From Thermoplasmata archaeon (lineage in GTDB: Archaea; Thermoplasmatota; Thermoplasmata; Lutacidiplasmatales; UBA184), in the NCBI GenBank assembly GCA_022750115.1, contig JAKIWI010000001.1, positions 147,490 to 211,489 of the forward strand: a DNA stretch of 64,000 bases, read 5' to 3'. Of this stretch, positions 1 through 64,000 are shown piece by piece. Under the pieces are notes generated by a model, which had not been told where the DNA came from, did not search any database, and saw only the letters and a list, made by a program, of their open reading frames with translations. The translations under genes and the position numbers were made by a program. Position 1 is the stretch's first letter, and each line of letters starts with the position of its first letter.

Positions 1-1245
1 GAGACCGAGCACCGCCGCGGCCCAGTCGAACGGGCCGAGCAGCGTGGAGAGTGATTCGGAGGAGAGCTGCTCGAGCTTGGCGAGCACGCTGGCCGACTGG
101 CCCGTCCAGGAGAACAACGCCGCAATCGCCTCGCGAGTGTTGAAGTCCTCGCTGAGCGCCTCGTCGAGCTTCTCGATGGTCCGGCCCGTTTCCGCGACCT
201 CGGTGGACGAAAGTTCCTCCCCGGCCCGGTCCGGTCCCGCGGCCAGCAGCTCCGCGCGGAGGCGGTCCGACGCACCGCGGAGCGATCCGTACGCTTCCCG
301 AGCTTCCTCGAGGCTGATCCCCGGCACAAAATCGAGCGGGCTGCGATAGTGCGCGTTCAGGTAGTAGAATCGGACGACCTCCGGCCCGAACTCCTCGAGC
401 GCTTCGTGGAGCCCGTAGACGTTCCCGAGCGACTTCGACATCTTCTCCCCCTTCATCGTGAGGAGTCCGACGTGCATCCAGAAGTTCACGAGCGGCGATT
501 CCCCGGTGGCGGCCTCGGCCTGCGCGATCTCCGCCTCGTGGTGGGGGAACTTGAGGTCGAGACCGGCGCCGTGGACGTCGTAGCGCGGACCGAGCATTCG
601 AACGGTGATCGCCGTGTCCTCGATGTGCCACCCCGGTCGGCCCGGGCCCCAGGGAGAATCCCAGGTCGGCTCGCCCGGCGTGGCGGCTTTCCAGAGCACG
701 AAGTCGCCCGGGGCCCGCTTCCCGGGCTCCGGTTCGACGCGAGCGCCCGGACGCAGCGCCTCCGTCTTCTGGCCCGAGAGCTCGCCGTACCGGGCAAACT
801 TCGCGACGTCGTAGTAGACCGACCCGTTCGCGGCGTAGGCGTAGCCCCCGTCGACGAGCTGGCGGATCTGCGCGACGATCTCGGGCACGAAGTCGGTCGC
901 GTGCGGGTAGTCGTTCACCGAGCGGATGCCGAGGCGATCCATGTCGTTCCGCCAGGCCGCGAAGTGTTGGTCGGCGAGGGAGAGCGGGTCCTTCCCCGTG
1001 GCCCCCCCGGTCGCGATCAGGCGGTCGTCGATGTTGGTGACGTTCTGGATGTAGAACACGCGATAGCCCCAGCGGCGGAGCGCGCGCGCGAACGCGTCGA
1101 AGGTGACCGCGACCTTTCCGTGGCCGATGTGGGCGTCCGCGTACGGGGTGAGCCCGCACACGAACATCCCCACCCGCGGTGGGACGAGGGGCTGGAAAAG
1201 TCGGGTCTCCCGGCTCAGGGTGTCGTAGAGGCGGATCCGTCGCAT
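1..1245 (-). CDS. cysS: Cysteinyl-tRNA synthetase (C-terminus beyond window)
   Basis: Class I aminoacyl-tRNA synthetase that charges tRNA-Cys in the cytoplasm. The translation has the CysRS opening MFVCGLTPY with the zinc-ligand Cys30, the HIGH signature at residues 39-42 and KMSKS at about 268-272, in the expected order and spacing. About 415 residues are visible; the family is usually near 460, so only the end of the anticodon-binding part lies beyond base 1. The ATG start is 4 bases after the stop of the cystathionine gamma-synthase-like gene, so it is the third gene of a sulfur amino acid operon: the enzymes that make cysteine and the enzyme that uses it for translation are co-transcribed. 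Identification is certain. Confidence 0.96.
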
Positions 1246-1249
1246 CCGC

Positions 1250-2398
1250 TCACACGCTCCGCAGCGCCGTGGCCACGTCCTCGGCGAGGTCCGCGGGGTC
1301 CTCGATGCCGCAGCTCAGCCGGACCAGGCCATCGGTGATGCCGTGCGACTCGCGCTCGGCCTTCGGGACCGAGGCGTGGGTCATCGACGCGGGATGGTCC
1401 GCCAGCGACTCGACGCCCCCCAGGCTCTCCGCGAGCGTGAACACGCGGAGTCGCCGGAGGAACCGCCGCACCGCGGGCATGCCGCCGCGCAGCTCGACGG
1501 AGAGCATCCCGCCGTATCCGGACATCTGGCGCCGAGCGAGGGCGTGCTGGGGGTGCGAAGCGAGACCCGGATAGAGTACCCGTGCGATCTTGCGGGACGG
1601 TTCGAGCGCCTCGGCTACGGCGCGGGCGGACGCCTCGTGGGCGCGCATTCGGACTCCGAGCGTGTGAAGCCCCCGAAGCACGAGGAACGAGTCGAACGGG
1701 CTCGGAACGGCCCCGACGGCGTTCTGCAGCCATCGCAGCCGCTCGCCCCGCGCGCGGCGGCGAACGACGAGCGCGCCCCCGATGATGTCGGAGTGTCCAC
1801 CGAGGTACTTCGTCGTCGAGTGGAGCACGACGTCCGCCCCCAGGGTGAGAGGTCGCTGGAGCGCGGGACTCGCGAACGTGTTGTCGACCACCATCGCCGC
1901 CCGGCGGATGTGGGCGATCTTCGCCACCGCACCGAGGTCGATGATGCGCATGAGGGGGTTCGTGGGGGATTCGGCGTAGACGACGGCCGGAGCGGGACCC
2001 GTTCCGACCGACTCCCGAACGCGGGCCAGGTCGGTGAAGTCCACGTAGTCGGTACGCAGGCCGAACATCCGCCGGTGGTGTTCGAGCAGTCGCCACGTCC
2101 CGCCGTACAGGTCGGTGTCGGCCACGACGCGCGCCCCGGACGGCACGGATTCCAGAAGCGTCGTCAGGGCCCCCAGGCCGCTCGAGAAGGCGAGACCGAC
2201 GGCCCCCTCCTCCAGGGAGGCGAGGGCCGACTCGAGCACGGTGCGCGTCGGGTTGGCCGACCGACCGTAGACGTAGCCCCGGTTCCGGTTCGGCCCGAGC
2301 TGGGCGAAGGTGCTCGAGAGGTAGATCGGGACGTTGACGGCCCCGGTCAGAGGGTCCGGAGGTTGGGACGCGTGGATCAGCTTCGTATCAAACCGCAT
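1250..2398 (-). CDS. Cystathionine gamma-synthase/lyase family PLP enzyme
   Basis: A 382-residue fold-type I PLP enzyme of the Cys/Met metabolism family (cystathionine gamma-synthase, gamma-lyase or methionine gamma-lyase). Seen: the N-terminal TKLIHAS segment, YxYGRxxNPT phosphate-binding motif near residues 43-51, the VDNTFASP aspartate motif near 171-178 and the Schiff-base lysine K197 in HSTTKYLGGHSD. The ATG at 2398 was chosen because the family begins just before TKLIHAS; it overlaps the end of the upstream beta-synthase gene by 11 bases. Pairing with a beta-synthase suggests transsulfuration between homocysteine and cysteine; direction and exact substrate cannot be read from the sequence. 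Confidence 0.93.
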   Translation of the reverse strand: MRFDTKLIHASQPPDPLTGAVNVPIYLSSTFAQLGPNRNRGYVYGRSANPTRTVLESALASLEEGAVGLAFSSGLGALTTLLESVPSGARVVADTDLYGGTWRLLEHHRRMFGLRTDYVDFTDLARVRESVGTGPAPAVVYAESPTNPLMRIIDLGAVAKIAHIRRAAMVVDNTFASPALQRPLTLGADVVLHSTTKYLGGHSDIIGGALVVRRRARGERLRWLQNAVGAVPSPFDSFLVLRGLHTLGVRMRAHEASARAVAEALEPSRKIARVLYPGLASHPQHALARRQMSGYGGMLSVELRGGMPAVRRFLRRLRVFTLAESLGGVESLADHPASMTHASVPKAERESHGITDGLVRLSCGIEDPADLAEDVATALRSV

Positions 2399-3785
2399 GC
2401 GGGGACTCCGAGTGGGAGAGGAAGCCGAACAGGTCACGGCGCGTCAAGATGGCGGTCGGCTCCGCGCCGTCCGGCCCGCGGACGAGCACGGCCCGCGACT
2501 CCTTCAACCGCACGATGAGTTCGCCCAGCGAGGCGTCGGCGCCCACCTCGGGGAACGGCGGTCCCACTACGGCGGAGACGGTCCGCTCGAGGACGGTCTC
2601 GTCGGCGAGTGCGCGTTGGAGAATCTCCTCCTCCGTCACGCTCCCGACGTTCTCGTTCCCCGCGAGGACCGGGAGCTGGGAGACATCGTGGCGGCGCAGG
2701 AGCTCGAGCGCGTCGCGCACGACGGTCGTCGGCTCGACGCTGACGAGCGCGGGAACTCCCTCTTTCGACCGCACCAGGTCGCTCGCGTGTCCCGCGTCGT
2801 CGAGGAGCCCCTTCTCGCGCATCCATTCGTCGGAGTAGAACTTCGTCAGGTACCGGTCGCCGGAATCCGGCAGCAGCACCACGACGGTCGACTCGGTGGG
2901 GATCGGTCGCCCCGAAAGCCATCGGACGAGCCCCGCGACCGCCGCTCCCGAGGAACCTCCCACGAACAGACCTTCCTCGCGCGCCAGCCGTCGGGCGAAG
3001 CCGAATGACTCGCGGTCGTCCACCTCCACGAATTCGTCGATGTACTGGTAATGGACCGTCTTGGGAACCATGTCTTCCCCGATCCCCTCGACCAAGTACG
3101 GCGTGACGCGTACGAGTTCCCGGGTGCGGAAGTAGGGTCCCAGGACCGACCCCTTGGGGTCGACTGCGACGATGCGGACGGAGGGACGGTGCTCCTTGAA
3201 GTACCGGCCGATCCCGCTGACGGTCCCGCCCGTCCCGATCGTGCTGACGACCGCGGACAGCCGTTCTCCGCCCTGTCGGTCGATCTCAGGGCCGGTGCCG
3301 CGGTAGTGCGCCTCCGGGTTGCCTGGGTTCTCGTACTGGTTGGGATAGTAGGCGCCCGGGATCTCCTTCGCGAGACGACGGGCGACCGAGTAGTGGCTCA
3401 TCGGGTGGTCGGGGGGCAGCTGGCTCGGTGTGACGACGACGCGCGCTCCGTAGGCTCGGAGCAGCCGGATCTTCTCCGCGCTCATCTTGTCCGGCAGGAC
3501 GAAGACGGACCGGTAGCCACGGACGGCGGCAACGAGCGCGAGGCCGACGCCGGTGTTCCCGCTGGTCGCCTCGACGATCGTTCCCCCGGGCTTGAGCAAC
3601 CCCGCCTTCTCCGCCGCGTCGATCATCACCGGGGCGATCCGGTCCTTCACCGAGCCGCCCGGATTGAGGTATTCGAGCTTCGCGAGGATGCGGTACGGCA
3701 GGTCCTTGCCGATGCGCCGGAAGGGGAGTACGGGCGTCTCGCCGATGAGGTCGAGGATCGTCGACGGCTCCCCGCGACCGCCCAC
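2388..3785 (-). CDS. cbs: Cystathionine beta-synthase-type PLP enzyme with C-terminal CBS pair
   Basis: About 465 residues: an N-terminal fold-type II PLP domain (residues about 1-330) and two C-terminal CBS modules (about 345-460). The PLP lysine is K47 in PGGSVKDR; SGNTG and the glycine-rich STIGTGGT phosphate loop are present. It would condense serine (or O-acylserine) with homocysteine or sulfide; the CBS pair suggests allosteric control by an adenosyl ligand, as known for this architecture. The GTG at 3785 is chosen because a TATA-like CTTATC lies about 25 bp upstream and any longer start would run antisense into the divergent regulator gene. First gene of the cbs-CGS-cysS operon. Confidence 0.9.
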   Translation of the reverse strand: MGGRGEPSTILDLIGETPVLPFRRIGKDLPYRILAKLEYLNPGGSVKDRIAPVMIDAAEKAGLLKPGGTIVEATSGNTGVGLALVAAVRGYRSVFVLPDKMSAEKIRLLRAYGARVVVTPSQLPPDHPMSHYSVARRLAKEIPGAYYPNQYENPGNPEAHYRGTGPEIDRQGGERLSAVVSTIGTGGTVSGIGRYFKEHRPSVRIVAVDPKGSVLGPYFRTRELVRVTPYLVEGIGEDMVPKTVHYQYIDEFVEVDDRESFGFARRLAREEGLFVGGSSGAAVAGLVRWLSGRPIPTESTVVVLLPDSGDRYLTKFYSDEWMREKGLLDDAGHASDLVRSKEGVPALVSVEPTTVVRDALELLRRHDVSQLPVLAGNENVGSVTEEEILQRALADETVLERTVSAVVGPPFPEVGADASLGELIVRLKESRAVLVRGPDGAEPTAILTRRDLFGFLSHSESPHAV

Positions 3786-3805
3786 GCGCGGCCATAGGTA
3801 GGTAC

Positions 3806-3814
3806 CGATAAGTC
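3806..3814 (-). promoter_or_regulatory. TATA-like element of the sulfur operon
   Basis: Minus-strand GACTTATCG, centred about 25 bp upstream of the GTG at 3785, the spacing seen for leaderless starts throughout the window. Confidence 0.5.
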
Positions 3815-3882
3815 TTGTCTCGATTGTTCGGACCGGAACATTAAAGGTCCCGGCCGACTCCTCGACCTCCCCCCTCCGGCTC

Positions 3883-4239
3883 ATGATCGGTACTCTCGAA
3901 GCGCAAGTCCTCCGGGCGCTCCGGGAACTCGACGAGGCACCGGCACGCACGGTCCAGGACCGTCTGCGCGGCCGGGGGGTCCGTGTGGCGTACACGACGG
4001 TCGCTACGAGCCTCGGTCGACTCTTCGAGAAGGGGCTCGTCCGCCGACGGCGCCAAACGTGCCGCGGCGGGGAGCGCTACGTCTACCGTAGCACGAACTT
4101 CGAGCGCGCCTATCTGCGCGACGTCGTCCGCGGTGTTGTGACGCTGTTCGGCCCGTCCGGGGTCGTCCACCTGAACCAGGAGCTCGCCAAGCTCGACCCG
4201 ACCGAGGAGCGAGAGCTCCGGCGTCGGCTCCACCTCTAG
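3883..4239 (+). CDS. BlaI/MecI/CopY-like winged-helix repressor
   Basis: A 118-residue winged-helix DNA-binding protein. The segment AYTTVATSLGRLFEKGLVRRR (helix-turn-helix and wing, residues about 45-65) matches the BlaI/MecI family signature AYTTVxTxLxRLxxKGLVxR. In bacteria these repressors are inactivated by proteolysis triggered by a membrane metallopeptidase partner; here the next gene, 17 bp downstream, is a membrane zinc peptidase. The regulated target is not known. It diverges from the sulfur operon across a 97 bp gap containing CATTAAAG at 3839-3846, which may be its TATA box. The C-terminal half (dimerisation in the family) is short and lacks an obvious cleavage motif. Confidence 0.85.
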   Translation: MIGTLEAQVLRALRELDEAPARTVQDRLRGRGVRVAYTTVATSLGRLFEKGLVRRRRQTCRGGERYVYRSTNFERAYLRDVVRGVVTLFGPSGVVHLNQELAKLDPTEERELRRRLHL

Positions 4240-4256
4240 CCGGCCGGGGCGCTCGG

Positions 4257-5159
4257 ATGACGTCGCCGCTGTTCGTGGCGCTCTACGTACCGGTCCTCGT
4301 CTGGGTCGCCACCGGCGTCAGTCTCCTCTTCGCCTTCCGGCGATCGGCGCCGCCCGTTGTTCTCCGCCTTGCCGCGACGTTTCTCGCCCTGTGGGCGCTC
4401 CTCGCCACGACGACGCTCGCGTGGGTGCTCAGCCACGGTGGCTGGAGCGCGGTGGTCGCCCTCGCCTCTCACCCCCTGAAGATCTTCGAGCCGGCCGCCT
4501 GGGTCTGGTGGCTCGAGGGTGCCGTTGGTGCCTTCCTGGTGTTCGCCGTCGCGTTCTTGCTCAACCAACTCGTCGGACGGGGGTTGCTCCATCTGCTCCG
4601 GCCGACGGAGCGCGCCTGGCCCGCGACGCTCCCGATGCCGCGCGACCGGACGACGTTCCTGGTCTTCCCGTCCCCGCGGCCGGAGGCGTTCTCCTTCACG
4701 CTTCTGGAACTGGGGGTCGGTCGGTTCGGCGTTCACCGGCGCGAGATGATCCTGATGTCGGACGGCCTCGAGCTGCGCCTCGCCCCCGAGGAGGTCGAGG
4801 CGGTCGTCGCGCACGAGCTGGGTCACATCCGCGGGCTCGATGGCCGCTACCTCACGTTCCTCCGCACCCTTTCGCGGATGATGCGCTGGGACCCGTTGCT
4901 CGCGTACCTCGCCTACACGCTCACCCGGCGGGAGGAGTTCCGCGCGGACGAGGACGCGGCGCGCCTGACGCACAACCCGATGGCGCTGGCTCGGGCGCTC
5001 TACAAGGCGATGGCATCCGGAGTCGTGAGCGCGCCAGTCCCTGGATCTACGTTCCTCGGCGGGGCCGGGCAGCGCGCCCACCGAGAAGCGCTCGAGAGGA
5101 TCCGTCGGTTGGTGGCGATGGCCGAGTCGGGCCGGTTCCGGGAGGGCGAGGGTGGCTAG
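4257..5159 (+). CDS. Membrane zinc metallopeptidase (M48/M56-like)
   Basis: A 300-residue protein with three hydrophobic segments (about residues 5-27, 36-58, 84-106) followed by a cytoplasmic-side gluzincin domain: HELGH at 186-190 supplies two zinc histidines and the catalytic Glu, and EEFRADEDAA near 226-235 matches the third-ligand motif of M48/M56 peptidases. It sits between a BlaI-like repressor and a secreted anchored protein, and overlaps the latter by 8 bases, so the three form one operon. Context favours a BlaR/BlaI-style proteolytic signalling couple, but no ligand-binding sensor domain is present in this protein. An HtpX-like quality-control role is the alternative. Confidence 0.85.
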   Translation: MTSPLFVALYVPVLVWVATGVSLLFAFRRSAPPVVLRLAATFLALWALLATTTLAWVLSHGGWSAVVALASHPLKIFEPAAWVWWLEGAVGAFLVFAVAFLLNQLVGRGLLHLLRPTERAWPATLPMPRDRTTFLVFPSPRPEAFSFTLLELGVGRFGVHRREMILMSDGLELRLAPEEVEAVVAHELGHIRGLDGRYLTFLRTLSRMMRWDPLLAYLAYTLTRREEFRADEDAARLTHNPMALARALYKAMASGVVSAPVPGSTFLGGAGQRAHREALERIRRLVAMAESGRFREGEGG

Positions 5160-5949
5160 CCGCCGAGCCGCGCTCGCTCTGTTCGTCGTCGTATCGGTAC
5201 TCTTGGTCTCGCTTCCGCCGCTGTCCGCCGCCAGCCCCCCCGTGCTACCCGTCGTCCTCTTCGGGGAGTTTCTGGGGAACCTCTCGATGCCGGCTCTTTC
5301 GCCGGGACAGTCCGGCGGTGTCGCGTTCTCCGTCGGTGATCCTCTCCCGACCGCGATCACACGCGTCGTCCTGACCCTGGACGTCTACGAGTTCAATGCC
5401 TACCCGGGCAACGCGACGGGGCCGCCCCCCGCCAGCGGGACGCCGGAGTTCTCGAGCGCAGGGAGTCCGACCGGCCCCTCTCTCGTTCTCGATGTCGGGA
5501 CCCTCACGCCCGGTGGCAGCGCATTCATTTCACCGACGACCGTCGCGGTCAGCGTCGCGGCCCCGGCCAACTCCCCCGATGGCACGTACGCCGTGCGATT
5601 CTCGCTGACGTTCGACGCCAACGGCTCGAGCTATGTTCTCGAATCCCGAGGCTTCTTCAGCGCCGCCGCATGGCAGTCCGCCACGTCGGCGCCCGGCGGC
5701 ACTTCGACCTTGAACGTCAGTCGACTCGGTGTGTCCGGCGTCCTTCCGGAGAGCGCGGTCCTCGTCCGGTCGAACCCCTTTCCCCTCGCCCTGGCCCTCG
5801 TCCTGGGCGGCGCGCTGGTGCTCGCCGCGCTCGGCGGCTATTGGGCGCTGCGCCGTGGACCCGGCTCCAAGTCGGGCGCGACCGGCGGCCCGCCGCCCAA
5901 CCACGCCGACACCGCCTTCGGAAAGAGGCGGAGCAAGGACGGGGACTGA
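5152..5949 (+). CDS. Secreted, C-terminally anchored protein of unknown function
   Basis: A 265-residue protein with a signal peptide (basic start, hydrophobic core about residues 7-23, AAS cleavage region), an extracytoplasmic beta-rich domain carrying several N-glycosylation sequons (NLS, NAT, NGS, NVS) and a single C-terminal transmembrane helix near residues 210-230 with a basic cytoplasmic tail. I do not recognise a family. It starts with GTG, overlapping the peptidase gene by 8 bases, so it could be the sensor or substrate of the metallopeptidase. Its last 112 bases overlap the convergent geranylgeranyl reductase gene; that part encodes only the cytoplasmic tail. Confidence 0.75.
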   Translation: MASRRAALALFVVVSVLLVSLPPLSAASPPVLPVVLFGEFLGNLSMPALSPGQSGGVAFSVGDPLPTAITRVVLTLDVYEFNAYPGNATGPPPASGTPEFSSAGSPTGPSLVLDVGTLTPGGSAFISPTTVAVSVAAPANSPDGTYAVRFSLTFDANGSSYVLESRGFFSAAAWQSATSAPGGTSTLNVSRLGVSGVLPESAVLVRSNPFPLALALVLGGALVLAALGGYWALRRGPGSKSGATGGPPPNHADTAFGKRRSKDGD

Positions 5950-7088
5950 CGGAGAAGCTTCCGCGCCACGTGCGTGGGAAAATCGATGTCGCCAAACGCG
6001 ACGATCGAGGCCTTCAGGTCCGAGCCCTGCAACGCCTCGATCAGCCGGTCGAGGTCGGCGTCGCTGAGTCGGACGAAGAGGCGGCGCAGGAACAGCGCCT
6101 GGCGGAACTCCTCGCCGAGCTCCGCCTGCCAGGCGCGGTCGTAGTCGGCGAGCGCGGCCGCAGACAGGTCCCCGGCGCGAAGCGCTCGGTCGAGGACGTC
6201 GACCGCGATCGTCGCACATCGCATGCCCGTGAAGATCCCTCCGCCCGAGAGCGGCTTGACCTGCGCGGCGGCGTCGCCGACGAGGATGGCACGGTCGGTC
6301 GAGGTCTTCGGCAACGTACCGATCGGGATGCCGGAAACCAGCATCGCCGTGGGGCCAGGAAGCGTCGTGCGGAAGCGACGCTCGACCTGTCGGATGAGAC
6401 GGTCGTAGTAGGCGCGCGCCGTGACGGGACCCGCGGACGCCGCGACACCGACCCGCGCGCCTCCGCTCCCGTCGGGAATCCACCAGCCGAACAGTCCCGG
6501 GGAGATCTCGTTCCCCAGGTACACCTCGACCTGGCGAGCGTCTCCCGGCGACCGGGGGATCTCGGCCTCGAAGGCCGGCAAGACCTCGACGGGTCTCCGA
6601 AGACGGAAGGCCCGGGCGACGGCACTCGCGACTCCGTCCGCGCCCACGACGACCTTCGCTTCGATCTCCCGACTCCGGCCCTCGGTGTCCGTGAGATGGG
6701 CGACGATGGGGCCGCTGCGCGACGCGACGACCCGGTCGAAGCGAACTCCCGTCGCGAACCGAGCGCCGGATCGGGCCGCCTTGTCGGCCAGCAGAACGTC
6801 GAGCCCGGCCCGGTCGATCACGAATGCACGCGGTCCCTCCGCCGTGAACGACACCGACCCGAGCGACGGACCGAACACACTCGCACCGGCGACCGCATCG
6901 AGGACCATCGACTGGGACCCAGCCAGGTCGAGGACCCGCTGGCTGACGAGCCCGGCACACTGGACGGGATGCCCGACGCGGCCGTGCTCCTCGACGACGA
7001 GTACGTCGTGGCCCCGTGCCGCGAGACCGGCCGCAACGGTCGTTCCCGCGGGTCCCGCCCCGACGACCAAGACGTCCGCGCGCTCCAT
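5838..7088 (-). CDS. Geranylgeranyl reductase family FAD protein
   Basis: A 416-residue flavoprotein of the archaeal digeranylgeranylglycerophospholipid reductase family, which saturates the isoprenoid chains of membrane lipids. Seen: N-terminal Rossmann motif VVGAGPAGTTVA (residues 8-19), the CAGLVS segment near 44-49 typical of the family, and the second FAD motif AILVGDAAAQVKPLSGGG near 275-292. The ATG at 7088 has a TATA-like element 28 bp upstream. Chlorophyll- or menaquinone-type reductases are paralogous alternatives; in an archaeon the lipid role is most likely. The 3' end overlaps the convergent surface-protein gene by 112 bases. Confidence 0.92.
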   Translation of the reverse strand: MERADVLVVGAGPAGTTVAAGLAARGHDVLVVEEHGRVGHPVQCAGLVSQRVLDLAGSQSMVLDAVAGASVFGPSLGSVSFTAEGPRAFVIDRAGLDVLLADKAARSGARFATGVRFDRVVASRSGPIVAHLTDTEGRSREIEAKVVVGADGVASAVARAFRLRRPVEVLPAFEAEIPRSPGDARQVEVYLGNEISPGLFGWWIPDGSGGARVGVAASAGPVTARAYYDRLIRQVERRFRTTLPGPTAMLVSGIPIGTLPKTSTDRAILVGDAAAQVKPLSGGGIFTGMRCATIAVDVLDRALRAGDLSAAALADYDRAWQAELGEEFRQALFLRRLFVRLSDADLDRLIEALQGSDLKASIVAFGDIDFPTHVARKLLRQSPSLLRLFPKAVSAWLGGGPPVAPDLEPGPRRSAQ

Positions 7089-7112
7089 CTGGCCGCTCGA
7101 GCGGATGTGCGG

Positions 7113-7119
7113 TCTTAAC
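7113..7119 (-). promoter_or_regulatory. TATA-like element of the geranylgeranyl reductase gene
   Basis: Minus-strand GTTAAGA centred 28 bp upstream of the ATG at 7088. It lies back to back with the rightward element at 7136-7143 in a 77 bp divergent intergenic region. Confidence 0.55.
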
Positions 7120-7135
7120 GGGTCGCTGAGTCGAT

Positions 7136-7143
7136 GTTTAAGG
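7136..7143 (+). promoter_or_regulatory. TATA-like element of the 7166 gene
   Basis: GTTTAAGG centred 26.5 bp before the GTG at 7166, which supports 7166 over the in-frame GTG at 7151. Confidence 0.5.
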
Positions 7144-7165
7144 GGCCGTCGTGCCTGACGCCGTC

Positions 7166-8158
7166 GTGTCCAAACGGCGCGTCTCGGCGGCGGCCGACGA
7201 CGCGGCTCCGGAACGCTCTCGCTCTCCAGAGGAGCGCCGCAAGCAGCGGAAGAAGGACCGGGCCGCCCGCAAGGCGGGGCGGACCTCGACCACGAGCAAC
7301 TGGCGACGCGCGGCGTACATCGGAGTGCCGGCCGCCGTTGTGGTCGCCGTGGCGGTCGTCCTGATCACCCTCACGAACGCGAACTCGATCCCGTGCCTTC
7401 AGCTCACCGCGGTGCCGGTCGGTTCCTCCGGATCTCCTGCCTTCCCACCGCACAACACGTCGAGCTTCGCCAACACCTGGTGCCCGGGCGGGGTGACGAC
7501 GGCGATGGCCACGTTCCCCCTCCTCACGATCACGATCTCGGGTACCTCGGTCCCCCTTCCGAATTCAATCGGTAGGAACACCAGCTATCCCGGGGGCGTC
7601 GAATGCGACCTCCCCGTACTGACGCGAGCCCCCACCTCCGGCTATCCGGCGGGGACCGTCTACGTCCAGAGCCCGTGGGCGTTCAACTACAATCTCTCGA
7701 CGTTCTTCTCGATCTGGTCGCAATCGTACGCGAACGTCTTTGTGAACAGTTCGCATGCGAGCCAGCCGATCGTCTACCAGCCGAACGACCTCCTCGGATT
7801 CTCCGCGGATTCGACCCATGCCGTGCGCCAATTCGTCGACGGCAGCCCATCGACCGCGGGTCCGACGCTCGGGATCGTCACGCTCGACTACGGGCCGAAT
7901 CCGTACCCGACGTGCCTCGGCGAAAAGTACGGTACGGGCCACCGGATCCTTCTGACGTACGGGGGTGCCACGGCCGGAGCCGCCGGCGCGAGAGTGATCG
8001 CCCCGACGCTCGCGAGCGGCCCGGCCGACCCCGGAGCGAACCTGTTGCTCTACGACTCTCCGATGCCGCACCTCGGGTTCGGCGCGGCCGAGCGAACGGC
8101 GTTCGCCAAAGTCCAACTCGGGAGCCTCGCCTGGCTGGTCGGTCGGCACGCTGCCTAG
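7166..8158 (+). CDS. N-terminally anchored extracytoplasmic protein, unknown family
   Basis: A 330-residue protein. The first about 45 residues are strongly basic and would lie in the cytoplasm; one transmembrane helix follows at about residues 50-70, then a roughly 250-residue extracytoplasmic domain with N-glycosylation sequons (NTS, NLS, NSS) and paired cysteines. I do not recognise the family. GTG 7166 is preferred because a TATA-like element sits 26.5 bp upstream; GTG 7151 would add five residues. The neighbour at 8323 has the same layout (basic tail, one helix, outer domain), so the two may work together or be distant relatives. Confidence 0.8.
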   Translation: MSKRRVSAAADDAAPERSRSPEERRKQRKKDRAARKAGRTSTTSNWRRAAYIGVPAAVVVAVAVVLITLTNANSIPCLQLTAVPVGSSGSPAFPPHNTSSFANTWCPGGVTTAMATFPLLTITISGTSVPLPNSIGRNTSYPGGVECDLPVLTRAPTSGYPAGTVYVQSPWAFNYNLSTFFSIWSQSYANVFVNSSHASQPIVYQPNDLLGFSADSTHAVRQFVDGSPSTAGPTLGIVTLDYGPNPYPTCLGEKYGTGHRILLTYGGATAGAAGARVIAPTLASGPADPGANLLLYDSPMPHLGFGAAERTAFAKVQLGSLAWLVGRHAA

Positions 8159-8290
8159 GACGAGCTCGAGCGGTCCGGTGCCCCCGCCGGATCGCCGAGC
8201 GAATCGACGGAGGCATCCCCTGACACCGGTCATTTGGTATCCCGCACGTGTTCCCGCCCCATCTCCGTCGCCTCTTCGGTTCTCTCGGGC

Positions 8291-8298
8291 TTAGTACT
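8291..8298 (+). promoter_or_regulatory. TATA-like element of the 8323 gene
   Basis: TTAGTACT centred 28.5 bp before the ATG at 8323; weak match, used with the window-wide leaderless spacing. Confidence 0.35.
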
Positions 8299-8322
8299 CG
8301 CATGGCCTCACGGCCAGGGGGC

Positions 8323-8787
8323 ATGTCCGCAGCGATCGACCTACCACGGCGCCCCCGCGGTCGCCGATTTTGGCTGGTCCTCGGGTCCGTCGTCGCCGCG
8401 ATCTCCGTGGTCGGCGTCGTTGCGATCCTCGCCGAATTCGAAGTGCCACCCTTCTGCTCGATCCCGGGCGGGTCCTCCGGACGCGAGTGCGTGAACGGTG
8501 TCCACTACCAGTTCGAGACCGTGCAGGTCCCAATCGGACCCCATTCTTCCGTCGTGGATGTGTTCGCGGGCGACACATTCACGCTATCGGACTTCTCGAA
8601 CAACGCCTCGTACGGCCTGCTCGTCAACATGAGTGACACGGCGGGACCACATGGTACCGTCGAGCTCGTCTCGTGCTGTCTGAGCGGCGTCGGCGCTTGG
8701 CAGACGGCTCTCGGTCCCGGCGGGACGTTCGGCGCGCAAGCGCCGGGGGAGAACCTCGGCCAGGTCCGACTGATGGTCCGCGCGTAA
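8323..8787 (+). CDS. Small anchored extracytoplasmic protein, unknown family
   Basis: A 154-residue protein: a short basic cytoplasmic segment (about residues 8-16), one transmembrane helix (about 17-38), then a roughly 115-residue outer domain with four cysteines (CSI, REC and an adjacent pair, SCCL) that could form disulfides. No family recognised. ATG 8323 is preferred on promoter spacing; in-frame ATG 8302 and GTG 8248 are possible longer starts. It follows the similarly organised 7166 gene after 164 bp in which I see nothing but the promoter. Confidence 0.65.
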   Translation: MSAAIDLPRRPRGRRFWLVLGSVVAAISVVGVVAILAEFEVPPFCSIPGGSSGRECVNGVHYQFETVQVPIGPHSSVVDVFAGDTFTLSDFSNNASYGLLVNMSDTAGPHGTVELVSCCLSGVGAWQTALGPGGTFGAQAPGENLGQVRLMVRA

Positions 8788-8817
8788 GTCCTACGGCGCG
8801 GGCGAGCTCGCACCCGG

Positions 8818-9798
8818 CTAGCGCCAGGGGGTCGCGACCATGTCGGTCCGCTGCCGCGGCTGGACGGCCGAGCGCTCGACGGGCATCGACATGCCATGTT
8901 GCAGAGCGAGGTGGCCGGTCCAGGCGATCATCGCACCGTTGTCGAGGCAGAGCGCCTTGGGCGGCGCGAACGAGGTGCCGCCGCGACCCTCCGCCATGGC
9001 ACGTACCATGCCCCGGAGGCGTTCGTTGCACGCGACCCCTCCCCCGAGGACCACGTCGGTCCTTCGCCGGTGCGCGAGGGCGCGCTCGGTGACCTCCGTG
9101 AGCATCGCGTAGGCGGTCGACTCGACGGAGAACGCGAGGTCCGGGCGGGACGCGCCTTTCGCATCGAGCGCGAGGGCCGCGGTGTACATCCCGGAGAACG
9201 CGACGTCCATGCCGTGCACCGAGTACGGGAGCGAGAGCAGCTCGGATCCCCGCTTCGCCTCCGCCTCGATCGGTGGTCCGCCCGGGAACGTACCGCCCAT
9301 CGAGATCCACAGCTTGTCGAGGAAGTTCCCGATCCCGAGGTCGAGGGTCTCGCCCAACACCCGGTAGCGGCCGGAGCCGTGCGCGATCACCTGCGTATTG
9401 CCGCCCGAGGCGTACAACAGCATTGGGTCGTCCAACCCGCTCAGCACGCGGGCGATCTCGACGTGGGCGACGCAGTGGTTGACCGGGACCAGCGGCTTGT
9501 CCCACGTGAGCGCGAGCATCCGGGCGACGGTCGCCCCCGCGCGCAGGCACGGTCCGAGCCCGGGCCCCTGGGCGAAGGCGACCGCGTCGATCTCCGACGG
9601 TCGGAGATGGGCGTCCGACAGCGCCTTCTCGACGAGGCCCGGGAGCAGGTCGACGTGGTGGTTCGCGGCTTCCCGCGGGTGGATGCCGCCCTTCGGGGGC
9701 CGGAACATGTCGGTGGCGAGCGACAGGATCTCGGCGCGTTCGCTGACGATGCCCACGCTCGCCGTGTGGGCGGTCGATTCGATCCCGAGGATGACCAC
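8818..9798 (-). CDS. kae1: tRNA N6-threonylcarbamoyladenosine synthase component Kae1
   Basis: ASKHA-fold ATPase of the KEOPS complex, needed for the universal t6A37 modification of ANN-decoding tRNAs. The 326-residue translation has the family start VILGIESTAHTAS, the HPREAANHH segment, the metal-binding HCVAHVE histidines, the ASGGNT nucleotide motif and the C-terminal LDNGAMIAW aspartate. No Bud32 kinase domain is fused, unlike some archaea. The GTG at 9798 is chosen because it puts the start just before VILGIE and a weak TATA-like minus-strand CGTTTTGA lies about 26 bp upstream; an in-frame start at 9843 would add 15 residues. Confidence 0.95.
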   Translation of the reverse strand: MVILGIESTAHTASVGIVSERAEILSLATDMFRPPKGGIHPREAANHHVDLLPGLVEKALSDAHLRPSEIDAVAFAQGPGLGPCLRAGATVARMLALTWDKPLVPVNHCVAHVEIARVLSGLDDPMLLYASGGNTQVIAHGSGRYRVLGETLDLGIGNFLDKLWISMGGTFPGGPPIEAEAKRGSELLSLPYSVHGMDVAFSGMYTAALALDAKGASRPDLAFSVESTAYAMLTEVTERALAHRRRTDVVLGGGVACNERLRGMVRAMAEGRGGTSFAPPKALCLDNGAMIAWTGHLALQHGMSMPVERSAVQPRQRTDMVATPWR

Positions 9799-9839
9799 GC
9801 GCGATCGAGCCGCCCGGCGCTCAAAACGAGCGCCCCGGC

Positions 9840-10067
9840 TCACTCGTCCGCCGACTCCATCCGGAAGTAGACGGCTTTCCCCTTCAGCGTCGCCTGGACC
9901 CGGTCCGCGAGGTCGAGCGATTCGCGGACGCTCGGCTCGCGGCCCCAGTCGTAGACGAAGTCGTAGCCGCCGTCGTGCGGGCGGAACCCCGCGTCCTCGA
10001 GGAGCTCGGCGACCTCGGAGTACGGGGCGCCCTCGCTATCGAGCTGGAGGAGGAGGAACGTCCGCAT
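9840..10067 (-). CDS. Small YDFVYDW-motif protein (copy 1), unknown function
   Basis: A 75-residue acidic protein with a predicted alternation of strands and helices: SEGAPYSEVAELL helix, GF turn, then GGYDFVYDWG near residues 33-42, then a helix and a final strand. It is clearly homologous to the 73-residue protein at 50971-51192: both share SEGA..SEVA..L, YDFVYDW, PS and LDLAD at the same positions. Function unknown. The family looks archaeal and cytoplasmic; no metal-binding or catalytic set is evident. TTTAAA 27.5 bp upstream supports this ATG as a leaderless start. The stop lies 41 bases before the preferred kae1 start, so independent of kae1 or co-transcribed with it. Confidence 0.85.
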   Translation of the reverse strand: MRTFLLLQLDSEGAPYSEVAELLEDAGFRPHDGGYDFVYDWGREPSVRESLDLADRVQATLKGKAVYFRMESADE

Positions 10068-10091
10068 CGGCGTCGCAACCGGTCGCCGGGG

Positions 10092-10097
10092 TTTAAA
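10092..10097 (-). promoter_or_regulatory. TATA box of the first YDFVYDW gene
   Basis: TTTAAA centred 27.5 bp upstream of the ATG at 10067; it overlaps the last codon and stop of tgtA. Confidence 0.65.
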
Positions 10098-12027
10098 GGG
10101 TCGCGGCGGGCGACGGCGCTTCGTCCTCGACCTCGGGTGCCCGTTCGCCTCGCTCGTGGGCGGTGACCTCAACGGCCACGCCCCGCGGCATCCGTCCCAT
10201 CTCGCCGGGGGCGAGCACGAGCCGGCCGACGGCGAGGAGGACATCGGACTCGTCGACGAGGAGTGCGCTCGCCCCGGGCACCAGGGTCCGGTCGCCGCCG
10301 GAGACGAACCGCGAGAACAGGCTGCGGCCCTCGCGGACGAACGGCACGGCGTCCGGCGCGACGACGATCCGGTTCGCGGGCGCGGGCAGGTGGGCCCGGA
10401 GGGCGCGGCCGCCCTCGAACGTCGGACGAACGATCCCCTCCGACCCGAGGTGGAACAGGATCGTTCCGTCCCGCTCGATGCGGCGCAATCGCCCCGTGCG
10501 ATGCGACCGGAATCCCACGACGCCGACGGCGAGGAGGGCGGAGGCAAGGTCGGGGCCGTATCGCCAGGCGAGCAGCGCCTCGACCTGCCGCCGCGTCCAC
10601 GCCTCCGACCAGTCCTGCTCGCGGTCGACGGGGAGCCCTTCGAGCGCGCTCGCGAGGTCGCCGGTGCGCGGAGGCGGGTCGAACTCCTCGGGCGCCAGGT
10701 AACAGCCGACCGGGTAGACGTCGGACAGCTCGAGCGGCACGAGGCCCACCGGCCGAAGGATCTCCCAGAACAGAGGCACCCCATCGATCGTCGCGGCCGG
10801 GATGGAACGGAGGGCCGCCGTCGTGAGGGGGACGAACGGGATCGGTTTGTACGGGCCACGCCCGGACTTGAACACGTCCAGCCGGGCGAGGAATCGGATG
10901 ACCGCCGGTCGGAGGCCGCTCGTGACCACGGTCGTTCGGAACGCGCGTCGGCTCTCCGGTTCCGTCGGCAGGAACACCCGCACCCCGCGGATCGCGGCCC
11001 GCATCCCCGCGGCGAGAGCGGGATGACCGGTCGATCGTCGTTCGGCGAGCTCCCACATCGTTCCGTCGCGGATCGCCTGGCGGATCCGCCCGACCTCCTC
11101 CGAGCAGACGAGGAGGTTGTGCTCGGCGATCCGGGTCTCCCGCTCCGGGGGAGGAAGGTCACGAACCTCGGTGAGCGGGACGTGCTCGCACAGCGCGCAG
11201 CGGCAGATGTTCTCCTGGATCCCGTCGATGGAGACGCTCCCTTCCGGAAACATCAGCGTCCCGCGCCGCGCGAACTTGAGGTAGGCCGAAGAGTCGAACA
11301 GGTCGACGCCGAACAGCGCCGCGAAGGCGAAGGTCATCGGGTGTCCCGTCCCGAAGAGGTGGACGACGCCCTCGGGAGCGAGGGCGGGGCGCGCGGCGAT
11401 CAGCACCCGGGCGAGGTCGGCGAACCGGTAACGCTCCATGAGCGGGACGACGCCGCCGACCGCGAGCACGTCCCCCGTGCTCGATGCGGCCGCCGCGGAC
11501 TGCCGTCGGAGATCGGGGTCGAGGCCGCCCTGCACCGGCACGGCGAGGAGCCCGGCCCGGCCGGCCCGCGCCTGGGTCGCTCGCCGACTGGTCTCCCGGA
11601 CGCCGGCCTCCGCGACGTCGCGAGGCGCGTCCGGCTCGACGAACACGTCGAGGACCGTGGCGATGTCAGTTCCGATCCGTCCCTGAAAGGCGAGGATCTG
11701 GCTGTCGGTGACCTCGACGTGGCCGTACGCGTGCTGCTGGAACGCGCCGGAGTCGGTCATCACGGGCCCGTCGAACCCGAGCAGCCCGTGGACCCCCCGC
11801 TCCTCGGCGATCGCGGCGAGCGGCGGCGTTCGCCAGATGATGTAGGACGAGGTGATCACGGCCTTCAGTCCGAATCGCCGGCGCAGCTCGGTCGGCGCCA
11901 CCGGCTGGCGGGCGGGGTCCGGATGGACCACCGGGAGCAACGCCGGGGTCTCGATCACACCGTGGGGAGTCGGGAATCGGCCGATTCGCGCGAGCCCGTC
12001 CCGCGCGAGGAGCTCGAATCCCCCCAT
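10093..12027 (-). CDS. tgtA: tRNA-guanine(15) transglycosylase (archaeosine synthesis)
   Basis: Replaces guanine-15 of archaeal tRNA with preQ0, the first committed step to archaeosine. 644 residues: catalytic TIM barrel (about 1-340), linker domains, and a C-terminal PUA RNA-binding domain (about 545-625). Nucleophile Asp92 is in VMTDSGAFQ; the zinc site is C275, C277, C280 in ICRCALC plus H303. The length is that of the archaeal full-length enzyme, so it is not a split TGT. ATG 12027 has CTTAAT 28 bp upstream. The adjacent kae1 is also a tRNA-modification gene. Confidence 0.95.
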   Translation of the reverse strand: MGGFELLARDGLARIGRFPTPHGVIETPALLPVVHPDPARQPVAPTELRRRFGLKAVITSSYIIWRTPPLAAIAEERGVHGLLGFDGPVMTDSGAFQQHAYGHVEVTDSQILAFQGRIGTDIATVLDVFVEPDAPRDVAEAGVRETSRRATQARAGRAGLLAVPVQGGLDPDLRRQSAAAASSTGDVLAVGGVVPLMERYRFADLARVLIAARPALAPEGVVHLFGTGHPMTFAFAALFGVDLFDSSAYLKFARRGTLMFPEGSVSIDGIQENICRCALCEHVPLTEVRDLPPPERETRIAEHNLLVCSEEVGRIRQAIRDGTMWELAERRSTGHPALAAGMRAAIRGVRVFLPTEPESRRAFRTTVVTSGLRPAVIRFLARLDVFKSGRGPYKPIPFVPLTTAALRSIPAATIDGVPLFWEILRPVGLVPLELSDVYPVGCYLAPEEFDPPPRTGDLASALEGLPVDREQDWSEAWTRRQVEALLAWRYGPDLASALLAVGVVGFRSHRTGRLRRIERDGTILFHLGSEGIVRPTFEGGRALRAHLPAPANRIVVAPDAVPFVREGRSLFSRFVSGGDRTLVPGASALLVDESDVLLAVGRLVLAPGEMGRMPRGVAVEVTAHERGERAPEVEDEAPSPAATL

Positions 12028-12052
12028 GTACGGGCGGCGACGGCCGGCGGCG

Positions 12053-12058
12053 ATTAAG
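12053..12058 (-). promoter_or_regulatory. TATA-like element of tgtA
   Basis: Minus-strand CTTAAT centred 28 bp before the ATG at 12027. Confidence 0.55.
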
Positions 12059-12078
12059 GTTGCCGAGGGCCGACCGAC

Positions 12079-12765
12079 TCAGGCGTACGACGCGCGAACC
12101 CGACGCAACAGTTCGACGAGCATGGGCCGGGTGAGCTTGCCGGTGTTGGTGTTCTGGGGACTCGGGTGGTACGAGGCGTACACGACGGGCTTCCCCGGTC
12201 CGAACGCGGCCGCGGCGCCGTGGGAGAACGCGACGTGCGGGCGTGGCCGGTCGGAGAGCCGGGCCGCCGTGTCGAGCGTCGCTTCCCAGGCGAACCCGCC
12301 GAACGCCAGGAACGCCCGAGCATTGGTGAGGAGTCGGAACTCGCGCTCGAGGAACGTCGCGCAGTTGGCGCGTTCGTCCGGCCGCGGCCGGTTGTCCGGC
12401 GGCGCGCACCGAACGGCGGCGGTCAGGTAGAAGTCCCGGTAGGAGAGGCCGTCGTTCCGCCGTTCCGATGTGGGCTGGCTCGCGAAGCCGGCGTCGAACA
12501 GCGCGCGCACCAGGAATGCGGCGGAGCGGTCTCCCGTGAACACGCGCCCCGTGCGGTTCGAGCCGTGGGCGGCGGGAGCGAGCCCGACGCCAACAAGCCG
12601 TGCCGCGGGGTCGCCGAACCCGGGCACCGGTTTCCCCCAGTACGTCTCCGTTCGAAACTCTCGCTTCCGTTCCTGGGCGATCCGCTCCCGGTACTCGACG
12701 AGTCGCGGGCAGCGGCGACACGCGACGACATCTTGGCGCACCGACTGGAGCGTGTCGCTGCCCAT
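12079..12765 (-). CDS. Family 5 uracil-DNA glycosylase (UDGb) with Fe-S cluster
   Basis: Base-excision repair glycosylase that removes uracil and other deaminated bases. 228 residues. The GLAPAAHGSNRTG and FTGDRS motifs (about 61-81) and the YHPSPQNTNTGKLT motif near the C-terminus are diagnostic for family 5. Cysteines 16, 19, 120 and 135 fit the [4Fe-4S] ligand set. Family 5 enzymes lack the polar activating residue of family 4, consistent with the alanine-rich GLAPAA motif. The stop is 51 bp before tgtA, with the tgtA promoter between. Confidence 0.94.
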   Translation of the reverse strand: MGSDTLQSVRQDVVACRRCPRLVEYRERIAQERKREFRTETYWGKPVPGFGDPAARLVGVGLAPAAHGSNRTGRVFTGDRSAAFLVRALFDAGFASQPTSERRNDGLSYRDFYLTAAVRCAPPDNRPRPDERANCATFLEREFRLLTNARAFLAFGGFAWEATLDTAARLSDRPRPHVAFSHGAAAAFGPGKPVVYASYHPSPQNTNTGKLTRPMLVELLRRVRASYA

Positions 12766-12804
12766 CGGTTCGCTCCCCTCTCGCGGTCACCGGAGGTGAC
12801 CTAT

Positions 12805-12812
12805 CGTATTAC
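12805..12812 (+). promoter_or_regulatory. TATA-like element of the bactofilin-like gene
   Basis: CGTATTAC centred 28.5 bp upstream of the ATG at 12837, in the 71 bp divergent gap with the uracil-DNA glycosylase gene. Confidence 0.5.
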
Positions 12813-12836
12813 GATGGGGGAGCCTCGGAGTCGACG

Positions 12837-14060
12837 ATGAGCGATGTGCAGGTCCCGAAGGGCGGGCGGATCCGGGTCGACGTGGTCGACGGCGACCTCG
12901 AAGGCGAGTCGAACGTGACCATCGAAGCCGGTCCCTCCGGGAAGACCGTCGTGAACGGCGACGCGACATTCGAGGGGGACGTCACGGTACTGGGCGCCCT
13001 CGAGTGCGGCCGGTTCACGGCGGACCGGGGTCGGGTCCGCGCCGAGTCGTCGATCGTCGCGCGCGAGGAGTTCCGCGCCGAGAAGTCCATCGTGGAGATC
13101 TTCGGATCGTTCTCTTCCGCTCGCGTCGAAGTCGACCGCGAGCTCCGCCTGCATGCCGAAGCGACGGTCGGCCGACTCTCGGTGGGAGGCATTCTCGAGG
13201 CGGATGGTCCGTTGACCGGCGACCGACTGAGCGTGGGCGGCTCCGCTCGGGTCCGGGGTCTGACCAAATGCGAATCGTTCAGCGTCGGGGGTCGTGCGGA
13301 GCTCGGCCGGGTCGACCTCTGCTCGTTCGAGGTGGGCGGCTACGGGTCGGTCGGCGGCGGCCGCATCCGCGACAAGGTGTCGGTCGGGGGAGCGTTCGTC
13401 GCGACCGCTTCGCTGGAATTCGGGGGACTCAGCGTCGGCGGGACCGCGACCGTCGCGGGCGGCTCGAAGGGCGGCCGCGTGGAGGTCGGGGGCACGTTCC
13501 GCGCGGCGGGGCCGTTCGCGTTCGACCGCCTGGAGGTCGGCGGGATCGTCGACCTGGAGGGGGCCGCGACGGGCACCTCGGTCGAGGTCGGCGGCCGCCT
13601 CACCGTTCTCGGTGACCTGACGCTCAGCGGGAAGCTCGAGGTGGGGGGCCTCGCCAAGATCGCCGGGGTCGTCTCGGCCGGGGCACTCGAGGTCGGAGGC
13701 GAGTTCGAGGCCCGCCGGGCGACGATCGCGGAAGACGCCGAGGTCGGAGGCTCGATCCGCACCGACTCGGGCCTGTGGGCCCGCCGGATCGACGTCGGCC
13801 GCCGGTCGAAGGTCCGGGGTCGATTGGTCGCCGAGCGGGTGCGCATCGGTCGACATGCCGACGTCGAGGAGATCCACGCCGAGAACGTCGAGGTCGGGGC
13901 CGACGCCGAGGTCGGGAGCATCGTCGCCGATACGGTCGAGCTCGGCGCGGGCGTCCGCGTCGGCCGGGTGGAGTACGTCCGGTCGCTGCGGATGGGCAAG
14001 GGCGCGACGGTCGCCGAACCTCCCCGCCAGGTTCCGCAGCGGACGAAGCCCCCGGAGTGA
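12837..14060 (+). CDS. Bactofilin/polymer-forming beta-helix protein
   Basis: A 407-residue protein built almost entirely of short repeats of about 18-20 residues with a recurring V/LSVGG or EVGG turn (positions about 115-320), the pattern of a right-handed beta-helix like bactofilins and the DUF583/polymer-forming cytoskeletal family. No signal peptide or membrane segment, so cytoplasmic. It is several-fold longer than a typical single bactofilin domain. Function is inferred: self-assembling scaffold or polymer. It is followed, with a 4-base GTGA overlap, by a winged-helix protein, so they are co-transcribed. Confidence 0.82.
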   Translation: MSDVQVPKGGRIRVDVVDGDLEGESNVTIEAGPSGKTVVNGDATFEGDVTVLGALECGRFTADRGRVRAESSIVAREEFRAEKSIVEIFGSFSSARVEVDRELRLHAEATVGRLSVGGILEADGPLTGDRLSVGGSARVRGLTKCESFSVGGRAELGRVDLCSFEVGGYGSVGGGRIRDKVSVGGAFVATASLEFGGLSVGGTATVAGGSKGGRVEVGGTFRAAGPFAFDRLEVGGIVDLEGAATGTSVEVGGRLTVLGDLTLSGKLEVGGLAKIAGVVSAGALEVGGEFEARRATIAEDAEVGGSIRTDSGLWARRIDVGRRSKVRGRLVAERVRIGRHADVEEIHAENVEVGADAEVGSIVADTVELGAGVRVGRVEYVRSLRMGKGATVAEPPRQVPQRTKPPE

Positions 14061-14395
14061 GCGTGCCGGCGTTCGCCTCGCTCGAGCGGCCGCGCCCGCC
14101 GCCCGGGCGCCGCCGGGAGCAGAGCGACCTCTACGCCACGATCCTCGAGGTCGTGAAGCGACACGAGGGCGGCGGACGGATCACGCGGATCTCCTACGGC
14201 GCCGGGATGCCGGTCGACCGACTCCGGAGCGCCGTCGCGCGCCTGCGGGCCCTCGGCCTCGTGCGCGCCCAACCCCAGGACGGGTTCGAGACCTACGACA
14301 TCACCGCGCGCGGCCAGGAGTTCCTGGACACCTACTGGAAGATGCGCGGGTTCATCGAGCTGCTCGACGGGACCGGCCGCCCGCCGACCACGTGA
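14057..14395 (+). CDS. Archaeal winged-helix protein (HTH_45-like)
   Basis: A 112-residue protein. Residues about 22-100 form a winged helix with the archaeal pattern YATILEVVKRHEGG, IxYxAGMPVDRLRSAVxRLRALGLV and YDITARGQEFLDTYWKM, typical of small archaeal DNA-binding regulators. The GTG overlaps the stop of the bactofilin-like gene (GTGA), indicating translational coupling; a second in-frame GTG at 14063 is possible. It may regulate its own operon, but no operator is evident. Confidence 0.85.
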   Translation: MSVPAFASLERPRPPPGRRREQSDLYATILEVVKRHEGGGRITRISYGAGMPVDRLRSAVARLRALGLVRAQPQDGFETYDITARGQEFLDTYWKMRGFIELLDGTGRPPTT

Positions 14396-14425
14396 TCGGC
14401 GCCGGCGGCGGACGCGAGTCGGCCC

Positions 14426-15163
14426 TCAGACCTCGCGCCATCGGATCCCGCGTCCGATGAACACGAGCGAGGCGACGGCGAAGGCCGTCAGCACCACCGT
14501 CGCTTCGAGGACCGAGGTGGCGTTCGAGGACAAGAGTCCGGTCAACAGCACGGTGCCCCACGTGATGGGCCAGGCGTAGGCGATCGCGCGCAGCGGCAAG
14601 GGCAGGAACGAGACCGGGTAGAACACCGGCGCGAAGAACGTCATCACGATCCCGACGAACTGGGCGACCTGGTTGATCTGCCGCGGCGTGCGGCCGAACA
14701 CCCCAATCGCGAACCCGATGCCGAGCGTGGACGCCCAGACCAAGAGGAACCCGAGGAACAGGACCGGGACGACGGCGAGCGGGATCGTGACGCCGAACGC
14801 GAGCACGCCGACCCCGATCGTGAGAACGGCCGACAGCAGCGAGAACGGGAGGAGCGAGACCGCGAGGGCGGTCACGTAGACGATCGGCGAGACCGGGAGC
14901 GAGACCCACAGGTCGTACTGCTTCGACTCCTTGTCGGCGCCCATGCTCTGCGCGAGGACGTTGACGTTGAGGAGTGCGGTCTCCATCATCACCGCGCCGA
15001 CCACGACCTGCGTGCGGAGGCCGGGCTGCACGATCGCGCCGAGGAAGAACAGGAAGGCGAGCGGGAACAGGACGACGAACGCCAGGATGAGACCGATCTC
15101 CCGCATCGTCGTGCGGAACACCATCTGGAGCGCGATGCCGGTCTGGCGGAGCGTCGAAGTCAC
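14426..15163 (-). CDS. ABC-2 type transporter permease
   Basis: A 245-residue integral membrane protein with six hydrophobic segments (about 22-42, 52-72, 97-117, 122-148, 165-190, 215-235) and the ABC-2 permease arrangement including a GIVMTFFAPVFYPVSFLP loop before the fifth helix. It overlaps the ATP-binding subunit gene by 4 bases and completes an exporter. The substrate is unknown; drug, lipid or polysaccharide export are all possible for this class. Confidence 0.9.
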   Translation of the reverse strand: MTSTLRQTGIALQMVFRTTMREIGLILAFVVLFPLAFLFFLGAIVQPGLRTQVVVGAVMMETALLNVNVLAQSMGADKESKQYDLWVSLPVSPIVYVTALAVSLLPFSLLSAVLTIGVGVLAFGVTIPLAVVPVLFLGFLLVWASTLGIGFAIGVFGRTPRQINQVAQFVGIVMTFFAPVFYPVSFLPLPLRAIAYAWPITWGTVLLTGLLSSNATSVLEATVVLTAFAVASLVFIGRGIRWREV

Positions 15164-16167
15164 GCGAGCGCCTCCGAGGGAGCGACGACGCTCAGGTAGG
15201 CGTCCTCGAGGGAGACGGGCCGCAGGCTCGCCATGACGCCCAGGCTCGTCAGCCGGGCCAGCACGCCGACCGTCTCGGGGTTGAACGGGTCCGAGACCTC
15301 GAACCAGACCGTCGCGGGTTCCCGGAGGCTCACCGTCCAGCGGCGCTCGAGCGCTTTCAGTTCCTCGGCCGCCTCCGGACGCAGCCGGTCCGCCCCGAGC
15401 ACGATGAGCCGGCCTCGGTAGGGGAGCCGGCCGCGGATCTCGTCCACCGTCCCTTGGACGATGAACCGGCCGCCCGAGATCACGACGACGCGGTCCGCAA
15501 GGAGCTCCGCCTCCTCGATGTAGTGGGTCGTGAGGAGGATCCCGAGGCCGCGGCGGCGGAGGTCACGGATGAGTTGCCAGACCTGGCGGCGAGCCTCGGG
15601 GTCGAGCCCGGTCGTCGGCTCATCGAGGAGCAGCAGGCGCGGGGAGCCCGCGGCCATCGCGATGGCGATCAGGACGCGCCGCTTGAATCCGCCCGAGAGC
15701 TCCCGGACGATCTTGTCTTTCTGGTCCCACAGCCCGACGTCGTGAAGGATCCCTTCGACCCGGCTTTCGAGCTCGGCGCGCGGGATCCCCTTGATCGCGC
15801 CGAAGTAGCGGACCTGCTCGGCCGCCGTGAGCTCGCGGATCGGCTCGCACTCCTGCGGGATCACCGAGAGGAACTGCTTCGCCTCGACGGGATGGGCGAC
15901 GATGTCGACGCCCGCGACCCGGATCGTTCCCGCCGAGGGCAGCAACTGGCCGGCGACCTGGCGAAGGAACGTGCTCTTCCCGGCCCCGTTCGGGCCGAGG
16001 AGCGCCACCACCTCGCCGGCGTGGACGGTGAGGTCGAGATTGTCGTTGGCGACGGTCTCGCCGCCGACCGGCCCCCGGTGGGCGAAGACCCGGCGCACCC
16101 CTCGCGCCTCGAGGACGGGCGTCCCGTGGGGGAGGGGCGAAACGAGGCCGACCACGTCCCGCCCCAC
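15160..16167 (-). CDS. ABC transporter ATP-binding protein
   Basis: A 335-residue ABC ATPase. Walker A GPNGAGKST (about residues 58-66), signature LSGGFKRR, Walker B LLLLDEPTTGLD and the switch histidine in LLTTHYIEEAE are all intact. The C-terminal about 80 residues form the extra domain of DrrA/CcmA-type exporters. The start is a GTG directly preceded by GGGAGG. It pairs with the permease gene immediately downstream. Confidence 0.94.
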   Translation of the reverse strand: MGRDVVGLVSPLPHGTPVLEARGVRRVFAHRGPVGGETVANDNLDLTVHAGEVVALLGPNGAGKSTFLRQVAGQLLPSAGTIRVAGVDIVAHPVEAKQFLSVIPQECEPIRELTAAEQVRYFGAIKGIPRAELESRVEGILHDVGLWDQKDKIVRELSGGFKRRVLIAIAMAAGSPRLLLLDEPTTGLDPEARRQVWQLIRDLRRRGLGILLTTHYIEEAELLADRVVVISGGRFIVQGTVDEIRGRLPYRGRLIVLGADRLRPEAAEELKALERRWTVSLREPATVWFEVSDPFNPETVGVLARLTSLGVMASLRPVSLEDAYLSVVAPSEALA

Positions 16168-16207
16168 CTCCCGCGGAGCTAACGGGCGAGCGCACCACCG
16201 GTGTGCG

Positions 16208-16534
16208 CTAGGAGTACCGGGGGACCGAGCGGTCGACCCGCTGGGACCACGCGTCGATGCCGCCCTCGAGGTTGGTCGGGGCCGGATATCCGGCGCCTTC
16301 CAGGTAGGCGGCGACCATCATCGAGCGCGTCCCGTGGTGGCAATAGACGACCAGCTTGCGGTCCTTCGGGATCTCCGAGAGCCGGTGGGCCACATCGTTC
16401 ATCGGGATGTGGATCGATGGCTCGATCCGGGCGACCTCGCGTTCGTCGGGCTCGCGCACATCGAGGAGCACGTACTCGTCCGCGTGATCCCGCAAGAGCT
16501 CCGACAGGGCTTCCGGCCGAATGCGCCCGACCAC
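16208..16534 (-). CDS. Single-domain rhodanese
   Basis: About 108 residues covering exactly one rhodanese domain: IRPEALSELL at the start, LLDVREPDE (CH2A motif), and the active-site loop CHHGTRSM with the catalytic cysteine that carries persulfide sulfur. GTG 16534 fits the domain boundary; in-frame ATG 16630 would add 32 low-complexity residues. The stop is 40 bp before the ABC ATPase gene and the gene diverges from the YHS/copper genes. A role in sulfur transfer or metal stress is inference from context. Confidence 0.85.
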   Translation of the reverse strand: MVGRIRPEALSELLRDHADEYVLLDVREPDEREVARIEPSIHIPMNDVAHRLSEIPKDRKLVVYCHHGTRSMMVAAYLEGAGYPAPTNLEGGIDAWSQRVDRSVPRYS

Positions 16535-16653
16535 GGTGGCCGGGGAGAGCCCGTGGCCATAGGTGTTGCGGTCGCCGGGCGTTTGGCCCAGCGCACCCTG
16601 GGTTCCGCGCCCGCTCAAGTAGGGCGGCATCCCTGCGACGTCGGAGCGTACCG

Positions 16654-16809
16654 ATGAAGGTCCGAGACCCCGTGTGCGGGATGACGATCGACCCCGACCG
16701 GGCCGCCGCGAAGGGGACCTACGACGGCCAAACGGTCTACTTCTGCGCCGTCGGCTGCCAGAAGGAGTTCGAGCGCAAGCGCGCTCACGCTCCCCGAACG
16801 CCGACCTAG
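16654..16809 (+). CDS. YHS-domain metal-binding mini-protein
   Basis: A 51-residue protein consisting of one YHS domain: VRDPVCGM at residues 3-10 and VYFCAVGCQKEFE near 31-43, giving three cysteines in the pattern CGM...C..C. Such domains bind copper or other soft metals. It lies 31 bp before a P-type ATPase that begins with the same domain, so it could be a soluble metallochaperone delivering metal to the pump. Alternatively it arose by duplication of the ATPase N-terminus. Confidence 0.85.
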   Translation: MKVRDPVCGMTIDPDRAAAKGTYDGQTVYFCAVGCQKEFERKRAHAPRTPT

Positions 16810-16840
16810 AGCGCTCCGGCCCAGCTCTTCCGGCGCGCCG

Positions 16841-18943
16841 ATGGCGACCGACCCGGTCTGCGGAATGTACGTCGACCCGCGGACGGCGACGCTGACCCTC
16901 GTGCGGGAGAACCGGACCTACTACTTCTGCGCGGCCTCCTGCCGCGAGTCGTTCGCTCGACCCGAGGCGCAGCGGGCCCGCCTGGCTCGCCAGCTTCTGG
17001 TGGCGTGGCCGCTGGCCGTGTTCGTCGCGATCCTGACGTACGGAACCCCGTTTTCGGGCTGGCCGTACGTCGCCCTCGTGGCGGCGGGAGTGGTCCAGGT
17101 CTCCGCGGGCCGTCCGTTCTACCGCGGCACCTGGGACGCGATCCGGGGCCTCATCGGCAACATGGACCTCCTGATCGCCGTCGCCACGACGGCCGCCTTC
17201 GCCTACAGCGCCGCGGTCGTGCTGCTCCCGGGCCGCTTGCCACCAGCGGTCTATTTCGATGCGTCCTCCCTGATTCTCGCCCTGATCCTGACCGGGAACT
17301 ACCTCGAGCAACGGACCCGTTCGCGCTCCGACGCGGTCATCCGCGCCCTTCGTGAGCTCCTGCCAACCGACGCGATCCGTGTCACCGTTGGTCGGGAGGA
17401 ACGCGTGTCCCTCGACCTGATCTCCGTGGGCGAGACGCTACGGGTCCGACCGCACGAACGGATCCCCGCCGACGGCCGTGTCGTGGCCGGCCGGTCCTGG
17501 ACCGACGAGGCGATCTTGACGGGCGAGAGCGGCCCCATCCCGAAAGGCCCCGGCGACGCGGTCGTTGGCGGGGCGCGAAACGGCGATGGGCTGCTCGACC
17601 TTCAGGTCACGGCCGTCGGACCCGACGCGTTCGTCGGAACTGTGGCGCGCCTCGTCTCCGACGCGGAGGCGAGCCGGATGCCGCTGCGCCGGACCGCCGA
17701 CCGCATTGCCGCATGGTTCGCGCCGGCCGTGCTCGGTCTCGCCGTGGTAGCGGCCGTCGGCTGGGGGGTGTTCGGCCGGGCGCCACTCGGGATCTCCGTT
17801 CTGGTGTTCGTGACGGTCGCCATCACGGCCTGCCCGTGCGCGTTCGGGATCGCCACCCCCGCCGCGATCGCGGTGGGGGCCGGACGCGCCGCCGAAGCGG
17901 GGGTCCTGTTCCGGGGCGAGGAGACGATCGACCGATTGGCGCACGTCGACTGGCTGATCACGGACAAGACGGGTACGCTCACGCAGGGCCGGCCGAGTGT
18001 CGCTCGCGTCCTGGCTCGGCCCGGCACCTCGTCGGACCAGGTCCTCGCCATCGCCACCTCCGTGTCACGGGGCTCGGATCACCCGCTCTCGTTGGCAACC
18101 GTGACCTATGCCACATCATCCCCTGCCGCTCCGCTGGTCGTACGGGAACTGCGGGTGATCCCCGGCGCGGGCGTCGCCGCCGACTGGGGGGCGCGTCCGG
18201 TCTTCTTCGGTCGACTCCGAGGCCGCGAAGGGGAGCCGGACCGATGGGCGAGCGATGCGCTGCAGGAGGCGGACCGACGGGGCGAGTCGGTCTCGTTCGT
18301 GGAGCTCGATGGAGCGCCGGTCGGGGCGCTGACGTACTCGGACCGGATCGCGCCGGGAGTCCGCGAAGCCGCGGCGCGCCTGCAGGCGATGGGGCTTACG
18401 CTGGAGCTCGCGACGGGAGACCGACCCGGCGCGGCGAGGTCCGCCGCGGAGGCGGCGGGGATCGACCTCGTGCGGGCGGGAATCGACCCCGAGGGGAAGC
18501 AGAAGCTCGTCGCCCAGCGGCGGTCCGAGGGCCACGTCGTCGCCTTCGTCGGCGACGGCGTGAACGACGCGCCCGCCCTCGCCGCGGCGGACGTCGGGAT
18601 CGCGATCGGCGCGGGAACCGACGTCGCGCGCGAGGCGGGGGGCGTGCTGCTCCTTCGGACCGATTTCTCCGGCGTTCCGGCCGCCGTGACGGTCGCCCGG
18701 GCGACGGTCCGAAAGGTTCGTCAGAACCTCGCGTGGGCGCTCGGCTACAACGCTGTGCTGCTGCCGATCGCCGCGGGCGCGCTCGTGCCGGTCCTCGGAT
18801 TCGGTGTCTACTCCGTCCTGCCGCTGCTGGGCGCGGTCGCGATGGCGTTCTCGTCGACCTCGGTCGTCACGAACTCGCTGTCCCTTGGGCGGCTCTCGCT
18901 CGGCCCGACCCGGGGCGCGCTCACGCCCGGTTCGACTCTCTAG
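16841..18943 (+). CDS. P1B-type heavy-metal ATPase with N-terminal YHS domain
   Basis: A 700-residue metal exporter. In order: YHS domain (residues 4-39, DPVCGM and YYFCAASC), paired TM helices, actuator loop with LTGES, TM6 metal site CPC at 331-333, phosphorylation motif DKTGT with Asp375, nucleotide-domain SDHPLS, hinge GDGVNDAPAL, then TM7 with YN and TM8 with MAFSSTSVVTNS. CPC plus YN plus MxxSS is the Cu+ (P1B-1) signature. The usual HMA domain is absent and replaced by YHS. It pumps cytoplasmic copper outward, most likely for detoxification; Ag+ is an alternative. Confidence 0.95.
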   Translation: MATDPVCGMYVDPRTATLTLVRENRTYYFCAASCRESFARPEAQRARLARQLLVAWPLAVFVAILTYGTPFSGWPYVALVAAGVVQVSAGRPFYRGTWDAIRGLIGNMDLLIAVATTAAFAYSAAVVLLPGRLPPAVYFDASSLILALILTGNYLEQRTRSRSDAVIRALRELLPTDAIRVTVGREERVSLDLISVGETLRVRPHERIPADGRVVAGRSWTDEAILTGESGPIPKGPGDAVVGGARNGDGLLDLQVTAVGPDAFVGTVARLVSDAEASRMPLRRTADRIAAWFAPAVLGLAVVAAVGWGVFGRAPLGISVLVFVTVAITACPCAFGIATPAAIAVGAGRAAEAGVLFRGEETIDRLAHVDWLITDKTGTLTQGRPSVARVLARPGTSSDQVLAIATSVSRGSDHPLSLATVTYATSSPAAPLVVRELRVIPGAGVAADWGARPVFFGRLRGREGEPDRWASDALQEADRRGESVSFVELDGAPVGALTYSDRIAPGVREAAARLQAMGLTLELATGDRPGAARSAAEAAGIDLVRAGIDPEGKQKLVAQRRSEGHVVAFVGDGVNDAPALAAADVGIAIGAGTDVAREAGGVLLLRTDFSGVPAAVTVARATVRKVRQNLAWALGYNAVLLPIAAGALVPVLGFGVYSVLPLLGAVAMAFSSTSVVTNSLSLGRLSLGPTRGALTPGSTL

Positions 18944-20191
18944 GCAACTGGCGTCCCGCCCGCCGGAACAGCCAGATCGCCGGAACGCCGGGCGCACAGA
19001 GGACGACCCACAGCTCGATCGGGTTGTGGATCACCGAGAGCGCAACGCCCCCGGCGACGACCGACAGCAGGAACCCGATGCCGCCGACCGTCCCGAACAG
19101 CCCGTTGTACGACCCGACCTCCGACGGCGGCGCGGCGTTGGACGGGAGCGTCGAGAACGGGATCGAGGTGAGGTTCTCCCCGATCGTGAGCAGGACGACG
19201 GCGCCGAAGAACACCGCGACAGCGCCGATGGGAAGGACCCCCGCGACGCCCAGCGCGAGGTACGCCGCGATGTACGCGAGCAGCCCCGCCGTGGCGAGCG
19301 AGGTGTGCCGCCGCCCGATCGCGAGCTGCGTCATCGGGACCTGGCCGAAGACCACCACGAGGCCGTTGACCGCGAACCCGAGTCCGAGCAACGAATACGG
19401 GAGGCCGAGCGGCCCGGCGACGTAGAGCGAGAACGTCACAGCCCACTGGCCGAGCGTGACGTTGGCGAGGGCGAAGGCGATGCAAAACCCGAGGAACGCG
19501 CGGTCGCGTCGAAGGATCCGGAGACTGTCCGCGACGGAACCCGGACGCACCCCCGACGGAGTGCCCGCGGAGGGGGCCGACGCGAGACGTTCGTCGTAGG
19601 GCGAGGGCTCCAGGGTGGCGGCGAGGTAGGCGGCCCCCACGAGCGTGGCGGCGCCCGCGCCCCACGCGACCGGGGCGAACCCCGTCAGGACGAGGAAGAC
19701 TCCGCCGACCGAGACCCCGAGCGCGAAACCGACGTTCCAGCCGACGCGCTGCCAGGTGAACGCGCGCGTCCGCATCGAGCCGGCCGTGAAGTCGCTCACG
19801 TACGCGGCGATGGCCAGCCCGCCCAGGTTACCGGCGACGCTGGAGACGGCGAACGCCGCGAGGACGCCCCCGAACGAGTGGGCGGCCATCGCGAACCCTC
19901 CCGCGCCGAGGGAACCGCCCTCGAGGGCGAACGCGGCCAGGAACAGGCGACGCCGACCAAGGCGGTCGGCGAGGAGTCCGCCCGCCCCGCCGATGAACAG
20001 CGGGGGATCCCGATCCCCGCGACGACGAGTCCGATCTCGATGTAGCCGATGCCGAGGACATTGTGGAGGTACAGCGCGAGGAACGGGCCGATGAGCGAGA
20101 GTCCGAAGGCGCGAAGGCCGGCTCCGACGGTGATGCGACGGAGGTTGGCGGTGAGGCCGAGCGTGCTCCCCACCCCCGGCTCCGCGGACAC
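18921..20191 (-). pseudogene. Major facilitator superfamily transporter, broken by a frameshift
   Basis: Two minus-strand frames together give a full 12-helix MFS protein of about 420 residues. The first (from GTG 20191) encodes TM1-2, ending LVVAGIGIP; the second (in frame to 18921) continues PLFIGGAGGLLADRLGRRR, the conserved loop 2-3 motif, and the remaining helices. The break is at the five-base G run 20002-20006 (C run on the coding strand): one more base would restore IGIPPLFIGG. This is either a real inactivating deletion or a homopolymer sequencing/assembly error; everything else in the gene is intact, favouring error or a very recent mutation. Substrate unknown. The 3' end overlaps the copper ATPase gene by 23 bases. 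Confidence 0.85.
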
Positions 20192-20226
20192 CGCCCTCCC
20201 TCGGCCGCCCGTTCGCACCGTAGGCG

Positions 20227-20232
20227 AATTAA
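20227..20232. promoter_or_regulatory. AATTAA element between divergent genes
   Basis: Palindrome-like AATTAA centred 29.5 bp before the Taw1 ATG at 20259. It is also the only AT-rich stretch upstream of the divergent MFS gene (about 38 bp from GTG 20191, which has GGGAGG just before it), so it may serve both. Confidence 0.5.
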
Positions 20233-20258
20233 GGGCGACGGCTCTGCCCGCGCCATCG

Positions 20259-21233
20259 ATGGGCGACCAGGACCTGCAGGGCGGGCTGGCCGAACAGGGG
20301 TACCAGCTCACCGGGCGCCACAGCGCCGTCAAGCTCTGCTACTGGACTCGCCAATCGCTCACGAAGGGTCGGGACTGCTACAAGGGCCGCTTCTACGGCA
20401 TCGAAAGCCACCGGTGCCTCCAGATGTCGCCGGCGATCGACTCGTGCAACCTGCACTGCCGGTTCTGCTGGCGCAGTCAGGGATGGGAGAACGACGCGAC
20501 GATGACCGAGTACGACGACCCGGAGCTGCTGCTCGACCGCTCGATCGACGCGCAGCGCCGGATCCTGTCCGGCTTCAAGGGCGAGGCGTCGGTCGACCCC
20601 GAGCGGTGGGCCGAGTCCCAGTCGCCTCGGCACGTGGCGATCTCACTGACCGGGGAGCCGACGCTGTACCCGAAGATGAACCGGTTCCTCGAACTCTGCG
20701 CCGAGCGGGGCATCACGACGTTTCTCGTCACGAACGGCACGAACCCGGACGCGCTGCGCGCGATGGACCCGTTGCCCACCCAGCTCTACGTGAGCGTCAC
20801 GGCGCCGAACCCCGAAGTGTTCCGGCGATTGACCGCGCCCAGCGACGAGCACGCATGGGACCGTCTGCTCGAGTCCCTCGCGATCATTCGCGACCTCGGC
20901 ACGCGCCGGGTCGTGCGCCACACCCTCGTCCGGGGCTGGAACCTCGGCTGGGTCGATCAATACGCGGAGCTCGACCTGCTCGCTCGGCCGGATTTCGTCG
21001 AGCCGAAGGGATACGTCTACATGGGCCGGTCGCGGCAGCGGCTCGGTCGCTCGCATGTCCCGTCCCACGCCGAGGTCCGCGCATTTGCGACCGGTCTCGC
21101 GGTCCGCACGGGGTACCACTCTCTCGACGAATCCCCGGAGTCGAAGGTCGTTCTCCTGGGCTCTCCGGGCGGCGCCGAGCGATACTTGCCGGGCCTCGGG
21201 CCCGCCGATTCCGAGGCCGCGGCCCTCGCGTGA
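20259..21233 (+). CDS. taw1: 4-demethylwyosine synthase (TYW1/Taw1)
   Basis: Radical SAM enzyme that builds the tricyclic base of wyosine at G37 of tRNA-Phe from N1-methylguanine and pyruvate. 324 residues. The radical SAM cluster is C63, C67, C70 in CNLHCRFCW; C27, C40 and C53 fit the second iron-sulfur cluster of Taw1. TGEPTLYP and the KGYVYMG segment are typical of the family. No flavodoxin domain, as expected for archaea. The ATG has AATTAA 29.5 bp upstream. With kae1 and tgtA it adds to the tRNA-modification genes of the window. Confidence 0.95.
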   Translation: MGDQDLQGGLAEQGYQLTGRHSAVKLCYWTRQSLTKGRDCYKGRFYGIESHRCLQMSPAIDSCNLHCRFCWRSQGWENDATMTEYDDPELLLDRSIDAQRRILSGFKGEASVDPERWAESQSPRHVAISLTGEPTLYPKMNRFLELCAERGITTFLVTNGTNPDALRAMDPLPTQLYVSVTAPNPEVFRRLTAPSDEHAWDRLLESLAIIRDLGTRRVVRHTLVRGWNLGWVDQYAELDLLARPDFVEPKGYVYMGRSRQRLGRSHVPSHAEVRAFATGLAVRTGYHSLDESPESKVVLLGSPGGAERYLPGLGPADSEAAALA

Positions 21234-21271
21234 TCGGCTCGCCGGACGGAGCTCGGGCCGCGGCGCTACGC

Positions 21272-21282
21272 GAATATTCTTA
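21272..21282 (+). promoter_or_regulatory. TATA-like element of the 21307 gene
   Basis: GAATATTCTTA, centred about 30 bp before the ATG at 21307. Confidence 0.6.
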
Positions 21283-21306
21283 GCCCCCGGAGTCATCGGG
21301 GTCGCC

Positions 21307-22095
21307 ATGACGCCCTCGTCGCGCGTCCGCGCTCCTCGAACTCGAAACGGGTCGAGCCGCTCCGCGCCCCTCGCCGTCCCCGCGGTGGCCCTGCTCGCGC
21401 TGACCGTGGTCCTCGTCGTCGCCGCTCCGCTCGCGGAGTCGGCGCCAGTCGTCAAGCTCGTCGCGCCGTACTCGGGAACACCCTTCCAGACGGCGGCTCA
21501 TTATCACCAAGGATGCGGGTTCAACCACATCGCCCACGACCTGTTGTTCTCCGCCACCACCGGCGCCGCGCACCTGAACCAGGAGTCGCGGGCGCAGAGG
21601 TGCCCGGGCAGTACCAACGTCCTCACGATCTTCCAGACGACGTCGGACACCGGGATCAACAGCAGCGCGTTCAGTCCGACGACGTCGGTGCCGCTCGCCC
21701 ACGCGAAGGTGCGCTGGGCCTTGACCTACGATTGGGAGTTGCACACGACCTGGGGGAACTCATCGCAGACGACGTACGCGTTCTTCTCCGTCGAGGTGCT
21801 GGCATCGATCTACGACGCGACCACCGGGGCGACCTACCTGCCGACCAACTCCTACCTCAACAGCGTCACGCAGTCGGATCTGAACAGCTCCTCGTTCCTC
21901 CACGTCAGTTCGGTCCCCGTCACCTTGTTCTTCAACCTCAGCCTGTCCTCGACCGACCTGTACCAATACAACACGTCCCTCCGGATCATCACCACGGTCG
22001 ACACGATCGGGCCGGGCAGCGACGCGTTCTCGATCGTGCTGTTCTACTACCCGCGGGTCGCGGACCGGGCCGCGCTGGACTGGGTCACCTACTGA
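21307..22095 (+). CDS. Secreted protein of unknown function
   Basis: A 262-residue protein with a basic N-terminus, a hydrophobic signal segment (about residues 22-42, ending APLAESA) and no second membrane helix, so it is secreted or held by its signal anchor. The mature part is rich in Ser/Thr/Tyr with several N-glycosylation sequons (NSS, NTS, NLS) and two cysteines. No family recognised. The start is supported by a TATA-like element about 30 bp upstream. Monocistronic, since the next genes are on the other strand. Confidence 0.75.
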   Translation: MTPSSRVRAPRTRNGSSRSAPLAVPAVALLALTVVLVVAAPLAESAPVVKLVAPYSGTPFQTAAHYHQGCGFNHIAHDLLFSATTGAAHLNQESRAQRCPGSTNVLTIFQTTSDTGINSSAFSPTTSVPLAHAKVRWALTYDWELHTTWGNSSQTTYAFFSVEVLASIYDATTGATYLPTNSYLNSVTQSDLNSSSFLHVSSVPVTLFFNLSLSSTDLYQYNTSLRIITTVDTIGPGSDAFSIVLFYYPRVADRAALDWVTY

Positions 22096-22182
22096 GTCGA
22101 AGGTCGACCGCCGATCCGGCGGCCAACGCTGGGACGGGGAACCGCCGGACCTCCCCGGGTCCCGTGGGTCGGGGGCCGTCGT

Positions 22183-22347
22183 TCAGGCGAGCTTCCAGTT
22201 CAGGATCTCGACGACGATGGCGGCGCTGATGCCGAAGAGAACGACCAGGTACGGGTCGAGCTTCAGCGCCCGGGTCTCCTCCATGTCGTAGTATTGGATG
22301 AGACCGGCCGCGGAGTGGAATCCACTCTTCTTGCTGTCCGCGGGCAT
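22183..22347 (-). CDS. Sec61-beta subunit of the protein translocase
   Basis: A 54-residue protein. The N-terminus carries the conserved HSAAGLIQYYDMEE segment and RALKLDPYLVV, followed by one C-terminal transmembrane helix (about 33-50), the layout of archaeal Sec61-beta/SecG, a tail-anchored subunit of the SecYE channel. The start is supported by a near-perfect TATA box 27 bp upstream. The neighbouring SppA peptidase acts on signal peptides left by the same pathway, but this gene has its own promoter. Confidence 0.9.
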   Translation of the reverse strand: MPADSKKSGFHSAAGLIQYYDMEETRALKLDPYLVVLFGISAAIVVEILNWKLA

Positions 22348-22370
22348 CGAACCGTTCCACCGACGACCGG

Positions 22371-22378
22371 TATATATC
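22371..22378 (-). promoter_or_regulatory. TATA box of the Sec61-beta gene
   Basis: Minus-strand GATATATA centred about 27 bp upstream of the ATG at 22347; one of the best TATA matches in the window. Confidence 0.75.
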
Positions 22379-22398
22379 GCTGTGCGGGAGCGACGGAC

Positions 22399-23187
22399 CT
22401 ACGGGCGCCGTACGACGGCATCCCAAAGTGCGTCCTCGAGGGAGTCGCGCATCGCCGTGGTGAGGCCGGGGCCGATCGACGAGAGCCCGCCCGAGAACAT
22501 CCTCTCGAAGAAGGGACGGGGGGGAGCGACTCGGATCGCCTTGGCGCTGGACACCCCGGTGAGGCGACTCAGTTCCTCGAGCGCTTCCTCCCGGTCCCCG
22601 AGCCGGTCGACCAGCCCGAGCTCCAGCGCGCGTCGGCCGCTCCAGAACTCTCCGGTGGCCAGCGCCCGGATCTCCTCGACTGGCCGTTTCCGCTCGCGGG
22701 CGACCATCGCCACGAACGACTCGTAGGAGTCGTGGGCGACCGCCTGCAGCTTGCCCCGCTCCTCGTCGGTCAGAGGGCGGAGCCCCTGGTAGGCGTCTTT
22801 GTGCCGGCCCTCATGCAGAAGTTCGACGTCGATTCCCAACTTGTCGAGCAGCTTGCGGACCGCGATGTGCGGGAAGATGACCCCGATCGAGCCGACGCCG
22901 CTGTCGGGATACGCGAACACCGTCCGAGCCCCGATCGCGGCCATGTACGCCCCCGACGCGCCGAGCGACCCGATCGAAGCGACGACGGGCTTGACGGCGT
23001 TGAGCCGTTTCACGGCGAGGAACAGGTCGGTCGACGGAATGTCTCCCCCGCCGCCCGACGAGATATCGAACAGCACGCCGCGGATGCGACGTCGCTGGCG
23101 GAGGGCCTTGAGCAAGCCAAGGTACGGTTCGACCGAGCGTTCGCGGATCGTCCCGCGGAACTGAACGACGGCCAGCCGGTCTCGCAT
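22399..23187 (-). CDS. sppA: Signal peptide peptidase SppA (S49)
   Basis: A 262-residue serine protease of the ClpP-like S49 family that degrades cleaved signal peptides. The catalytic serine is S78 in GSLGASGAYMAA and the general-base lysine is K130 in EGRHKDAY, the archaeal/short SppA dyad. DSGVGSIGV near 95-103 is also conserved. Unlike most SppA proteins it shows no N-terminal signal anchor: residues 1-10 run directly into the first strand. It may be cytoplasmic or peripheral. ATG 23187 is used; GTG 23190 is adjacent and equivalent. Confidence 0.92.
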   Translation of the reverse strand: MRDRLAVVQFRGTIRERSVEPYLGLLKALRQRRRIRGVLFDISSGGGGDIPSTDLFLAVKRLNAVKPVVASIGSLGASGAYMAAIGARTVFAYPDSGVGSIGVIFPHIAVRKLLDKLGIDVELLHEGRHKDAYQGLRPLTDEERGKLQAVAHDSYESFVAMVARERKRPVEEIRALATGEFWSGRRALELGLVDRLGDREEALEELSRLTGVSSAKAIRVAPPRPFFERMFSGGLSSIGPGLTTAMRDSLEDALWDAVVRRP

Positions 23188-23303
23188 CACACGGATCCGG
23201 CGATTCCGAGAGCATCGGGCGCTTTACCGCCTCCGATGCTCGATGGAGGCGAACGCCGGCACCGTTATCGTGCGCGGGCTCCCCTCGGCCGGGGGGAATC
23301 GAA

Positions 23304-23723
23304 GTGGAGCCCACACCAGGCGAAGCCCCGTTCGCGAGCGGATTCCTCGACGCCCGCATCATCGTCCCGTTGGTCTTCGGGGTCGGCCTCCTCGTCGCCG
23401 CCCCGCTCCTCTGGCTCGGGACGCACGGCAGCCACGGCGGGCTCCTCGCCCTCTTCTACGGCGGGATTCTGGCGATCGTGCTGGGGGCGGTCTTCGCCTT
23501 CTTCGTCGGACTGTTCGTTCTGGGCTCGCTGTCGCTGCTCGGCATCGTCTGGGTCGTCACCGAGCGGCTCGCGCTCGCGTTCGGGCCGGTTACCGGATGG
23601 GCCGCCGCTGGCCTCGTCGTGCTCGGCCTCATGATGCTGCCGACGTCGTGGCGGCGCTGGCGTGACGTCGCTCGAGCGCGGCGCGCGTGGAGCGAGCTCA
23701 AAGGCGGCTCCGTGCCGCCCTAG
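23304..23723 (+). CDS. Integral membrane protein, unknown function
   Basis: A 139-residue protein with four predicted hydrophobic helices (about residues 20-39, 45-62, 64-84 and 92-112) and a short basic C-terminal tail rich in Trp and Arg. No conserved polar residues inside the helices suggest a catalytic or transport role, and I recognise no family. GTG start. Its TAG stop shares the palindrome CTAG with the stop of the small opposite-strand frame 23720-23932. Confidence 0.7.
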   Translation: MEPTPGEAPFASGFLDARIIVPLVFGVGLLVAAPLLWLGTHGSHGGLLALFYGGILAIVLGAVFAFFVGLFVLGSLSLLGIVWVVTERLALAFGPVTGWAAAGLVVLGLMMLPTSWRRWRDVARARRAWSELKGGSVPP

Positions 23724-23932
23724 TCCGCATCGGGATCGACCGGCGAATGCGGGGCGACCACGCCCAGTTCGATCGCCAGCTCGCGGAGCCGTCGACCTTC
23801 GGAGCCGGACGCGGACCGATTTCCCCGCCCCAACCCGTTGCTCCGCTCCACGAGTCGCGCCTCGTCCGCGGTCGTCCGCAGCCCATACTCGATCGTCCGG
23901 TCGTTCGTGGCGAATCCGTTCCAGGCGCCCAT
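23720..23932 (-). CDS. Small hypothetical protein
   Basis: A possible 70-residue soluble protein with acidic and arginine-rich segments and a helical RRLRELAIELGVV stretch. Codon choice (GAC GAG GCG, GTG GAG CGG) resembles real genes here, and its stop interlocks with that of the convergent membrane-protein gene through a shared CTAG. There is no recognised family and no strong promoter, so it may still be a chance frame in GC-rich DNA. The rest of the stretch to the rfcS start at 24079 shows nothing else. Confidence 0.4.
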   Translation of the reverse strand: MGAWNGFATNDRTIEYGLRTTADEARLVERSNGLGRGNRSASGSEGRRLRELAIELGVVAPHSPVDPDAD

Positions 23933-24078
23933 AATCGACCCATGGCGCGGGGGTCGTTGTTCCCAGCGCACCGGCGGCGCTCACCTCCCGTGAGTGGCCG
24001 ACGGTGGGCGCCCGGCGAGCGGCGCTTCGGAAACCCTATCTACGGCGACCCGTCCTCGGCGCTCGAGAGCGTTCCGGG

Positions 24079-25074
24079 ATGAGCGAACCGACGTCGGACG
24101 CGATCTGGGTGGAGAAGTACCGCCCTCGATCGCTCGCGGACATGGTTGGCCAGGAAGGTGTCGTCCCGCTGCTGCGCGCGTACGCCGCGCGCCACTCGCT
24201 CCCGCACCTCCTGTTCGCCGGGGCGCCGGGGACCGGGAAGACGACCGCTGCGCTCGCCCTCGCCCACGACCTGCTCGGCGACGAGTGGCGCCAGAACTTC
24301 CTCGAACTGAACGCTTCCGACGAGCGCGGCATCGACACGGTCCGCACGACGATCAAAGGCTACGCCCGAAGCGCGCCGCTCGGCGGCGTTGGGTTCAAGC
24401 TCCTGTTCCTCGACGAGGCCGACAACCTGACCAGCGAGGCGCAAGGCTCACTCCGTCGGATGATGGAGCGCTACTCGGCGGCGTGCCGGTTCATCCTGTC
24501 GTGCAACTATTCCAGTCGGATCATCGAGCCCATCCAGTCGCGGTGCGCGGTGTTCCGGTTCCGCGGCCTCTCGGCCGATCAGATGCGGAAGCAGCTCGAA
24601 CGGGTCGCGAAGGGCGAGAAGCTGACGGTCGCGGACGGCGCGTACGACGCGATCTACGAGCAGGCCGATGGCGACCTCCGACGGGCGACGAACCTGCTCC
24701 AGCTCGCCGCCGCGGCGGGCGGGCCCGTGTCCCGAAGCTCGGTGGAGGGGGCGACGACGCAGCCGATCCGGACCGAGGTCGAGGCGATGGTCACGCTCGC
24801 GCTCGCCGGCCGATTCTTCGAGGCGCGCACGCGCTTGTTCGGACTGTTCGTCGAACGCGGCGCCAGCGGCGAGGACATCCTGAAGGCGGTCCACCGCTAC
24901 CTTCCCGACCTGCCGGAGGCGACGATCACGACCCGCGAGAAGATCGAGTTGATCGACCACCTCGCCGAGGTCGACTTCCGTCTTGCCCAGGGCGCCTCCG
25001 AGCGGGTCCAGATGGAGAGCGTCCTCGCGAAGCTCGCGCTCCTGCGGCCGACGGTGGCCGGACGGACCGCGTGA
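24079..25074 (+). CDS. rfcS: Replication factor C small subunit
   Basis: AAA+ ATPase of the clamp loader that places PCNA on primed DNA. 331 residues: WVEKYRP at 10-16 (RFC box), Walker A GAPGTGKT 48-55, NASDERGID, Walker B LFLDEAD near 111-117, sensor 1 SCNYSSRI and the SRC arginine-finger motif QSRC. Length and motifs match the archaeal small subunit and there is no intein, which this gene sometimes carries. moaC follows with a 4-base GTGA overlap, so replication and molybdopterin genes are co-transcribed here. Confidence 0.96.
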   Translation: MSEPTSDAIWVEKYRPRSLADMVGQEGVVPLLRAYAARHSLPHLLFAGAPGTGKTTAALALAHDLLGDEWRQNFLELNASDERGIDTVRTTIKGYARSAPLGGVGFKLLFLDEADNLTSEAQGSLRRMMERYSAACRFILSCNYSSRIIEPIQSRCAVFRFRGLSADQMRKQLERVAKGEKLTVADGAYDAIYEQADGDLRRATNLLQLAAAAGGPVSRSSVEGATTQPIRTEVEAMVTLALAGRFFEARTRLFGLFVERGASGEDILKAVHRYLPDLPEATITTREKIELIDHLAEVDFRLAQGASERVQMESVLAKLALLRPTVAGRTA

Positions 25075-25520
25075 CGCGGCAGCGCTCGATCCACCGAAAG
25101 CCGGTCGTTTTCCGCCGCGCCGTCGTCAAGGGCACGCTCACCCTGCGGGCCAAAACGGCCGCAGCGATCCGCGCGGGTCGGGTCAAGAAGGGCGACCCGG
25201 TCGCCGCCGCCGAGCTCGCGGGACTTCTCGCGATGAAGCGGACGCCCGAGTTGATCCCGCATTGCCACTCCGTGCCCCTGACCGGGAGCCGTGTCGAGGT
25301 CTCGGTCCGCGGACGGACGGCGACCGTCCGCGCCGTCGCCGAGGCGGTCCACCAAACGGGCGTCGAGATGGAGGCGCTCGTGGGCGCGACCGTCGCTCTG
25401 CTCACCGTCTGGGATATGGTCAAATATCTCGAGAAGGACGCATCGGGCGGTTACCCCGAGACCCGACTCGGGCCGGTCGTCGTCGTGACGAAGGAGAAGC
25501 GGACGGTGAGCGCCAAATGA
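25071..25520 (+). CDS. moaC: Cyclic pyranopterin monophosphate synthase MoaC
   Basis: Acts in molybdenum cofactor synthesis, forming cyclic pyranopterin monophosphate from the MoaA product. 149 residues. Conserved RVKKGD, AAELAGLLAMKRTPELIPHCH with the active-site histidine, HQTGVEMEALVGA and DMVKYLEKD with the active-site Asp/Lys pair are all present. The usual MVDV motif near the N-terminus is replaced by KPVVFRRAVV, a mild divergence. The GTG overlaps the rfcS stop; moaB follows with an ATGA overlap. Confidence 0.94.
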   Translation: MTRQRSIHRKPVVFRRAVVKGTLTLRAKTAAAIRAGRVKKGDPVAAAELAGLLAMKRTPELIPHCHSVPLTGSRVEVSVRGRTATVRAVAEAVHQTGVEMEALVGATVALLTVWDMVKYLEKDASGGYPETRLGPVVVVTKEKRTVSAK

Positions 25521-26044
25521 CGGAGTCGTCGAGCAGCGCCCCGGGCAAAGACCGCCACCACCTCGGAGGGGGCCGGGCGATCCGGTTCGGGGTCCTCTCC
25601 GTCTCCGACACGCACACGGAGGACGACGACGTGTCGGGTCAACTCACGAAAGATCTGCTGACCGGCGCCGGTCATTCGGTCGCCAAGTACCATCTCGTGG
25701 CCAACTCCGTCGCCGACGTGCGGGATGCGCTCGATCCGTGGCTCAACGACCGCGAGATCGAGGCGGTGCTGACGATCGGAGGGACCGGTGCCAGCTCGCG
25801 CGACCTGACCGTCAATGCCCTCGAGGCGATGGGCGGGCGAGTGCTCCCGGGGTTCGGCGAGATCTACCGCTCGCTGAGCTTCGCGGAGGTCGGGCCCCTC
25901 GCGATCTTGAGTCGCGCGACGTTGTTCGTCGTGAAGTTGAAGCCCGTATTCGCCTTGCCCGGTTCCGAGCGGGCGGTTCGGACCGCGGTCGAGCGGCTGA
26001 TCGTGCCCGCCGTCCAGCACCTCGTCGAGGAACTCGAGCGCTAG
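25517..26044 (+). CDS. moaB: Molybdenum cofactor protein MoaB/MogA
   Basis: Adenylates molybdopterin before metal insertion in the archaeal pathway. 175 residues with the MoaB fold motifs FGVLSVSDTHTEDDD, TIGGTGASSRD (substrate loop) and the C-terminal ALPGSERAV. Roughly 20 disordered residues precede the domain. Together with moaC, and the MocA- and XdhC-like genes at the right edge, it shows that this organism makes and uses molybdopterin. Confidence 0.93.
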   Translation: MTESSSSAPGKDRHHLGGGRAIRFGVLSVSDTHTEDDDVSGQLTKDLLTGAGHSVAKYHLVANSVADVRDALDPWLNDREIEAVLTIGGTGASSRDLTVNALEAMGGRVLPGFGEIYRSLSFAEVGPLAILSRATLFVVKLKPVFALPGSERAVRTAVERLIVPAVQHLVEELER

Positions 26045-26063
26045 TCGAAGGCGCGGCCTTCGC

Positions 26064-26885
26064 CTAGCGCCGGCGTTCGCGCAACGAGACCGCGAGCGCG
26101 CCCATCGGCGGGGGACCGGCTTCGAGCAGCTGCGGGGGGAGTCCCTGGGCGTGACACAGGTCGGACCACGCCGAGTTCGCATCGACGTGGTGCGCGAGAA
26201 GGAGCCCATTCGGGCCGAGCGACTCCCAGGCGTGGTGGAGCTCGAACCGGGTCCGGTCGAGGTCCTCGCCACGGTCGACGAAGACGAGGTCGGTCGAGTG
26301 CTCCGGGTGCACGAGGGTCTCGAATCGCTCCTCGGTGTTCCCGAGCACCAGGGTCCAGCGGTGGCGGAGCGATGGAGGGACGAAGGAACCGACGCTGAGC
26401 GGACCGACTCCGTTCGCTCGTCCGAGGTGCGTTCCGGGACCCAGTGAGAGCAGCTCTCCGGAGCCGTTCGCCTCGAGCGCTGCGAGAATCCACGTTGTGG
26501 AGTACCCTGGACCGACTCCGGTCTCGACGACGCGGTTCGGCCGCGCTGCGCGGACGACGAGGTAGAGGAGGGCCGCCTGCGGAAGTTCGCGGGTGAACGC
26601 CGGCGTCGCGCCCCGGCCGAGGAGGAGTTCTGGCAGGTCGCTCTCCGACAGTTCTCGCCGGTACGTTCGAAGGGTTTCGGGGGTGACTCCCGTCAACTCC
26701 TGGACCCGGTCGAGGGCGGCTTGGCGATAGAACAGCATCCGGTGACGGACGTCCTTGCGGGCCGCCGCGCTCAGGAGGACGGGACGCGCCCTCCGCTGGT
26801 CGCCCGCCGGAACGACGCTTCCCGGCGGGAGCATCGCGGCGTCCGGCCCGTCAGAGGGAAGCTGGGACATCACCGACTCTCGCAT
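26064..26885 (-). CDS. Class I SAM-dependent methyltransferase (O-methyltransferase-like)
   Basis: A 273-residue protein with a Rossmann methyltransferase core of the caffeoyl-CoA/Methyltransf_24 type: motif I VVETGVGPGYSTTWIL (about residues 118-133), an acidic DLVFVDRGEDLDRTRFELH segment and a GLLLAHHVD strand. The N-terminal 100 residues are helical. The substrate is unknown. ATG 26885 is chosen from a TATA-like element 25.5 bp upstream; GTG 26900 would add five residues. Convergent with moaB. Confidence 0.8.
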   Translation of the reverse strand: MRESVMSQLPSDGPDAAMLPPGSVVPAGDQRRARPVLLSAAARKDVRHRMLFYRQAALDRVQELTGVTPETLRTYRRELSESDLPELLLGRGATPAFTRELPQAALLYLVVRAARPNRVVETGVGPGYSTTWILAALEANGSGELLSLGPGTHLGRANGVGPLSVGSFVPPSLRHRWTLVLGNTEERFETLVHPEHSTDLVFVDRGEDLDRTRFELHHAWESLGPNGLLLAHHVDANSAWSDLCHAQGLPPQLLEAGPPPMGALAVSLRERRR

Positions 26886-26906
26886 CGCTTCCCCATGCAC
26901 CCGGAC

Positions 26907-26914
26907 CTAGATAG
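26907..26914 (-). promoter_or_regulatory. TATA-like element of the methyltransferase gene
   Basis: CTATCTAG on the minus strand, centred 25.5 bp before the ATG at 26885. Confidence 0.5.
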
Positions 26915-27021
26915 ACCGTGGGTTGCCGAGTCGCCTGGTGGCGCCGGCGCCACCCAGGGGCGCCCGGCGACCGATGCTCCTAAAATAGCGGTCGAGCATT
27001 CAAACGTGTACGGAACCGGGA

Positions 27022-27339
27022 ATGAGCGTTCAAGAGTTGGACGGGTCGGGGTTCGACAAGTTCTCGTCGGGTAGCCCGGTCGCCGTCGTGGACGTATGGG
27101 CTCCGTGGTGCGGACCCTGTCGGATGGTCTCGCCGATCGTCGAGCGCCTCGCCACCCGCTACCAGGGGAAGGTCGCCTTCGGCAAGCTCAACAGCGACGA
27201 TCACGGGGAGAAGGCGGGCCAGCTGGGCATCATGAGCATCCCGACGCTCCTCTTCTACAAGGAAGGAAAACTCGTCGACCGGATCGTCGGGGCGTACCCC
27301 GAAGAGGTCATCGACGAGCACATCCGAAAGCTCCTCTGA
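27022..27339 (+). CDS. Thioredoxin
   Basis: A 105-residue thioredoxin: active site WCGPC with cysteines 30 and 33, conserved Asp in VVDVWAPW, and the cis-proline in SIPTLLFYKEG. The length is that of a single cytoplasmic domain with no signal peptide. TAAAATAG at 26981-26988 lies 37 bp upstream and may be its TATA box, leaving a leader of roughly 10 bases. Confidence 0.95.
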   Translation: MSVQELDGSGFDKFSSGSPVAVVDVWAPWCGPCRMVSPIVERLATRYQGKVAFGKLNSDDHGEKAGQLGIMSIPTLLFYKEGKLVDRIVGAYPEEVIDEHIRKLL

Positions 27340-27440
27340 CTGGTCCGCCCGGGGAGCGAGCCCACCGGTTCTAGTTCCGTAACCTTCGTGCTCGGCCGGT
27401 CGGCCGAGCCCATTGCCTCGCGCTCGCTTGGAGGGCAGCA

Positions 27441-28730
27441 GTGAGCGAGACTGCGGAGACCCAGCTCGCGCGTTATTCGTTCCGTCGCAAGCTCGACGAG
27501 ATCGCGCAGGCGCGCGGCCGCGCCACGGAGCTCGTGACGCTCTACGTGCCGCCGGGCAAGCAGATCTCCGACGTGATGTCGTACCTCCGCAACGAGTACG
27601 CGCAGAGCTCGAACATCAAGAGCCGGACGACGCGCAAGAACGTCATGTGGGCGATCGAGTCGCTCATGGGCCGGGTGCGCCAATTCAAGGAGCCACCGAA
27701 GAACGGTGTGGCGTTCTTCGTCGGCAGCAAGGCGGTCGGCGCGGACAAGTCGGAGCCGGTCACGTTCATCGTCGAGCCCCCGGAGCCGCTCAACACCTAC
27801 CTCTACCGGTGCGACTCGACGTTCCTGCTCGACCCATTGCTCTCCATGGTCCACGAGCCCGAGATGTGGGGGCTCGTCGTCATGGACCGGGCCGAGGTGA
27901 CGATCGGACTCCTGCGCGGCAAGCGCATCGACGTTCTCCGCAACAAGCAGTCGCTCGTCCCGAGCAAGCACGGCCGCGGTGGGCAGTCCGCGCACCGGTT
28001 CGAGCGGATGATCGAGCACGCGGCGCACGAGTTCTTCGTGAAGTGCGGCGAGATGGTCAACGACCTGTTCCTCCCGAAGAAGGACCTCCTGAAGGGGATC
28101 CTGCTCGGCGGACCGGGCGCGACGAAGGAGTACTTCTACAAGGAAAGCTACCTCCACTACGAGCTCCAGCAGAAGATCGTCCAGCCGCTGTTCGACGTCG
28201 GCTACACCGACGAGTACGGCCTCCGCGAGCTCGTCGAGCGCGCGACCCAGACGCTCCATGGGCTCGAGCTTACCGAAGAGAAGCGGATCGTCCAGCGCCT
28301 CCTCTCGGAGATCCGGAAGGCGGAGACTGGACTCGCCGCGTATGGAGAACGCGACGTCGAGACCGCGCTCGCCGCGGGTGCGGTGGAAATTCTGCTCGTC
28401 TCGGAGGGCCTAAGGAAGAAGCGGGTCGAGTTCCGATGCGGGCAGTGCCAGACGGCGTTCGTCAAGGTCCTCGCCGACGACGACGTCGACCGCCCGACGA
28501 ACGAGCCGTGCCCGAACTGCGCGGGGGGCCCGGTCCAGAAGGTCGGCACGGAGGATTTCGTGGAGCAGCTGTTCCGACGCGCCGCGGAGTCCGGGGCGGA
28601 CGTCCGGATGATCTCCTCGGAGAGCGAGGAAGGCGAGATGCTGGCGAAAGCGTTCGCGGGAATCGCCGCGATCCTCCGCTACCCGCTGGCGAACCGTGCC
28701 CCCGGACTTCGGGCGCCGCGCGCCGGATAG
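27441..28730 (+). CDS. prf1: Peptide chain release factor aRF1
   Basis: Recognises all three stop codons and triggers peptide release. 429 residues in three domains: domain 1 with NIKS at 58-61, the catalytic GGQ at 180-182 in the middle domain, and a C-terminal domain with a zinc-ribbon CGQC...CPNC (about 333-358). The GTG start is supported by GGAGG 10 bases upstream, so this mRNA has a leader, in contrast to the leaderless genes around it. About 15 extra residues at the C-terminus are Ala/Arg/Pro-rich. Confidence 0.96.
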   Translation: MSETAETQLARYSFRRKLDEIAQARGRATELVTLYVPPGKQISDVMSYLRNEYAQSSNIKSRTTRKNVMWAIESLMGRVRQFKEPPKNGVAFFVGSKAVGADKSEPVTFIVEPPEPLNTYLYRCDSTFLLDPLLSMVHEPEMWGLVVMDRAEVTIGLLRGKRIDVLRNKQSLVPSKHGRGGQSAHRFERMIEHAAHEFFVKCGEMVNDLFLPKKDLLKGILLGGPGATKEYFYKESYLHYELQQKIVQPLFDVGYTDEYGLRELVERATQTLHGLELTEEKRIVQRLLSEIRKAETGLAAYGERDVETALAAGAVEILLVSEGLRKKRVEFRCGQCQTAFVKVLADDDVDRPTNEPCPNCAGGPVQKVGTEDFVEQLFRRAAESGADVRMISSESEEGEMLAKAFAGIAAILRYPLANRAPGLRAPRAG

Positions 28731-28938
28731 AGAGTTGCACCGCGAGGTGCTCGGAGCGATTCGACGTCCCGGGGACGGGTTCGCTCCTCCGATTCGAGTC
28801 ACTCACCCAAGTTTGCGCGGCAGGATTGGGGCCGAAATGGCCCGATGCCTTTCTCGGAGGCGCCGAAAAAAGGTCGAACCGTACGATTAAATAGAATGGG
28901 CCAGCCTTCGACGGTCAGGTGGTCTTACGGCGCAACCG

Positions 28939-29559
28939 ATGTATGGTGGCTATCCAGGGATGGAGCCAGCCGAACTGAGCTCGTTGAAATCGATTCTGAA
29001 CATCGCGCGGATCCTCGCTCTGGTGTTCCTGATCATCTTCATCCTCGTCGCGATCGGAGAGATCCTGGTCCTCGTCGCGCTCGCCTCGATCGGCCTCGCG
29101 GGATTCGCGCTTTTCGGCGCGATCTTCCCGCTCCTCGCGTTCGTGATATCGTTGCTGATTTGGATGCAGGTCAGCGAGATCAAGCGGATGGTCGACGCTG
29201 GGCAGTATCAGGCGGCGAAGGAAAAGACGCTGATCTGGATGATCCTCGGGTTCATTTTCGGATTCATCCTCGGCATCATCCTGCTGATCGCGTACCTGAA
29301 GTTCGACCCCGTGATCAACTGGCAGCGCCAGATGCAGATGGGCGGCGGACAGCCGCCCGCGCAGCCTCCGGCCTGGGGCGCTCCCCCGCCGGCGGCACCT
29401 CCGATGGCCGCCTCAGCGCCCCCTCCCAGCCCGCCGCCGATGCCCGTGGCCGCTCCGGCCGCCCCGGCGGCTGGAATCTGCCCGCGCTGCGGAAAGCCCG
29501 CGACCTGGGTGGCCCAGTACAACCGCTGGTACTGCTACAACGACCAGCAGTACGTCTGA
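28939..29559 (+). CDS. Membrane protein with Pro-rich linker and C-terminal zinc ribbon
   Basis: A 206-residue protein: three strongly hydrophobic helices (about residues 21-43, 45-75, 95-121), a 45-residue Pro/Ala-rich linker, and a small zinc-binding end CPRCGKPATWV...YCYN. Similar membrane-plus-zinc-ribbon proteins are common in Thermoplasmatota-type genomes, but their function is unknown. GATTAAATA at 28885-28893 is the likely TATA box; it is about 50 bp upstream, implying a leader of about 25 bases. The 208 bp before the gene hold only this promoter. Confidence 0.75.
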   Translation: MYGGYPGMEPAELSSLKSILNIARILALVFLIIFILVAIGEILVLVALASIGLAGFALFGAIFPLLAFVISLLIWMQVSEIKRMVDAGQYQAAKEKTLIWMILGFIFGFILGIILLIAYLKFDPVINWQRQMQMGGGQPPAQPPAWGAPPPAAPPMAASAPPPSPPPMPVAAPAAPAAGICPRCGKPATWVAQYNRWYCYNDQQYV

Positions 29560-29716
29560 CGAGCCGAAATTTCGTTCGTCTCAACCCCTTCCAGTTGGGT
29601 CGGCACCCGCCCTGAACTCTGCCAAGTGGCCCGTCACGGACTGCTCTGGAGAGAATGGTTCTGCCAGGAATCAGTCGTGGAAGGGACGCCTTCCGTCGAG
29701 TCCGCGGACCCGGCTC

Positions 29717-31189
29717 TTACCAGAGATGGCCCAACGGGTCGTCGGCGGGGGCTGGGGGAGCCGTTGGGCGCCCGGGCGGGGGCGCGGGCCCGGTCGTCCC
29801 GGGGGGATACAGGCTCGCGTAGGGCGTCGGCGGCTCCTTGCGAGGCGGCTGGCGGGCGACGACCAGCCCTACCACGGCGACGGTCAGGCCCACCACGGCG
29901 ACCGTGAGAACGATGAGCCCCCCCGCCGGGAATCGGCCCGGGGAGTGGGTGCTAGGTCCGGCGCAGGTTCCCGAGAGCAGGCATCCGGCCGCCACGTTCG
30001 CCTGCGCAGCGGTCTCGGGCTGCGCCTGCACCGACTGGGTGCCCGTACCTTCCGCGGGGTTCGCCATCGGGGTCGGGCCCGCCATCAGGATACCCTGATT
30101 CGCTGTCGAGGTCGAGCTCGCGTCGTAGCGGGTGGACGACGCCAGGATGGTGGGGTGGGGACCCCCGGCGGCAGCGAAATCGACCGCGTCCGTCCCCGCC
30201 GTGGCCCCTCCGACGGAGTCGCTCTGCCAGTCTCCGGAGCCCCCGAAGAGATCGGCGCCCGTCGGGACGAGGATGAATCCCTCACGAACGGCGAACGGGC
30301 CGATCACCGCGAGGCGGATCGCCGTTGTCGAGATCCCTCCCCGAAGCACCACCGGTCCGATATCGGCCCCTAGGAGGGTCACGTTTCCCGAACCGGCGAC
30401 CGAGCCGTTCCCGGAGCGCGAGGCCGAAACGGGGCTTCCGACGAACGGCACGTGGGTGAAGGAGAATCCCGCGGACCACGAGCCTTTTCCGGTGAACGCG
30501 CTCGAAGCGGACCAGTTCGGTGTCGCGGAGAGGTTGTTCGGAACCAGTCCGAGCGCCGGGGAGAATGCGATGTTGGCCTCCGCGTGGCTCTGGACGGAGA
30601 GGTTCCAGGTCGCCGTGTGGGAGGCCGGCGAGCTGAGGATTCGAATCGTCGCCCTCTCGGTCAGCACCGCCGAGCTGCGGCCGGAGGAGTTCGAGATCGC
30701 GAGGGCGGGGACGGGTCCGTGCGGGCCGACGACGGTTGCGGTCGTCGTGAAGTTCGCGCTCGCGAGGGAGGCCTCCCAGGCGCGGAGGGTCAGATTTCCC
30801 GTCGCGATCGGGCTCGCGCAGTTCGGCCGGCAATAGGAAGCGTAGACCGCACCGAGCATCGTCCGGTTGGCGGTGAGCTCGAACGTGGTGGCGCTCGTGT
30901 TGGTCTCCGTCAGGACCACCTGAACGCCGAAGAAGGCGTGGATGGAGTAGGTGCCGGAGCCGTTGGTCGAGTTCGTCGAGCCGCTGATGTTGGCCCAGTT
31001 GCTGCCTCCGTACGCCCAGGTCTGGTTCGACGCGAGCGCCGGGCTCACCCCCGCCGAAGAGGTCGGAGCGGCGCCGAGGAGTCCGGTCGAGGGACCGGCG
31101 AGGATACCAACCAGCCCGAGAGCGACGACCAGGATCGAGAGGGCTCGCGGAGTCGTCCGCGGCAGCCGGGGGTTCTCACGGCGGGCCAC
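29717..31189 (-). CDS. Large secreted surface protein with C-terminal anchor
   Basis: A 490-residue protein: a basic N-terminus and hydrophobic signal segment (about residues 17-37), a roughly 380-residue Ser/Thr/Gly-rich beta domain with many N-glycosylation sequons, one transmembrane helix near 432-455, and a Pro-rich cytoplasmic tail. The build is that of an S-layer-associated surface protein; no catalytic family is recognised. GTG 31189 is preferred because CTTAAGAA is 27.5 bp upstream; GTG 31231 would lie upstream of that box. The 157 bp after the previous gene show nothing. Confidence 0.75.
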   Translation of the reverse strand: MARRENPRLPRTTPRALSILVVALGLVGILAGPSTGLLGAAPTSSAGVSPALASNQTWAYGGSNWANISGSTNSTNGSGTYSIHAFFGVQVVLTETNTSATTFELTANRTMLGAVYASYCRPNCASPIATGNLTLRAWEASLASANFTTTATVVGPHGPVPALAISNSSGRSSAVLTERATIRILSSPASHTATWNLSVQSHAEANIAFSPALGLVPNNLSATPNWSASSAFTGKGSWSAGFSFTHVPFVGSPVSASRSGNGSVAGSGNVTLLGADIGPVVLRGGISTTAIRLAVIGPFAVREGFILVPTGADLFGGSGDWQSDSVGGATAGTDAVDFAAAGGPHPTILASSTRYDASSTSTANQGILMAGPTPMANPAEGTGTQSVQAQPETAAQANVAAGCLLSGTCAGPSTHSPGRFPAGGLIVLTVAVVGLTVAVVGLVVARQPPRKEPPTPYASLYPPGTTGPAPPPGRPTAPPAPADDPLGHLW

Positions 31190-31212
31190 GGACCGACCAG
31201 TGGCGGACACGG

Positions 31213-31220
31213 TTCTTAAG
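31213..31220 (-). promoter_or_regulatory. TATA-like element of the 31189 surface-protein gene
   Basis: Palindromic CTTAAGAA (minus strand) centred 27.5 bp before the GTG at 31189. It is also the nearest AT-rich element to the divergent gene at 31291. Confidence 0.5.
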
Positions 31221-31290
31221 CGGATGTTCACTCCCGACGGTCGGGCGATGTACGGCGTGCTACGCCGTCCCTTCGCCGGGAGGGAGGCCC

Positions 31291-32331
31291 GTGCGAGAAC
31301 TGACGCCCGCCGAAGCTCGGGTCATCGCGGGCCTTCTCGGGGCCGCCGCCGCGACCGAGCGCGAGCGGCTGAAGCGGATCGCCGTCCCCCGCTCCACCTA
31401 CCACGCCGCGCGTCGCCGAGCGTACGCAGAGGGCTGGCTTCGCGACCGCTACGTCCCCCAGCCCGAGCGGATCGGGTTCCCCTGGGCGGTGACGGTGGCG
31501 GCGCGGCCGTTCGTGGACCGCGCGGACGAGGTGACCAAGCGCTGGGCCGGAGATGCGTCGTGCGTGTACCTGGCCGCCGGGCCCGAGCTCGCCCTCGGGG
31601 TGTTCCTGCATCGTGACGAGGCGAGCGCCCGCCGAACCGCCACCGAGCTGGCGAACCCGTCGTCCAACTCCTGGCGGCAGGTCACGATCGCCAACCTCCA
31701 CCGTCCGTCGGTTCCGGTTTACTTCGACTACGAGGGTCTGTGGTCGCACCTCGCCGGCGCGGAGGGCACCGTCGCCTATCCGAGAGGCCTCGGGGGATCG
31801 CCGGAGCCGGAGGAAGCCGCGCACCTCACGGATCACCAGAAATGGGCGGTGCGCGAACTTCTCCATCGCGCGTTCGACTCTGCGTCGAGCGGTCGCGCCG
31901 GACACCTAGTCGGGCCGCTGGGTCTCCCGTTCTCGCAGCAACGGCTCGTCGCCCAGGGAGTCGTGCTCCACCGGGTGTTTCTCGACCCGGGATCGCTGCC
32001 ATCCTTCCGGGGCCATGCCGCGGACCAGATGGTCCTCGTCAGCGGAGCGTGGAAACCCGGCGCTCGACCCGAGGCCCTGTTTCGGACGCTGACGCAGGAG
32101 TGCCGAGTTTACCCCTTCCTCTACGTCTTGGATGGCGAGCGAGCGATGCTCGGTGCCCTCGGGCGATCCGTTCGCTCCGACGACAAGGCGGTCGAGCCGC
32201 GGCGACCGGTTCTCCCGACCCTGCAGGAGACACTCCAGGGCATCGAACTCGTTCAAGTTCCGGTCGGGTCTCTGCGAACGCTCGTGGACCACCGCTACGA
32301 CCGCTTGCTCCCCCCAGCCACGCCCGGCTGA
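31291..32331 (+). CDS. Putative winged-helix transcription regulator, unknown family
   Basis: A 346-residue soluble protein. The first about 60 residues look like a helix-turn-helix (LTPAEARVIAGLL, ERLKRIAVPRSTYHAARRRAYAEGWL) followed by the beta-rich RYVPQPERIGFPWAVTVAARP, a layout like Lrp-type regulators, repeated in part near residues 180-260 (LTDHQKWAVRELL, LGLPFSQQRLVAQGVVLHRVFLDP), so it may carry two such modules. No catalytic motif is evident. The GTG is preceded by GGGAGG. Divergent from the surface-protein gene, which it might control. Function not established. Confidence 0.6.
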   Translation: MRELTPAEARVIAGLLGAAAATERERLKRIAVPRSTYHAARRRAYAEGWLRDRYVPQPERIGFPWAVTVAARPFVDRADEVTKRWAGDASCVYLAAGPELALGVFLHRDEASARRTATELANPSSNSWRQVTIANLHRPSVPVYFDYEGLWSHLAGAEGTVAYPRGLGGSPEPEEAAHLTDHQKWAVRELLHRAFDSASSGRAGHLVGPLGLPFSQQRLVAQGVVLHRVFLDPGSLPSFRGHAADQMVLVSGAWKPGARPEALFRTLTQECRVYPFLYVLDGERAMLGALGRSVRSDDKAVEPRRPVLPTLQETLQGIELVQVPVGSLRTLVDHRYDRLLPPATPG

Positions 32332-32536
32332 TTTCGCGCCGGCCCCCCGCCGAGGAGCGGCCGACTCCGCTCGAAGTCTGGGCCGACCCGGCACAGATCG
32401 TTTGGATTCACGATGTCCGGCGGAACTTAGCGGCCGTCGGTGTTCGTGAGGCCCCCCTACGCAGCGTGCTGGAATCACTCCGGGACAGAAAGTCGCCGGC
32501 CCGCAAAGTCGGCCGCGAATCGGCGAAGCACGGGAA

Positions 32537-32559
32537 GCGGGCGCCGTGGGATTTGAACC
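32537..32559 (-). repeat. tRNA-Arg 3'-end duplicate (att-like direct repeat, distal copy)
   Basis: 23 bases matching 35079-35101 at 22 positions in the same orientation. The match covers the acceptor 3' strand, the discriminator base, the 3' side of the T stem, the T loop and two stem bases of the tRNA, plus one base beyond. The rest of a tRNA is missing: the 5' T-stem strand does not pair and no acceptor 5' strand is found nearby. It lies on the 3' side of the tRNA, where the displaced copy is expected after integration into a tRNA gene. Confidence 0.6.
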
Positions 32560-32645
32560 GCGGGAGGGTGCGTGTCACGTCCTGGCAAGTGGGTGCCCGA
32601 TCCGTCGGCGCTAGCCCGATCCCAGGGCGCGGGGCAGTGTGTGTT

Positions 32646-32652
32646 CTTAAAA
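32646..32652 (+). promoter_or_regulatory. TATA-like element of the Kelch/PKD-like surface gene
   Basis: CTTAAAA centred 27 bp before the ATG at 32676. Confidence 0.6.
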
Positions 32653-32675
32653 CTCCGAGCGTCGGTTCGCTCGGA

Positions 32676-34892
32676 ATGCAACCCCGACCTGACGGCGTCC
32701 TGCGAATTTCGCGAGTCCCGTTCCGGGAGTCCGCGGGGATCTGGGCCGCTGCGTGCGCCCTAGCGTTGATCATCTCCGTGATGAGTTTCCCCGGCGGCGC
32801 ATCCGCGCCCGCAGGTGCCATCTCGGGATCGGGCGGAACCGGCTCGAGCCCAATTCAGCTGGCGGCCCTCTCCTTGGCGGCCGGGAGCGGACCTGCCGAG
32901 GGCGATCGAATGACCTGTCCCGTCGCCTCGGCGCAGACTGCTTCGTGCGCCCCATCCCCAGCTCCGTCGACCTCGGGCATTCGCGCCGCGTCGACCGCGC
33001 CCCGGACCTCGACGTTGCGTTGGGTCGGGGGCCCGATTACCCCTCGCCCGCCCGGGCGCGTGGCCTGGATGACGTACGACGTCGCCGCGGGCTACGTCCT
33101 GCTGTTCGGCGGAGGGAACGTCTCGAAATTCTACAACGACACCTGGAAGTTCCAGGCCGGAACGTGGACCAACATCACCCCGGCCGTCTCGCCCCCCGCG
33201 GTCGCCGACCTTTCTCTGGCCTACGATGCGGCCGATGGGTACGTCGTGCTCACGAATGGCCTGCCATGCGCCGGCCCCGCGCCCGGGTGCCGGATCGGGT
33301 ACCTGAACGAGACCTGGCAGTTCAGCGCCGGAAACTGGACCCAGGTGGTCACCACCGCCCATCCCCCGGGGTACGCCTGGGCGGCGATGACGTACGACTA
33401 CGCCGACCACTACCTCCTCTTCTATGGCGGGGCCGACCCCCTCTCCGGCAGCACCGGAATGCCGTACACGTGGAAGTACGTCGCGGGAGTCTGGACCAAC
33501 ATCACGAACGGCACGCAGCCCAATGAGCCGTTTCGGGCCGCCATGACCTACGACGTCTCGGACGGGTACGTGCTACTTTTCGGAGGCGGCCCCCGGTTCC
33601 CCCTGGAATGGAACTACACGTGGAAGTTCGCTGGGGGGTTGTGGACGAACGTCTCGGGCGCGGTAGCACCCCCCGGCGTGGAGCTCCCCGCCCTCGCCTA
33701 CGATCCAACGCTGGGCGATATCGTTCTGTTCGGCGGATTCAACAGTTCCTCCCGCGCCGACCTCGCGGACACGTGGGTGTTCCACGGGGGGACTTGGGCC
33801 GCCGCCACACCGACGGGCTCCCCGCCCGGCCGCGAGGAGGCGGGATTCGCAAACGACAGCCACGACGGCTACCTCGTGCTGTTCGGGGGGAACGAAAACG
33901 GTTTTGCCGGCTACGACACTTGGACCCTCGTCGCGAACGCTTCCCTGCCGCTCAACGCAAGCGCTCAGGAGAATCGCACCCACGTCCCGGTGGGCCAGCT
34001 CGTCAGTTTCACGGCTTCGGCCAGCGGGGGAACACCCGGCTATAGCTACGCGTGGTCCTTCGGGGACGGGTCGACGAACTCGACCCTCCAGAACCCGACG
34101 CACGCCTACTCCGCCGTGGGAACGTTCGACCCTCGACTCACGGTGAACGACTCGCTCGGCGCGACGAACTCGTCGTCCCTGGTCCTCGTTGTCACGGCTG
34201 CAGGGCCCCCCCTCGCGGTGACCCTGTCGGTGACGCCGGCCTCGATCGAGCTCGGGCAATCGTCCGATCTCTCGGCGGCCGCGACCGGGGGAAATGCGCC
34301 GTACTCGTACACATGGACCCTGCCGACCGGATGTGCGGCCGCGAATCTCTCCTCCCTCACGTGCAGCCCCACCGCCATCGGCAATCTATCGTTGGCCGTG
34401 ACCGTCCACGATTCCGCGGGCAGTACCGTGAGCCGGGACGGATATCTCGTCGTGACGCCGGCCGCGAGCGGATCCCTCACCGTGACGTTGGCGGTGACCC
34501 CGCATTCGGTCGTTCTCGGACAGTCGTCCACTCTCACGGCCTCGGTAAGCGGAGGGAGCGCCCCGTATTCGTACGCCTGGAACCTACCCGCGGGGTGCGT
34601 CAGCGCGAATCGGTCGTCCCTGACGTGCGCACCGACGGTCGCCGGCAATCTCACGCTGGCCGTGACCGTCCATGATTCCGCCAGCCATTCTGCAGTTCAG
34701 GGCGGATATCTCGTCGCGACCCCCTCGGGCGCTGCCAGCCCATCGACCGCCCCTCCCAGCCTCCTCCCGTACTATCTGGGGGGCGCCGTTCTGCTGGCGG
34801 TGTCGGGTCTCCTCCTCGTCATCCTGTTCGCGCGACGTCGAAGATCCGCGCGGCCAACCGAACCTCCCGCAGGGGCCCCGCCGCGCCCGTGA
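32676..34892 (+). CDS. Surface protein with Kelch-like propeller, PKD-like domain and tandem repeats
   Basis: A 738-residue secreted protein. Signal segment at about residues 20-42; Ser/Pro-rich stretch to about 110; Kelch-like blades (about 120-425) with recurring MTYD...GYVLLFGG...NDTWKF...W pattern; a PKD-like domain (about 435-510, YSYAWSFGDGSTNST); two tandem 88-residue Ig/PKD-like repeats (about 513-685); one C-terminal transmembrane helix (about 693-716) with a basic tail. Many N-glycosylation sequons. Probably adhesive or cell-surface. The ATG has a TATA-like element 27 bp upstream. It is the only gene between the two tRNA-end repeats. Confidence 0.88.
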   Translation: MQPRPDGVLRISRVPFRESAGIWAAACALALIISVMSFPGGASAPAGAISGSGGTGSSPIQLAALSLAAGSGPAEGDRMTCPVASAQTASCAPSPAPSTSGIRAASTAPRTSTLRWVGGPITPRPPGRVAWMTYDVAAGYVLLFGGGNVSKFYNDTWKFQAGTWTNITPAVSPPAVADLSLAYDAADGYVVLTNGLPCAGPAPGCRIGYLNETWQFSAGNWTQVVTTAHPPGYAWAAMTYDYADHYLLFYGGADPLSGSTGMPYTWKYVAGVWTNITNGTQPNEPFRAAMTYDVSDGYVLLFGGGPRFPLEWNYTWKFAGGLWTNVSGAVAPPGVELPALAYDPTLGDIVLFGGFNSSSRADLADTWVFHGGTWAAATPTGSPPGREEAGFANDSHDGYLVLFGGNENGFAGYDTWTLVANASLPLNASAQENRTHVPVGQLVSFTASASGGTPGYSYAWSFGDGSTNSTLQNPTHAYSAVGTFDPRLTVNDSLGATNSSSLVLVVTAAGPPLAVTLSVTPASIELGQSSDLSAAATGGNAPYSYTWTLPTGCAAANLSSLTCSPTAIGNLSLAVTVHDSAGSTVSRDGYLVVTPAASGSLTVTLAVTPHSVVLGQSSTLTASVSGGSAPYSYAWNLPAGCVSANRSSLTCAPTVAGNLTLAVTVHDSASHSAVQGGYLVATPSGAASPSTAPPSLLPYYLGGAVLLAVSGLLLVILFARRRRSARPTEPPAGAPPRP
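34212..34731 (+). repeat. Two tandem 88-residue protein repeats
   Basis: Within the surface-protein gene, units beginning at 34212 and 34476 encode matching sequences: LAVTLSVTP / LTVTLAVTP, LGQSS, GxAPYSY, NLSSLTC / NRSSLTC, LAVTVHDSA and GYLVxTP occur at the same positions in each. Confidence 0.85.
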
Positions 34893-35078
34893 GTTCGCCC
34901 CGCGGCATGCGGGGGGGATTCGGACTCCGGAGTTTCGGCGGAACGATCGGGCGAGGGGGCCGACGCAGTTCCTTGCCCCGCTCGGGAGCGAGGTGCACTG
35001 GGGGAGCGTAACGTGTTCCGCGGTTCCACCGGAACCGGGTCGCTGTCGGTCGAGCCGCCGGCTGGTTCCGCAGGAGAG

Positions 35079-35101
35079 GCGGGCGCGGTGGGATTTGAAC
35101 C
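35079..35101 (-). repeat. tRNA-Arg 3'-end direct repeat (copy inside the intact tRNA)
   Basis: The intact-tRNA copy of the 23-base repeat; differs from 32537-32559 at one acceptor-stem position. The two copies enclose about 2.5 kb. Confidence 0.6.
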
Positions 35102-35155
35102 CACGTCAACCGGATTAGGAATCCGGGGCACTGGTCCGTGCTGTGCGACGCGCCC
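35080..35155 (-). tRNA. tRNA-Arg (anticodon CCT)
   Basis: A complete 76-nt cloverleaf on the minus strand: acceptor GGGCGCG pairs with CGCGCCC plus discriminator G; D stem GCAC/GTGC; anticodon stem CCGGA/TCCGG enclosing loop TTCCTAA (anticodon CCT, reading AGG); variable TTGAC; T arm GTGGG-TTCAAAT-CCCAC. No intron, and CCA is not encoded. The flanks 34893-35079 and 35156-35365 show no genes. Confidence 0.96.
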
Positions 35156-35365
35156 GACGGACGGCGGGGGGTCGAACCCGAGGGAGGCTTCCCTCTTTCG
35201 CGGCCCCGGGTTGCATCGAGCGCGCGCTCCGCGCCCGTAACGTCCTCCCGGCTCGCGGCCGGGCGGCGACGATTGCCGAGTCCCCAGTCGCGAGAAAGGG
35301 CGTCCCCTCCCGCTATCTGGGGCGGCCGGCTGCCGCTTCTCCCCCTGCGGGAGCAGGCGAGGGAG

Positions 35366-36778
35366 ATGGACGCGGACAACACGGCGGCGAAACGGGGAGC
35401 GGCGACCTCCGTTCGCCCTCGGCCCGTCCCCCCACTTCCGACGCCTCCGCCCGCCGAAACTGAAAAGCCGGGCCGCGATCCGGAAGCACCCGGGCGAGCG
35501 CGGGATCGTCGTCCCGAACCCGACGTCGATCGGTCGAATCTGGAGGAACTTTCCGAAAATCTCTCCTGGCGCCGTGCGGCTCCCGAACCGCTCTCGGGTC
35601 CCGAGGCATACCCCCAGACGCGTCGTCTCCACATCCTGATGGTGGGCTGGGAGTTTCCGCCGCACCATTCGGGCGGACTCGGCGTCCATAGCTACGAGCT
35701 GTGTCGGGAGCTCACCCGGATGGGGCACCGCGTCACGTTCCTCACGCCGTTCCCTGGGCCGTTCACCCCCGTGAACGGGGTCGAGTTTCGCCACCCCGGG
35801 GACCACCAGGACGAAGCCCCGGAATTCCCCGAAGCGTACTGGACAGGCCAGCTCGAGGGGAGCCCGTTCGGGGAGGCGATCGATGGGTACAACGCCTGGA
35901 TCGCCTCGGGGAGTGGAATCGGCCGGATCGACATCGTCCACGTCCACGACTGGTTCGGAACGGTCGGCGGCACGGAGCTCGCGCGGCGGCTCCGCGTCCC
36001 CGTGGTCATGACCGTTCACTCGACCGAGTACGACCGCTCGCTCGGCCACCCCTGGGAGCGGATCCTCTGGCGCGAGCGCTTCGGGGTGCAGAACGCCGAC
36101 GCGGTCATCGCGGTCAGCCACCACCTCGCGCGTCAGCTCGAGGAGCGCTACGCCGCACGCCCCGAGCGGATCCGCGTGATCTACAATGCGGTCCGTCCGT
36201 CGCCCCGCCTCACTCCAGTTACGTCGGCTCGCCGCACCGTGCTCTATCTCGGTCGATTGGCGGCCATGAAAGGGGTCGACACGTTCCTGCGCGCGGCCGC
36301 CCGCGTGGCGCCCGCCTTCCCCGACGCCCTGTTCGTCGTCGCGGGTGAAGGTCCGGAATACCCGCGACTCGTCGACCTCGCGGTCCACCTCGGGATCGCG
36401 GATTCGGTCCTCTTCCTCGGGCATGTGACCGAGGACGAGCGTGTCGTGTTGCTCGCTTCGGCCTCTGTCTTCGTTCTTCCCTCGATCGTCGAGCCGTTCG
36501 GGATCGCCGCCCTGGAGGCGATGGCAGCGGGGGTACCGGTCATCCTGTCGAAGACGAGCGGCGTCGCGGAGATGGCGAAGAGCGTGTTCGCGGTCGACTT
36601 CTGGGACACGGAAGAGTTCGCGAGCCGGATCGCGGAGCTGCTGATCTATCCGGTGCTGCAGAGCACGATGGGCGAGGGAGGCCGCGCGGACGCGCTCCGC
36701 GAGGGCTGGCCGGAGCGGGCGCTCCAGACCGTTGGGGTGTACGCGGAGCTCCTCCGAGGACCGGGGGGTCGGACGTGA
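35366..36778 (+). CDS. GT4/GT5-type glycosyltransferase (glycogen synthase-like)
   Basis: A 470-residue GT-B glycosyltransferase. About 80 disordered Pro/Arg-rich residues precede the catalytic part, which opens LMVGWEFPPHHSGGLGVHSYEL, the sugar-nucleotide loop typical of archaeal glycogen synthases. The second half has YLGRLAAMKGVDTFL (lysine/arginine donor site) and the E-x7-E motif EPFGIAALE. It would transfer glucose from ADP- or UDP-glucose to an alpha-glucan. Overlap by 4 bases with a GH57 gene and two GH15 genes downstream mark a glycogen/starch cluster, as in Methanocaldococcus. ATG 35366 is preceded by GAGGGAG. Confidence 0.9.
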   Translation: MDADNTAAKRGAATSVRPRPVPPLPTPPPAETEKPGRDPEAPGRARDRRPEPDVDRSNLEELSENLSWRRAAPEPLSGPEAYPQTRRLHILMVGWEFPPHHSGGLGVHSYELCRELTRMGHRVTFLTPFPGPFTPVNGVEFRHPGDHQDEAPEFPEAYWTGQLEGSPFGEAIDGYNAWIASGSGIGRIDIVHVHDWFGTVGGTELARRLRVPVVMTVHSTEYDRSLGHPWERILWRERFGVQNADAVIAVSHHLARQLEERYAARPERIRVIYNAVRPSPRLTPVTSARRTVLYLGRLAAMKGVDTFLRAAARVAPAFPDALFVVAGEGPEYPRLVDLAVHLGIADSVLFLGHVTEDERVVLLASASVFVLPSIVEPFGIAALEAMAAGVPVILSKTSGVAEMAKSVFAVDFWDTEEFASRIAELLIYPVLQSTMGEGGRADALREGWPERALQTVGVYAELLRGPGGRT

Positions 36779-38004
36779 AGATCCTGTTCTACCTGCACAT
36801 GCACCAGCCGTGGCGGCTCGCGCGGTTCCGCTACCTCGACCTCGGGAGCGGCCGGCCGTACATCGACCGCGAGCGCAACCTCGCGATCTTCCGCGGCATC
36901 GCGGAACGATGCTACCGCCCTGCGCTCGACCGGCTCATCGAGGCGACGTCGAACTTCCCCGACTTCCGGTTCAGCCTGTCGGTCACCGGAACCTTCGTCG
37001 AGCAGGCCGAGGCGGCGGCGCCGGATGTACTCGACCGACTCGCGCGCCTGGTGAAGACCGGCCAGGTCGCGCTCGTCGGAGAGACCTACTACCATTCTCT
37101 CGCGTTCCTGCTCCCCGCCCCCGAGCTCGCCGAGGAGGTCGACCGCCACGCGGCGATGCTGAAGGAGCGGTTCGGAGCCGAGGCCCGCGTTCTTCGAATG
37201 ACGGAACTCGCTTATTCCGACGACCTCGCCCGCTTCGCAGAGTCCCGGAAGTACTCGGCGATGCTCGCCGAAGGTTGGGACGGACTGCTCCACGGCCGCT
37301 CGCCGAACCACGTCTACTGCGCCGCGAGCGCTCCGACCGTCCGCCTCCTCCTCCGCAACTACCCGCTGAGCGACGACGTCGGGTTCCGGTTCTCCTCCCG
37401 GGAGTGGCCAGAGTATCCCCTTCTGAGCGAGAAGTACGTGAGCTGGCTCGGCCAAAGTCCCGGCGACGTCGCCGGGCTGTTCATGGATTTCGAGACGTTT
37501 GGGGAGCATCACAAGGCCGAGACCGGGATCCTGGACTTCCTGGCCGCACTCCCGGGTGCGGTCGACCGCGACCGGCGGCTCTCGTGGGGAACGGTCGAGG
37601 ACGCTCTCGCGCTGCCCCCGGTGGCGCCGCTCGCCGCCCCCGTCACAATGAGTTGGGCCGACGCCAATCGCGACCTCGGCGCCTGGCTCGGAAACGACCT
37701 ACAGCGCTCGGCGTTCGAGGCGGCGAAGAAGCTCGGGACGTTGGTGCGGACCCTCGGCGACCCCGTGTTGCTCGAAGAGTGGAGGAGGATGTTGACGTCG
37801 GATCACTTCTACTACATGTACGTCGGCGGCCACGGCGCCGACCTCGGCGTGCATCAGTACTTCAGCTCCTACGGAACCCCGTACGACGCCTACGCGAACT
37901 ACATGAACGCCCTGACCGACCTACGGCAGCGTACGGTGTCCGCCCTTGGTCGCCGCGACCCGGAGAAACGCTCGCCGCCCGTCGCGAGCGCGCCCGAACA
38001 GTGA
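36775..38004 (+). CDS. GH57 alpha-amylase/glucanotransferase family protein
   Basis: A 409-residue glycoside hydrolase family 57 enzyme, starting at the conserved YLHMHQPWRL. The predicted nucleophile is E144 in RMTELAYSDD and the acid/base is D238 in FMDFETFGEHH, both within the right family motifs. It hydrolyses or rearranges alpha-1,4-glucan. No signal peptide, so intracellular. The GTG overlaps the glycosyltransferase stop (GTGA), indicating translational coupling. Alpha-amylase versus 4-alpha-glucanotransferase or branching enzyme cannot be decided, though the length favours the amylase group. Confidence 0.92.
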   Translation: MKILFYLHMHQPWRLARFRYLDLGSGRPYIDRERNLAIFRGIAERCYRPALDRLIEATSNFPDFRFSLSVTGTFVEQAEAAAPDVLDRLARLVKTGQVALVGETYYHSLAFLLPAPELAEEVDRHAAMLKERFGAEARVLRMTELAYSDDLARFAESRKYSAMLAEGWDGLLHGRSPNHVYCAASAPTVRLLLRNYPLSDDVGFRFSSREWPEYPLLSEKYVSWLGQSPGDVAGLFMDFETFGEHHKAETGILDFLAALPGAVDRDRRLSWGTVEDALALPPVAPLAAPVTMSWADANRDLGAWLGNDLQRSAFEAAKKLGTLVRTLGDPVLLEEWRRMLTSDHFYYMYVGGHGADLGVHQYFSSYGTPYDAYANYMNALTDLRQRTVSALGRRDPEKRSPPVASAPEQ

Positions 38005-38119
38005 CCACTCGAGGGGCGAACGGAAAAGGTCGCGCGGACTGGCTACCGACGGTGGGACCCTCGGAGCACTGCCAGGCGGCGACCGTTCTCGTACCGGCCC
38101 GTCGCGCCGAGGACTGCCC

Positions 38120-39985
38120 GTGATCGAGCAACTCGCCGGGAACGGCCGGGTCCTCCTCACGGTCAACGAGAACGGCGAGTGGAACGAGCTGTTCTACCCG
38201 CACCCGGGGCTCTTCCAGCACTTGCGCGAGATGCGGCTCGGCGTCTACGACGTCCGCGAGCGGAAATTCGCCTGGCTGCGTCGCGGGAACGGATACTCGA
38301 TGGCCACGGCGCCCGACGGTGCCGGGAACCTGCCGGGCTCGCGGTGGACCGGCGCGGGAGTCACCCTTCATGTCCAGGACCTCGTCCATCCGAACCACGA
38401 CCTCGTGATGCGGGTGATCCGCGTCCGCGCCGACCCCCCGCGACCGTTGCGGATCTTCTCCTACCACTCGTTCCACATCGCCGAGTCGATGTACCAAGAC
38501 ACCGCCTACGTCGACCCGAGCGCGCGCTCGCTCGTCCACTACAAGCGGGGGTTCTACTTCGGGTTCTTCAGCGACCCGACGTTCACGCGCGCCGCCTGCG
38601 GTGAGCACACGCTGAAGGGGCTGCAGGGAACGTACGTCGATGCGGAGGACGGTGTCCTCGACGGCCGGACGATCGCGCACGGCGCGGCCGACAGTGCGCT
38701 GCAGTTCGACATCGACCCGGTCGCGGACCGGGACACCACCGTCCATCTGTTCCTCGCGATCGGCCGGAGCCCCAGCGCGATCGCCGCGACCCGGGAGTAC
38801 GTTCGCGCCGGCGGTCCCGAACGGTTCGAGGAGGAGGCACGCGCCTTCTGGCAGGCGTGGGTGGGCCGGCGCCAGCCGAAGGCGCCCGCCGGCTTGAGCG
38901 AGCGCATCGCGCAACTGTACGCTTCGAGCATGCTCGTGATGCGACACGCGACCGGGACGAACGGCGCGATCATCGCGTCGCCGGATACCGCGTCCCTCGT
39001 CATCGGCGGAGACACCTACAACTACTGCTGGTGGCGCGACGGCGGCTACGTCAGCAAGGCGATGGACGAGGCGGGGCTCTACGAGTACTCGCGGCGGTTC
39101 CTCGATTTCGCGATGAGCTGCCAGAGCCCCGACGGCTCGTTCCTCCACCGTCACTTCCCCGACGGCGCGATCGGCAGCACCTGGCACCCGCCGCCGTTCC
39201 TCCAGGTCGACCAAACTGCGACCGTCATCGCGGCGACCTGGCACCACTTCAAGCATGGGCGCGACCCGGATGTCCTTCTCGATCTCTGGCCGCTCGTCAA
39301 GGGCGCCGCGAACTTCCTCACCGAGTTCCGCGACCCGGCGACGCGACTGCCCGCTTCGAGCTTCGACCTCTGGGAGGAGCGCCAGGGGATCCATGCGTAC
39401 TCGACCGCCGCCGTCGTCCACGCTCTCGAGCGAGCGGCGCGCATCGCGCAGGAGCTCGGGAAGGACCCGGCCCGATGGCGGGCCGCCAGCCAGGAGATCC
39501 ACACCGCCGCGGTCGAGAAGTTCTGGGACCCCGGGACCTCGCGATTCGTCCGCTCGTTGTCGCCCCGCAGCGACGCGCTCGACGCCTCCCTGCTCCTCTC
39601 GCTCAAGTTGGGGTTTCTTCCGTGGGACGACCCGCGCGCCCGCCAGATGGTCGACCAGATCGAGGCGCGCCTGTGGAAGCCGGGGACCGGAGGCCTCGCC
39701 CGGTACGAGGGGGACCAATACTACGGGACCGAGAATCCGTGGATCGTCTGTACGCTCTGGCTCGCCGAGGCGCGGTTGCGGCTCGGCAACCGGGATCGGT
39801 GCCGCGAGCTCCTCGAGTGGGTCGCGGAGCACGAGACCGCAACGCGCCTGTTGCCCGAGCAGATCGACTCGGCGACGGGAGCCCCGAAGAGCGCGACGCC
39901 GCTCACCTGGTCCCACTCGACGTTTGTCGACGTCGTCCACAAGTACACTCAGCCTGCGCCGGACTCGGACCCGGGCGACTCGTGA
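38120..39985 (+). CDS. GH15 glucoamylase-type hydrolase (archaeal, short form)
   Basis: A 621-residue protein: N-terminal beta-sandwich (about 1-250) and an (alpha/alpha)6 barrel of glycoside hydrolase family 15. Active-site segments: YNYCWWRDGGYVSKAMDEAG, the general acid in SSFDLWEERQG and the general base in LPEQIDSATG near the C-terminus. It releases glucose from alpha-1,4 (and possibly 1,6) glucan ends. No signal peptide. GTG 38120 fits the start of the sandwich domain; the 115 bp after the GH57 gene hold nothing recognisable. Confidence 0.92.
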   Translation: MIEQLAGNGRVLLTVNENGEWNELFYPHPGLFQHLREMRLGVYDVRERKFAWLRRGNGYSMATAPDGAGNLPGSRWTGAGVTLHVQDLVHPNHDLVMRVIRVRADPPRPLRIFSYHSFHIAESMYQDTAYVDPSARSLVHYKRGFYFGFFSDPTFTRAACGEHTLKGLQGTYVDAEDGVLDGRTIAHGAADSALQFDIDPVADRDTTVHLFLAIGRSPSAIAATREYVRAGGPERFEEEARAFWQAWVGRRQPKAPAGLSERIAQLYASSMLVMRHATGTNGAIIASPDTASLVIGGDTYNYCWWRDGGYVSKAMDEAGLYEYSRRFLDFAMSCQSPDGSFLHRHFPDGAIGSTWHPPPFLQVDQTATVIAATWHHFKHGRDPDVLLDLWPLVKGAANFLTEFRDPATRLPASSFDLWEERQGIHAYSTAAVVHALERAARIAQELGKDPARWRAASQEIHTAAVEKFWDPGTSRFVRSLSPRSDALDASLLLSLKLGFLPWDDPRARQMVDQIEARLWKPGTGGLARYEGDQYYGTENPWIVCTLWLAEARLRLGNRDRCRELLEWVAEHETATRLLPEQIDSATGAPKSATPLTWSHSTFVDVVHKYTQPAPDSDPGDS

Positions 39986-40059
39986 GGACCGACGAGGCGC
40001 GCCCACCCGCCCAGCCATGGATCTTGGCTCCGGGCCGCCCGCACTGAATTCGGAGAACG

Positions 40060-42504
40060 ATGGAGCTGCGGGGGGAGCGCGAAGCGTTCGGCGGGCCGGG
40101 GATCGAGCCGCGGTGGACGCACGGCAACAAGGACGGGGTGGGAACGGCGTACTCGGCCGACAGCAAGCTGTGGTTCACGCTGTGGCGCGGCGTGGTGACG
40201 GAGGTCTACTACCCCCTCATCGACCACCCGCAGCTGCGGGACCTCCAGTTCCTCGTCACCGACGGACGCGGCCTTTTCCAGGAGGAGAAGCGTCACCTCG
40301 AAACTCGGACCGTCCGACTCAACGACCACAGCCTCGGCTACCGGGTCACGAGCGCCGACCCGGAGCGTCGCTACTCCCTCACCAAGGAGGTGATCGCCGA
40401 CCCGCACCTCCCGGTGCTCCTCGAGCGAGTTCGGTTCGACCGGGCCACGGGTTCGGGGGACTTGACCCTCCACGTTCTCGCCGCCCCCCATCTCGACGGA
40501 GGCGGCGCCGGGAACTCCGGCTACGTCGCCCGGGTGGCGGGGCGCGACGTGCTCCTCGCGGAGCGGAACGGGACATGGCTCGCGCTCGGAGCGAGCGTCC
40601 CGTTCTCCCAGCTGTCGTGCGGGTTCGTCGGCGCGAGCGACGGGTGGACCGACCTGCACACCCACTTCGCGATGGAGTGGGAGTTCGACCGCGCCACGAA
40701 CGGGAACATCGCGCTGACCGGCGCGCTCGAGGTCCCGGACGCCAAGGAGTTCACCGTCGCGCTCGCCTTCGGTCGGGGCCGCCAGCACGCCGTCGCCGCG
40801 TTGCTCCAGTCGCTCAGCCGACCGTACGAAGAGCTCCGCCAGCGGTTCCTCAACCAGTGGGAACGCCCGATGCCCGCGCCGGCGCACGCCCGCGCGCCGC
40901 ACTTCGCGAGCGTCTATCACTCGAGCTTCGCCCTGCTGCTCGCCCATGAGGACAAGACGTTCCCCGGCGCGATCATCGCTTCCTTGTCGATCCCCTGGGG
41001 GTACGCGAAGGGCGACGACGACCGCGGCGGCTACCACCTCGTCTGGACCCGCGACCTCGTCGAAGCGGCGATGGGCCTCCTCGCGGCCGGCGACCGGACG
41101 ACGCCGCTCCGCACGCTGACCTACCTCGCTGCGAGCCAGCAGGCGGACGGCGGGTTTCCGCAGAACTTCTGGCTCGACGGTGCCCCGTACTGGATGGGAC
41201 GCCAGCTCGATGAGGTGGCGTACCCGATCCTCCTCGCGGATCGGCTGCGGCGCGACAACGCCCTCTCCGAGTTCGACCCCTATCCGATGGTGCGGCGGGC
41301 GGCCCGCTATCTCGTGACGCAGGGGCCCGTCACCGAGGAGGAACGCTGGGAGGAGGCGTCCGGATACTCGCCCTCGACGCTGGCCGCGGTGATCGCCGCG
41401 TGCGTCGCCGCGGCCGATTTCGCGGAGGCGGAAGGCGACGCTCCGGCCTCCGCCTTCCTCCTCTCCTACGCCGACTTCCTCGAGGGCCACCTCGAGTCCT
41501 GGACGGTCACCCGGCATGGGACGCTCCTGCCGGAGGTCCCGCACCACTACGTTCGGATCCATCCGGTGGATCCCGACGATCCGGCTCCCGTCGAGGACCT
41601 CGACAGCGCCATCCTCGACCTCGCGAACCAGCGTCCGGGCGATCCGACCCGGTTCCCCGCTCGCGAGGTGGTGGACGCCGGCTTCCTCGAACTGGTTCGG
41701 CTGGGCGTCCGGCCGGCCAGCGACCCGGTCATCGTCGACTCCCTCCGTGTGGTCGACAAGATCCTCCGCGTCGAAACGCCCGACGGACCGTGCTGGCGCC
41801 GCTACAACCACGACGGCTACGGCCAGCGGGACGACGGCGGTCCGTTCGTCGACTGGGGGGTCGGCCGCGCGTGGCCGATCCTCACCGGGGAACGAGGCCA
41901 CTACGAGCTCGCCGCGGGGCGGCCCGCCGCCCTCCACTTGGAGACCTTGGCCCGATTCGCCTCAGAGACGGGGATGTTGCCGGAGCAGGTGTGGGACGGG
42001 CCCGACCTCCCCCTGCTCCACCTCGTCCCCGGGAAACCCACGGGCGCCGCCATGCCGCTCGTTTGGGCTCACGCCGAGTTCCTCAAGCTGCTCCGGTCCG
42101 TCGAGGACGGCCGCGTCTTCGACCGCGTGCCGGCGGTCGAGCGCCGGTACTCCGGCGGCGACGGTCCGCGCGAGCCGTGGGAGTTCTGGGTCCACCGCCG
42201 GCAGCCGACCCGATGCGCGCGCGATGCGCGAATCCGGATCGTCGGAGAAGAGCCGTTCCGGCTGCGATGGACGGCGGACGCGTGGGCGAATTGGACCGAC
42301 ACCTCCTCGACGGGGACGTTGGTCGGACTCGACTACGTCGACTTGCCGTCACCGACCGCGGGAGGCACCGAGTTCGAGTTCACGTTCTTCTGGACGAACC
42401 GTTCGGTCTGGGAAGGACGGAATTACCCGCTCCACGCGACCGATCCCCCTCGGAAGATCGTTCCGCGTCCGTCGGTCGCGAAGCCCCCGTCGCCGACGGT
42501 TTAA
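40060..42504 (+). CDS. GH15 glucoamylase/glucodextranase-like enzyme
   Basis: An 814-residue protein with the bacterial-type glucodextranase N-domain (about 10-270, opening GIEPRWTHGNKDGVGTAYS), a GH15 barrel (about 280-690) and a C-terminal beta domain (about 710-800). GYHLVWTRDLVEAAMGLL, QNFWLDGAPYW, HYVRIHPVDPDDP and the general-base region GMLPEQVWDG are the expected family segments. No signal peptide, so presumably intracellular. It differs strongly from the neighbouring 621-residue GH15, so the two likely have different substrates. CGGAG lies 8 bases before the ATG. Confidence 0.92.
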   Translation: MELRGEREAFGGPGIEPRWTHGNKDGVGTAYSADSKLWFTLWRGVVTEVYYPLIDHPQLRDLQFLVTDGRGLFQEEKRHLETRTVRLNDHSLGYRVTSADPERRYSLTKEVIADPHLPVLLERVRFDRATGSGDLTLHVLAAPHLDGGGAGNSGYVARVAGRDVLLAERNGTWLALGASVPFSQLSCGFVGASDGWTDLHTHFAMEWEFDRATNGNIALTGALEVPDAKEFTVALAFGRGRQHAVAALLQSLSRPYEELRQRFLNQWERPMPAPAHARAPHFASVYHSSFALLLAHEDKTFPGAIIASLSIPWGYAKGDDDRGGYHLVWTRDLVEAAMGLLAAGDRTTPLRTLTYLAASQQADGGFPQNFWLDGAPYWMGRQLDEVAYPILLADRLRRDNALSEFDPYPMVRRAARYLVTQGPVTEEERWEEASGYSPSTLAAVIAACVAAADFAEAEGDAPASAFLLSYADFLEGHLESWTVTRHGTLLPEVPHHYVRIHPVDPDDPAPVEDLDSAILDLANQRPGDPTRFPAREVVDAGFLELVRLGVRPASDPVIVDSLRVVDKILRVETPDGPCWRRYNHDGYGQRDDGGPFVDWGVGRAWPILTGERGHYELAAGRPAALHLETLARFASETGMLPEQVWDGPDLPLLHLVPGKPTGAAMPLVWAHAEFLKLLRSVEDGRVFDRVPAVERRYSGGDGPREPWEFWVHRRQPTRCARDARIRIVGEEPFRLRWTADAWANWTDTSSTGTLVGLDYVDLPSPTAGGTEFEFTFFWTNRSVWEGRNYPLHATDPPRKIVPRPSVAKPPSPTV

Positions 42505-42506
42505 AT
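42500..42506 (+). promoter_or_regulatory. TATA box of the monooxygenase-like gene
   Basis: TTTAAAT centred 25 bp before the ATG at 42528 and overlapping the stop codon of the GH15 gene, so this small gene is transcribed on its own. Confidence 0.65.
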
Positions 42507-42527
42507 GCCCCTCCGCCGTCCACGGGC

Positions 42528-42815
42528 ATGGTCTGGGTCGCGATCAACCGCATCCACGTCGAAACTCCGGCCGAGGCCGAGCAGGTCCTCGAAGCGTTCC
42601 GTCACCGCTCCGGGAAAGTCGACCTCATGCCCGGTTTCCTGCAATTCGAGGTTTGGCGGGAGGAGGAAGGTCGCGAGGTGCTCGTCCTCACCCGATGGCA
42701 GCGCAAGGAGGACTTCCTCGCCTGGGTGGAGAGCCCGGCGTTCCGTCATGCGCACGCCCACGCCTCGAGCTCCCCCGGCACGGGCGATGGGTCGGTGTAT
42801 GAGGTCGCGATCTGA
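42528..42815 (+). CDS. Antibiotic biosynthesis monooxygenase (ABM)-fold protein
   Basis: A 95-residue dimeric alpha/beta barrel protein of the ABM superfamily. FRHRSGKVDLMPGFLQFEVWRE and VLTRWQRKEDFLAWVESPAFRHAH match small quinol/haem-oxygenase-like members (HmoA/IsdG and YgiN relatives). The Trp and the HAHAH-rich end would allow haem binding, but this is inference. Cytoplasmic. Start supported by a TATA box 25 bp upstream. Confidence 0.85.
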   Translation: MVWVAINRIHVETPAEAEQVLEAFRHRSGKVDLMPGFLQFEVWREEEGREVLVLTRWQRKEDFLAWVESPAFRHAHAHASSSPGTGDGSVYEVAI

Positions 42816-42842
42816 GCGACTCGGCCGTTCACAGTACACTCG

Positions 42843-45800
42843 ATGACGAGCCGTGTCCGCTGGGCCTGCCGTCACGGGGCTGAGCTCCGAGCTGCCTCGC
42901 GAGGGGCTTCGGGTCCCCGCCTGCTCGGTTGGGTCACCGCGTTCTGCCTCCTCGGAATGCTGCTGCTTCCATCGGTAGCGGAGGCCGATTCCCGGTTGCC
43001 CGGCGCGGCCGAGCCTCTTCGAATCGCCGCCCCACCTCGGGGGCACGCACTCGTCCCGCCCGTCTCCGATCCTCCGGACCGCTCGGCGATCATGGACCAT
43101 CTTCTCGCGAGCCCGCACGGACTCGGGATCAATGCATCGCTAGGGTCCGTCGCGTTCAGCTGGGACCTCGCCAACGGCACGGTCGACTCCGGCGCGGTGA
43201 ACCAACCGTACTTCGTCGGACCGGACCAACTCCTCTTCGTCGCGGCGAACCAAACGTTGTGGACCGCGTTCGCTCGCCCGCCGACGGGCAGCGTCGAGAA
43301 CGTCACGCTCCTCAACGTCTCCTCCGGGACGACCGCGATCCTGACGGGGGTCGGCAACGTCACGGGCTGGGCGCTCGACGGCGCTGTCGACGCCGTCTAC
43401 CTCGCCGAGGTCGCCCCCGGACAGTCGCTCGGCAAGCTCGTGGCTGTCAGCACCCATCACCCCGACATCCTTCGGGCCCCGACGCCTGTCGGACCCAACC
43501 CCGACGCGGTGGGGGTCGACCCGACGACGGGGGAGATCTGGGTGCTCGGCCCGAACGCAACGTCGGTCGGAGGCAATGTAACCGTGGTGTCCGCAGCGAA
43601 CGGCTCCATCCGCGGCACCTTCCCGGTCGGCATGGACCCGACCGGAGTCGCGTTCGACGCCGCGGTCGCTCGAGCGTTCGTCGCCAACTCAGGGTCGGAC
43701 AATCTGACGGTGGTCAACATCTCCACCGGCGCGCGGGCCGCCGCTGCGATCCCCGTACCGGGTCGGATCGTCCCGGGCGCGATTGCGTTCGATGGGGCGA
43801 TCGGCCGCGTTCTCGTGCTCGAGACCCCCGGCGGGAGCTCCCCGAGCCACCTGCTGGTCATCGACCCCTCGACGAGCGCCATCGTCACCGACACGCCCGT
43901 CCCGGGCCCGCAAAATGCCACGAGCCTCGCGGTCGACTCCGGCACGGGCGATGCGTACGTCACGACCGACACTGGGGCGCTCCAGGTCTGGCATTCGGGC
44001 GATGCCACCTGGAACGCGCTCGCCAACGTCGGCGGCCAACCGTGCGTTCAGGCGTACGACCCGTCCTCGGGGGTCGATTACATCGGCCACACCGCGCAGG
44101 TGTTCGTGAGTTCGGTCGACACCCGAAACGCCTCGTCGGTCGTCCAGACGGTCTCCTTCGGCGCCGGTCCACGACAGGGGGTCTACGACCCCGTCGACGG
44201 CCGGGTCTACGTCGCGAACTCGTTCGACGCCGGACCTCGGAACGGAACTGGTCCCGACTGGCTCGCGGCGCTCGACCCGCGGATCGGGACCCCGGCCAGC
44301 GAGATCTCCCCCGCCCCGCCGGCCATGTCGCCCGTCGGGGCGGGGCTCTCCGGAGTCGCGGCCGACCCGTTGAGCGGGCGCCTGTTTGTCGCCGACCGGG
44401 GGTGGAACTCCTCGTCGGTGCTCTCCGGGGCCGGCGGGGGCTCCCTGGCCGCGATCGCCCTCCCGTTCGCCCCCGTTTCCGTCGCGGACGACCCCACCCG
44501 GGGAATCGTGTACTTTGCTTCGGCCGACGGTCGCGTGGTCGGGTTCTACGCCTCGAACCTCACCGAGTCGCAGCACTGGAACCTGACCCCGCCCGCGGCT
44601 CCGTGGGCCGGTGCGATCGAGGGCGTCGCGGTCGATCCGTCGTCCGGCACGGTGATCGACCTCGTCCCCGATTCGGCCGGCTCACCGTCCTCGCACGTCT
44701 GGCTGCTCGCCTCCGCGAACGGGTCGGCCCACTCCACCGGACCGATCGCAGGGCTCCTGGCGACCGCCGTGGCCTTCGATCCGAGGAACGGCGACGCCTA
44801 CGTGACCGGCCCGACGGGGGGTCTGGAGGTTGTCAACCTCAGCACGGCCGCCGTCACCCCCGGGCCCAATCTCGGGAACTCTCCCAGCTACGTCGCCTTC
44901 GATCCCGGTCGAGCGACGGTCGACGTGACGGAGTCCACGGGCGATCGACTCGCGATCGTGAACGCGTCGAACTCCACGATCCCCCTGACGGGAATCCCGA
45001 CCGTCCCGACGGGTCCGGGTCCCGACGGCATCGTCGTGGTACCGGGGTCCGAGCAGCTCCTCGTCTCGAACTATGGTTCCGGCACGTTGGATGCCTACTC
45101 CCCGCTCCCCGAGGTCGGATCGCTGACGCCGCACCTCGCGATCCCGACCGTCGGCGAGGTGGCCGCGGTCCTCCTGGAGGGGGAGGTCGGCGTCCCGGTC
45201 TTCTTCGACAGCTTGGCGGGCGGTGGGGTGCCTCCGTTGACGTTCGCCTACGCCGGGCTCCCGTCCGGGTGCCCTTCCTCGGATTCCGGACATCTGTTCT
45301 GCGTGCCGGCCGCCTCCGGTTGGACGAACGCATCCGTCGTCGTCACGGATGCCCTCGGCCGTTCGGCGACGGCGAGCGGGGGCCTGCTGATCGCCCCGAC
45401 GGCCACGGTGGGCCTGTCGGCCGCGCCGGATGCAGCCGACGGGGTCGGATCCGTCGTGACCCTCCTGGCGAACGTTTCGGGCGGCGTCGCCCTGTTCCGC
45501 TATGCGATGGAGTTTGGAGATGTCACGGCGCCGCCGCTCACCGGGATTTTCGCGGGTCGGACGCTCACCCTCTCGCACACGTACAATGCGACAGGCAGAT
45601 TCGTCGCGACCGTCCTCATCACGGATTCTCTCGGGGTCCGAACGACCTCCTCCACGCCGCTCTTTGTCGGGGCACTCCTCTCGGGAACGCTCACCGTACA
45701 GATCCCGGCCGGATCGCGACCCCTCCTCGGGGACGCGGTCCCGTTCCACGTCCAGTTCACGGGCGGCGTCGGCCCGTACAACATTTCCTGGGCGGGGTCC

Positions 45801-46082
45801 GACGGCACCGGTACTTCGATACGGACGTTCGGCTACCAGTCCGACACGCAGCACGTCTTCCCGTCACCGGGGACGTGGTCCATCCGGGTCTGGGTGAACG
45901 ACACGACGCACGCCGTGCTCGCACTGTTCGCGAACGTGACCATCATCGCGCGTCCCGTGACGGGGGGCGTGCCGCCGCTCGATCTCGCCGCCACGGCCGC
46001 CGTGGCGGCGGGCGCGATCGCCGTCGGCGTGATCTTCATCGTCCGTCGCCGGAGGAAGCTCCGAACGGCAAAGATCGACTAG
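42843..46082 (+). CDS. Giant secreted surface protein with beta-propeller and PKD-like domains
   Basis: A 1079-residue protein: signal segment at about residues 30-48, a long array of YVTN/NHL-like propeller units (about 130-750; recurring VAVDPxTGxxYV and LxVVNxST patterns), Ig/PKD-like domains (about 770-1035) and one C-terminal transmembrane helix near 1045-1068 with a basic stop-transfer tail. Rich in N-glycosylation sequons. It is exposed on the cell surface and anchored in the membrane; no catalytic motif seen. Begins 27 bp after the ABM gene and ends overlapping the convergent mutase gene by 4 bases. Confidence 0.88.
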   Translation: MTSRVRWACRHGAELRAASRGASGPRLLGWVTAFCLLGMLLLPSVAEADSRLPGAAEPLRIAAPPRGHALVPPVSDPPDRSAIMDHLLASPHGLGINASLGSVAFSWDLANGTVDSGAVNQPYFVGPDQLLFVAANQTLWTAFARPPTGSVENVTLLNVSSGTTAILTGVGNVTGWALDGAVDAVYLAEVAPGQSLGKLVAVSTHHPDILRAPTPVGPNPDAVGVDPTTGEIWVLGPNATSVGGNVTVVSAANGSIRGTFPVGMDPTGVAFDAAVARAFVANSGSDNLTVVNISTGARAAAAIPVPGRIVPGAIAFDGAIGRVLVLETPGGSSPSHLLVIDPSTSAIVTDTPVPGPQNATSLAVDSGTGDAYVTTDTGALQVWHSGDATWNALANVGGQPCVQAYDPSSGVDYIGHTAQVFVSSVDTRNASSVVQTVSFGAGPRQGVYDPVDGRVYVANSFDAGPRNGTGPDWLAALDPRIGTPASEISPAPPAMSPVGAGLSGVAADPLSGRLFVADRGWNSSSVLSGAGGGSLAAIALPFAPVSVADDPTRGIVYFASADGRVVGFYASNLTESQHWNLTPPAAPWAGAIEGVAVDPSSGTVIDLVPDSAGSPSSHVWLLASANGSAHSTGPIAGLLATAVAFDPRNGDAYVTGPTGGLEVVNLSTAAVTPGPNLGNSPSYVAFDPGRATVDVTESTGDRLAIVNASNSTIPLTGIPTVPTGPGPDGIVVVPGSEQLLVSNYGSGTLDAYSPLPEVGSLTPHLAIPTVGEVAAVLLEGEVGVPVFFDSLAGGGVPPLTFAYAGLPSGCPSSDSGHLFCVPAASGWTNASVVVTDALGRSATASGGLLIAPTATVGLSAAPDAADGVGSVVTLLANVSGGVALFRYAMEFGDVTAPPLTGIFAGRTLTLSHTYNATGRFVATVLITDSLGVRTTSSTPLFVGALLSGTLTVQIPAGSRPLLGDAVPFHVQFTGGVGPYNISWAGSDGTGTSIRTFGYQSDTQHVFPSPGTWSIRVWVNDTTHAVLALFANVTIIARPVTGGVPPLDLAATAAVAAGAIAVGVIFIVRRRRKLRTAKID

Positions 46083-47452
46083 GCCGCGCCGAGCCGCTGG
46101 ATCGTCGCACGGACGCGCGCGAGCCCCTCTTGGGCGAGCTGCATCGCCCGTCCTCGGTCCTTCGCCTCGGCGAAGACACGGATCAGAGGCTCCGTCCCGG
46201 ACGGTCGCAGGAGCATCCAGCCGTCCTCCTGGAGGACCTTCAGACCGTCGATCGTGACGAGCCGGGCCCCCTCGTTCGCGAACTCGCGCGAGAGGGCATC
46301 GAGCACCGGTTGTCGGAGGGCGACGGGGCACTCGACCTTCTCCTTCACGAGAGCGTACTGGGGGAGCTCGGCGAGGGAGTCTCCGAGGCTCCTCCCCGAG
46401 CGCGCGAGGAAATCGAGCACCGCCGCGGCGGTCATCGCGCCGTCGCGCGCGAGCTGGAACTTGGGGAAGATCAGGCCGCCGTTCTCTTCGCCGCCGAACA
46501 CCGCCGAACGTCGGAGCATCTCGCGGGTCACGACGGGCGAGCCGACGCGGGTGTAGACGACCTCGCCTCCGAGCGGGCGAACCGCGTCCTCGATTCCCTG
46601 CGAACTCGACACCGGCGTCACGACGATGCCCCCGCCGGCGCGTTGGACGGCGTCGCGGGCGAGGAGCGCCAGCATCTGTTCGCCGGGCAGGTAGCGGCCG
46701 GTCGCGTCCACGAACACCGCGCGGTCCGCGTCGCCGTCGTGGGCGATCCCGATGTCCGCTCCGACGGCCGGAACGGTGCGTCGCAGGTCCACGAGGTTCG
46801 CCTCGGTCGGCTCGGAAAGGTGGCCCGGAAACGTGCCGTCGACGTGGCCGTTGAGCGTGATCACACGGCAACCCAATCGTCGCAGAAGCACCGGGCTCGT
46901 CGGGACCGAGGCCCCGTTGCCGCAGTCGAGGACGACCGTGAAACGGCGCTTCACGAGCGCCGCCACGTCCACCTGGGCGAGGATCCCATCGACGTAGCGC
47001 TCGCCGCCGTGGTGGTCGGTGCGAATCTCCCCGATCTGGTCGAACGGGACCGACCGGCTCTCGCCCGCCGCGACGGCCGCCTCGATCCGCTCCTCGACCT
47101 CCCGCGGAATCTCGAGTCCGTCGGCAGCGATGCATTTGATGCCGTTGAACTCGGGCGGATTGTGGGAGGCTGTGAGGATCACTGCCAGCTGGGCACCCAA
47201 CTTCGTGACGTTGTACTGGATCGCGGGCGTCGGAAGGAGACCGACCTCGATGACTTGATGGCCCCCCAGCGCGAGCGTGGCACTGACCAGCCGGGACAGG
47301 GCGGGACTCGAAGTGCGCCCGTCCCAACCGACGACGATCGGTCGGCCCGGCTCGTTGACCTTCGCCATCGCGCCCGCGACGGCGGTCACGAGGGGAGCGG
47401 TCAGCCGGGTCCCGATGACCTCCCGGATGCCGTTCGTCCCGAACAGTCGCAC
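46079..47452 (-). CDS. glmM: Phosphoglucosamine/phosphohexose mutase
   Basis: A 457-residue alpha-D-phosphohexomutase. FGTNGIRE at the start, the phosphoserine loop TASHNPP with S96, the metal loop DGDADR (about 240-245), the sugar loop GEENGG and the phosphate loop RPSGTEP are all intact. The opening FGTNGIR with the GEENGG sugar loop points to the archaeal GlmM group that makes glucosamine-1-phosphate; phosphomannomutase or phosphoglucomutase activity is also common in archaea. GTG 47452 has a TATA-like element exactly 27.5 bp upstream that it shares with the divergent gene. Confidence 0.93.
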   Translation of the reverse strand: MRLFGTNGIREVIGTRLTAPLVTAVAGAMAKVNEPGRPIVVGWDGRTSSPALSRLVSATLALGGHQVIEVGLLPTPAIQYNVTKLGAQLAVILTASHNPPEFNGIKCIAADGLEIPREVEERIEAAVAAGESRSVPFDQIGEIRTDHHGGERYVDGILAQVDVAALVKRRFTVVLDCGNGASVPTSPVLLRRLGCRVITLNGHVDGTFPGHLSEPTEANLVDLRRTVPAVGADIGIAHDGDADRAVFVDATGRYLPGEQMLALLARDAVQRAGGGIVVTPVSSSQGIEDAVRPLGGEVVYTRVGSPVVTREMLRRSAVFGGEENGGLIFPKFQLARDGAMTAAAVLDFLARSGRSLGDSLAELPQYALVKEKVECPVALRQPVLDALSREFANEGARLVTIDGLKVLQEDGWMLLRPSGTEPLIRVFAEAKDRGRAMQLAQEGLARVRATIQRLGAA

Positions 47453-47475
47453 GAGCGTCGGGGGGGCGGAGGGAG

Positions 47476-47483
47476 TTCATAAC
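47476..47483. promoter_or_regulatory. Shared TATA-like element between two divergent leaderless genes
   Basis: TTCATAAC is centred at 47479.5, exactly 27.5 bp from the GTG of the mutase gene (47452) and 27.5 bp from the GTG of the Mut7-C gene (47507). No other AT-rich stretch exists in the 54 bp gap, so one element appears to serve both directions. Confidence 0.6.
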
Positions 47484-47506
47484 ACTGTTCCGGCTCTCGG
47501 CCCGAC

Positions 47507-48016
47507 GTGAGCGGCGAGGCGCGCCCGGTCGCTCCCGCCCCGCGCCGGTGGCTCGCCGACGAGATGCTCGGCCGCCTCGCGCGCTACCTGCGATTCCTCG
47601 GTGAGGACACCTCCTACGTGCGCGGCCTCGACGACCGGGAAGTGGCGCGCCTCGCCGAAGAGGAGCGTCGGATCTTGGTCACCCGCGACCGCGCGCTCGC
47701 CCGGCGCGCTCGGGGGGCGAAGCTCCTCACGAGCGGGCACCTCCCGAACCAACTCCGGGAACTGTTCTTGGCGTTCCCCGACCTCCCTCGGACGGTTCGG
47801 TTCGACCGCTGCCCGGAGTGCAACGCGCTTCTCGAACGCTGGCCCGTCCCGGCCTCCTCGGACGCGTGGCCCGCGGAGCTCCCCAAGTCGAGGGTGCTCG
47901 CGGGGCTCGACGTGTGGGCCTGTACGCCCTGCTCCCGACGGTATTGGGACGGGAGCCATGCGACCCGGATCCGGTCCGTCGTCGCGCAGGCGGCCGGGGG
48001 GATACCGACGCCGTGA
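47507..48016 (+). CDS. Mut7-C RNase domain protein
   Basis: A 169-residue PIN-like nuclease of the Mut7-C family: WLADEMLGRLARYLRFLGEDT with acidic residues at the start, ILVTRDRALARRA (second acidic motif), and a C-terminal zinc ribbon CPECN...CTPC. Members are predicted RNases. It overlaps the tRNA methyltransferase gene by 4 bases (GTGA), a pairing that suggests a role in tRNA or rRNA metabolism. Confidence 0.9.
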   Translation: MSGEARPVAPAPRRWLADEMLGRLARYLRFLGEDTSYVRGLDDREVARLAEEERRILVTRDRALARRARGAKLLTSGHLPNQLRELFLAFPDLPRTVRFDRCPECNALLERWPVPASSDAWPAELPKSRVLAGLDVWACTPCSRRYWDGSHATRIRSVVAQAAGGIPTP

Positions 48017-49038
48017 TCGAGGCGTGGGTCGAGCTCAGCCGGGAGAATCTCCCGCTCGCGCGTTGGGAGCTGCGTTCGGCCGTCGAAGCCCTGGGGGGAG
48101 AGGCCCGCGGAACGGACGACGACCCGAACATGCCGCTGGCGCGCCTCGTGCACGCCGAGGATGCTCGCGTGCTCGCGGGACGGCTGGCCCTCGCCCGGCG
48201 GATCATCCTCCGATGGCCCGAGGAGGACACGGCAGCGATCCGGGCCCGCCTGAGCCGGGAGCTCCGCCCGGGCGAATCGGTGGCCTTCCGACCCCTCGCC
48301 CGAGCGCGGGGTCGTGCGTCGGGCGAACCCCTCGCGGCCTGGGCGGAAGCGGTCCAAGGGGCCGGCGGTCGAGTCGACCTCGACGGGCCGGACCGGCGCT
48401 TCGCGTTCGAGTCGGCGGGAGACGGGCGATTCCGGTTCGGCGAGCAGGTGGCGGAGGTCGACCGCTCGGTCCTGGCCCAACGCCGCATGCCGAGGCTCCC
48501 GTTCCGCCGACCGGTGAGCCTCCCGCCCAAGCTGGGCCGGGTGGCCGTGAACCTCGCGCGCGTCCGGCCGGGCGACCGGGTCGTCGACCCGTTCCTGGGG
48601 ACGGGGGCACTCGCCGTCGAGTCGGCGCTGTTGGGAGCGCGGGTGACGGGGCTCGACACCGACGCGACGATGGTGCGCGGCGCGCTCGCGAACTTCGCGC
48701 ACCTCGCGCTCGAGCCGGAGTCGGTGGTGGTCGCGGATTCCGGGTCCGTCGTCCCGGTCGGTCGGTTCGATGCCCTCGTCACCGACCCGCCGTATGGTCG
48801 CGCGTCGACGACCGGCGGCGAGGTCGCCGGGGAGCTGGTCGAACGCGTGGTCCGCCACTGGGCCGAAGCGGTCCGAGCCGACGGCCGACTGGTCGTTGTG
48901 ATGCCGGGCGGGCCGGACCCCGTGGCCGCTCCGTGGCGGCGACTGGCGTCGATCCCGGACCGGGTCCACCGCTCGTTGACGCGGGAGTTCCGCGTGTACG
49001 AACGGGACCTGAGCGGGTCGGGCGCTACTGCATCATGA
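48013..49038 (+). CDS. tRNA (guanine10-N2)-methyltransferase, Trm-G10 type
   Basis: A 341-residue protein with an N-terminal THUMP-like region (about 1-150) and a class I methyltransferase domain: DPFLGTGALAVESALLG (SAM motif), LDTDATM and the catalytic DPPYG of N2-guanine methylases. This matches the archaeal Trm-G10 enzyme that makes m2G/m2,2G at position 10 of tRNA. The GTG overlaps the Mut7-C stop. The end overlaps the convergent protease gene by 14 bases. Confidence 0.92.
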   Translation: MIEAWVELSRENLPLARWELRSAVEALGGEARGTDDDPNMPLARLVHAEDARVLAGRLALARRIILRWPEEDTAAIRARLSRELRPGESVAFRPLARARGRASGEPLAAWAEAVQGAGGRVDLDGPDRRFAFESAGDGRFRFGEQVAEVDRSVLAQRRMPRLPFRRPVSLPPKLGRVAVNLARVRPGDRVVDPFLGTGALAVESALLGARVTGLDTDATMVRGALANFAHLALEPESVVVADSGSVVPVGRFDALVTDPPYGRASTTGGEVAGELVERVVRHWAEAVRADGRLVVVMPGGPDPVAAPWRRLASIPDRVHRSLTREFRVYERDLSGSGATAS

Positions 49039-50584
49039 CGGAGAGCGAGGCGGTCGACGACGCCGCGCCCGGGCAGAGTTCCACGACCGTGAGCGTCGCC
49101 ACCACGGACGCCTGCTGGGTGTTCTGGTAGAACACCGAGAACGCGGCCGAATCGCTCGCGTTCACCTGTGAGTACTCGGCGGGCGCGACCTCGAAGGACC
49201 CGTTGTGGCCGAACACCGTGACGTTGTGGTTGGGCAACGTCACCTGCCAAGTCGAGTTCGCCAAGAACGCCGCCAGCGCGGCGCCTTGCAAGGGTCCAGT
49301 GACCCCATTCACGGTCGTGGTCACGCTCTGGATGTCGCCGCGGAGGATGTAGCCGTGCGCCACGAGGTCGTGGTTCGCGACGGTGACGGTCGTGTTGTCC
49401 GCCATGCCGGCCATCGTCGGCGCGGCGAGCGTCGGACCTCCGGAGACCCCGAACGCCCCGGTGGGCGTCGCGATCGGGATCACGACGAACCCCGTCACGA
49501 GGACCGCGACCGCGAGCGCCCCGAGTACGTACCGCTTCCGGTCGAGGGGCGTGATGTCGTTGAGCGGGGGCGGATGGCGGAGCCCCAGCAGGACGATCAG
49601 GATCGCGAACAGGAGCCAGCCCGGGTAGAAGATCCCGAGGATCACCAGGAGTCCCACCGCCCCGTAGCTGACCCAGCGGGTCCGTTCGCCGAACAGGGCC
49701 CGGAACACGTGCCCCCCGTCCAACTGCCCGGCGGGAAGGAGGTTGATCGCGGTGACGAGAAGGCCCACCCACCCCGCCAGAGCGAGGGGGTGGAGGCTGA
49801 CGAAGCTCACCGGGACGAATTGCGTCAGGAAGAACCAGAAGACCGAGGTCCCGACGATGAGGTTCCCATAGCCGACCCCGAAGAACGTCGGGCCGCAGTT
49901 CGCGACGGAGAGCACCGGGGCGTGGGCGCTCAGGAACATGCCCGCGATCGTGACGGGCACGGCGACCGCGAACCCCGCGAGCGGTCCCGACGCCCCGATG
50001 TCGAGCAGCGCCTTCTTCGACGGGATCGGTTCGCGCAGACTGATGAACGCCCCGAAGGTCCCGAACAGGAGGAACGGCGGGGGGACTGGGATGAAGAACG
50101 GCAGCGACGCCTCCACGTGGTGGTGGCGGGCCATGACGAAGTGGGCGAGCTCGTGGACGCCGAGGGTCGCGAGCAGCGGGAACCCGAAGTAGAGCGCGCC
50201 GTAGCCGATCGCGCCGAGCGTCAGGGTCGCACCCCCGACGTAGGCGACCCAAAGGAACCCACCCGCCAGGACCGTCGTGAGGATCGTGACCGCCAGCAGG
50301 ACGACGTTCGCGACGGAGCTCCACGGTGCTCGCCGCGGCCGTCGGATCACCTCGATGACGTACTCGCCACCCTCGCGCCGGATCTGCGGGACGTAGAACC
50401 GGTCCCAGAACTCCCGACGGAGGCGGTCGAACTTGTCCTCGAGGGTCGCCGGGTCGACCTGGACCAGGAGGACGAGGGAAACCGCGGTGATGCGGGTCTC
50501 GTAGACCGGGAAGTAGAGCGCGACGGTCGCCCGGATCCGCTCGAGCTCCGTGCTCGCCGGCGCGGACGACCCGAGCGGACCCAT
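49025..50584 (-). CDS. Site-2-protease-like membrane metalloprotease (M50)
   Basis: A 519-residue intramembrane protease candidate. A cytoplasmic N-terminal domain (about 1-85) precedes seven or so hydrophobic helices; HELAH at 144-148 and the third-ligand motif LLPAGQLDGGH near 262-272 are both intact. After the last helix a roughly 140-residue C-terminal domain with N-glycosylation sequons faces outward. S2P-family proteins cleave membrane-bound regulators; the substrate here is unknown. ATG start, 7 bp after the DUF5611-like gene. Confidence 0.92.
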   Translation of the reverse strand: MGPLGSSAPASTELERIRATVALYFPVYETRITAVSLVLLVQVDPATLEDKFDRLRREFWDRFYVPQIRREGGEYVIEVIRRPRRAPWSSVANVVLLAVTILTTVLAGGFLWVAYVGGATLTLGAIGYGALYFGFPLLATLGVHELAHFVMARHHHVEASLPFFIPVPPPFLLFGTFGAFISLREPIPSKKALLDIGASGPLAGFAVAVPVTIAGMFLSAHAPVLSVANCGPTFFGVGYGNLIVGTSVFWFFLTQFVPVSFVSLHPLALAGWVGLLVTAINLLPAGQLDGGHVFRALFGERTRWVSYGAVGLLVILGIFYPGWLLFAILIVLLGLRHPPPLNDITPLDRKRYVLGALAVAVLVTGFVVIPIATPTGAFGVSGGPTLAAPTMAGMADNTTVTVANHDLVAHGYILRGDIQSVTTTVNGVTGPLQGAALAAFLANSTWQVTLPNHNVTVFGHNGSFEVAPAEYSQVNASDSAAFSVFYQNTQQASVVATLTVVELCPGAASSTASLSVMMQ

Positions 50585-50591
50585 CCGAGGG

Positions 50592-50903
50592 TCACTCCCC
50601 GGTCGACTTTCGGAGACGTTTCGCGCGTTCCTTCGAGTTGAAGCCGGTCGCGTCCTCGAGGAAGTCGTTGTAGCGACGGATCGTCTCGCGAGCGACCGCT
50701 TCGTCGACCTTCGGGTTCATCCGGAGCTCGATGCCGAGCTCCTTCCCTTCGACCCGCGCGCTCAGCCGCTCGATCGCGCCCCAGTGGGCGACGACGAACT
50801 CCCCCTCCTGAGCGACCCCGTCGAAATGTCGGCGGCAGATCTCCGAAAGGGGGGTCGGCTGGAGGTTCGCCCGGTGATTCGCGCGCACCGGATACTTCTG
50901 CAT
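50592..50903 (-). CDS. Small conserved archaeal protein (DUF5611-like)
   Basis: A 103-residue soluble protein resembling the archaeal DUF5611 family: YPVRANHRANLQP at the start, a central LGIELRMNPKVDEAVARETIRRYNDFLE segment and a GFNSKERAKRLRK end. The function of the family is not known to me. It starts a short operon with the S2P-like protease and has TTAAGATA 26.5 bp upstream. Confidence 0.8.
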   Translation of the reverse strand: MQKYPVRANHRANLQPTPLSEICRRHFDGVAQEGEFVVAHWGAIERLSARVEGKELGIELRMNPKVDEAVARETIRRYNDFLEDATGFNSKERAKRLRKSTGE

Positions 50904-50925
50904 CCGGCCGTCCGAGCGAGGGGCG

Positions 50926-50933
50926 TATCTTAA
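50926..50933 (-). promoter_or_regulatory. TATA-like element of the DUF5611-like gene
   Basis: Minus-strand TTAAGATA centred 26.5 bp before the ATG at 50903. Confidence 0.6.
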
Positions 50934-50970
50934 CGATTTGCGCCTTCGCGCGGGCCACCCACGGCCGTCG

Positions 50971-51192
50971 TCAGACGGACTCGATCTCGACGAGGACGCG
51001 GTAGCCCTTCAGAAGGTTGGTCATCTCGTCGGCCAGGTCGAGGATCTGATCGCGCGAGGGCGTCGCGCGCCAGTCGTAGACGAAGTCGTAGTTCCCCTGG
51101 GTCGGCACGAACCCAAACTCGCGCAGCCGGTCCGCCACTTCCGACGGCTTCGCCCCCTCGCTGTGGAAGGTGACGCGGAGGTACGTCTCCAT
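50971..51192 (-). CDS. Small YDFVYDW-motif protein (copy 2), unknown function
   Basis: A 73-residue paralogue of the protein at 9840-10067. Shared at equal positions: a hydrophobic first strand, SEGA..SEVA..L, GF, GNYDFVYDW (GGYDFVYDW in copy 1), PS, LDLAD, LLKG and a final strand ending in ES. Both have their own promoter and stand alone, pointing to two dedicated jobs or a heteromer. CGTTATCG 27.5 bp upstream supports the ATG at 51192. Confidence 0.85.
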   Translation of the reverse strand: METYLRVTFHSEGAKPSEVADRLREFGFVPTQGNYDFVYDWRATPSRDQILDLADEMTNLLKGYRVLVEIESV

Positions 51193-51212
51193 CGAGGGGG
51201 CACCGGGCGGTC

Positions 51213-52004
51213 CTACGATAACGTTTCGCGCGCGAGGGCTCGCCGACGGCGTGTCAGAGCGCCCCGCACGAACGCGCCGACGGCCCCCGGTCGGCGCCGC
51301 AGGACGGCCGACCGCACCATGCCCTCGGGTGTCGAGAGTTCCGCTTGCCATCGGTTCTCGCCTCGGGTGCGGAGCTCGAGGCGGTAATCCCAGCGGCGCG
51401 TGGGACGCGCGGAACTGAGGGGCCGAGCGGGAAGGAGACGAACGCTCCTCCCGGGGATCGACTCCTCGAACGCCCGCTTGACTTCGCTGGCGGCGGCGGG
51501 ACCACCGCCGACCACCTCCAAAACGCTCGCTCCGCGAACGCGACCGTTCTGGGTCAACTCGCCCACTCGGATCCGGCTCGAGGAAACGGGCCGAAGGTCG
51601 GGGGCGAGGGTCATTGGTACCGCGATGACCCGCGCCGCCGCCAGCCCCGTGCGACGTCGTCGGACGTTGACGGCCCGGGCCCCCGGCTCCGTCGCCGTCG
51701 AGACCACGATGGCGTCGACCCCGGGCTCGACCGAGCGTCCGAACGCGTCGTCCAGAGCTACGATCTCGAACGCTCGGCCCGGGTAGGCGGACCGGAGATA
51801 GCGGACGAGCGCGCGGCGGCGCCCGACGTACGAGCGGATCCGGTCCCCCCCCGGTTTCGGGTGGGCTGCCAGGTAGGCCGCCGACGTCAGGCCGATCCGG
51901 ACGGTGTCGGCGACGTCGAACGCCGCGGCCAGGAGCGCGCGGTGGCCGGCGTGCAGGCGGTCGAAGGTGCCCCCGAGAACGGCCACCGTCGGACGGCGCG
52001 CCAC
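51213..52004 (-). CDS. coaD: Phosphopantetheine adenylyltransferase with C-terminal extension
   Basis: A 263-residue protein. Residues 1-155 are the archaeal PPAT nucleotidyltransferase domain: VAVLGGTFDRLHAGH with the HxGH motif, KPGGDRIRSY and SSSRIRVGEL (ISSTxIR-like). It makes dephospho-CoA. Archaeal PPAT is usually about 150-170 residues; here about 100 more follow (VGGGPAAASEVKRAF onward), an Arg-rich alpha/beta region. Some archaea fuse PPAT to an NTP phosphatase (DUF84), and this tail could be a shortened relative, but the similarity is weak. Starts 10 bp after the zinc-ribbon gene. Confidence 0.88.
   Translation of the reverse strand: MARRPTVAVLGGTFDRLHAGHRALLAAAFDVADTVRIGLTSAAYLAAHPKPGGDRIRSYVGRRRALVRYLRSAYPGRAFEIVALDDAFGRSVEPGVDAIVVSTATEPGARAVNVRRRRTGLAAARVIAVPMTLAPDLRPVSSSRIRVGELTQNGRVRGASVLEVVGGGPAAASEVKRAFEESIPGRSVRLLPARPLSSARPTRRWDYRLELRTRGENRWQAELSTPEGMVRSAVLRRRPGAVGAFVRGALTRRRRALARETLS
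51216..51223 (-). promoter_or_regulatory. TATA-like element of the second YDFVYDW gene
   Basis: Minus-strand CGTTATCG centred 27.5 bp before the ATG at 51192; it lies over the end of the coaD gene. Confidence 0.5.
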
Positions 52005-52014
52005 CCGAGCGACC

Positions 52015-52209
52015 TCAGAGGTGGAAGATCTGGAGCGCGAACAGGAGGAGCAGGAAGGTGATCAGACCGTACATGACGTAGGTGTAATTCTGGCGCGTCC
52101 GCTTCCGAGTGTCGAACGTCGCTCGACACGCCTTGCTGCAGACGTCCCGGTCGAGCCCGCACGGCTTCCCGCAGACCTTGCAGTGACGGTGGTCGTCGAT
52201 GCCGTCCAC
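52015..52209 (-). CDS. Small zinc-ribbon membrane protein (DUF2116-like)
   Basis: A 64-residue protein: a treble-clef/zinc ribbon HCKVCGKPCGLDRDVCSKAC (cysteines about 10-30), a basic segment RKRTRQN and a C-terminal transmembrane helix. This matches the archaeal DUF2116 family of tail-anchored zinc-ribbon proteins, function unknown. GTG start with CCTAAATC 27 bp upstream. It is commonly seen beside coaD in archaea, as here. Confidence 0.88.
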   Translation of the reverse strand: MDGIDDHRHCKVCGKPCGLDRDVCSKACRATFDTRKRTRQNYTYVMYGLITFLLLLFALQIFHL

Positions 52210-52231
52210 GACCGGTGCACCCGCACCGGCC

Positions 52232-52239
52232 GATTTAGG
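52232..52239 (-). promoter_or_regulatory. TATA-like element of the zinc-ribbon/coaD operon
   Basis: Minus-strand CCTAAATC centred about 27 bp before the GTG at 52209. Confidence 0.55.
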
Positions 52240-52269
52240 GTTGGGGTGCCCGTAGGCCGAAGCGCCGGC

Positions 52270-53439
52270 CTACGCTCGGAACATCCGCCCGAGCGCCAGC
52301 TCGGAGGCGTCCGGAAGGGCGGCGCGGAACGCCGACGGGTGGGCCGTCGCGTGCGGGCGAGAGGTCTCGGGTCCCGCGGTGCGGTGGCCGATCGGGGCGA
52401 CCTCGCGGCCGATGCCGGCGATGTCCCGGGCGTCGAGCGAGAGCGGCGTCGCCTCGCGCCAGACCGACTCGAACCGAAGCGCGTTCTGGCGCACGAACTC
52501 CTCATCCTCGGACGCGACGAGCGGGCCGCCCCCGGGACGGGGGAACGACATGGCGCCAAAGCCGCGGACCGCGAACTTCCGGTCGATGACCCAGAGCCGG
52601 CCGAGCTGCGGCGTCCAGATCCGGATGTCGGGCCGGGTGCCCGTGTGACCGAGGGCCGGGAGCAGGCGGGCGAGGAACTCGAGGTCGGTCGTCCGGTAGT
52701 CCAACACGAGCTGGACCCGCACACCCCGCTCCGCAGCGCGCGCGACGGCGCGGGCCAGCTCGACCCGGGCGGTGTCGGGGAGCACCCCGGGGCGGGTGAG
52801 GGCGATGATCTCCTGCCGAGCGCCGGCGATCCGGTGCATCAGTTCGGCGGCGAACTCCTCGTCCTTCGGGATCAGGTGGGCCTTCGCGGTGGCGATCGGC
52901 CGCGGGATGGAGGCGCGCAGAGCGGGGTCGCCGTCGTCCCCGGTGCCGGGGCGTGGCGGGGACTCCGCAAGGTAGAGAGATCGAACGACACGGTGGAGGT
53001 CGACCTCGTCCCGCAGGAACACGGTGGCTCGGTCGAGCAGGCGGCCGACGTCCAGGGCGACGAAGCGGTGAGGTCGGCGACCGGTGGGCACCACGAGCCC
53101 GCGGGCCGCGAGGCGCGCGAGGATCCGGTAGCCGGTCGCGCGGTCGAGCTGGGAGGCCAGGATCGCGTGGCGGGCGGTGACGGGCCCGCTCCGAACGACC
53201 GCGCGGTACATCTGCGCCTCGTGGACCGTGAGCCCGAGGTGCGTGAGCCCCCGGGTCAGCTCGTCGGCGTTCTCCGATCCCTCGGACGACGCGTCCAACG
53301 AAGCGACGGGCGGGGAGGAGGGACGGTCCGGTCCGCCACCCGGAGCGGCCTCAGACGGGCGCGACGTCGCGCCGCCATATCCGGCGTTGTGACGCGCTTG
53401 ACTCATGGGTTTCTCGCCCGCCCAGGCCGTTCGAGACAT
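52270..53439 (-). CDS. TrmB-type regulator with PLD-like sensor domain
   Basis: A roughly 389-residue protein: a disordered Gly/Pro-rich start, a TrmB winged helix (about residues 65-130: LTHLGLTVHEAQMYRAVVRSG, ASQLDRATGYRILARLAARGLV), a short coil, and a C-terminal phospholipase-D-like alpha/beta domain (about 185-325) as in sugar-sensing TrmB regulators; the catalytic HKD motif is not present. It lies directly downstream of the vWA-GTPase operon but has its own strong TATA box. ATG 53439 fits a leader of about 25 bases with GGGGAGG; ATG 53406 is an alternative. It may regulate the operon. Confidence 0.85.
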   Translation of the reverse strand: MSRTAWAGEKPMSQARHNAGYGGATSRPSEAAPGGGPDRPSSPPVASLDASSEGSENADELTRGLTHLGLTVHEAQMYRAVVRSGPVTARHAILASQLDRATGYRILARLAARGLVVPTGRRPHRFVALDVGRLLDRATVFLRDEVDLHRVVRSLYLAESPPRPGTGDDGDPALRASIPRPIATAKAHLIPKDEEFAAELMHRIAGARQEIIALTRPGVLPDTARVELARAVARAAERGVRVQLVLDYRTTDLEFLARLLPALGHTGTRPDIRIWTPQLGRLWVIDRKFAVRGFGAMSFPRPGGGPLVASEDEEFVRQNALRFESVWREATPLSLDARDIAGIGREVAPIGHRTAGPETSRPHATAHPSAFRAALPDASELALGRMFRA

Positions 53440-53487
53440 TCCTACCGGTCTCCTCCCCGTTCCGGTGTGAGAATGGGTACGCATGCG

Positions 53488-53495
53488 TATTTATA
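53488..53495 (-). promoter_or_regulatory. TATA box of the TrmB-like regulator gene
   Basis: Consensus-quality TATAAATA on the minus strand in the 101 bp between the coiled-coil gene and the regulator gene. Predicted transcription start near 53465, leaving a leader of about 25 bases to ATG 53439. Confidence 0.75.
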
Positions 53496-53540
53496 CCTAC
53501 GCGAAGTTTTGCCCGATGTTGGGCCGCCGGACGAGATTGT

Positions 53541-56500
53541 TCAGCGCCGGCGCGTGGGGCGACGACGGTCCGCCGGCGGGTCGACGTCGTCGAGCGGGTC
53601 CGGTCCGAGCGACGGCGGCGGGCTCGACGCCGCGGCGAGGCCGCGACTCGCGGCGCGCCGGGGCGGCGGGTCCAACCCCGCGAACGGGTCCGGCTCGTTC
53701 GCACCCTCTGACCAGCTCGCGCCGCTGGTGGGCTCCGACTTCGACCGCTCGATCGCGCGACGGTCGTCGGTGAGCTGGCTCAGCTGACGGACGAGAGTGA
53801 GCCAGACGCGGCCCTGGTTCGCGATGGACGTTTCCATGCGGTCGCGAATCTCCGCGGTCTTCTCCGAGAGCTCGGCCTCGAGCCGTCGGACCTCGCGGTG
53901 GAGGTCGCGGCGCATCTGTTGCACCTCGGCGTCCGACGGGGGCGCGGCGGCGCCGGAGGTCTTCTGCATCTCGGCGATCTTCAACCAGGCCTTGCGGACG
54001 ACCGGAACGAGCCGGTCGGAGAGGACCTGGGTGCGGTGGTCGAGCTCGTCGAGCTCCCCTCGGATGCGCGTCTCGAGTTTCTCCAGAAGCGACTCGCGCT
54101 CCGCGAGCACTTGCTCGACCTGTTCGAGGCGACGGAGCCCGTCCTGCGGAACATCGGAGAGCTTCGCCTCGGCCTCGCCGACGCGGGCGTCGACCATCCG
54201 CTGCGTTTCGAGCCGGAACGCGTCGATGGTGCGCGCCATCCGCTCCCGGATGATCGGGTCGAGCTTCGCGGGGTCGCTCGCCCGCGAGAACGTCCCCTCG
54301 ACCTCGGCCTTGAGGCGGGCGAGGAGCTCGAGGTACTTCTCGCGCTCCCGGTCGAGGCCCTCCCGCAGACGCTCGTCGAAATGACCCTGCATGCGGACCT
54401 GGAGGTCCGCGATCGCCTGGAGGTTCGACGCCTGCACCTCGCTGGTGCGCGCGTCGAGCTTCCGCGAGAGGCTCGCCTCGGCGGCCCGGACCCGCTCGTC
54501 GACGGTGCCGCCGAGGCGGCCGAGCTGGTCGGTCGCGCCCTTCTGGAGGCGGTCGGAGAGCTCGCGCGTCCGGCCGTCTACGAGGATCGTGAGCTTCTGG
54601 TCCGAGTCCTTCTGGTCGCGGAGGCGCTTCGCCTCGATCTCGTCGAGGCGCTTTTGGATCGACTCGCGGAGCCGGCCTTCGAGCTCTTCGCGGACCGAGA
54701 TCTCCCGGTCCGCCGCTTCGCGGAGGTGGAGGTCGAGCTGCGCCGAGAGGTTGCCGCGGAGCTCCTCTTCCGCGGCCGCGATCCGCTGGCGGAGCTCGGC
54801 GTTCGTGCGGTCGGCTTCGTCGGCGACCTTCTGGCGGTGCGCTTCGACGACGCCGCGCTGGTCGTCGCGGAGCTTCGCGACCGCTTCGACGACGCGGGCG
54901 TCGAGCGACGACTCGAGGCGCTGGTCGATCTCCGGGCCGATGGCCGTGGCGACGGCCGCCTGGAGCCGGACCTCCCCCGCTTCGAGGCGGCGGTCGAGCT
55001 CGAGCCGGAACGTCTCGACCGAGGTCTGTTGAGCTGCTTGAGCTTCCGATAGACGCTTCTCCAGTCCGAGGCGAAAGGTGTCGTCCGATTCCCCCTTCCG
55101 GCCGGCCGCCTCCGACCAGTGCGTGGTCAGCCTCTGCTCGAGGTCGGCCGTCGCTCGACGGACCTCCTCGGCGATCTGGGCGCGCGATTGGCCCACGCGC
55201 TCCTGGATCATTCGTTCGATCTCGGGCGTCGTGGGTCCGGTGTTGATCACGACGGGGGGCGGGGGCGGAGGGGGCGCGGCGGGCGGGGGGCTCGCCGCGG
55301 GTGGCTCGGAAGTGGGAGGGGAACTGGTCGCGGACGGTGCTGCGCCCGGCGCGGCTCGGGCCGGGGGGCTCGCCGACGGTGGGGAGCGGCCGAGGCTCCC
55401 GGGCGTCGGGTAGGGAGGGGGCGCGGTGGCGCTGGGATGCAAGGTCGGGTCGTCGCTGACGGAGACCGGGACGAGCTCGCTCCGCTCGGTGGGTGGCGAT
55501 GGGGGTGGGTCGCCGGGCCGGTTGAGCCACGGCGGAAGCTGTCGACCCGGCGCGACGGGTTCGGCGGTCACCCCGACCGGGCCGACGACGGCGTCCTCGA
55601 CCGGGGCTTCGCCGACGGAGGACGGGGGACGCGCTTGCAGGTACTCCTGGGCCCGCTTCGCGGTCTCCGCGGTGACCGGGACATGTCGGCCACGGGCGCG
55701 TTGGAGGAGCAGCGCGGCGCTCTCCATCGCGGTGCCGATCCGCCAGATCTCCTTGCGGCGGTCCCGTCCGCCCTGGCGCTCGGGGTCGGCGAGATGGGCG
55801 CGCAGCCGCGCGCTCTCCGCGAGGTCGACCCGCTGGCGGATCGGGACGAGCTTCGCCTCCTGGCGGTCGCGGATGAACTGGACGATGAGCGGTGTGTTCT
55901 CCTTCGATTTGCTGGTGGCCGCCGGGATCCCGTCGGTGAGGTCGCGGACCGTCATCGACGCTCCCTCCCAGTTCTGGATCCGCTTCGCGTGCCGGTCGCC
56001 GGCGGCCTCGCCGCGAGCGACGCGCATCAGGGCGAGGGTGAGCGGGATCTGCTCGGTGAGCTCGTGGAGGTTCGTCTTCGGCTGGGGGAGGAAGTAGGGG
56101 AACGCGAGGACTGCGCCGAGCGCGGTGAGCGGGGCGGGGAGGACCCGGACGAGGTCGAGGATCGCCTGCATCGCCATCTCCCACTGGTCGGAGGCGACGA
56201 GGAGGACCGGGTCGGTCGAGCCGCGGTGGAACAGGAATCCCTCGGCGACGATGCCGTAGAGGGCCGGGTCGGGCGTCGGCGGGGGGCGGCTCCCTTCGCG
56301 CCGCGGCCCGCCCATCGAGGCGTGCCATCGCAGGACGGTCGCGCCGAACTCGCCGGTCGCGAGGAGCTGCTGGGTGTCGAGGACGAGGGTCTTCATGCCG
56401 AGGCGCGGGCGGTCCTCGGTGGAGAGGAACATCCGGCCGATGCACGTGTAGCGGCCGTTCGCGGCCGGGTAGAGGAACAGGTTCGGGTAGTAGGAGAGCG

Positions 56501-56747
56501 GCTGGGACGGGTCCGGGTCCCAGTAGTCGTGCGTGTCGGCGACGTTGACCGTCAGGTTGCCGACGATCCGGATCGTCTCGAGCGTCTCGCGATGGCCGGG
56601 GAACTCCTCGGGGACGGTCGTGTAGCCGGGGCTTTCGGCCTCGTTGTCGACCTGCCGGCACCAGACGACGCCGACCGGGGACGTCTGGCTCGCGGCGCGG
56701 CGCTCGGCGGCGTCGGCGGTCGTGCCGGACGCCGCCGGGGTAGCCAT
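53541..56747 (-). CDS. 1068-residue GTPase-associated coiled-coil protein
   Basis: Third gene of the vWA-GTPase operon; its ATG overlaps the GTPase stop by one base (TGATG). Residues about 1-395 form a globular domain opening VVWCRQVDNEAESPGYTTV and rich in aromatic strands; about 395-500 are Pro/Ser/Ala-rich; about 505-990 are an almost unbroken coiled coil with heptads such as ERLREGLDREREKYLELL; the last 75 residues are disordered and end in an Arg-rich tail. No membrane segment. The N-domain resembles, by eye, the N-domain of large proteins that accompany double-GTPases in bacterial conflict systems (GAP1-like), but I cannot confirm this. The long coil suggests a filament, tether or membrane-remodelling scaffold. 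Confidence 0.85.
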   Translation of the reverse strand: MATPAASGTTADAAERRAASQTSPVGVVWCRQVDNEAESPGYTTVPEEFPGHRETLETIRIVGNLTVNVADTHDYWDPDPSQPLSYYPNLFLYPAANGRYTCIGRMFLSTEDRPRLGMKTLVLDTQQLLATGEFGATVLRWHASMGGPRREGSRPPPTPDPALYGIVAEGFLFHRGSTDPVLLVASDQWEMAMQAILDLVRVLPAPLTALGAVLAFPYFLPQPKTNLHELTEQIPLTLALMRVARGEAAGDRHAKRIQNWEGASMTVRDLTDGIPAATSKSKENTPLIVQFIRDRQEAKLVPIRQRVDLAESARLRAHLADPERQGGRDRRKEIWRIGTAMESAALLLQRARGRHVPVTAETAKRAQEYLQARPPSSVGEAPVEDAVVGPVGVTAEPVAPGRQLPPWLNRPGDPPPSPPTERSELVPVSVSDDPTLHPSATAPPPYPTPGSLGRSPPSASPPARAAPGAAPSATSSPPTSEPPAASPPPAAPPPPPPPVVINTGPTTPEIERMIQERVGQSRAQIAEEVRRATADLEQRLTTHWSEAAGRKGESDDTFRLGLEKRLSEAQAAQQTSVETFRLELDRRLEAGEVRLQAAVATAIGPEIDQRLESSLDARVVEAVAKLRDDQRGVVEAHRQKVADEADRTNAELRQRIAAAEEELRGNLSAQLDLHLREAADREISVREELEGRLRESIQKRLDEIEAKRLRDQKDSDQKLTILVDGRTRELSDRLQKGATDQLGRLGGTVDERVRAAEASLSRKLDARTSEVQASNLQAIADLQVRMQGHFDERLREGLDREREKYLELLARLKAEVEGTFSRASDPAKLDPIIRERMARTIDAFRLETQRMVDARVGEAEAKLSDVPQDGLRRLEQVEQVLAERESLLEKLETRIRGELDELDHRTQVLSDRLVPVVRKAWLKIAEMQKTSGAAAPPSDAEVQQMRRDLHREVRRLEAELSEKTAEIRDRMETSIANQGRVWLTLVRQLSQLTDDRRAIERSKSEPTSGASWSEGANEPDPFAGLDPPPRRAASRGLAAASSPPPSLGPDPLDDVDPPADRRRPTRRR

Positions 56748-57964
56748 CAGTCGCCCCGGGTGGCGCGCCGCTCCAGGACGCGCTCGCAGATGCGGGCGAG
56801 CGGGAGCGTCGTGTTGACCATCACCGGGATGCCGAGGGTGTCCGGCCCGGCGCTCGGGGCCTCGACCCCGGTCTCGTTGAGGAACAGCGGGTGGCCCTCC
56901 CCCGCGGAGACGGCGCTTGAGACGAGGAATACGTCCTCCCGCGCCGAAATGCCGCGGCCGTCGTGGGCGACGAGGATCGTGCCCATACCGGCACCGTCGC
57001 GGCGCAGCAGGAAGTCGGGGATGTCGAACATCGACCGGTAGGAACGCTCGCGGACCGCCTGCTCGATCTCCGAGTAGAAGTCCCGGAGCTTGTCGGCCTT
57101 CGAGATCGCGATGACCAGCGGGATGTTGTGCTGCTTCACGTAGCGGAAGACGCCGCGCGCCAGGTTCACCTGCTGGGCCTGGTCGCGGAGCGACGGCAAG
57201 GACGGGGACAGGAGCAGGATGATCCCCTCCGCCTTGTGGACGAACCGCCCGAGGAGCGTGAGGCCCCGGCGCCACAGGTCGCGGCGGTCCGGTCGCCAGG
57301 TGTCGAAGTGGGGAATCACCCGGCAGGAGCGGTCCGTGACCTCCTCCTCGACCGAGTTGATCCAGAGCCGGTCGTAGGTGAAGTAGTCCGAGATGATCCC
57401 ACCGGCCTCGTCGATGGTGTGGAGCTCCATGGGCCGGGAGAGCTCCGCCCCGCCGCTCGGGCTCCCGTAGCGGAAGTGCATCTTCATCTCGACGAACTGA
57501 TTGTATTTCGTCGGGAGCGGGTACTTCGTGAGGACCCCCTGCTCCTCGCGCCCGGCGGCGAGCTCGACCCAGAGCTTCTTTCGATCGTCCATGGGCCGGT
57601 TCACGTAGTACCGGGTCGTCGTCTCGAGGCTCCCCTCGGGATCTGTCGGGTCGGTGGTCTCGTACGTCGTCTCCTCGAGCACGACCTCGCTCGCGAGGTC
57701 GCCGTAGAGGGGGATCGTCGAGCCCTCGGGGCGCGACGGGAGGTAGAGGATCGGGAGGTTGAGCCCGAAGTGGCCCGAGAGAAACCGGAAGTACGTGGTC
57801 TTGCCGGACGCCGGGATGCCCACGACCGCGATCCGGGCCGCCTCGACCGGCGGCGCCTTCGGCTCCTTCGCGACCTTGGTCGGGCGCTCCACCTTCTCGG
57901 GCTTCGCGTCCTTCTTCGGCGCGGACTTCGTCTTCGGCTTCGTCGTTCCCTTGGACTCCGGCAA
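56747..57964 (-). CDS. P-loop GTPase-like protein of a vWA-linked system
   Basis: A 405-residue protein. A 40-residue Lys/Pro/Ala-rich tail precedes the P loop GIPASGKTTYF (residues 49-59); DEAGG at 185-189 fits the switch II / Walker B position, SKAD at 288-291 fits the guanine-specificity NKxD motif, and VSSAVS near 347 fits the G5 motif. An insert of over 100 residues lies between the P loop and DEAGG. It looks like the double-GTPase type found with vWA proteins. The start is TTG, with AGGAG about 10 bases upstream. The stop of the vWA gene is 17 bases upstream. Confidence 0.87.
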   Translation of the reverse strand: MPESKGTTKPKTKSAPKKDAKPEKVERPTKVAKEPKAPPVEAARIAVVGIPASGKTTYFRFLSGHFGLNLPILYLPSRPEGSTIPLYGDLASEVVLEETTYETTDPTDPEGSLETTTRYYVNRPMDDRKKLWVELAAGREEQGVLTKYPLPTKYNQFVEMKMHFRYGSPSGGAELSRPMELHTIDEAGGIISDYFTYDRLWINSVEEEVTDRSCRVIPHFDTWRPDRRDLWRRGLTLLGRFVHKAEGIILLLSPSLPSLRDQAQQVNLARGVFRYVKQHNIPLVIAISKADKLRDFYSEIEQAVRERSYRSMFDIPDFLLRRDGAGMGTILVAHDGRGISAREDVFLVSSAVSAGEGHPLFLNETGVEAPSAGPDTLGIPVMVNTTLPLARICERVLERRATRGD

Positions 57965-57981
57965 CTGTGTTACTCTCCTGG

Positions 57982-59490
57982 TTAACGCATCTCAGCGAGA
58001 CAGATCTCGATGAAGTCGAGCGCCCCCTCGACGGCGGCGTCGCCCCCGGCGTTCTCGAGCCGGGTGTCCTGCAACAGGCCGAAGATCTCCTCGACGGCGG
58101 ACTCGTGGCCGCGCGCGGCGTCGGCCGGGTCCTCGCCCCCGGTGGCCCGGGTGAGCTGGTAGGTCCCGCGCAGCTCCATGAGGCGCGCGAACAGGTCGCT
58201 GAGCATCTGCTTCAGCTTCGGGTCGGCGCGCGCGAGCTTCGTCTCCGTGTCATCGAGGAAGCGAACCAGCGTCTCCGTCTCCTGGTCGTTCTGCATCTTC
58301 GCCTGCAGGAGCGCGAGGCGGCGAGTGATCCGTGCCCGGTGGCTGAGCGGGATCTGGTCCGCGGCGTTCCAGGCCTGGAGGAGCGAGCGCGCGGCCTCGA
58401 CTATCTCGCCGCGGGCGAAGTAGATGCGGGCCTCCCAGTAGGAGAACGTGACGGGAGGAAGTACGGCTTTCGAGCGGTGGAGCTGCTCGAGCGCCCCGCC
58501 GAAGTCGTTCTGCAGGTAGCTCTCGATGACGCTCCCCAGGGGACCGTAGCGCTCGCGCAGGTACGGCGGGGCGACGCCCGACTGGGCGTTCACGACATCG
58601 ACCTCGAGGGCCGGGGCCTCGGAGTATGGCGCGTCGGCCTCCGTCAGAGCCTCTTGCGCAGGCCGGGTGAGGCGCGCGACGGTCGCATGCTGCTGGGGCT
58701 CTTTCAACGCTCGAGCGGCCCGGCCGGCGTTGCGAGCGAGTTCTTCGGGGTGGAGCTGGTCGAGGGTACGGCCGTCCTCGAAGTCGACGTCGAGGAAGGC
58801 GTTGACCATCTGGGCGAACAGCTGGGCGCCGGTGTCGACCTCCTGGTAGGTGAACAGGGCCGGCGCGCCGATCGCCTGGGCGCGCGCGGTCAGGGCGGTG
58901 AGGAAGGCGTTCATCTTGCCGGAGTCGACGCCCTTGTCGCGTTGGTTTCCCATGCCGATGCCGATGACCCGGAGCGTGAGCGTGGAACCTTCCGGGAGCA
59001 GGTAGGGGACGAGCTCGACCCGGGTACCGGCCGTGGTCGGGCGGGTCGGGTCGCGCACCTCGAATCGCGTCGAGGCGTTGTCCCAACCGTCGGTGACGAG
59101 CACGAGCGTGCCGTGGACGCCCGACGCGCCGCGGCGGAGCATGTCGGCGCCGACGCCGAGGGCGTCCCAGATCGCCGAGCGGCCGCTCGGCGTCAGCATG
59201 GAGATCAGGCTCTCGACGTACGGGAGGTTCTCCTTGTGAATGACCCCGAGCGGGACCGCCACGCGGACGCTCTCGGTGAAGGTGACGAGGCCAAACTCGC
59301 TGGCCGTAGTCTCGGCGTTCTCGAGGATCCGGTAGACCGCGGTCCGGGCGACCTCGATCTTCTGCTTCTCGGACCCGGAGGGATCCGGGAGCGGCGCGAG
59401 CATCGACTTGGAGAGGTCCAGGACGAGGACGTTGCGCTCCCTCGGGATCGTAGCCGACGGCGCGGCGGTCCCGTACTCTACCTCGGTCAA
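57982..59490 (-). CDS. von Willebrand factor A domain protein
   Basis: A 502-residue cytoplasmic protein; first gene of a three-gene operon. The vWA domain occupies about residues 18-225, with a complete MIDAS: DLSKS (D25, S27, S29), a Thr near 101 and the VTDGWD aspartate near 137. The C-terminal 250 residues are helical and TPR-like (EARIYFARGEIVEAARSLLQAWNAA). Such proteins act as Mg-dependent scaffolds for P-loop NTPases. The start is TTG 59490, preceded by GGAG; no in-frame ATG lies before the MIDAS. A TATA-like TGAATAAGAG near 59582-59591 would give a leader of about 70 bases. Confidence 0.9.
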   Translation of the reverse strand: MTEVEYGTAAPSATIPRERNVLVLDLSKSMLAPLPDPSGSEKQKIEVARTAVYRILENAETTASEFGLVTFTESVRVAVPLGVIHKENLPYVESLISMLTPSGRSAIWDALGVGADMLRRGASGVHGTLVLVTDGWDNASTRFEVRDPTRPTTAGTRVELVPYLLPEGSTLTLRVIGIGMGNQRDKGVDSGKMNAFLTALTARAQAIGAPALFTYQEVDTGAQLFAQMVNAFLDVDFEDGRTLDQLHPEELARNAGRAARALKEPQQHATVARLTRPAQEALTEADAPYSEAPALEVDVVNAQSGVAPPYLRERYGPLGSVIESYLQNDFGGALEQLHRSKAVLPPVTFSYWEARIYFARGEIVEAARSLLQAWNAADQIPLSHRARITRRLALLQAKMQNDQETETLVRFLDDTETKLARADPKLKQMLSDLFARLMELRGTYQLTRATGGEDPADAARGHESAVEEIFGLLQDTRLENAGGDAAVEGALDFIEICLAEMR

Positions 59491-59833
59491 CTTGGCATGC
59501 TCCGTCTCGAGGATCCCCGATCAGTCGAGAATCCCGTCGCCCGGCGGAGTCGGACGCCCCGTCGAGTGGCCTTGCACGCCTCTTATTCAGGCGGCCTAGG
59601 GTATTTGTGTCTTCGCTCCGTCGGTAGAGGGCGCGCGTCGACTCGCGGCCGTCACGCGGACGGTCCGAGCCCGCTGCCCAGTCGACTGCGAGCCGGACCG
59701 CCTCGTACCCGAGACTCGGATCGGCCCATTACCGGGGGGGACGGAGTTCCCGCGCCCTGCCAGGAAGGAAGGCGAGCAGGCCAGCCCGTCCGCCTTTGAG
59801 CGACCACCGACTACCAACCGTGGGAGTTCGGGG
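59491..59833. other. Divergent intergenic region of the vWA operon
   Basis: 343 bp between the vWA operon and the divergent methyltransferase gene. It contains TGAATAAGAG (minus strand, about 59582-59591), a candidate TATA box for the operon. I see no tRNA, repeat or convincing gene. Confidence 0.5.
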
Positions 59834-60517
59834 ATGTCGGGAGCCGGCGCGCGCGCATCGAACACGCTCCCCCGTCGCCATTGGGACTCCGTCTACCGCA
59901 CGCGCGCGGAGGACGAGCTCAGCTGGCACCAGGACGAGCCGAAGTTGTCGCTCCGGTGGGTCGAGGCGCTGGCGGCGAAGTCCGACCGAATCATCGACGT
60001 CGGGGGCGGTTCGTCGCTTCTCGCGAGCCGCTTGGGCGCGGCGGGATATCGGCGTCTCCTGGTACTCGACGTCGCGTCCCACGCGATCGAGCGAAGCAAA
60101 GCGAGGTCGCCCTCGGGAGGGAAGGGAATCCGCTTCCGCGTCGGGGACGTCACGTCCCTCCCGAGCCTCGGCCGATTCGATCTCTGGCACGACCGAGCGG
60201 TCTTCCACTTCCTTACCGATTCCCGGGACCGACACCACTACGTCGACTTGGCGGCGCGGACGGTCCCCGTCGGTGGGCATCTGATCCTCGCGACGTTCTC
60301 CAACGATGGGCCTGCACGGTGCAGCGGTCTGCCGGTCGCCCGGTACGACGCCACCGCGCTGGCGCACGTATTCCGACCCCGGTTTCAACTCTCGAAGTCG
60401 ACCACCGAGTCGCATCGGACGCCCTGGGGAACTGTCCAAAAGTTCACGTACGTCGTACTCTCGCGGGTTCGGGGCGGACGGGCGAGCCCCGATCGGGACC
60501 CGCCCGCGGGCCGTTGA
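59834..60517 (+). CDS. Class I SAM-dependent methyltransferase
   Basis: A 227-residue methyltransferase: WDSVYRTRAEDELSWHQDEP at the start, motif I IIDVGGGSSLLASRLGAAG (about 53-71), acidic LDVASHAIERSKAR and the DLWHDRAVFHFL motif. This pattern is common in small-molecule or thiol methyltransferases of the UbiE/thiopurine-like group; substrate unknown. GGGAG lies about 10 bases before the ATG. It is divergent from the vWA operon and could be an accessory gene, but nothing ties it functionally. Confidence 0.82.
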   Translation: MSGAGARASNTLPRRHWDSVYRTRAEDELSWHQDEPKLSLRWVEALAAKSDRIIDVGGGSSLLASRLGAAGYRRLLVLDVASHAIERSKARSPSGGKGIRFRVGDVTSLPSLGRFDLWHDRAVFHFLTDSRDRHHYVDLAARTVPVGGHLILATFSNDGPARCSGLPVARYDATALAHVFRPRFQLSKSTTESHRTPWGTVQKFTYVVLSRVRGGRASPDRDPPAGR

Positions 60518-60613
60518 GCTCCGCTGCCGGGCGACGCATCCCGGGTGGTCCGGTCGACCATTCCCCGGAGGACGGCCGGCGAAATCGGAACGGGGAAGTT
60601 CGTCGAGGAACGG

Positions 60614-60619
60614 TTATAA
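60614..60619 (+). promoter_or_regulatory. TATA box of rps17e
   Basis: TTATAA centred 28.5 bp before the ATG at 60645. Confidence 0.7.
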
Positions 60620-60644
60620 CGGGGGCCCGGGTCGGCGGCGCCGC

Positions 60645-60869
60645 ATGGGCAACATTCGCCAAACGTACATCAAGCGGGTCGCCGTCGAACTCGTCCGTCA
60701 CTACCCCGAATCGTTCACGGGCGACTTCGCGGCGAACAAAGTGCAGGTGCTGCGGCTCACCGACCTCACGGTGATGGTCGACGGCAAGCCCACCCTGGTG
60801 TACAAGAAGCTCGCGAACCGGATCGCGGGCTACGCGACCCGCTACGTCAAGCGAAAGCGCGGCACGTAG
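60645..60869 (+). CDS. rps17e: Ribosomal protein S17e
   Basis: A 74-residue archaeal/eukaryotic-type small-subunit protein. MGNIRQTYIKRVAVELVRHY, FTGDFAANKVQV and KKLANRIAGYATRYVKRK match S17e throughout, although a roughly 10-residue insert (LTVMVDGKPTLVY) lengthens the middle loop compared with the usual 60-65 residues. Leaderless start with a TATA box at 28.5 bp. Convergent with the aIF6 operon, 24 bp away. Confidence 0.92.
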   Translation: MGNIRQTYIKRVAVELVRHYPESFTGDFAANKVQVLRLTDLTVMVDGKPTLVYKKLANRIAGYATRYVKRKRGT

Positions 60870-60893
60870 ACGCGCCCCGCCGTGTGCCGGCGC

Positions 60894-61583
60894 TCAGCGC
60901 CGGAGCTTCGACTCTTCGCGGTCGAACAGCTGGAACCCTTCCTGCAGGTGGACGATCTCCACCGGCGTCGTCGGGCGCCCGACCAGGAGCGCCCGCGAGT
61001 TGACCGCGATGCACGCCCCGACCACCGGGACCCCGAAGTTGGCGGTCGATCGGTGCACGGGGACCTTCAGCACCTTCCCGATGTGCTCCGCCTCGATCTC
61101 GGTCGTCTTCGGGTGGACGACCACCCCGCGGTTGCTCGCGGCGCCGGCCATCCCGACGGTGCCGAGCCCGGCGACCGTCCCGTACGCCGTCGGGACGCGG
61201 AGCGCGCGCTCGATCCGTTTGACGGCCTCCTCCGAGAACTCCGGGTGGACGACCGCCCCGTAATCGTTCGCCAGGACGTTGTTCCCCATGGCGTTCTGAC
61301 GCGTTCGGATCACCGTGAGGGGCACCACCGGGTTGACCGTGGCGTTCTCGTGGACATCGAGGTCGTCGCCGACGACCCCGCCGAACGAGTTCCACGCGAG
61401 GAGCGATCCGACGATGCCGCTATCGGAGATCGTCGTGCGGAGCAGCTTGACCTCGAACAGGCGCTCGAGCTCGCGGGCGAGCTGCCGGGGCACCGAGGGA
61501 GGAACGATCGCCCATCGCTCCCCGATCTTGAGGTGCACTCCGACGTACGGGGAGCCCGCTACGATCGTGCGGGCGATGGCCAA
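60894..61583 (-). CDS. eif6: Translation initiation factor aIF6
   Basis: Ribosome anti-association factor that binds the 50S subunit. 229 residues with the five-fold pentein repeat of eIF6: SPYVGVHL, GSLLAWNSFGGVV, NAMGNNVLANDYGAVVHPEFS and TAYGTVAGLGTVGMAGAASNRGVVVHP. Intact length. The start is TTG 61583 with GGGGAG about 10 bases upstream. Last gene of the S19e-PDCD5-L39e-L31e-aIF6 operon, 23 bp after L31e. Confidence 0.96.
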   Translation of the reverse strand: MAIARTIVAGSPYVGVHLKIGERWAIVPPSVPRQLARELERLFEVKLLRTTISDSGIVGSLLAWNSFGGVVGDDLDVHENATVNPVVPLTVIRTRQNAMGNNVLANDYGAVVHPEFSEEAVKRIERALRVPTAYGTVAGLGTVGMAGAASNRGVVVHPKTTEIEAEHIGKVLKVPVHRSTANFGVPVVGACIAVNSRALLVGRPTTPVEIVHLQEGFQLFDREESKLRR

Positions 61584-61606
61584 ACCGACGCTCCCCGGAC
61601 CGGGGG

Positions 61607-61906
61607 CTAGGCCCCTTCCACCAGGTCGACCTCAATGAGGCCGTCCTCGAATCGGATCGCCTTGACGCGGACGGAGGGCGGGATGTGCTGAACGCCCCGC
61701 TCCCAGATGTGCTCGTTGAGTCGGGGGTCGATCCAGACGTCCTCGACGGTCCCCTTCATGTGACGGCCGATGAACCGCCGGACCGTGAGGAGCGCGTGGC
61801 CCGCGCGCCGTCGGCGCGACGGCTGGTGCTGACTCGCGCGAAGCGGGATGGTGTACTCGCGCTCGAGCTCCTCGGTGCGCGCGGATTTCTCGTTCTTGGG
61901 GGCCAT
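61607..61906 (-). CDS. rpl31e: Ribosomal protein L31e
   Basis: A 99-residue large-subunit protein. REYTIPLR, RRAGHALLTVRRFIGRHMK, WIDPRLNEHIWERGVQHIPPSVRVKA match L31e. A short charged N-terminal extension precedes the domain. The gene starts 9 bp after L39e, the usual archaeal order. Confidence 0.95.
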   Translation of the reverse strand: MAPKNEKSARTEELEREYTIPLRASQHQPSRRRRAGHALLTVRRFIGRHMKGTVEDVWIDPRLNEHIWERGVQHIPPSVRVKAIRFEDGLIEVDLVEGA

Positions 61907-61915
61907 GGTTCGATC

Positions 61916-62074
61916 CTACAGGTGAAGGTGGCCACGGCGCCAGCTGTGGCGCTTCGGGTGGCGCGTCACGCGACGGCTCGTCCGCTGCATCACCCACGCC
62001 GGAACGCGGCGGTTCTGCTTGACCTTGCGGAACAGTCGGGTCTTCCGCGCGAGCGATTTGCGTCGATTCGCCAT
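61916..62074 (-). CDS. rpl39e: Ribosomal protein L39e
   Basis: A 52-residue very basic protein lining the exit tunnel: [23 protein letters not shown] and [14 protein letters not shown] are typical of L39e. Position between PDCD5 and L31e genes matches the conserved archaeal cluster. GTTAAGAG near 62104-62111 may give it an additional promoter. Confidence 0.95.
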
Positions 62075-62105
62075 CTCGGTGGTCCCGGGGTAGAACGGTC
62101 CCCTC

Positions 62106-62471
62106 TTAACGGCGCGTGATGGTGATGTCGCGTCGCTCGGGCATGATCCGCTCGAGGAGCGCGCGAAGCGTCGTGTCATCGACCATCCGCTGGAGGCGCC
62201 CGCTCGCCGCGAGCGAAAGGACCTGCTGCTCGACCGCCTGCGCGACCTCGGGCTTGGTGAGTCGGATCCGTCCGAGCCGCTCGCGCGCCTCGGGCGTCAG
62301 GACCCGCCGCAGGGCTTCGGAACGTTCGGCGTCGCGCCGGTCGCGCTCGGCCTGCTGCTGCGCGTACGCCGCCGCGGTCGCGTTCGGGTTCTGCGCCCCT
62401 TGCATGTCCTGGATCTGCTGCATGCGCCGCCGCCGCAGTTCGGCCAGCTCGGCGTCTCCGTCCGTCGCCAT
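62106..62471 (-). CDS. DNA-binding protein of the PDCD5 family
   Basis: A 121-residue helical protein: charged N-terminal helix, then the three-helix PDCD5 core [29 protein letters not shown] and [12 protein letters not shown] at the end. Archaeal members are small nucleic-acid-binding proteins of uncertain role. It sits between S19e and L39e as in most euryarchaea. Confidence 0.94.
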
Positions 62472-62489
62472 CGCGGCTCTCCGAGCCCG

Positions 62490-62945
62490 TTAGAGGTACT
62501 TGGCGAGTTCGGGGCGCTTCTCGGCGAGCTCCTTCAGGACGGTCCGCGAGACCGTGTCGAGAAGGCGCTGGCCCTCGGCGGAGATGCGCCGGCCGCGGTT
62601 CTTCTGGCCCTGCAATAGGCCCGACTTCTCGAGCTGCTGGACAATCTCGCGAAGGACCGCGCGCGATGCCCTGCGAGCGTGATAGGGGGCGGAGCCGCGG
62701 TCGCGCTTGCCGCCGTACTCGGCCGCGAGTCGCATGACGCCGCTCGGGCCGTTGAGGGAGATCTTGCGGAGGACCGACGCGCTCCGGACGTACCACCAGT
62801 CCGGCTGGCTCGGGGCGCGCTGGGTGTGGACGCCGGTTCGCGCGAAGCTCGCCCACACCGGGGGCGTCACCGCGCTGCGTTGCTTGAGCTCGGTCGCGAC
62901 CCTCGGCAGCAGTGCCGCTGCCGGCACGTCGTACGGATGGACCAT
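62490..62945 (-). CDS. rps19e: Ribosomal protein S19e
   Basis: A 151-residue small-subunit protein: VHPYDVPAAALLPRVATELK, PDWWYVRSASVLRKI and the RRISAEGQRLLDTVSRTV C-terminal winged region are diagnostic. ATG 62945 is favoured over ATG 62960 because TTAAAATA is then 29.5 bp upstream. First gene of the ribosomal/aIF6 operon. Confidence 0.95.
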   Translation of the reverse strand: MVHPYDVPAAALLPRVATELKQRSAVTPPVWASFARTGVHTQRAPSQPDWWYVRSASVLRKISLNGPSGVMRLAAEYGGKRDRGSAPYHARRASRAVLREIVQQLEKSGLLQGQKNRGRRISAEGQRLLDTVSRTVLKELAEKRPELAKYL

Positions 62946-62970
62946 GGAGGGGCCGACCACCCAGCAGTGG

Positions 62971-62978
62971 TATTTTAA
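62971..62978. promoter_or_regulatory. Shared TATA box between rps19e operon and mocA-like gene
   Basis: TATTTTAA, read as TTAAAATA on the other strand, is centred 29.5 bp before the S19e ATG (62945) and 31.5 bp before the mocA-like ATG (63006). It is the only AT-rich element in the 60 bp gap. Confidence 0.6.
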
Positions 62979-63005
62979 GATACGCGCTGGGCTCGCCGAG
63001 AATCG

Positions 63006-63650
63006 ATGTCGGACGAGGATCGCTCATCGACCGAGCCCCCCGGCGCCGCCATCGTGCTCGCCGCCGGGGCGTCGAGCCGGTTCGAGGGCGCCGTGAAGGC
63101 GACCGTCCCGGTCGACGGAGAGCCGGCCGTGCGGCGCGTCGCCCGCATCGCGCGCGAGGCGGGTTTCGCTCCCGTGGTCATCGTGACCGGAGCGCATCGC
63201 AAGGTCGTCGTCGCCGCGCTCGGATCCCGTGAAGGGGAGATCGTCGATAACCCGGACTGGGAGAGGGGCCGGACCGGTTCGATCCAGGCCGGACTCGCCG
63301 CCGTCGGCGATCCGAGTGCCGTCCTCCTGTGGCCGGTGGACCACCCGTTCGCCGGACCCATGACCGTCGACGCCTTGCGGGACCGTGCGAAGTCCGACGC
63401 GATGGCCGTCTGGTTCGTGCCGACGTTCGAGGGCCGCGGCGGGCACCCGGTGCTCCTCACTTCTCCGACGTTCGACGCGATCCGTTCGCTCTCCCTCGAG
63501 GCTCCGTTGCGCTCGCTCCTGCCCCGATTCGGTCCCCAGGTCGTTCGGGTGCCGGTCCGCGATGCCGGAGTGGTCGCCAACATCGATACGCGGGCGGCGT
63601 ACGACGCCGTCGAGACCGAACGATCGGAGGGTCGGTGGACCGGCGACTGA
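63006..63650 (+). CDS. mocA: Molybdenum cofactor cytidylyltransferase-like NTP transferase
   Basis: A 214-residue nucleotidyltransferase. AIVLAAGASSRFEGAVKATV (residues 15-34) is the NTP-binding signature, LLWPVDHPF the metal-binding region and GRGGHPVLL a substrate loop, all as in MocA/MobA-like enzymes that convert molybdopterin to its cytosine dinucleotide. The overlapping xdhC-like gene supports a role in maturing a xanthine- or CO-dehydrogenase-type molybdenum hydroxylase. Leaderless start about 31 bp from the shared TATA box. Confidence 0.9.
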   Translation: MSDEDRSSTEPPGAAIVLAAGASSRFEGAVKATVPVDGEPAVRRVARIAREAGFAPVVIVTGAHRKVVVAALGSREGEIVDNPDWERGRTGSIQAGLAAVGDPSAVLLWPVDHPFAGPMTVDALRDRAKSDAMAVWFVPTFEGRGGHPVLLTSPTFDAIRSLSLEAPLRSLLPRFGPQVVRVPVRDAGVVANIDTRAAYDAVETERSEGRWTGD

Positions 63651-64000
63651 CCAGAGAGGCGCTCCGATTGCTGGAGCTCCACCAATCGTTCGTGCGCGCC
63701 ACCGTCGTTCGAGCGGTCGGCTCCGTACCGGGGAAGCTGGGCGCCTCGATGCTCATGCGAGCCGACGGGACGACGATGGGAACGGTCGGGGGAGCGGCCC
63801 TTGAGGAGCGGATTCGCGATCTGGCCCGGTCGGCCCTGGAGACGGGAGAGGGAGGACTCCACCACTTCGACCTGCGGAGCTGGCAGCCCGGCGGTCTGCC
63901 GAGCCTGTGTGGTGGCGAGGTCGACATCGCCGTCGAGTACGTCGCCGCGCGACCGAGGATCTTGCTCTGGGGAGGGGGCCACGTCGCCGAGTCGGTTGCA
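63635..64000 (+). CDS. xdhC: XdhC/CoxI family protein (3' end beyond window)
   Basis: The first 122 residues are visible. VRATVVRAVGSVPGKLGASM, GTVGGAALEERI and CGGEVDIAVEYV form the XdhC/CoxI N-domain, and LLWGGGHVAESVA begins the Rossmann domain. These proteins insert sulfurated molybdenum cofactor into xanthine dehydrogenase and relatives. The GTG start overlaps the mocA-like gene by 16 bases. The reading frame is open to the last base. Confidence 0.92.
   Translation, partial: MDRRLTREALRLLELHQSFVRATVVRAVGSVPGKLGASMLMRADGTTMGTVGGAALEERIRDLARSALETGEGGLHHFDLRSWQPGGLPSLCGGEVDIAVEYVAARPRILLWGGGHVAESVA

Follow-up and report, generated by a model that had tools for sequence, protein, structure and literature searches.

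A vertically inherited three-gene unit encoding a vWA protein, a probable GTPase and a rod-containing protein in a family of Thermoplasmata archaea

Three adjacent genes in a stretch of 64,000 nucleotides from a Thermoplasmata archaeon (the whole of which is referred to as the window), encoding a vWA protein, a GTPase-like protein and a large rod-containing protein, evolve as one unit and are under purifying selection. At a rough probability of 45%, we read this trio as a cytoplasmic scaffold switched by GTP, dispensable and passed on vertically. Since it is transmitted and lost as a single block and, as judged from its sequences, matches no described family among those that could be tested, it looks closer to an unstudied internal scaffold than to a known immune system.

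All three genes are located on the minus strand (Table 1). The tight order given in a preliminary description of this DNA was confirmed: vWA and GTPase-like genes are separated by 17 bp (57965–57981), and the latter overlaps with the gene of the large protein by one base (TGATG at 56747). The flanking genes encode ribosomal protein S17e, present beside the trio in 38 of the 45 loci where there is room for it, and a CTP_transf_like nucleotidyltransferase (41 of 46 loci with room), for which CoaD is our own label. The wider neighbourhood has the order S19e-PDCD5-L39e-L31e-eIF6-S17e. A fourth member of the trio was rejected, the methyltransferase gene being found in none and the TrmB gene in five of 76 related loci.

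Table 1. Position of genes, domains and motifs in the window.
Feature	Residues	Position	Strand	Details
vWA gene		57982..59490	-	502 aa, TTG start
MIDAS DxSxS	D25-S29	59404..59418	-	invariant, 20 aligned sequences
MIDAS S105	105	59176-59178	-	invariant, 20 aligned sequences
MIDAS T133-D134	133-134	59089-59094	-	invariant, 20 aligned sequences
vWA protein, C-terminal half	245-502	57985..58758	-	weak TPR-like matches
GTPase-like gene		56747..57964	-	405 aa, TTG start
G1/Walker A VGIPASGKTT	48-57	57794..57823	-	K55, T56, T57 invariant in 24
G3 DEAGG	185-189	57398..57412	-	invariant, 24 aligned GTPases
G4 SKAD, guanine-type	288-291	57092..57103	-	invariant, 24 aligned GTPases
G5-like SSA	349-351	56912..56920	-	A351 invariant, S350 at least 90%, 24 GTPases
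Large-protein gene		53541..56747	-	1068 aa, ATG start
N-terminal globular domain	24-372	55632..56678	-	AlphaFold2 mean pLDDT 75.2, pTM 0.79
Pro-rich linker	373-504	55236..55631	-	Pro fraction 0.25-0.38, windows starting 365-477
Variable-length rod	505-820	54288..55235	-	hydrophobic period 3.73
Conserved C-terminal helical module	821-1005	53733..54287	-	period 3.61
Ribosomal protein S17e (flank)		60630..60869	+	Pfam E 2.7e-8
CoaD-like nucleotidyltransferase (flank)		51213..52004	-	CTP_transf_like E 1.8e-6

The trio is kept as a unit in relatives. In a gene-neighbourhood search covering the 76 related loci, the GTPase gene had the vWA gene in front of it in 74 cases and was followed by the large gene in 69; the seven loci missing the large gene have less than 400 bp of contig remaining, and all misses, those of the vWA gene included, fall at contig ends, none having more than 400 bp left. 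Amino acid identity among homologues was 60–95% for the GTPase, 41–89% for the vWA protein and 39–90% for the N-domain of the large protein, while dN/dS values relative to one close relative (L053) were 0.074, 0.108 and 0.254 for GTPase, vWA and large protein, respectively. The three reading frames are therefore not due to chance. In the comparison with L053, selection was strongest on the GTPase, the vWA protein, the N-domain and the C-terminal module. For alignments, 24 N-domain, 24 GTPase and 20 vWA sequences were drawn from the 76 loci.

The GTPase was detected in 59 out of 71 genomes (completeness of 80% or more) of one Thermoplasmata family, representing all seven genera, and only a single P-loop-sized match was obtained beyond this family in a search of 292 genomes of the phylum. 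Nine of the 12 genomes lacking a GTPase match have a demonstrably empty locus (L140 to L148). In G384 the vWA gene is cut by a contig end (L149), in G019 S17e lies at a contig edge (L150, unreadable), though this genome is labelled absent in the presence/absence tree, and G010 gave no eIF6 match; G361, with a broken set (L151), is labelled present. Wherever both flanks of a trio-less locus could be read (nine of nine), all three genes are absent from the S17e-CoaD junction, 304–426 bp being left between the aligned parts. Four sister-family loci (three order-level genomes and one class-level genome) keep S19e-PDCD5-L39e-L31e-eIF6, and in the stretches fetched from them neither S17e, the CoaD-like gene nor the trio was found. 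Distances in the GTPase tree and in the marker tree of 23 genomes, all with a GTPase match longer than 300 residues, correlated with r 0.889, whereas 999 permutations reached 0.659 at most; 11 of 20 splits were in common, and one strongly supported pair was in conflict. No relative of GTPase or N-domain was detected on plasmids (tblastn, up to E 10), and a pattern-based scan of viral contigs with the GTPase alignment yielded 22 stretches fitting the pattern, none of which was confirmed as a relative. Block loss at the S17e-CoaD junction and the agreement of gene and marker trees thus indicate that the trio is inherited vertically and lost as a block, and is not a mobile island.

The P-loop GTPase is defined by G1, G3 DxxG, G4 [NST]KxD and G5 SA, all of which were found in this order in the middle protein, with about 130 residues separating G1 and G3. 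Both motifs first noticed in it, DEAGG and SKAD, held across the 24 aligned GTPases, and the other G1 positions are nearly invariant, some sequences beginning inside the motif. This set of motifs indicates a GTPase, and the protein is probably a GTP-driven switch; an unrelated ATPase was rejected on the grounds of the invariant SKAD and the conserved SSA in these 24 sequences. Pfam GTPase-family matches around G1 and G4 were weak and below cut-off, and none to the Ras/Rab family was obtained. Searches of PDB sequences returned weak or generic matches with the single sequence and nothing below E 0.37 with the profile. The AlphaFold2 model was of low confidence (pLDDT 39.7, pTM 0.39), and its Foldseek matches were discarded, Era (rank 2, E 0.13), Rab5 and PH1320 appearing amid MCM, RuvC and unrelated folds.

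The vWA protein matched VWA_2 (E 3.6e-10) and VWA (6.5e-8) above cut-off at residues 21–149, and VWA_2 was matched in all 20 relatives. Its MIDAS is complete, as had been proposed: D25, S27, S29, S105, T133 and D134 are invariant in 20 aligned proteins, and so are E500, M501 and R502 of the conserved EMR end. The C-terminal half may be helical; a few of the 20 relatives gave TPR-type Pfam matches, ANAPC3 being the strongest (E 0.0014, in a single relative). A PDB sequence search with the single protein gave weak or generic matches only.

For the large protein, the size, the N-domain and the Pro-rich linker of the preliminary description stood, but its coiled coil has to be corrected and the giant size is not conserved. 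Measured from an anchor in the N-domain, length varies from 544 to 1296 residues (52 homologues with anchor and without 3' contig cut), and a stretch resembling the C-module terminates homologues of 560 aa (sequences compared by eye). The linker shares 49% identity with L053 (dN/dS 0.517). The presumed coiled-coil region is charged and Pro-poor. On a binary scale, the power at the period of the rod (3.73, residues 505–820) was 33.8, 500 shuffled versions giving 9.6 at their 99.8th percentile, and only 1.6 at the heptad period of 3.5, with z -0.1 at lag 7 and 5.5 at lag 26; a heptad coiled coil was therefore rejected. Five long-rod homologues have periods of 3.72–3.74 on the same scale, and z at lag 26 was at least 3.4 in 12 homologues, which are related sequences and thus not independent; the period sample (7) and the lag sample (12) were hand-picked from the 52 homologues. 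On a hydropathy scale, the peak for residues 505–1000 together lay at 3.59 and did not reach the 99.8th percentile; L054 did not peak at 3.74. The rod is not a heptad coil and is probably right-handed. Tetrabrachion and VASP are examples of right-handed coiled coils. Coils of this kind with 11/15-residue repeats, among them the one in the peripheral stalk of rotary ATPases (PMC6131620), have a hydrophobic repeat near 3.67–3.75 and not 3.5; the rod resembles them in its hydrophobic period.

The N-domain is 90% identical to that of L053 (dN/dS 0.118). In its AlphaFold2 model a PAS/longin-like part, an alpha/beta part and an all-helical part follow each other. The best Foldseek match, which was not significant (E 6.2e-3, probability 0.30, TM 0.18), came from the C9orf72:SMCR8:WDR41:ARF1 complex, in the form of a chain of 365 residues that is presumably a longin-DENN chain; TagF and a Lokiarchaeal roadblock-longin protein were also matched weakly. 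Nothing significant was found among viral structure models (best E 0.034), and the profile had no match in PDB sequences up to E 10. The model weakly resembles longin/DENN regulators. The longin-DENN-dDENN modules described in the available part of PMC3521125 are GEFs of Rab GTPases; in the literature covered, such tripartite regulators were encountered in eukaryotes only. The N-domain shares the order of elements in its model and is encoded beside a GTPase, but differs in the non-significant Foldseek match, the lack of a sequence match and a GTPase without Ras/Rab match. In view of the missing significant fold or PDB match, binding of the GTPase by the N-domain is suggested by gene linkage and by this weak hint.

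In the proposed scaffold, the nucleotide state of the GTPase would set its binding to the N-domain, which might act as its regulator or effector. Rod and C-module could oligomerise and set the reach in the manner of a tether; since rod length is not conserved, reach may not matter. By its metal site the vWA protein would grip an acidic residue belonging to a partner or cargo, thereby coupling the switch to whatever is scaffolded; candidates are the membrane, the nucleoid, the ribosome and a large enzyme. A cytoplasmic location is inferred because no clear membrane segment is present, and a surface adhesin was rejected on the same ground; the most hydrophobic 19-residue window of the large protein (1.74, residues 202–220, in the N-domain) is near usual membrane cut-offs. 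A more specific version, which we hold to be rather doubtful, is a non-Asgard archaeal GTPase-tether module: a tripartite regulator of longin-DENN-like type, fused to a right-handed tether rod whose length is tunable, would be connected with a private GTPase and with a vWA grip that depends on metal. Such a module would be analogous to the Rab-DENN-golgin logic, by convergence or by ancient origin. Should the scaffold reading be true, an uncultured archaeal lineage of soil and acid sites possesses a GTP-controlled internal assembly of protein families which, the vWA domain excepted, have no Pfam name of their own, and sister species that lost exactly the trio block provide a natural experiment. 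If the longin/DENN hint is true, the architecture of eukaryotic membrane-traffic GTPase regulators would extend to a non-Asgard archaeon. The rod would add a long natural case of a coil that is non-heptad and probably right-handed.

An anti-invader system is unlikely; in it, the GTPase would switch at a threshold, sensing and assembly would fall to the large protein, and the response would be deployed by rod or vWA protein. Kinship with bacterial GTPase-centric conflict systems, which had been suggested from a triplet of double-GTPase, vWA and large protein, is not supported. According to the available excerpts of PMC7159879, this is not their definition: they consist of a DO-GTPase with GAP1 (GAP1-N, -M, -C), to which GASH or FNIII partners are added along with variable effectors, and vWA proteins are confined to some GAP1-N2 neighbourhoods. 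The trio resembles them in the linkage of a P-loop GTPase gene to a large multidomain partner and in the vWA protein, and some of their subtypes are proposed to build assemblies; rod and linker are variable and the unit is missing from part of the family, as may be expected of a conflict system. The same excerpts call these systems mobile, whereas the trio is vertical, family-wide and fixed at a ribosomal-gene locus. GAP1 families were matched neither by the large protein of the window (up to E 1) nor by 24 N-domains (up to E 10; HMMER, weak matches filtered). DO-GTPase2 stayed below cut-off in seven of 24 GTPases (best E 0.017, at the P-loop in the row shown), and DO-GTPase1 had no match among them (Pfam models; HMMER filters drop weak matches). 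GAP1-N1 was found in 0 of 243 phylum genomes, which is uninformative by itself, as the search control was also without match. No GASH, FNIII or effector domain was detected in the three trio proteins and ten flanking proteins, and no zinc ribbon in the trio proteins; other loci were mapped using window genes only, so that lineage-specific genes would escape. PADLOC matches were weak for the GTPase (PtuA in 6 of 24, best E 0.0052; mad8 in 3 of 24, best 0.0041) and absent for 24 N-domains, and that for the large protein of the window (PDC-S26, E 0.009) lies in the rod. The supposed novelty of an archaeal version held in part: no description of a vWA-GTPase-rod unit was found in the open-licence literature, but GTPase-centric systems occur in a few archaea (PMC7159879, available excerpts), so an archaeal version of them would not be new by itself. 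A PF19993 (DO-GTPase2) match (E 0.036) is located elsewhere in the same genome, outside the trio.

MoxR AAA+ and vWA genes occur as pairs, in which, as in the trio, an NTPase and a MIDAS vWA protein are encoded together. In such remodelling pairs vWA proteins act with NTPases (PMC7159879, available excerpts), and a remodelling chaperone in which a GTPase replaces the AAA+ motor and loads a cofactor or assembles one large enzyme has a small probability. The cobaltochelatase subunit (E 6.1e-7) that ranks first among the NCBIfam matches of the vWA protein and the weak TPR matches of its relatives point this way; the former scored 28.3 bits against a cut-off of 779 and spans the generic vWA core. 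The trio NTPase differs in its SKAD and SSA motifs, a rod protein is added for which such a chaperone has no need, and the conserved locus as mapped contains neither a client enzyme nor an AAA+ gene.

A ribosome- or translation-associated factor would suit the neighbourhood, where eIF6 and L31e share the strand of the trio, and the basic N-terminal tail of the GTPase. This is quite improbable, as the trio is divergent from S17e, its nearest ribosomal gene, which is not near it in 7 of 45 loci with room, and the ribosomal genes stay in place where the trio is lost. That three independent neighbours stay side by side simply because gene order changes slowly, as the conserved flanking genes might suggest, is hardly credible given the loss of the whole block at an otherwise kept junction (9/9 loci) and the intact trio in L106, L107, L109 and L114, where neither S17e nor the CoaD-like gene was found near it.

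The genes for the vWA protein, the GTPase-like protein and the large protein (together, the trio) lie in tight order at 59490-53541 on a 2.1-Mb assembly of 27 contigs, with 17 bp between the first two and a 1-base overlap between the last two, as proposed in the preliminary description. The nearest named relative found is 'Candidatus Lutacidiplasma silvani', with which the GTPase is 91% shared; the family carrying the trio would accordingly be placed in Lutacidiplasmatales. The main text of a paper on Lutacidiplasmatales (PMC9287336) contains none of the terms GTPase, von Willebrand or coiled.

Genes of the trio and other features of the window
Feature	Position	Strand	Remark
vWA protein, 502 aa	59490-57982	-	ORF, first of trio
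GTPase-like protein, 405 aa	57964-56747	-	ORF, middle of trio
Large protein, 1068 aa	56747-53541	-	ORF, last of trio
SAM-methyltransferase gene	59834-60517	+	Between S17e and trio; Methyltransf_11, E 2.9e-8
TrmB-type regulator gene	52270-53484	-	Adjoins trio downstream; E 3.4e-11
M50-type peptidase, DUF5611 protein, 77-aa protein	49025-51204	-	77-aa protein of no clear family
tRNA-Arg (cct)	35078-35155	-	

The trio is conserved as a unit. Related loci were confirmed by a pattern-based scan of genome contigs, which detects close relatives only; of the 76 obtained, 73 are titled Thermoplasmata archaeon and one each Lutacidiplasma, 'bacterium' and 'Euryarchaeota'. Of these, 74 have the vWA gene upstream of the GTPase gene, 69 have the large gene downstream and 67 show all three; a neighbour is missing only where 400 bp of contig or less remains. 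By whole-genome search the GTPase was present in 59 of 71 family genomes at least 80% complete, and in 30 of 36 high-quality ones, covering all seven genera. Among 292 genomes of the phylum, the same 12 family genomes were matched by the GTPase profile and by the N-domain profile of the large protein; outside the family, the former matched one P-loop stretch of 29 residues and the latter gave one match at E 0.07. Across 61 relatives, the vWA protein (26 genomes) and the GTPase (27) had nearly identical distributions.

The usual gene order is S19e, PDCD5, L39e, L31e, eIF6, S17e, trio, CoaD-like gene. S17e was found near the trio in 38 of 45 loci, and the CoaD-like gene in 41 of 46, with room to show it. 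Neither was found at four loci (L106, L107, L109 and L114), where the trio is still together. In the stretches of sister-family loci covered, S17e and the CoaD-like gene were likewise not found at the corresponding place. A GTPase match was absent in 12 family genomes. Nine of these could be read across both flanks on a single contig; each has S17e and then the CoaD-like gene, the aligned parts lying 304-426 bp apart. Of the other three, one (G384) has a vWA gene cut at a contig end and two are unreadable at this junction. The trio-less genomes fall into two clades in a five-marker tree, one of seven and one of three genomes (support 100 each); since the node separating them has a support of 89, one or two losses occurred within the window's genus. 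The GTPase and marker trees of 23 genomes with the trio correlate at r 0.889, against at most 0.659 in 999 permutations, and have 11 of 20 splits in common, with one pair in strong conflict. The trio has descended by vertical inheritance with block loss.

In the GTPase, G1, G3 (DEAGG), G4 (SKAD) and G5 (SSA) follow in that order. DEAGG and SKAD, both noted previously, and the G1 residues K-T-T do not vary among 24 sequences, the most distant of which have about 61% identity. About 130 conserved residues, including an invariant LTKYPLPTK, separate G1 from G3, and dN/dS against the close relative L053 is 0.074. Pfam matches of the 24 proteins were weak and below cut-off, and chiefly involved P-loop and GTPase families (ATP_bind_1 23/24, AAA_18 22/24, GTP_EFTU 21/24, DO-GTPase2 7/24); structure prediction gave a failed model. 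The vWA protein matched VWA_2 in 20 of 20 relatives, and its MIDAS, described earlier as complete, is so and is invariant among aligned relatives, as is the terminal EMR. Its C-terminal half gave weak TPR-type matches in a few relatives.

Constraint differs sharply between the five parts of the large protein when compared with L053: N-domain (90% identity, dN/dS 0.118), Pro-rich linker (49%, 0.517), rod (78%, 0.304), C-module (83%, 0.146) and tail (47%, 0.506). The N-domain structure model is good (pLDDT 75.2, pTM 0.79), with strands and helices predicted in longin-fold order, then an alpha/beta part, then helices. This resembles the order of longin, DENN and d-DENN parts (PMC3521125). No Foldseek match was significant: the PDB entry ranked first was the C9orf72:SMCR8:WDR41:ARF1 complex, matched in one chain (E 6.2e-3, probability 0.30, TM 0.18), and those ranked after it included TagF and a Lokiarchaeal roadblock-longin protein.

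The length of 1068 residues, the N-domain and the Pro-rich linker stood as first described; the 'coiled coil' did not in that form. In rod residues 505-820 hydrophobicity recurs every 3.73 residues (power 33.8 vs 9.6 at the 99.8th percentile of shuffles), with autocorrelation at lags 4, 11, 15, 22, 26 and 30 and none at lag 7. Five long-rod homologues peak at 3.72-3.74 (binary scale); the C-module and the short-rod homologues L106 and L111 have a period near 3.6. Judged from sequence, the rod period is the signature of 11/15-residue repeats, as would be expected of right-handed coils. In homologues of about 560 aa (L111, L113 and L115) the N-domain, linker and C-module are kept and very little rod is present; they belong to a natural series of rod lengths.

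The trio had been likened to the DO-GTPase/GAP1 systems described in PMC7159879. By Pfam models it has no DO-GTPase match over cut-off and no GAP1 match, with the reservation that HMMER drops weak matches and that the GAP1-N1 genome search had no working control. The constancy of the unit, its vertical inheritance and the lack of detectable effector or GAP1 domains make a conflict role less likely. Broadly, the trio may nevertheless work like a DO-GTPase/GAP1 system, with the GTPase switching its large partner. What is shown are the motifs, the unit and the anatomy. The trio is classed as a putative GTPase-switched assembly, with tested family membership extending to 'P-loop GTPase' and 'vWA' only. 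It is read as a putative scaffold controlled by GTP, in which the GTPase would engage the N-domain, the rod and C-module would join copies and set the reach, and the vWA protein would hold a partner via its metal site.

One locus (L151; G361:C19, about 5660-10640) gave GTPase matches as four separate short pieces, and its best match of the large protein begins at residue 224; in this one genome it would be decay or an assembly error. The SAM-methyltransferase gene is probably a recent insertion, since no match was found in 76 related loci at E 1e-6. The TrmB-type regulator gene was found in no more than 5 of these 76 loci. The M50-type peptidase, DUF5611 and 77-aa proteins follow the CoaD-like gene in many of the related loci. 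The tRNA-Arg gene is the sole tRNA gene found by ARAGORN in the window.
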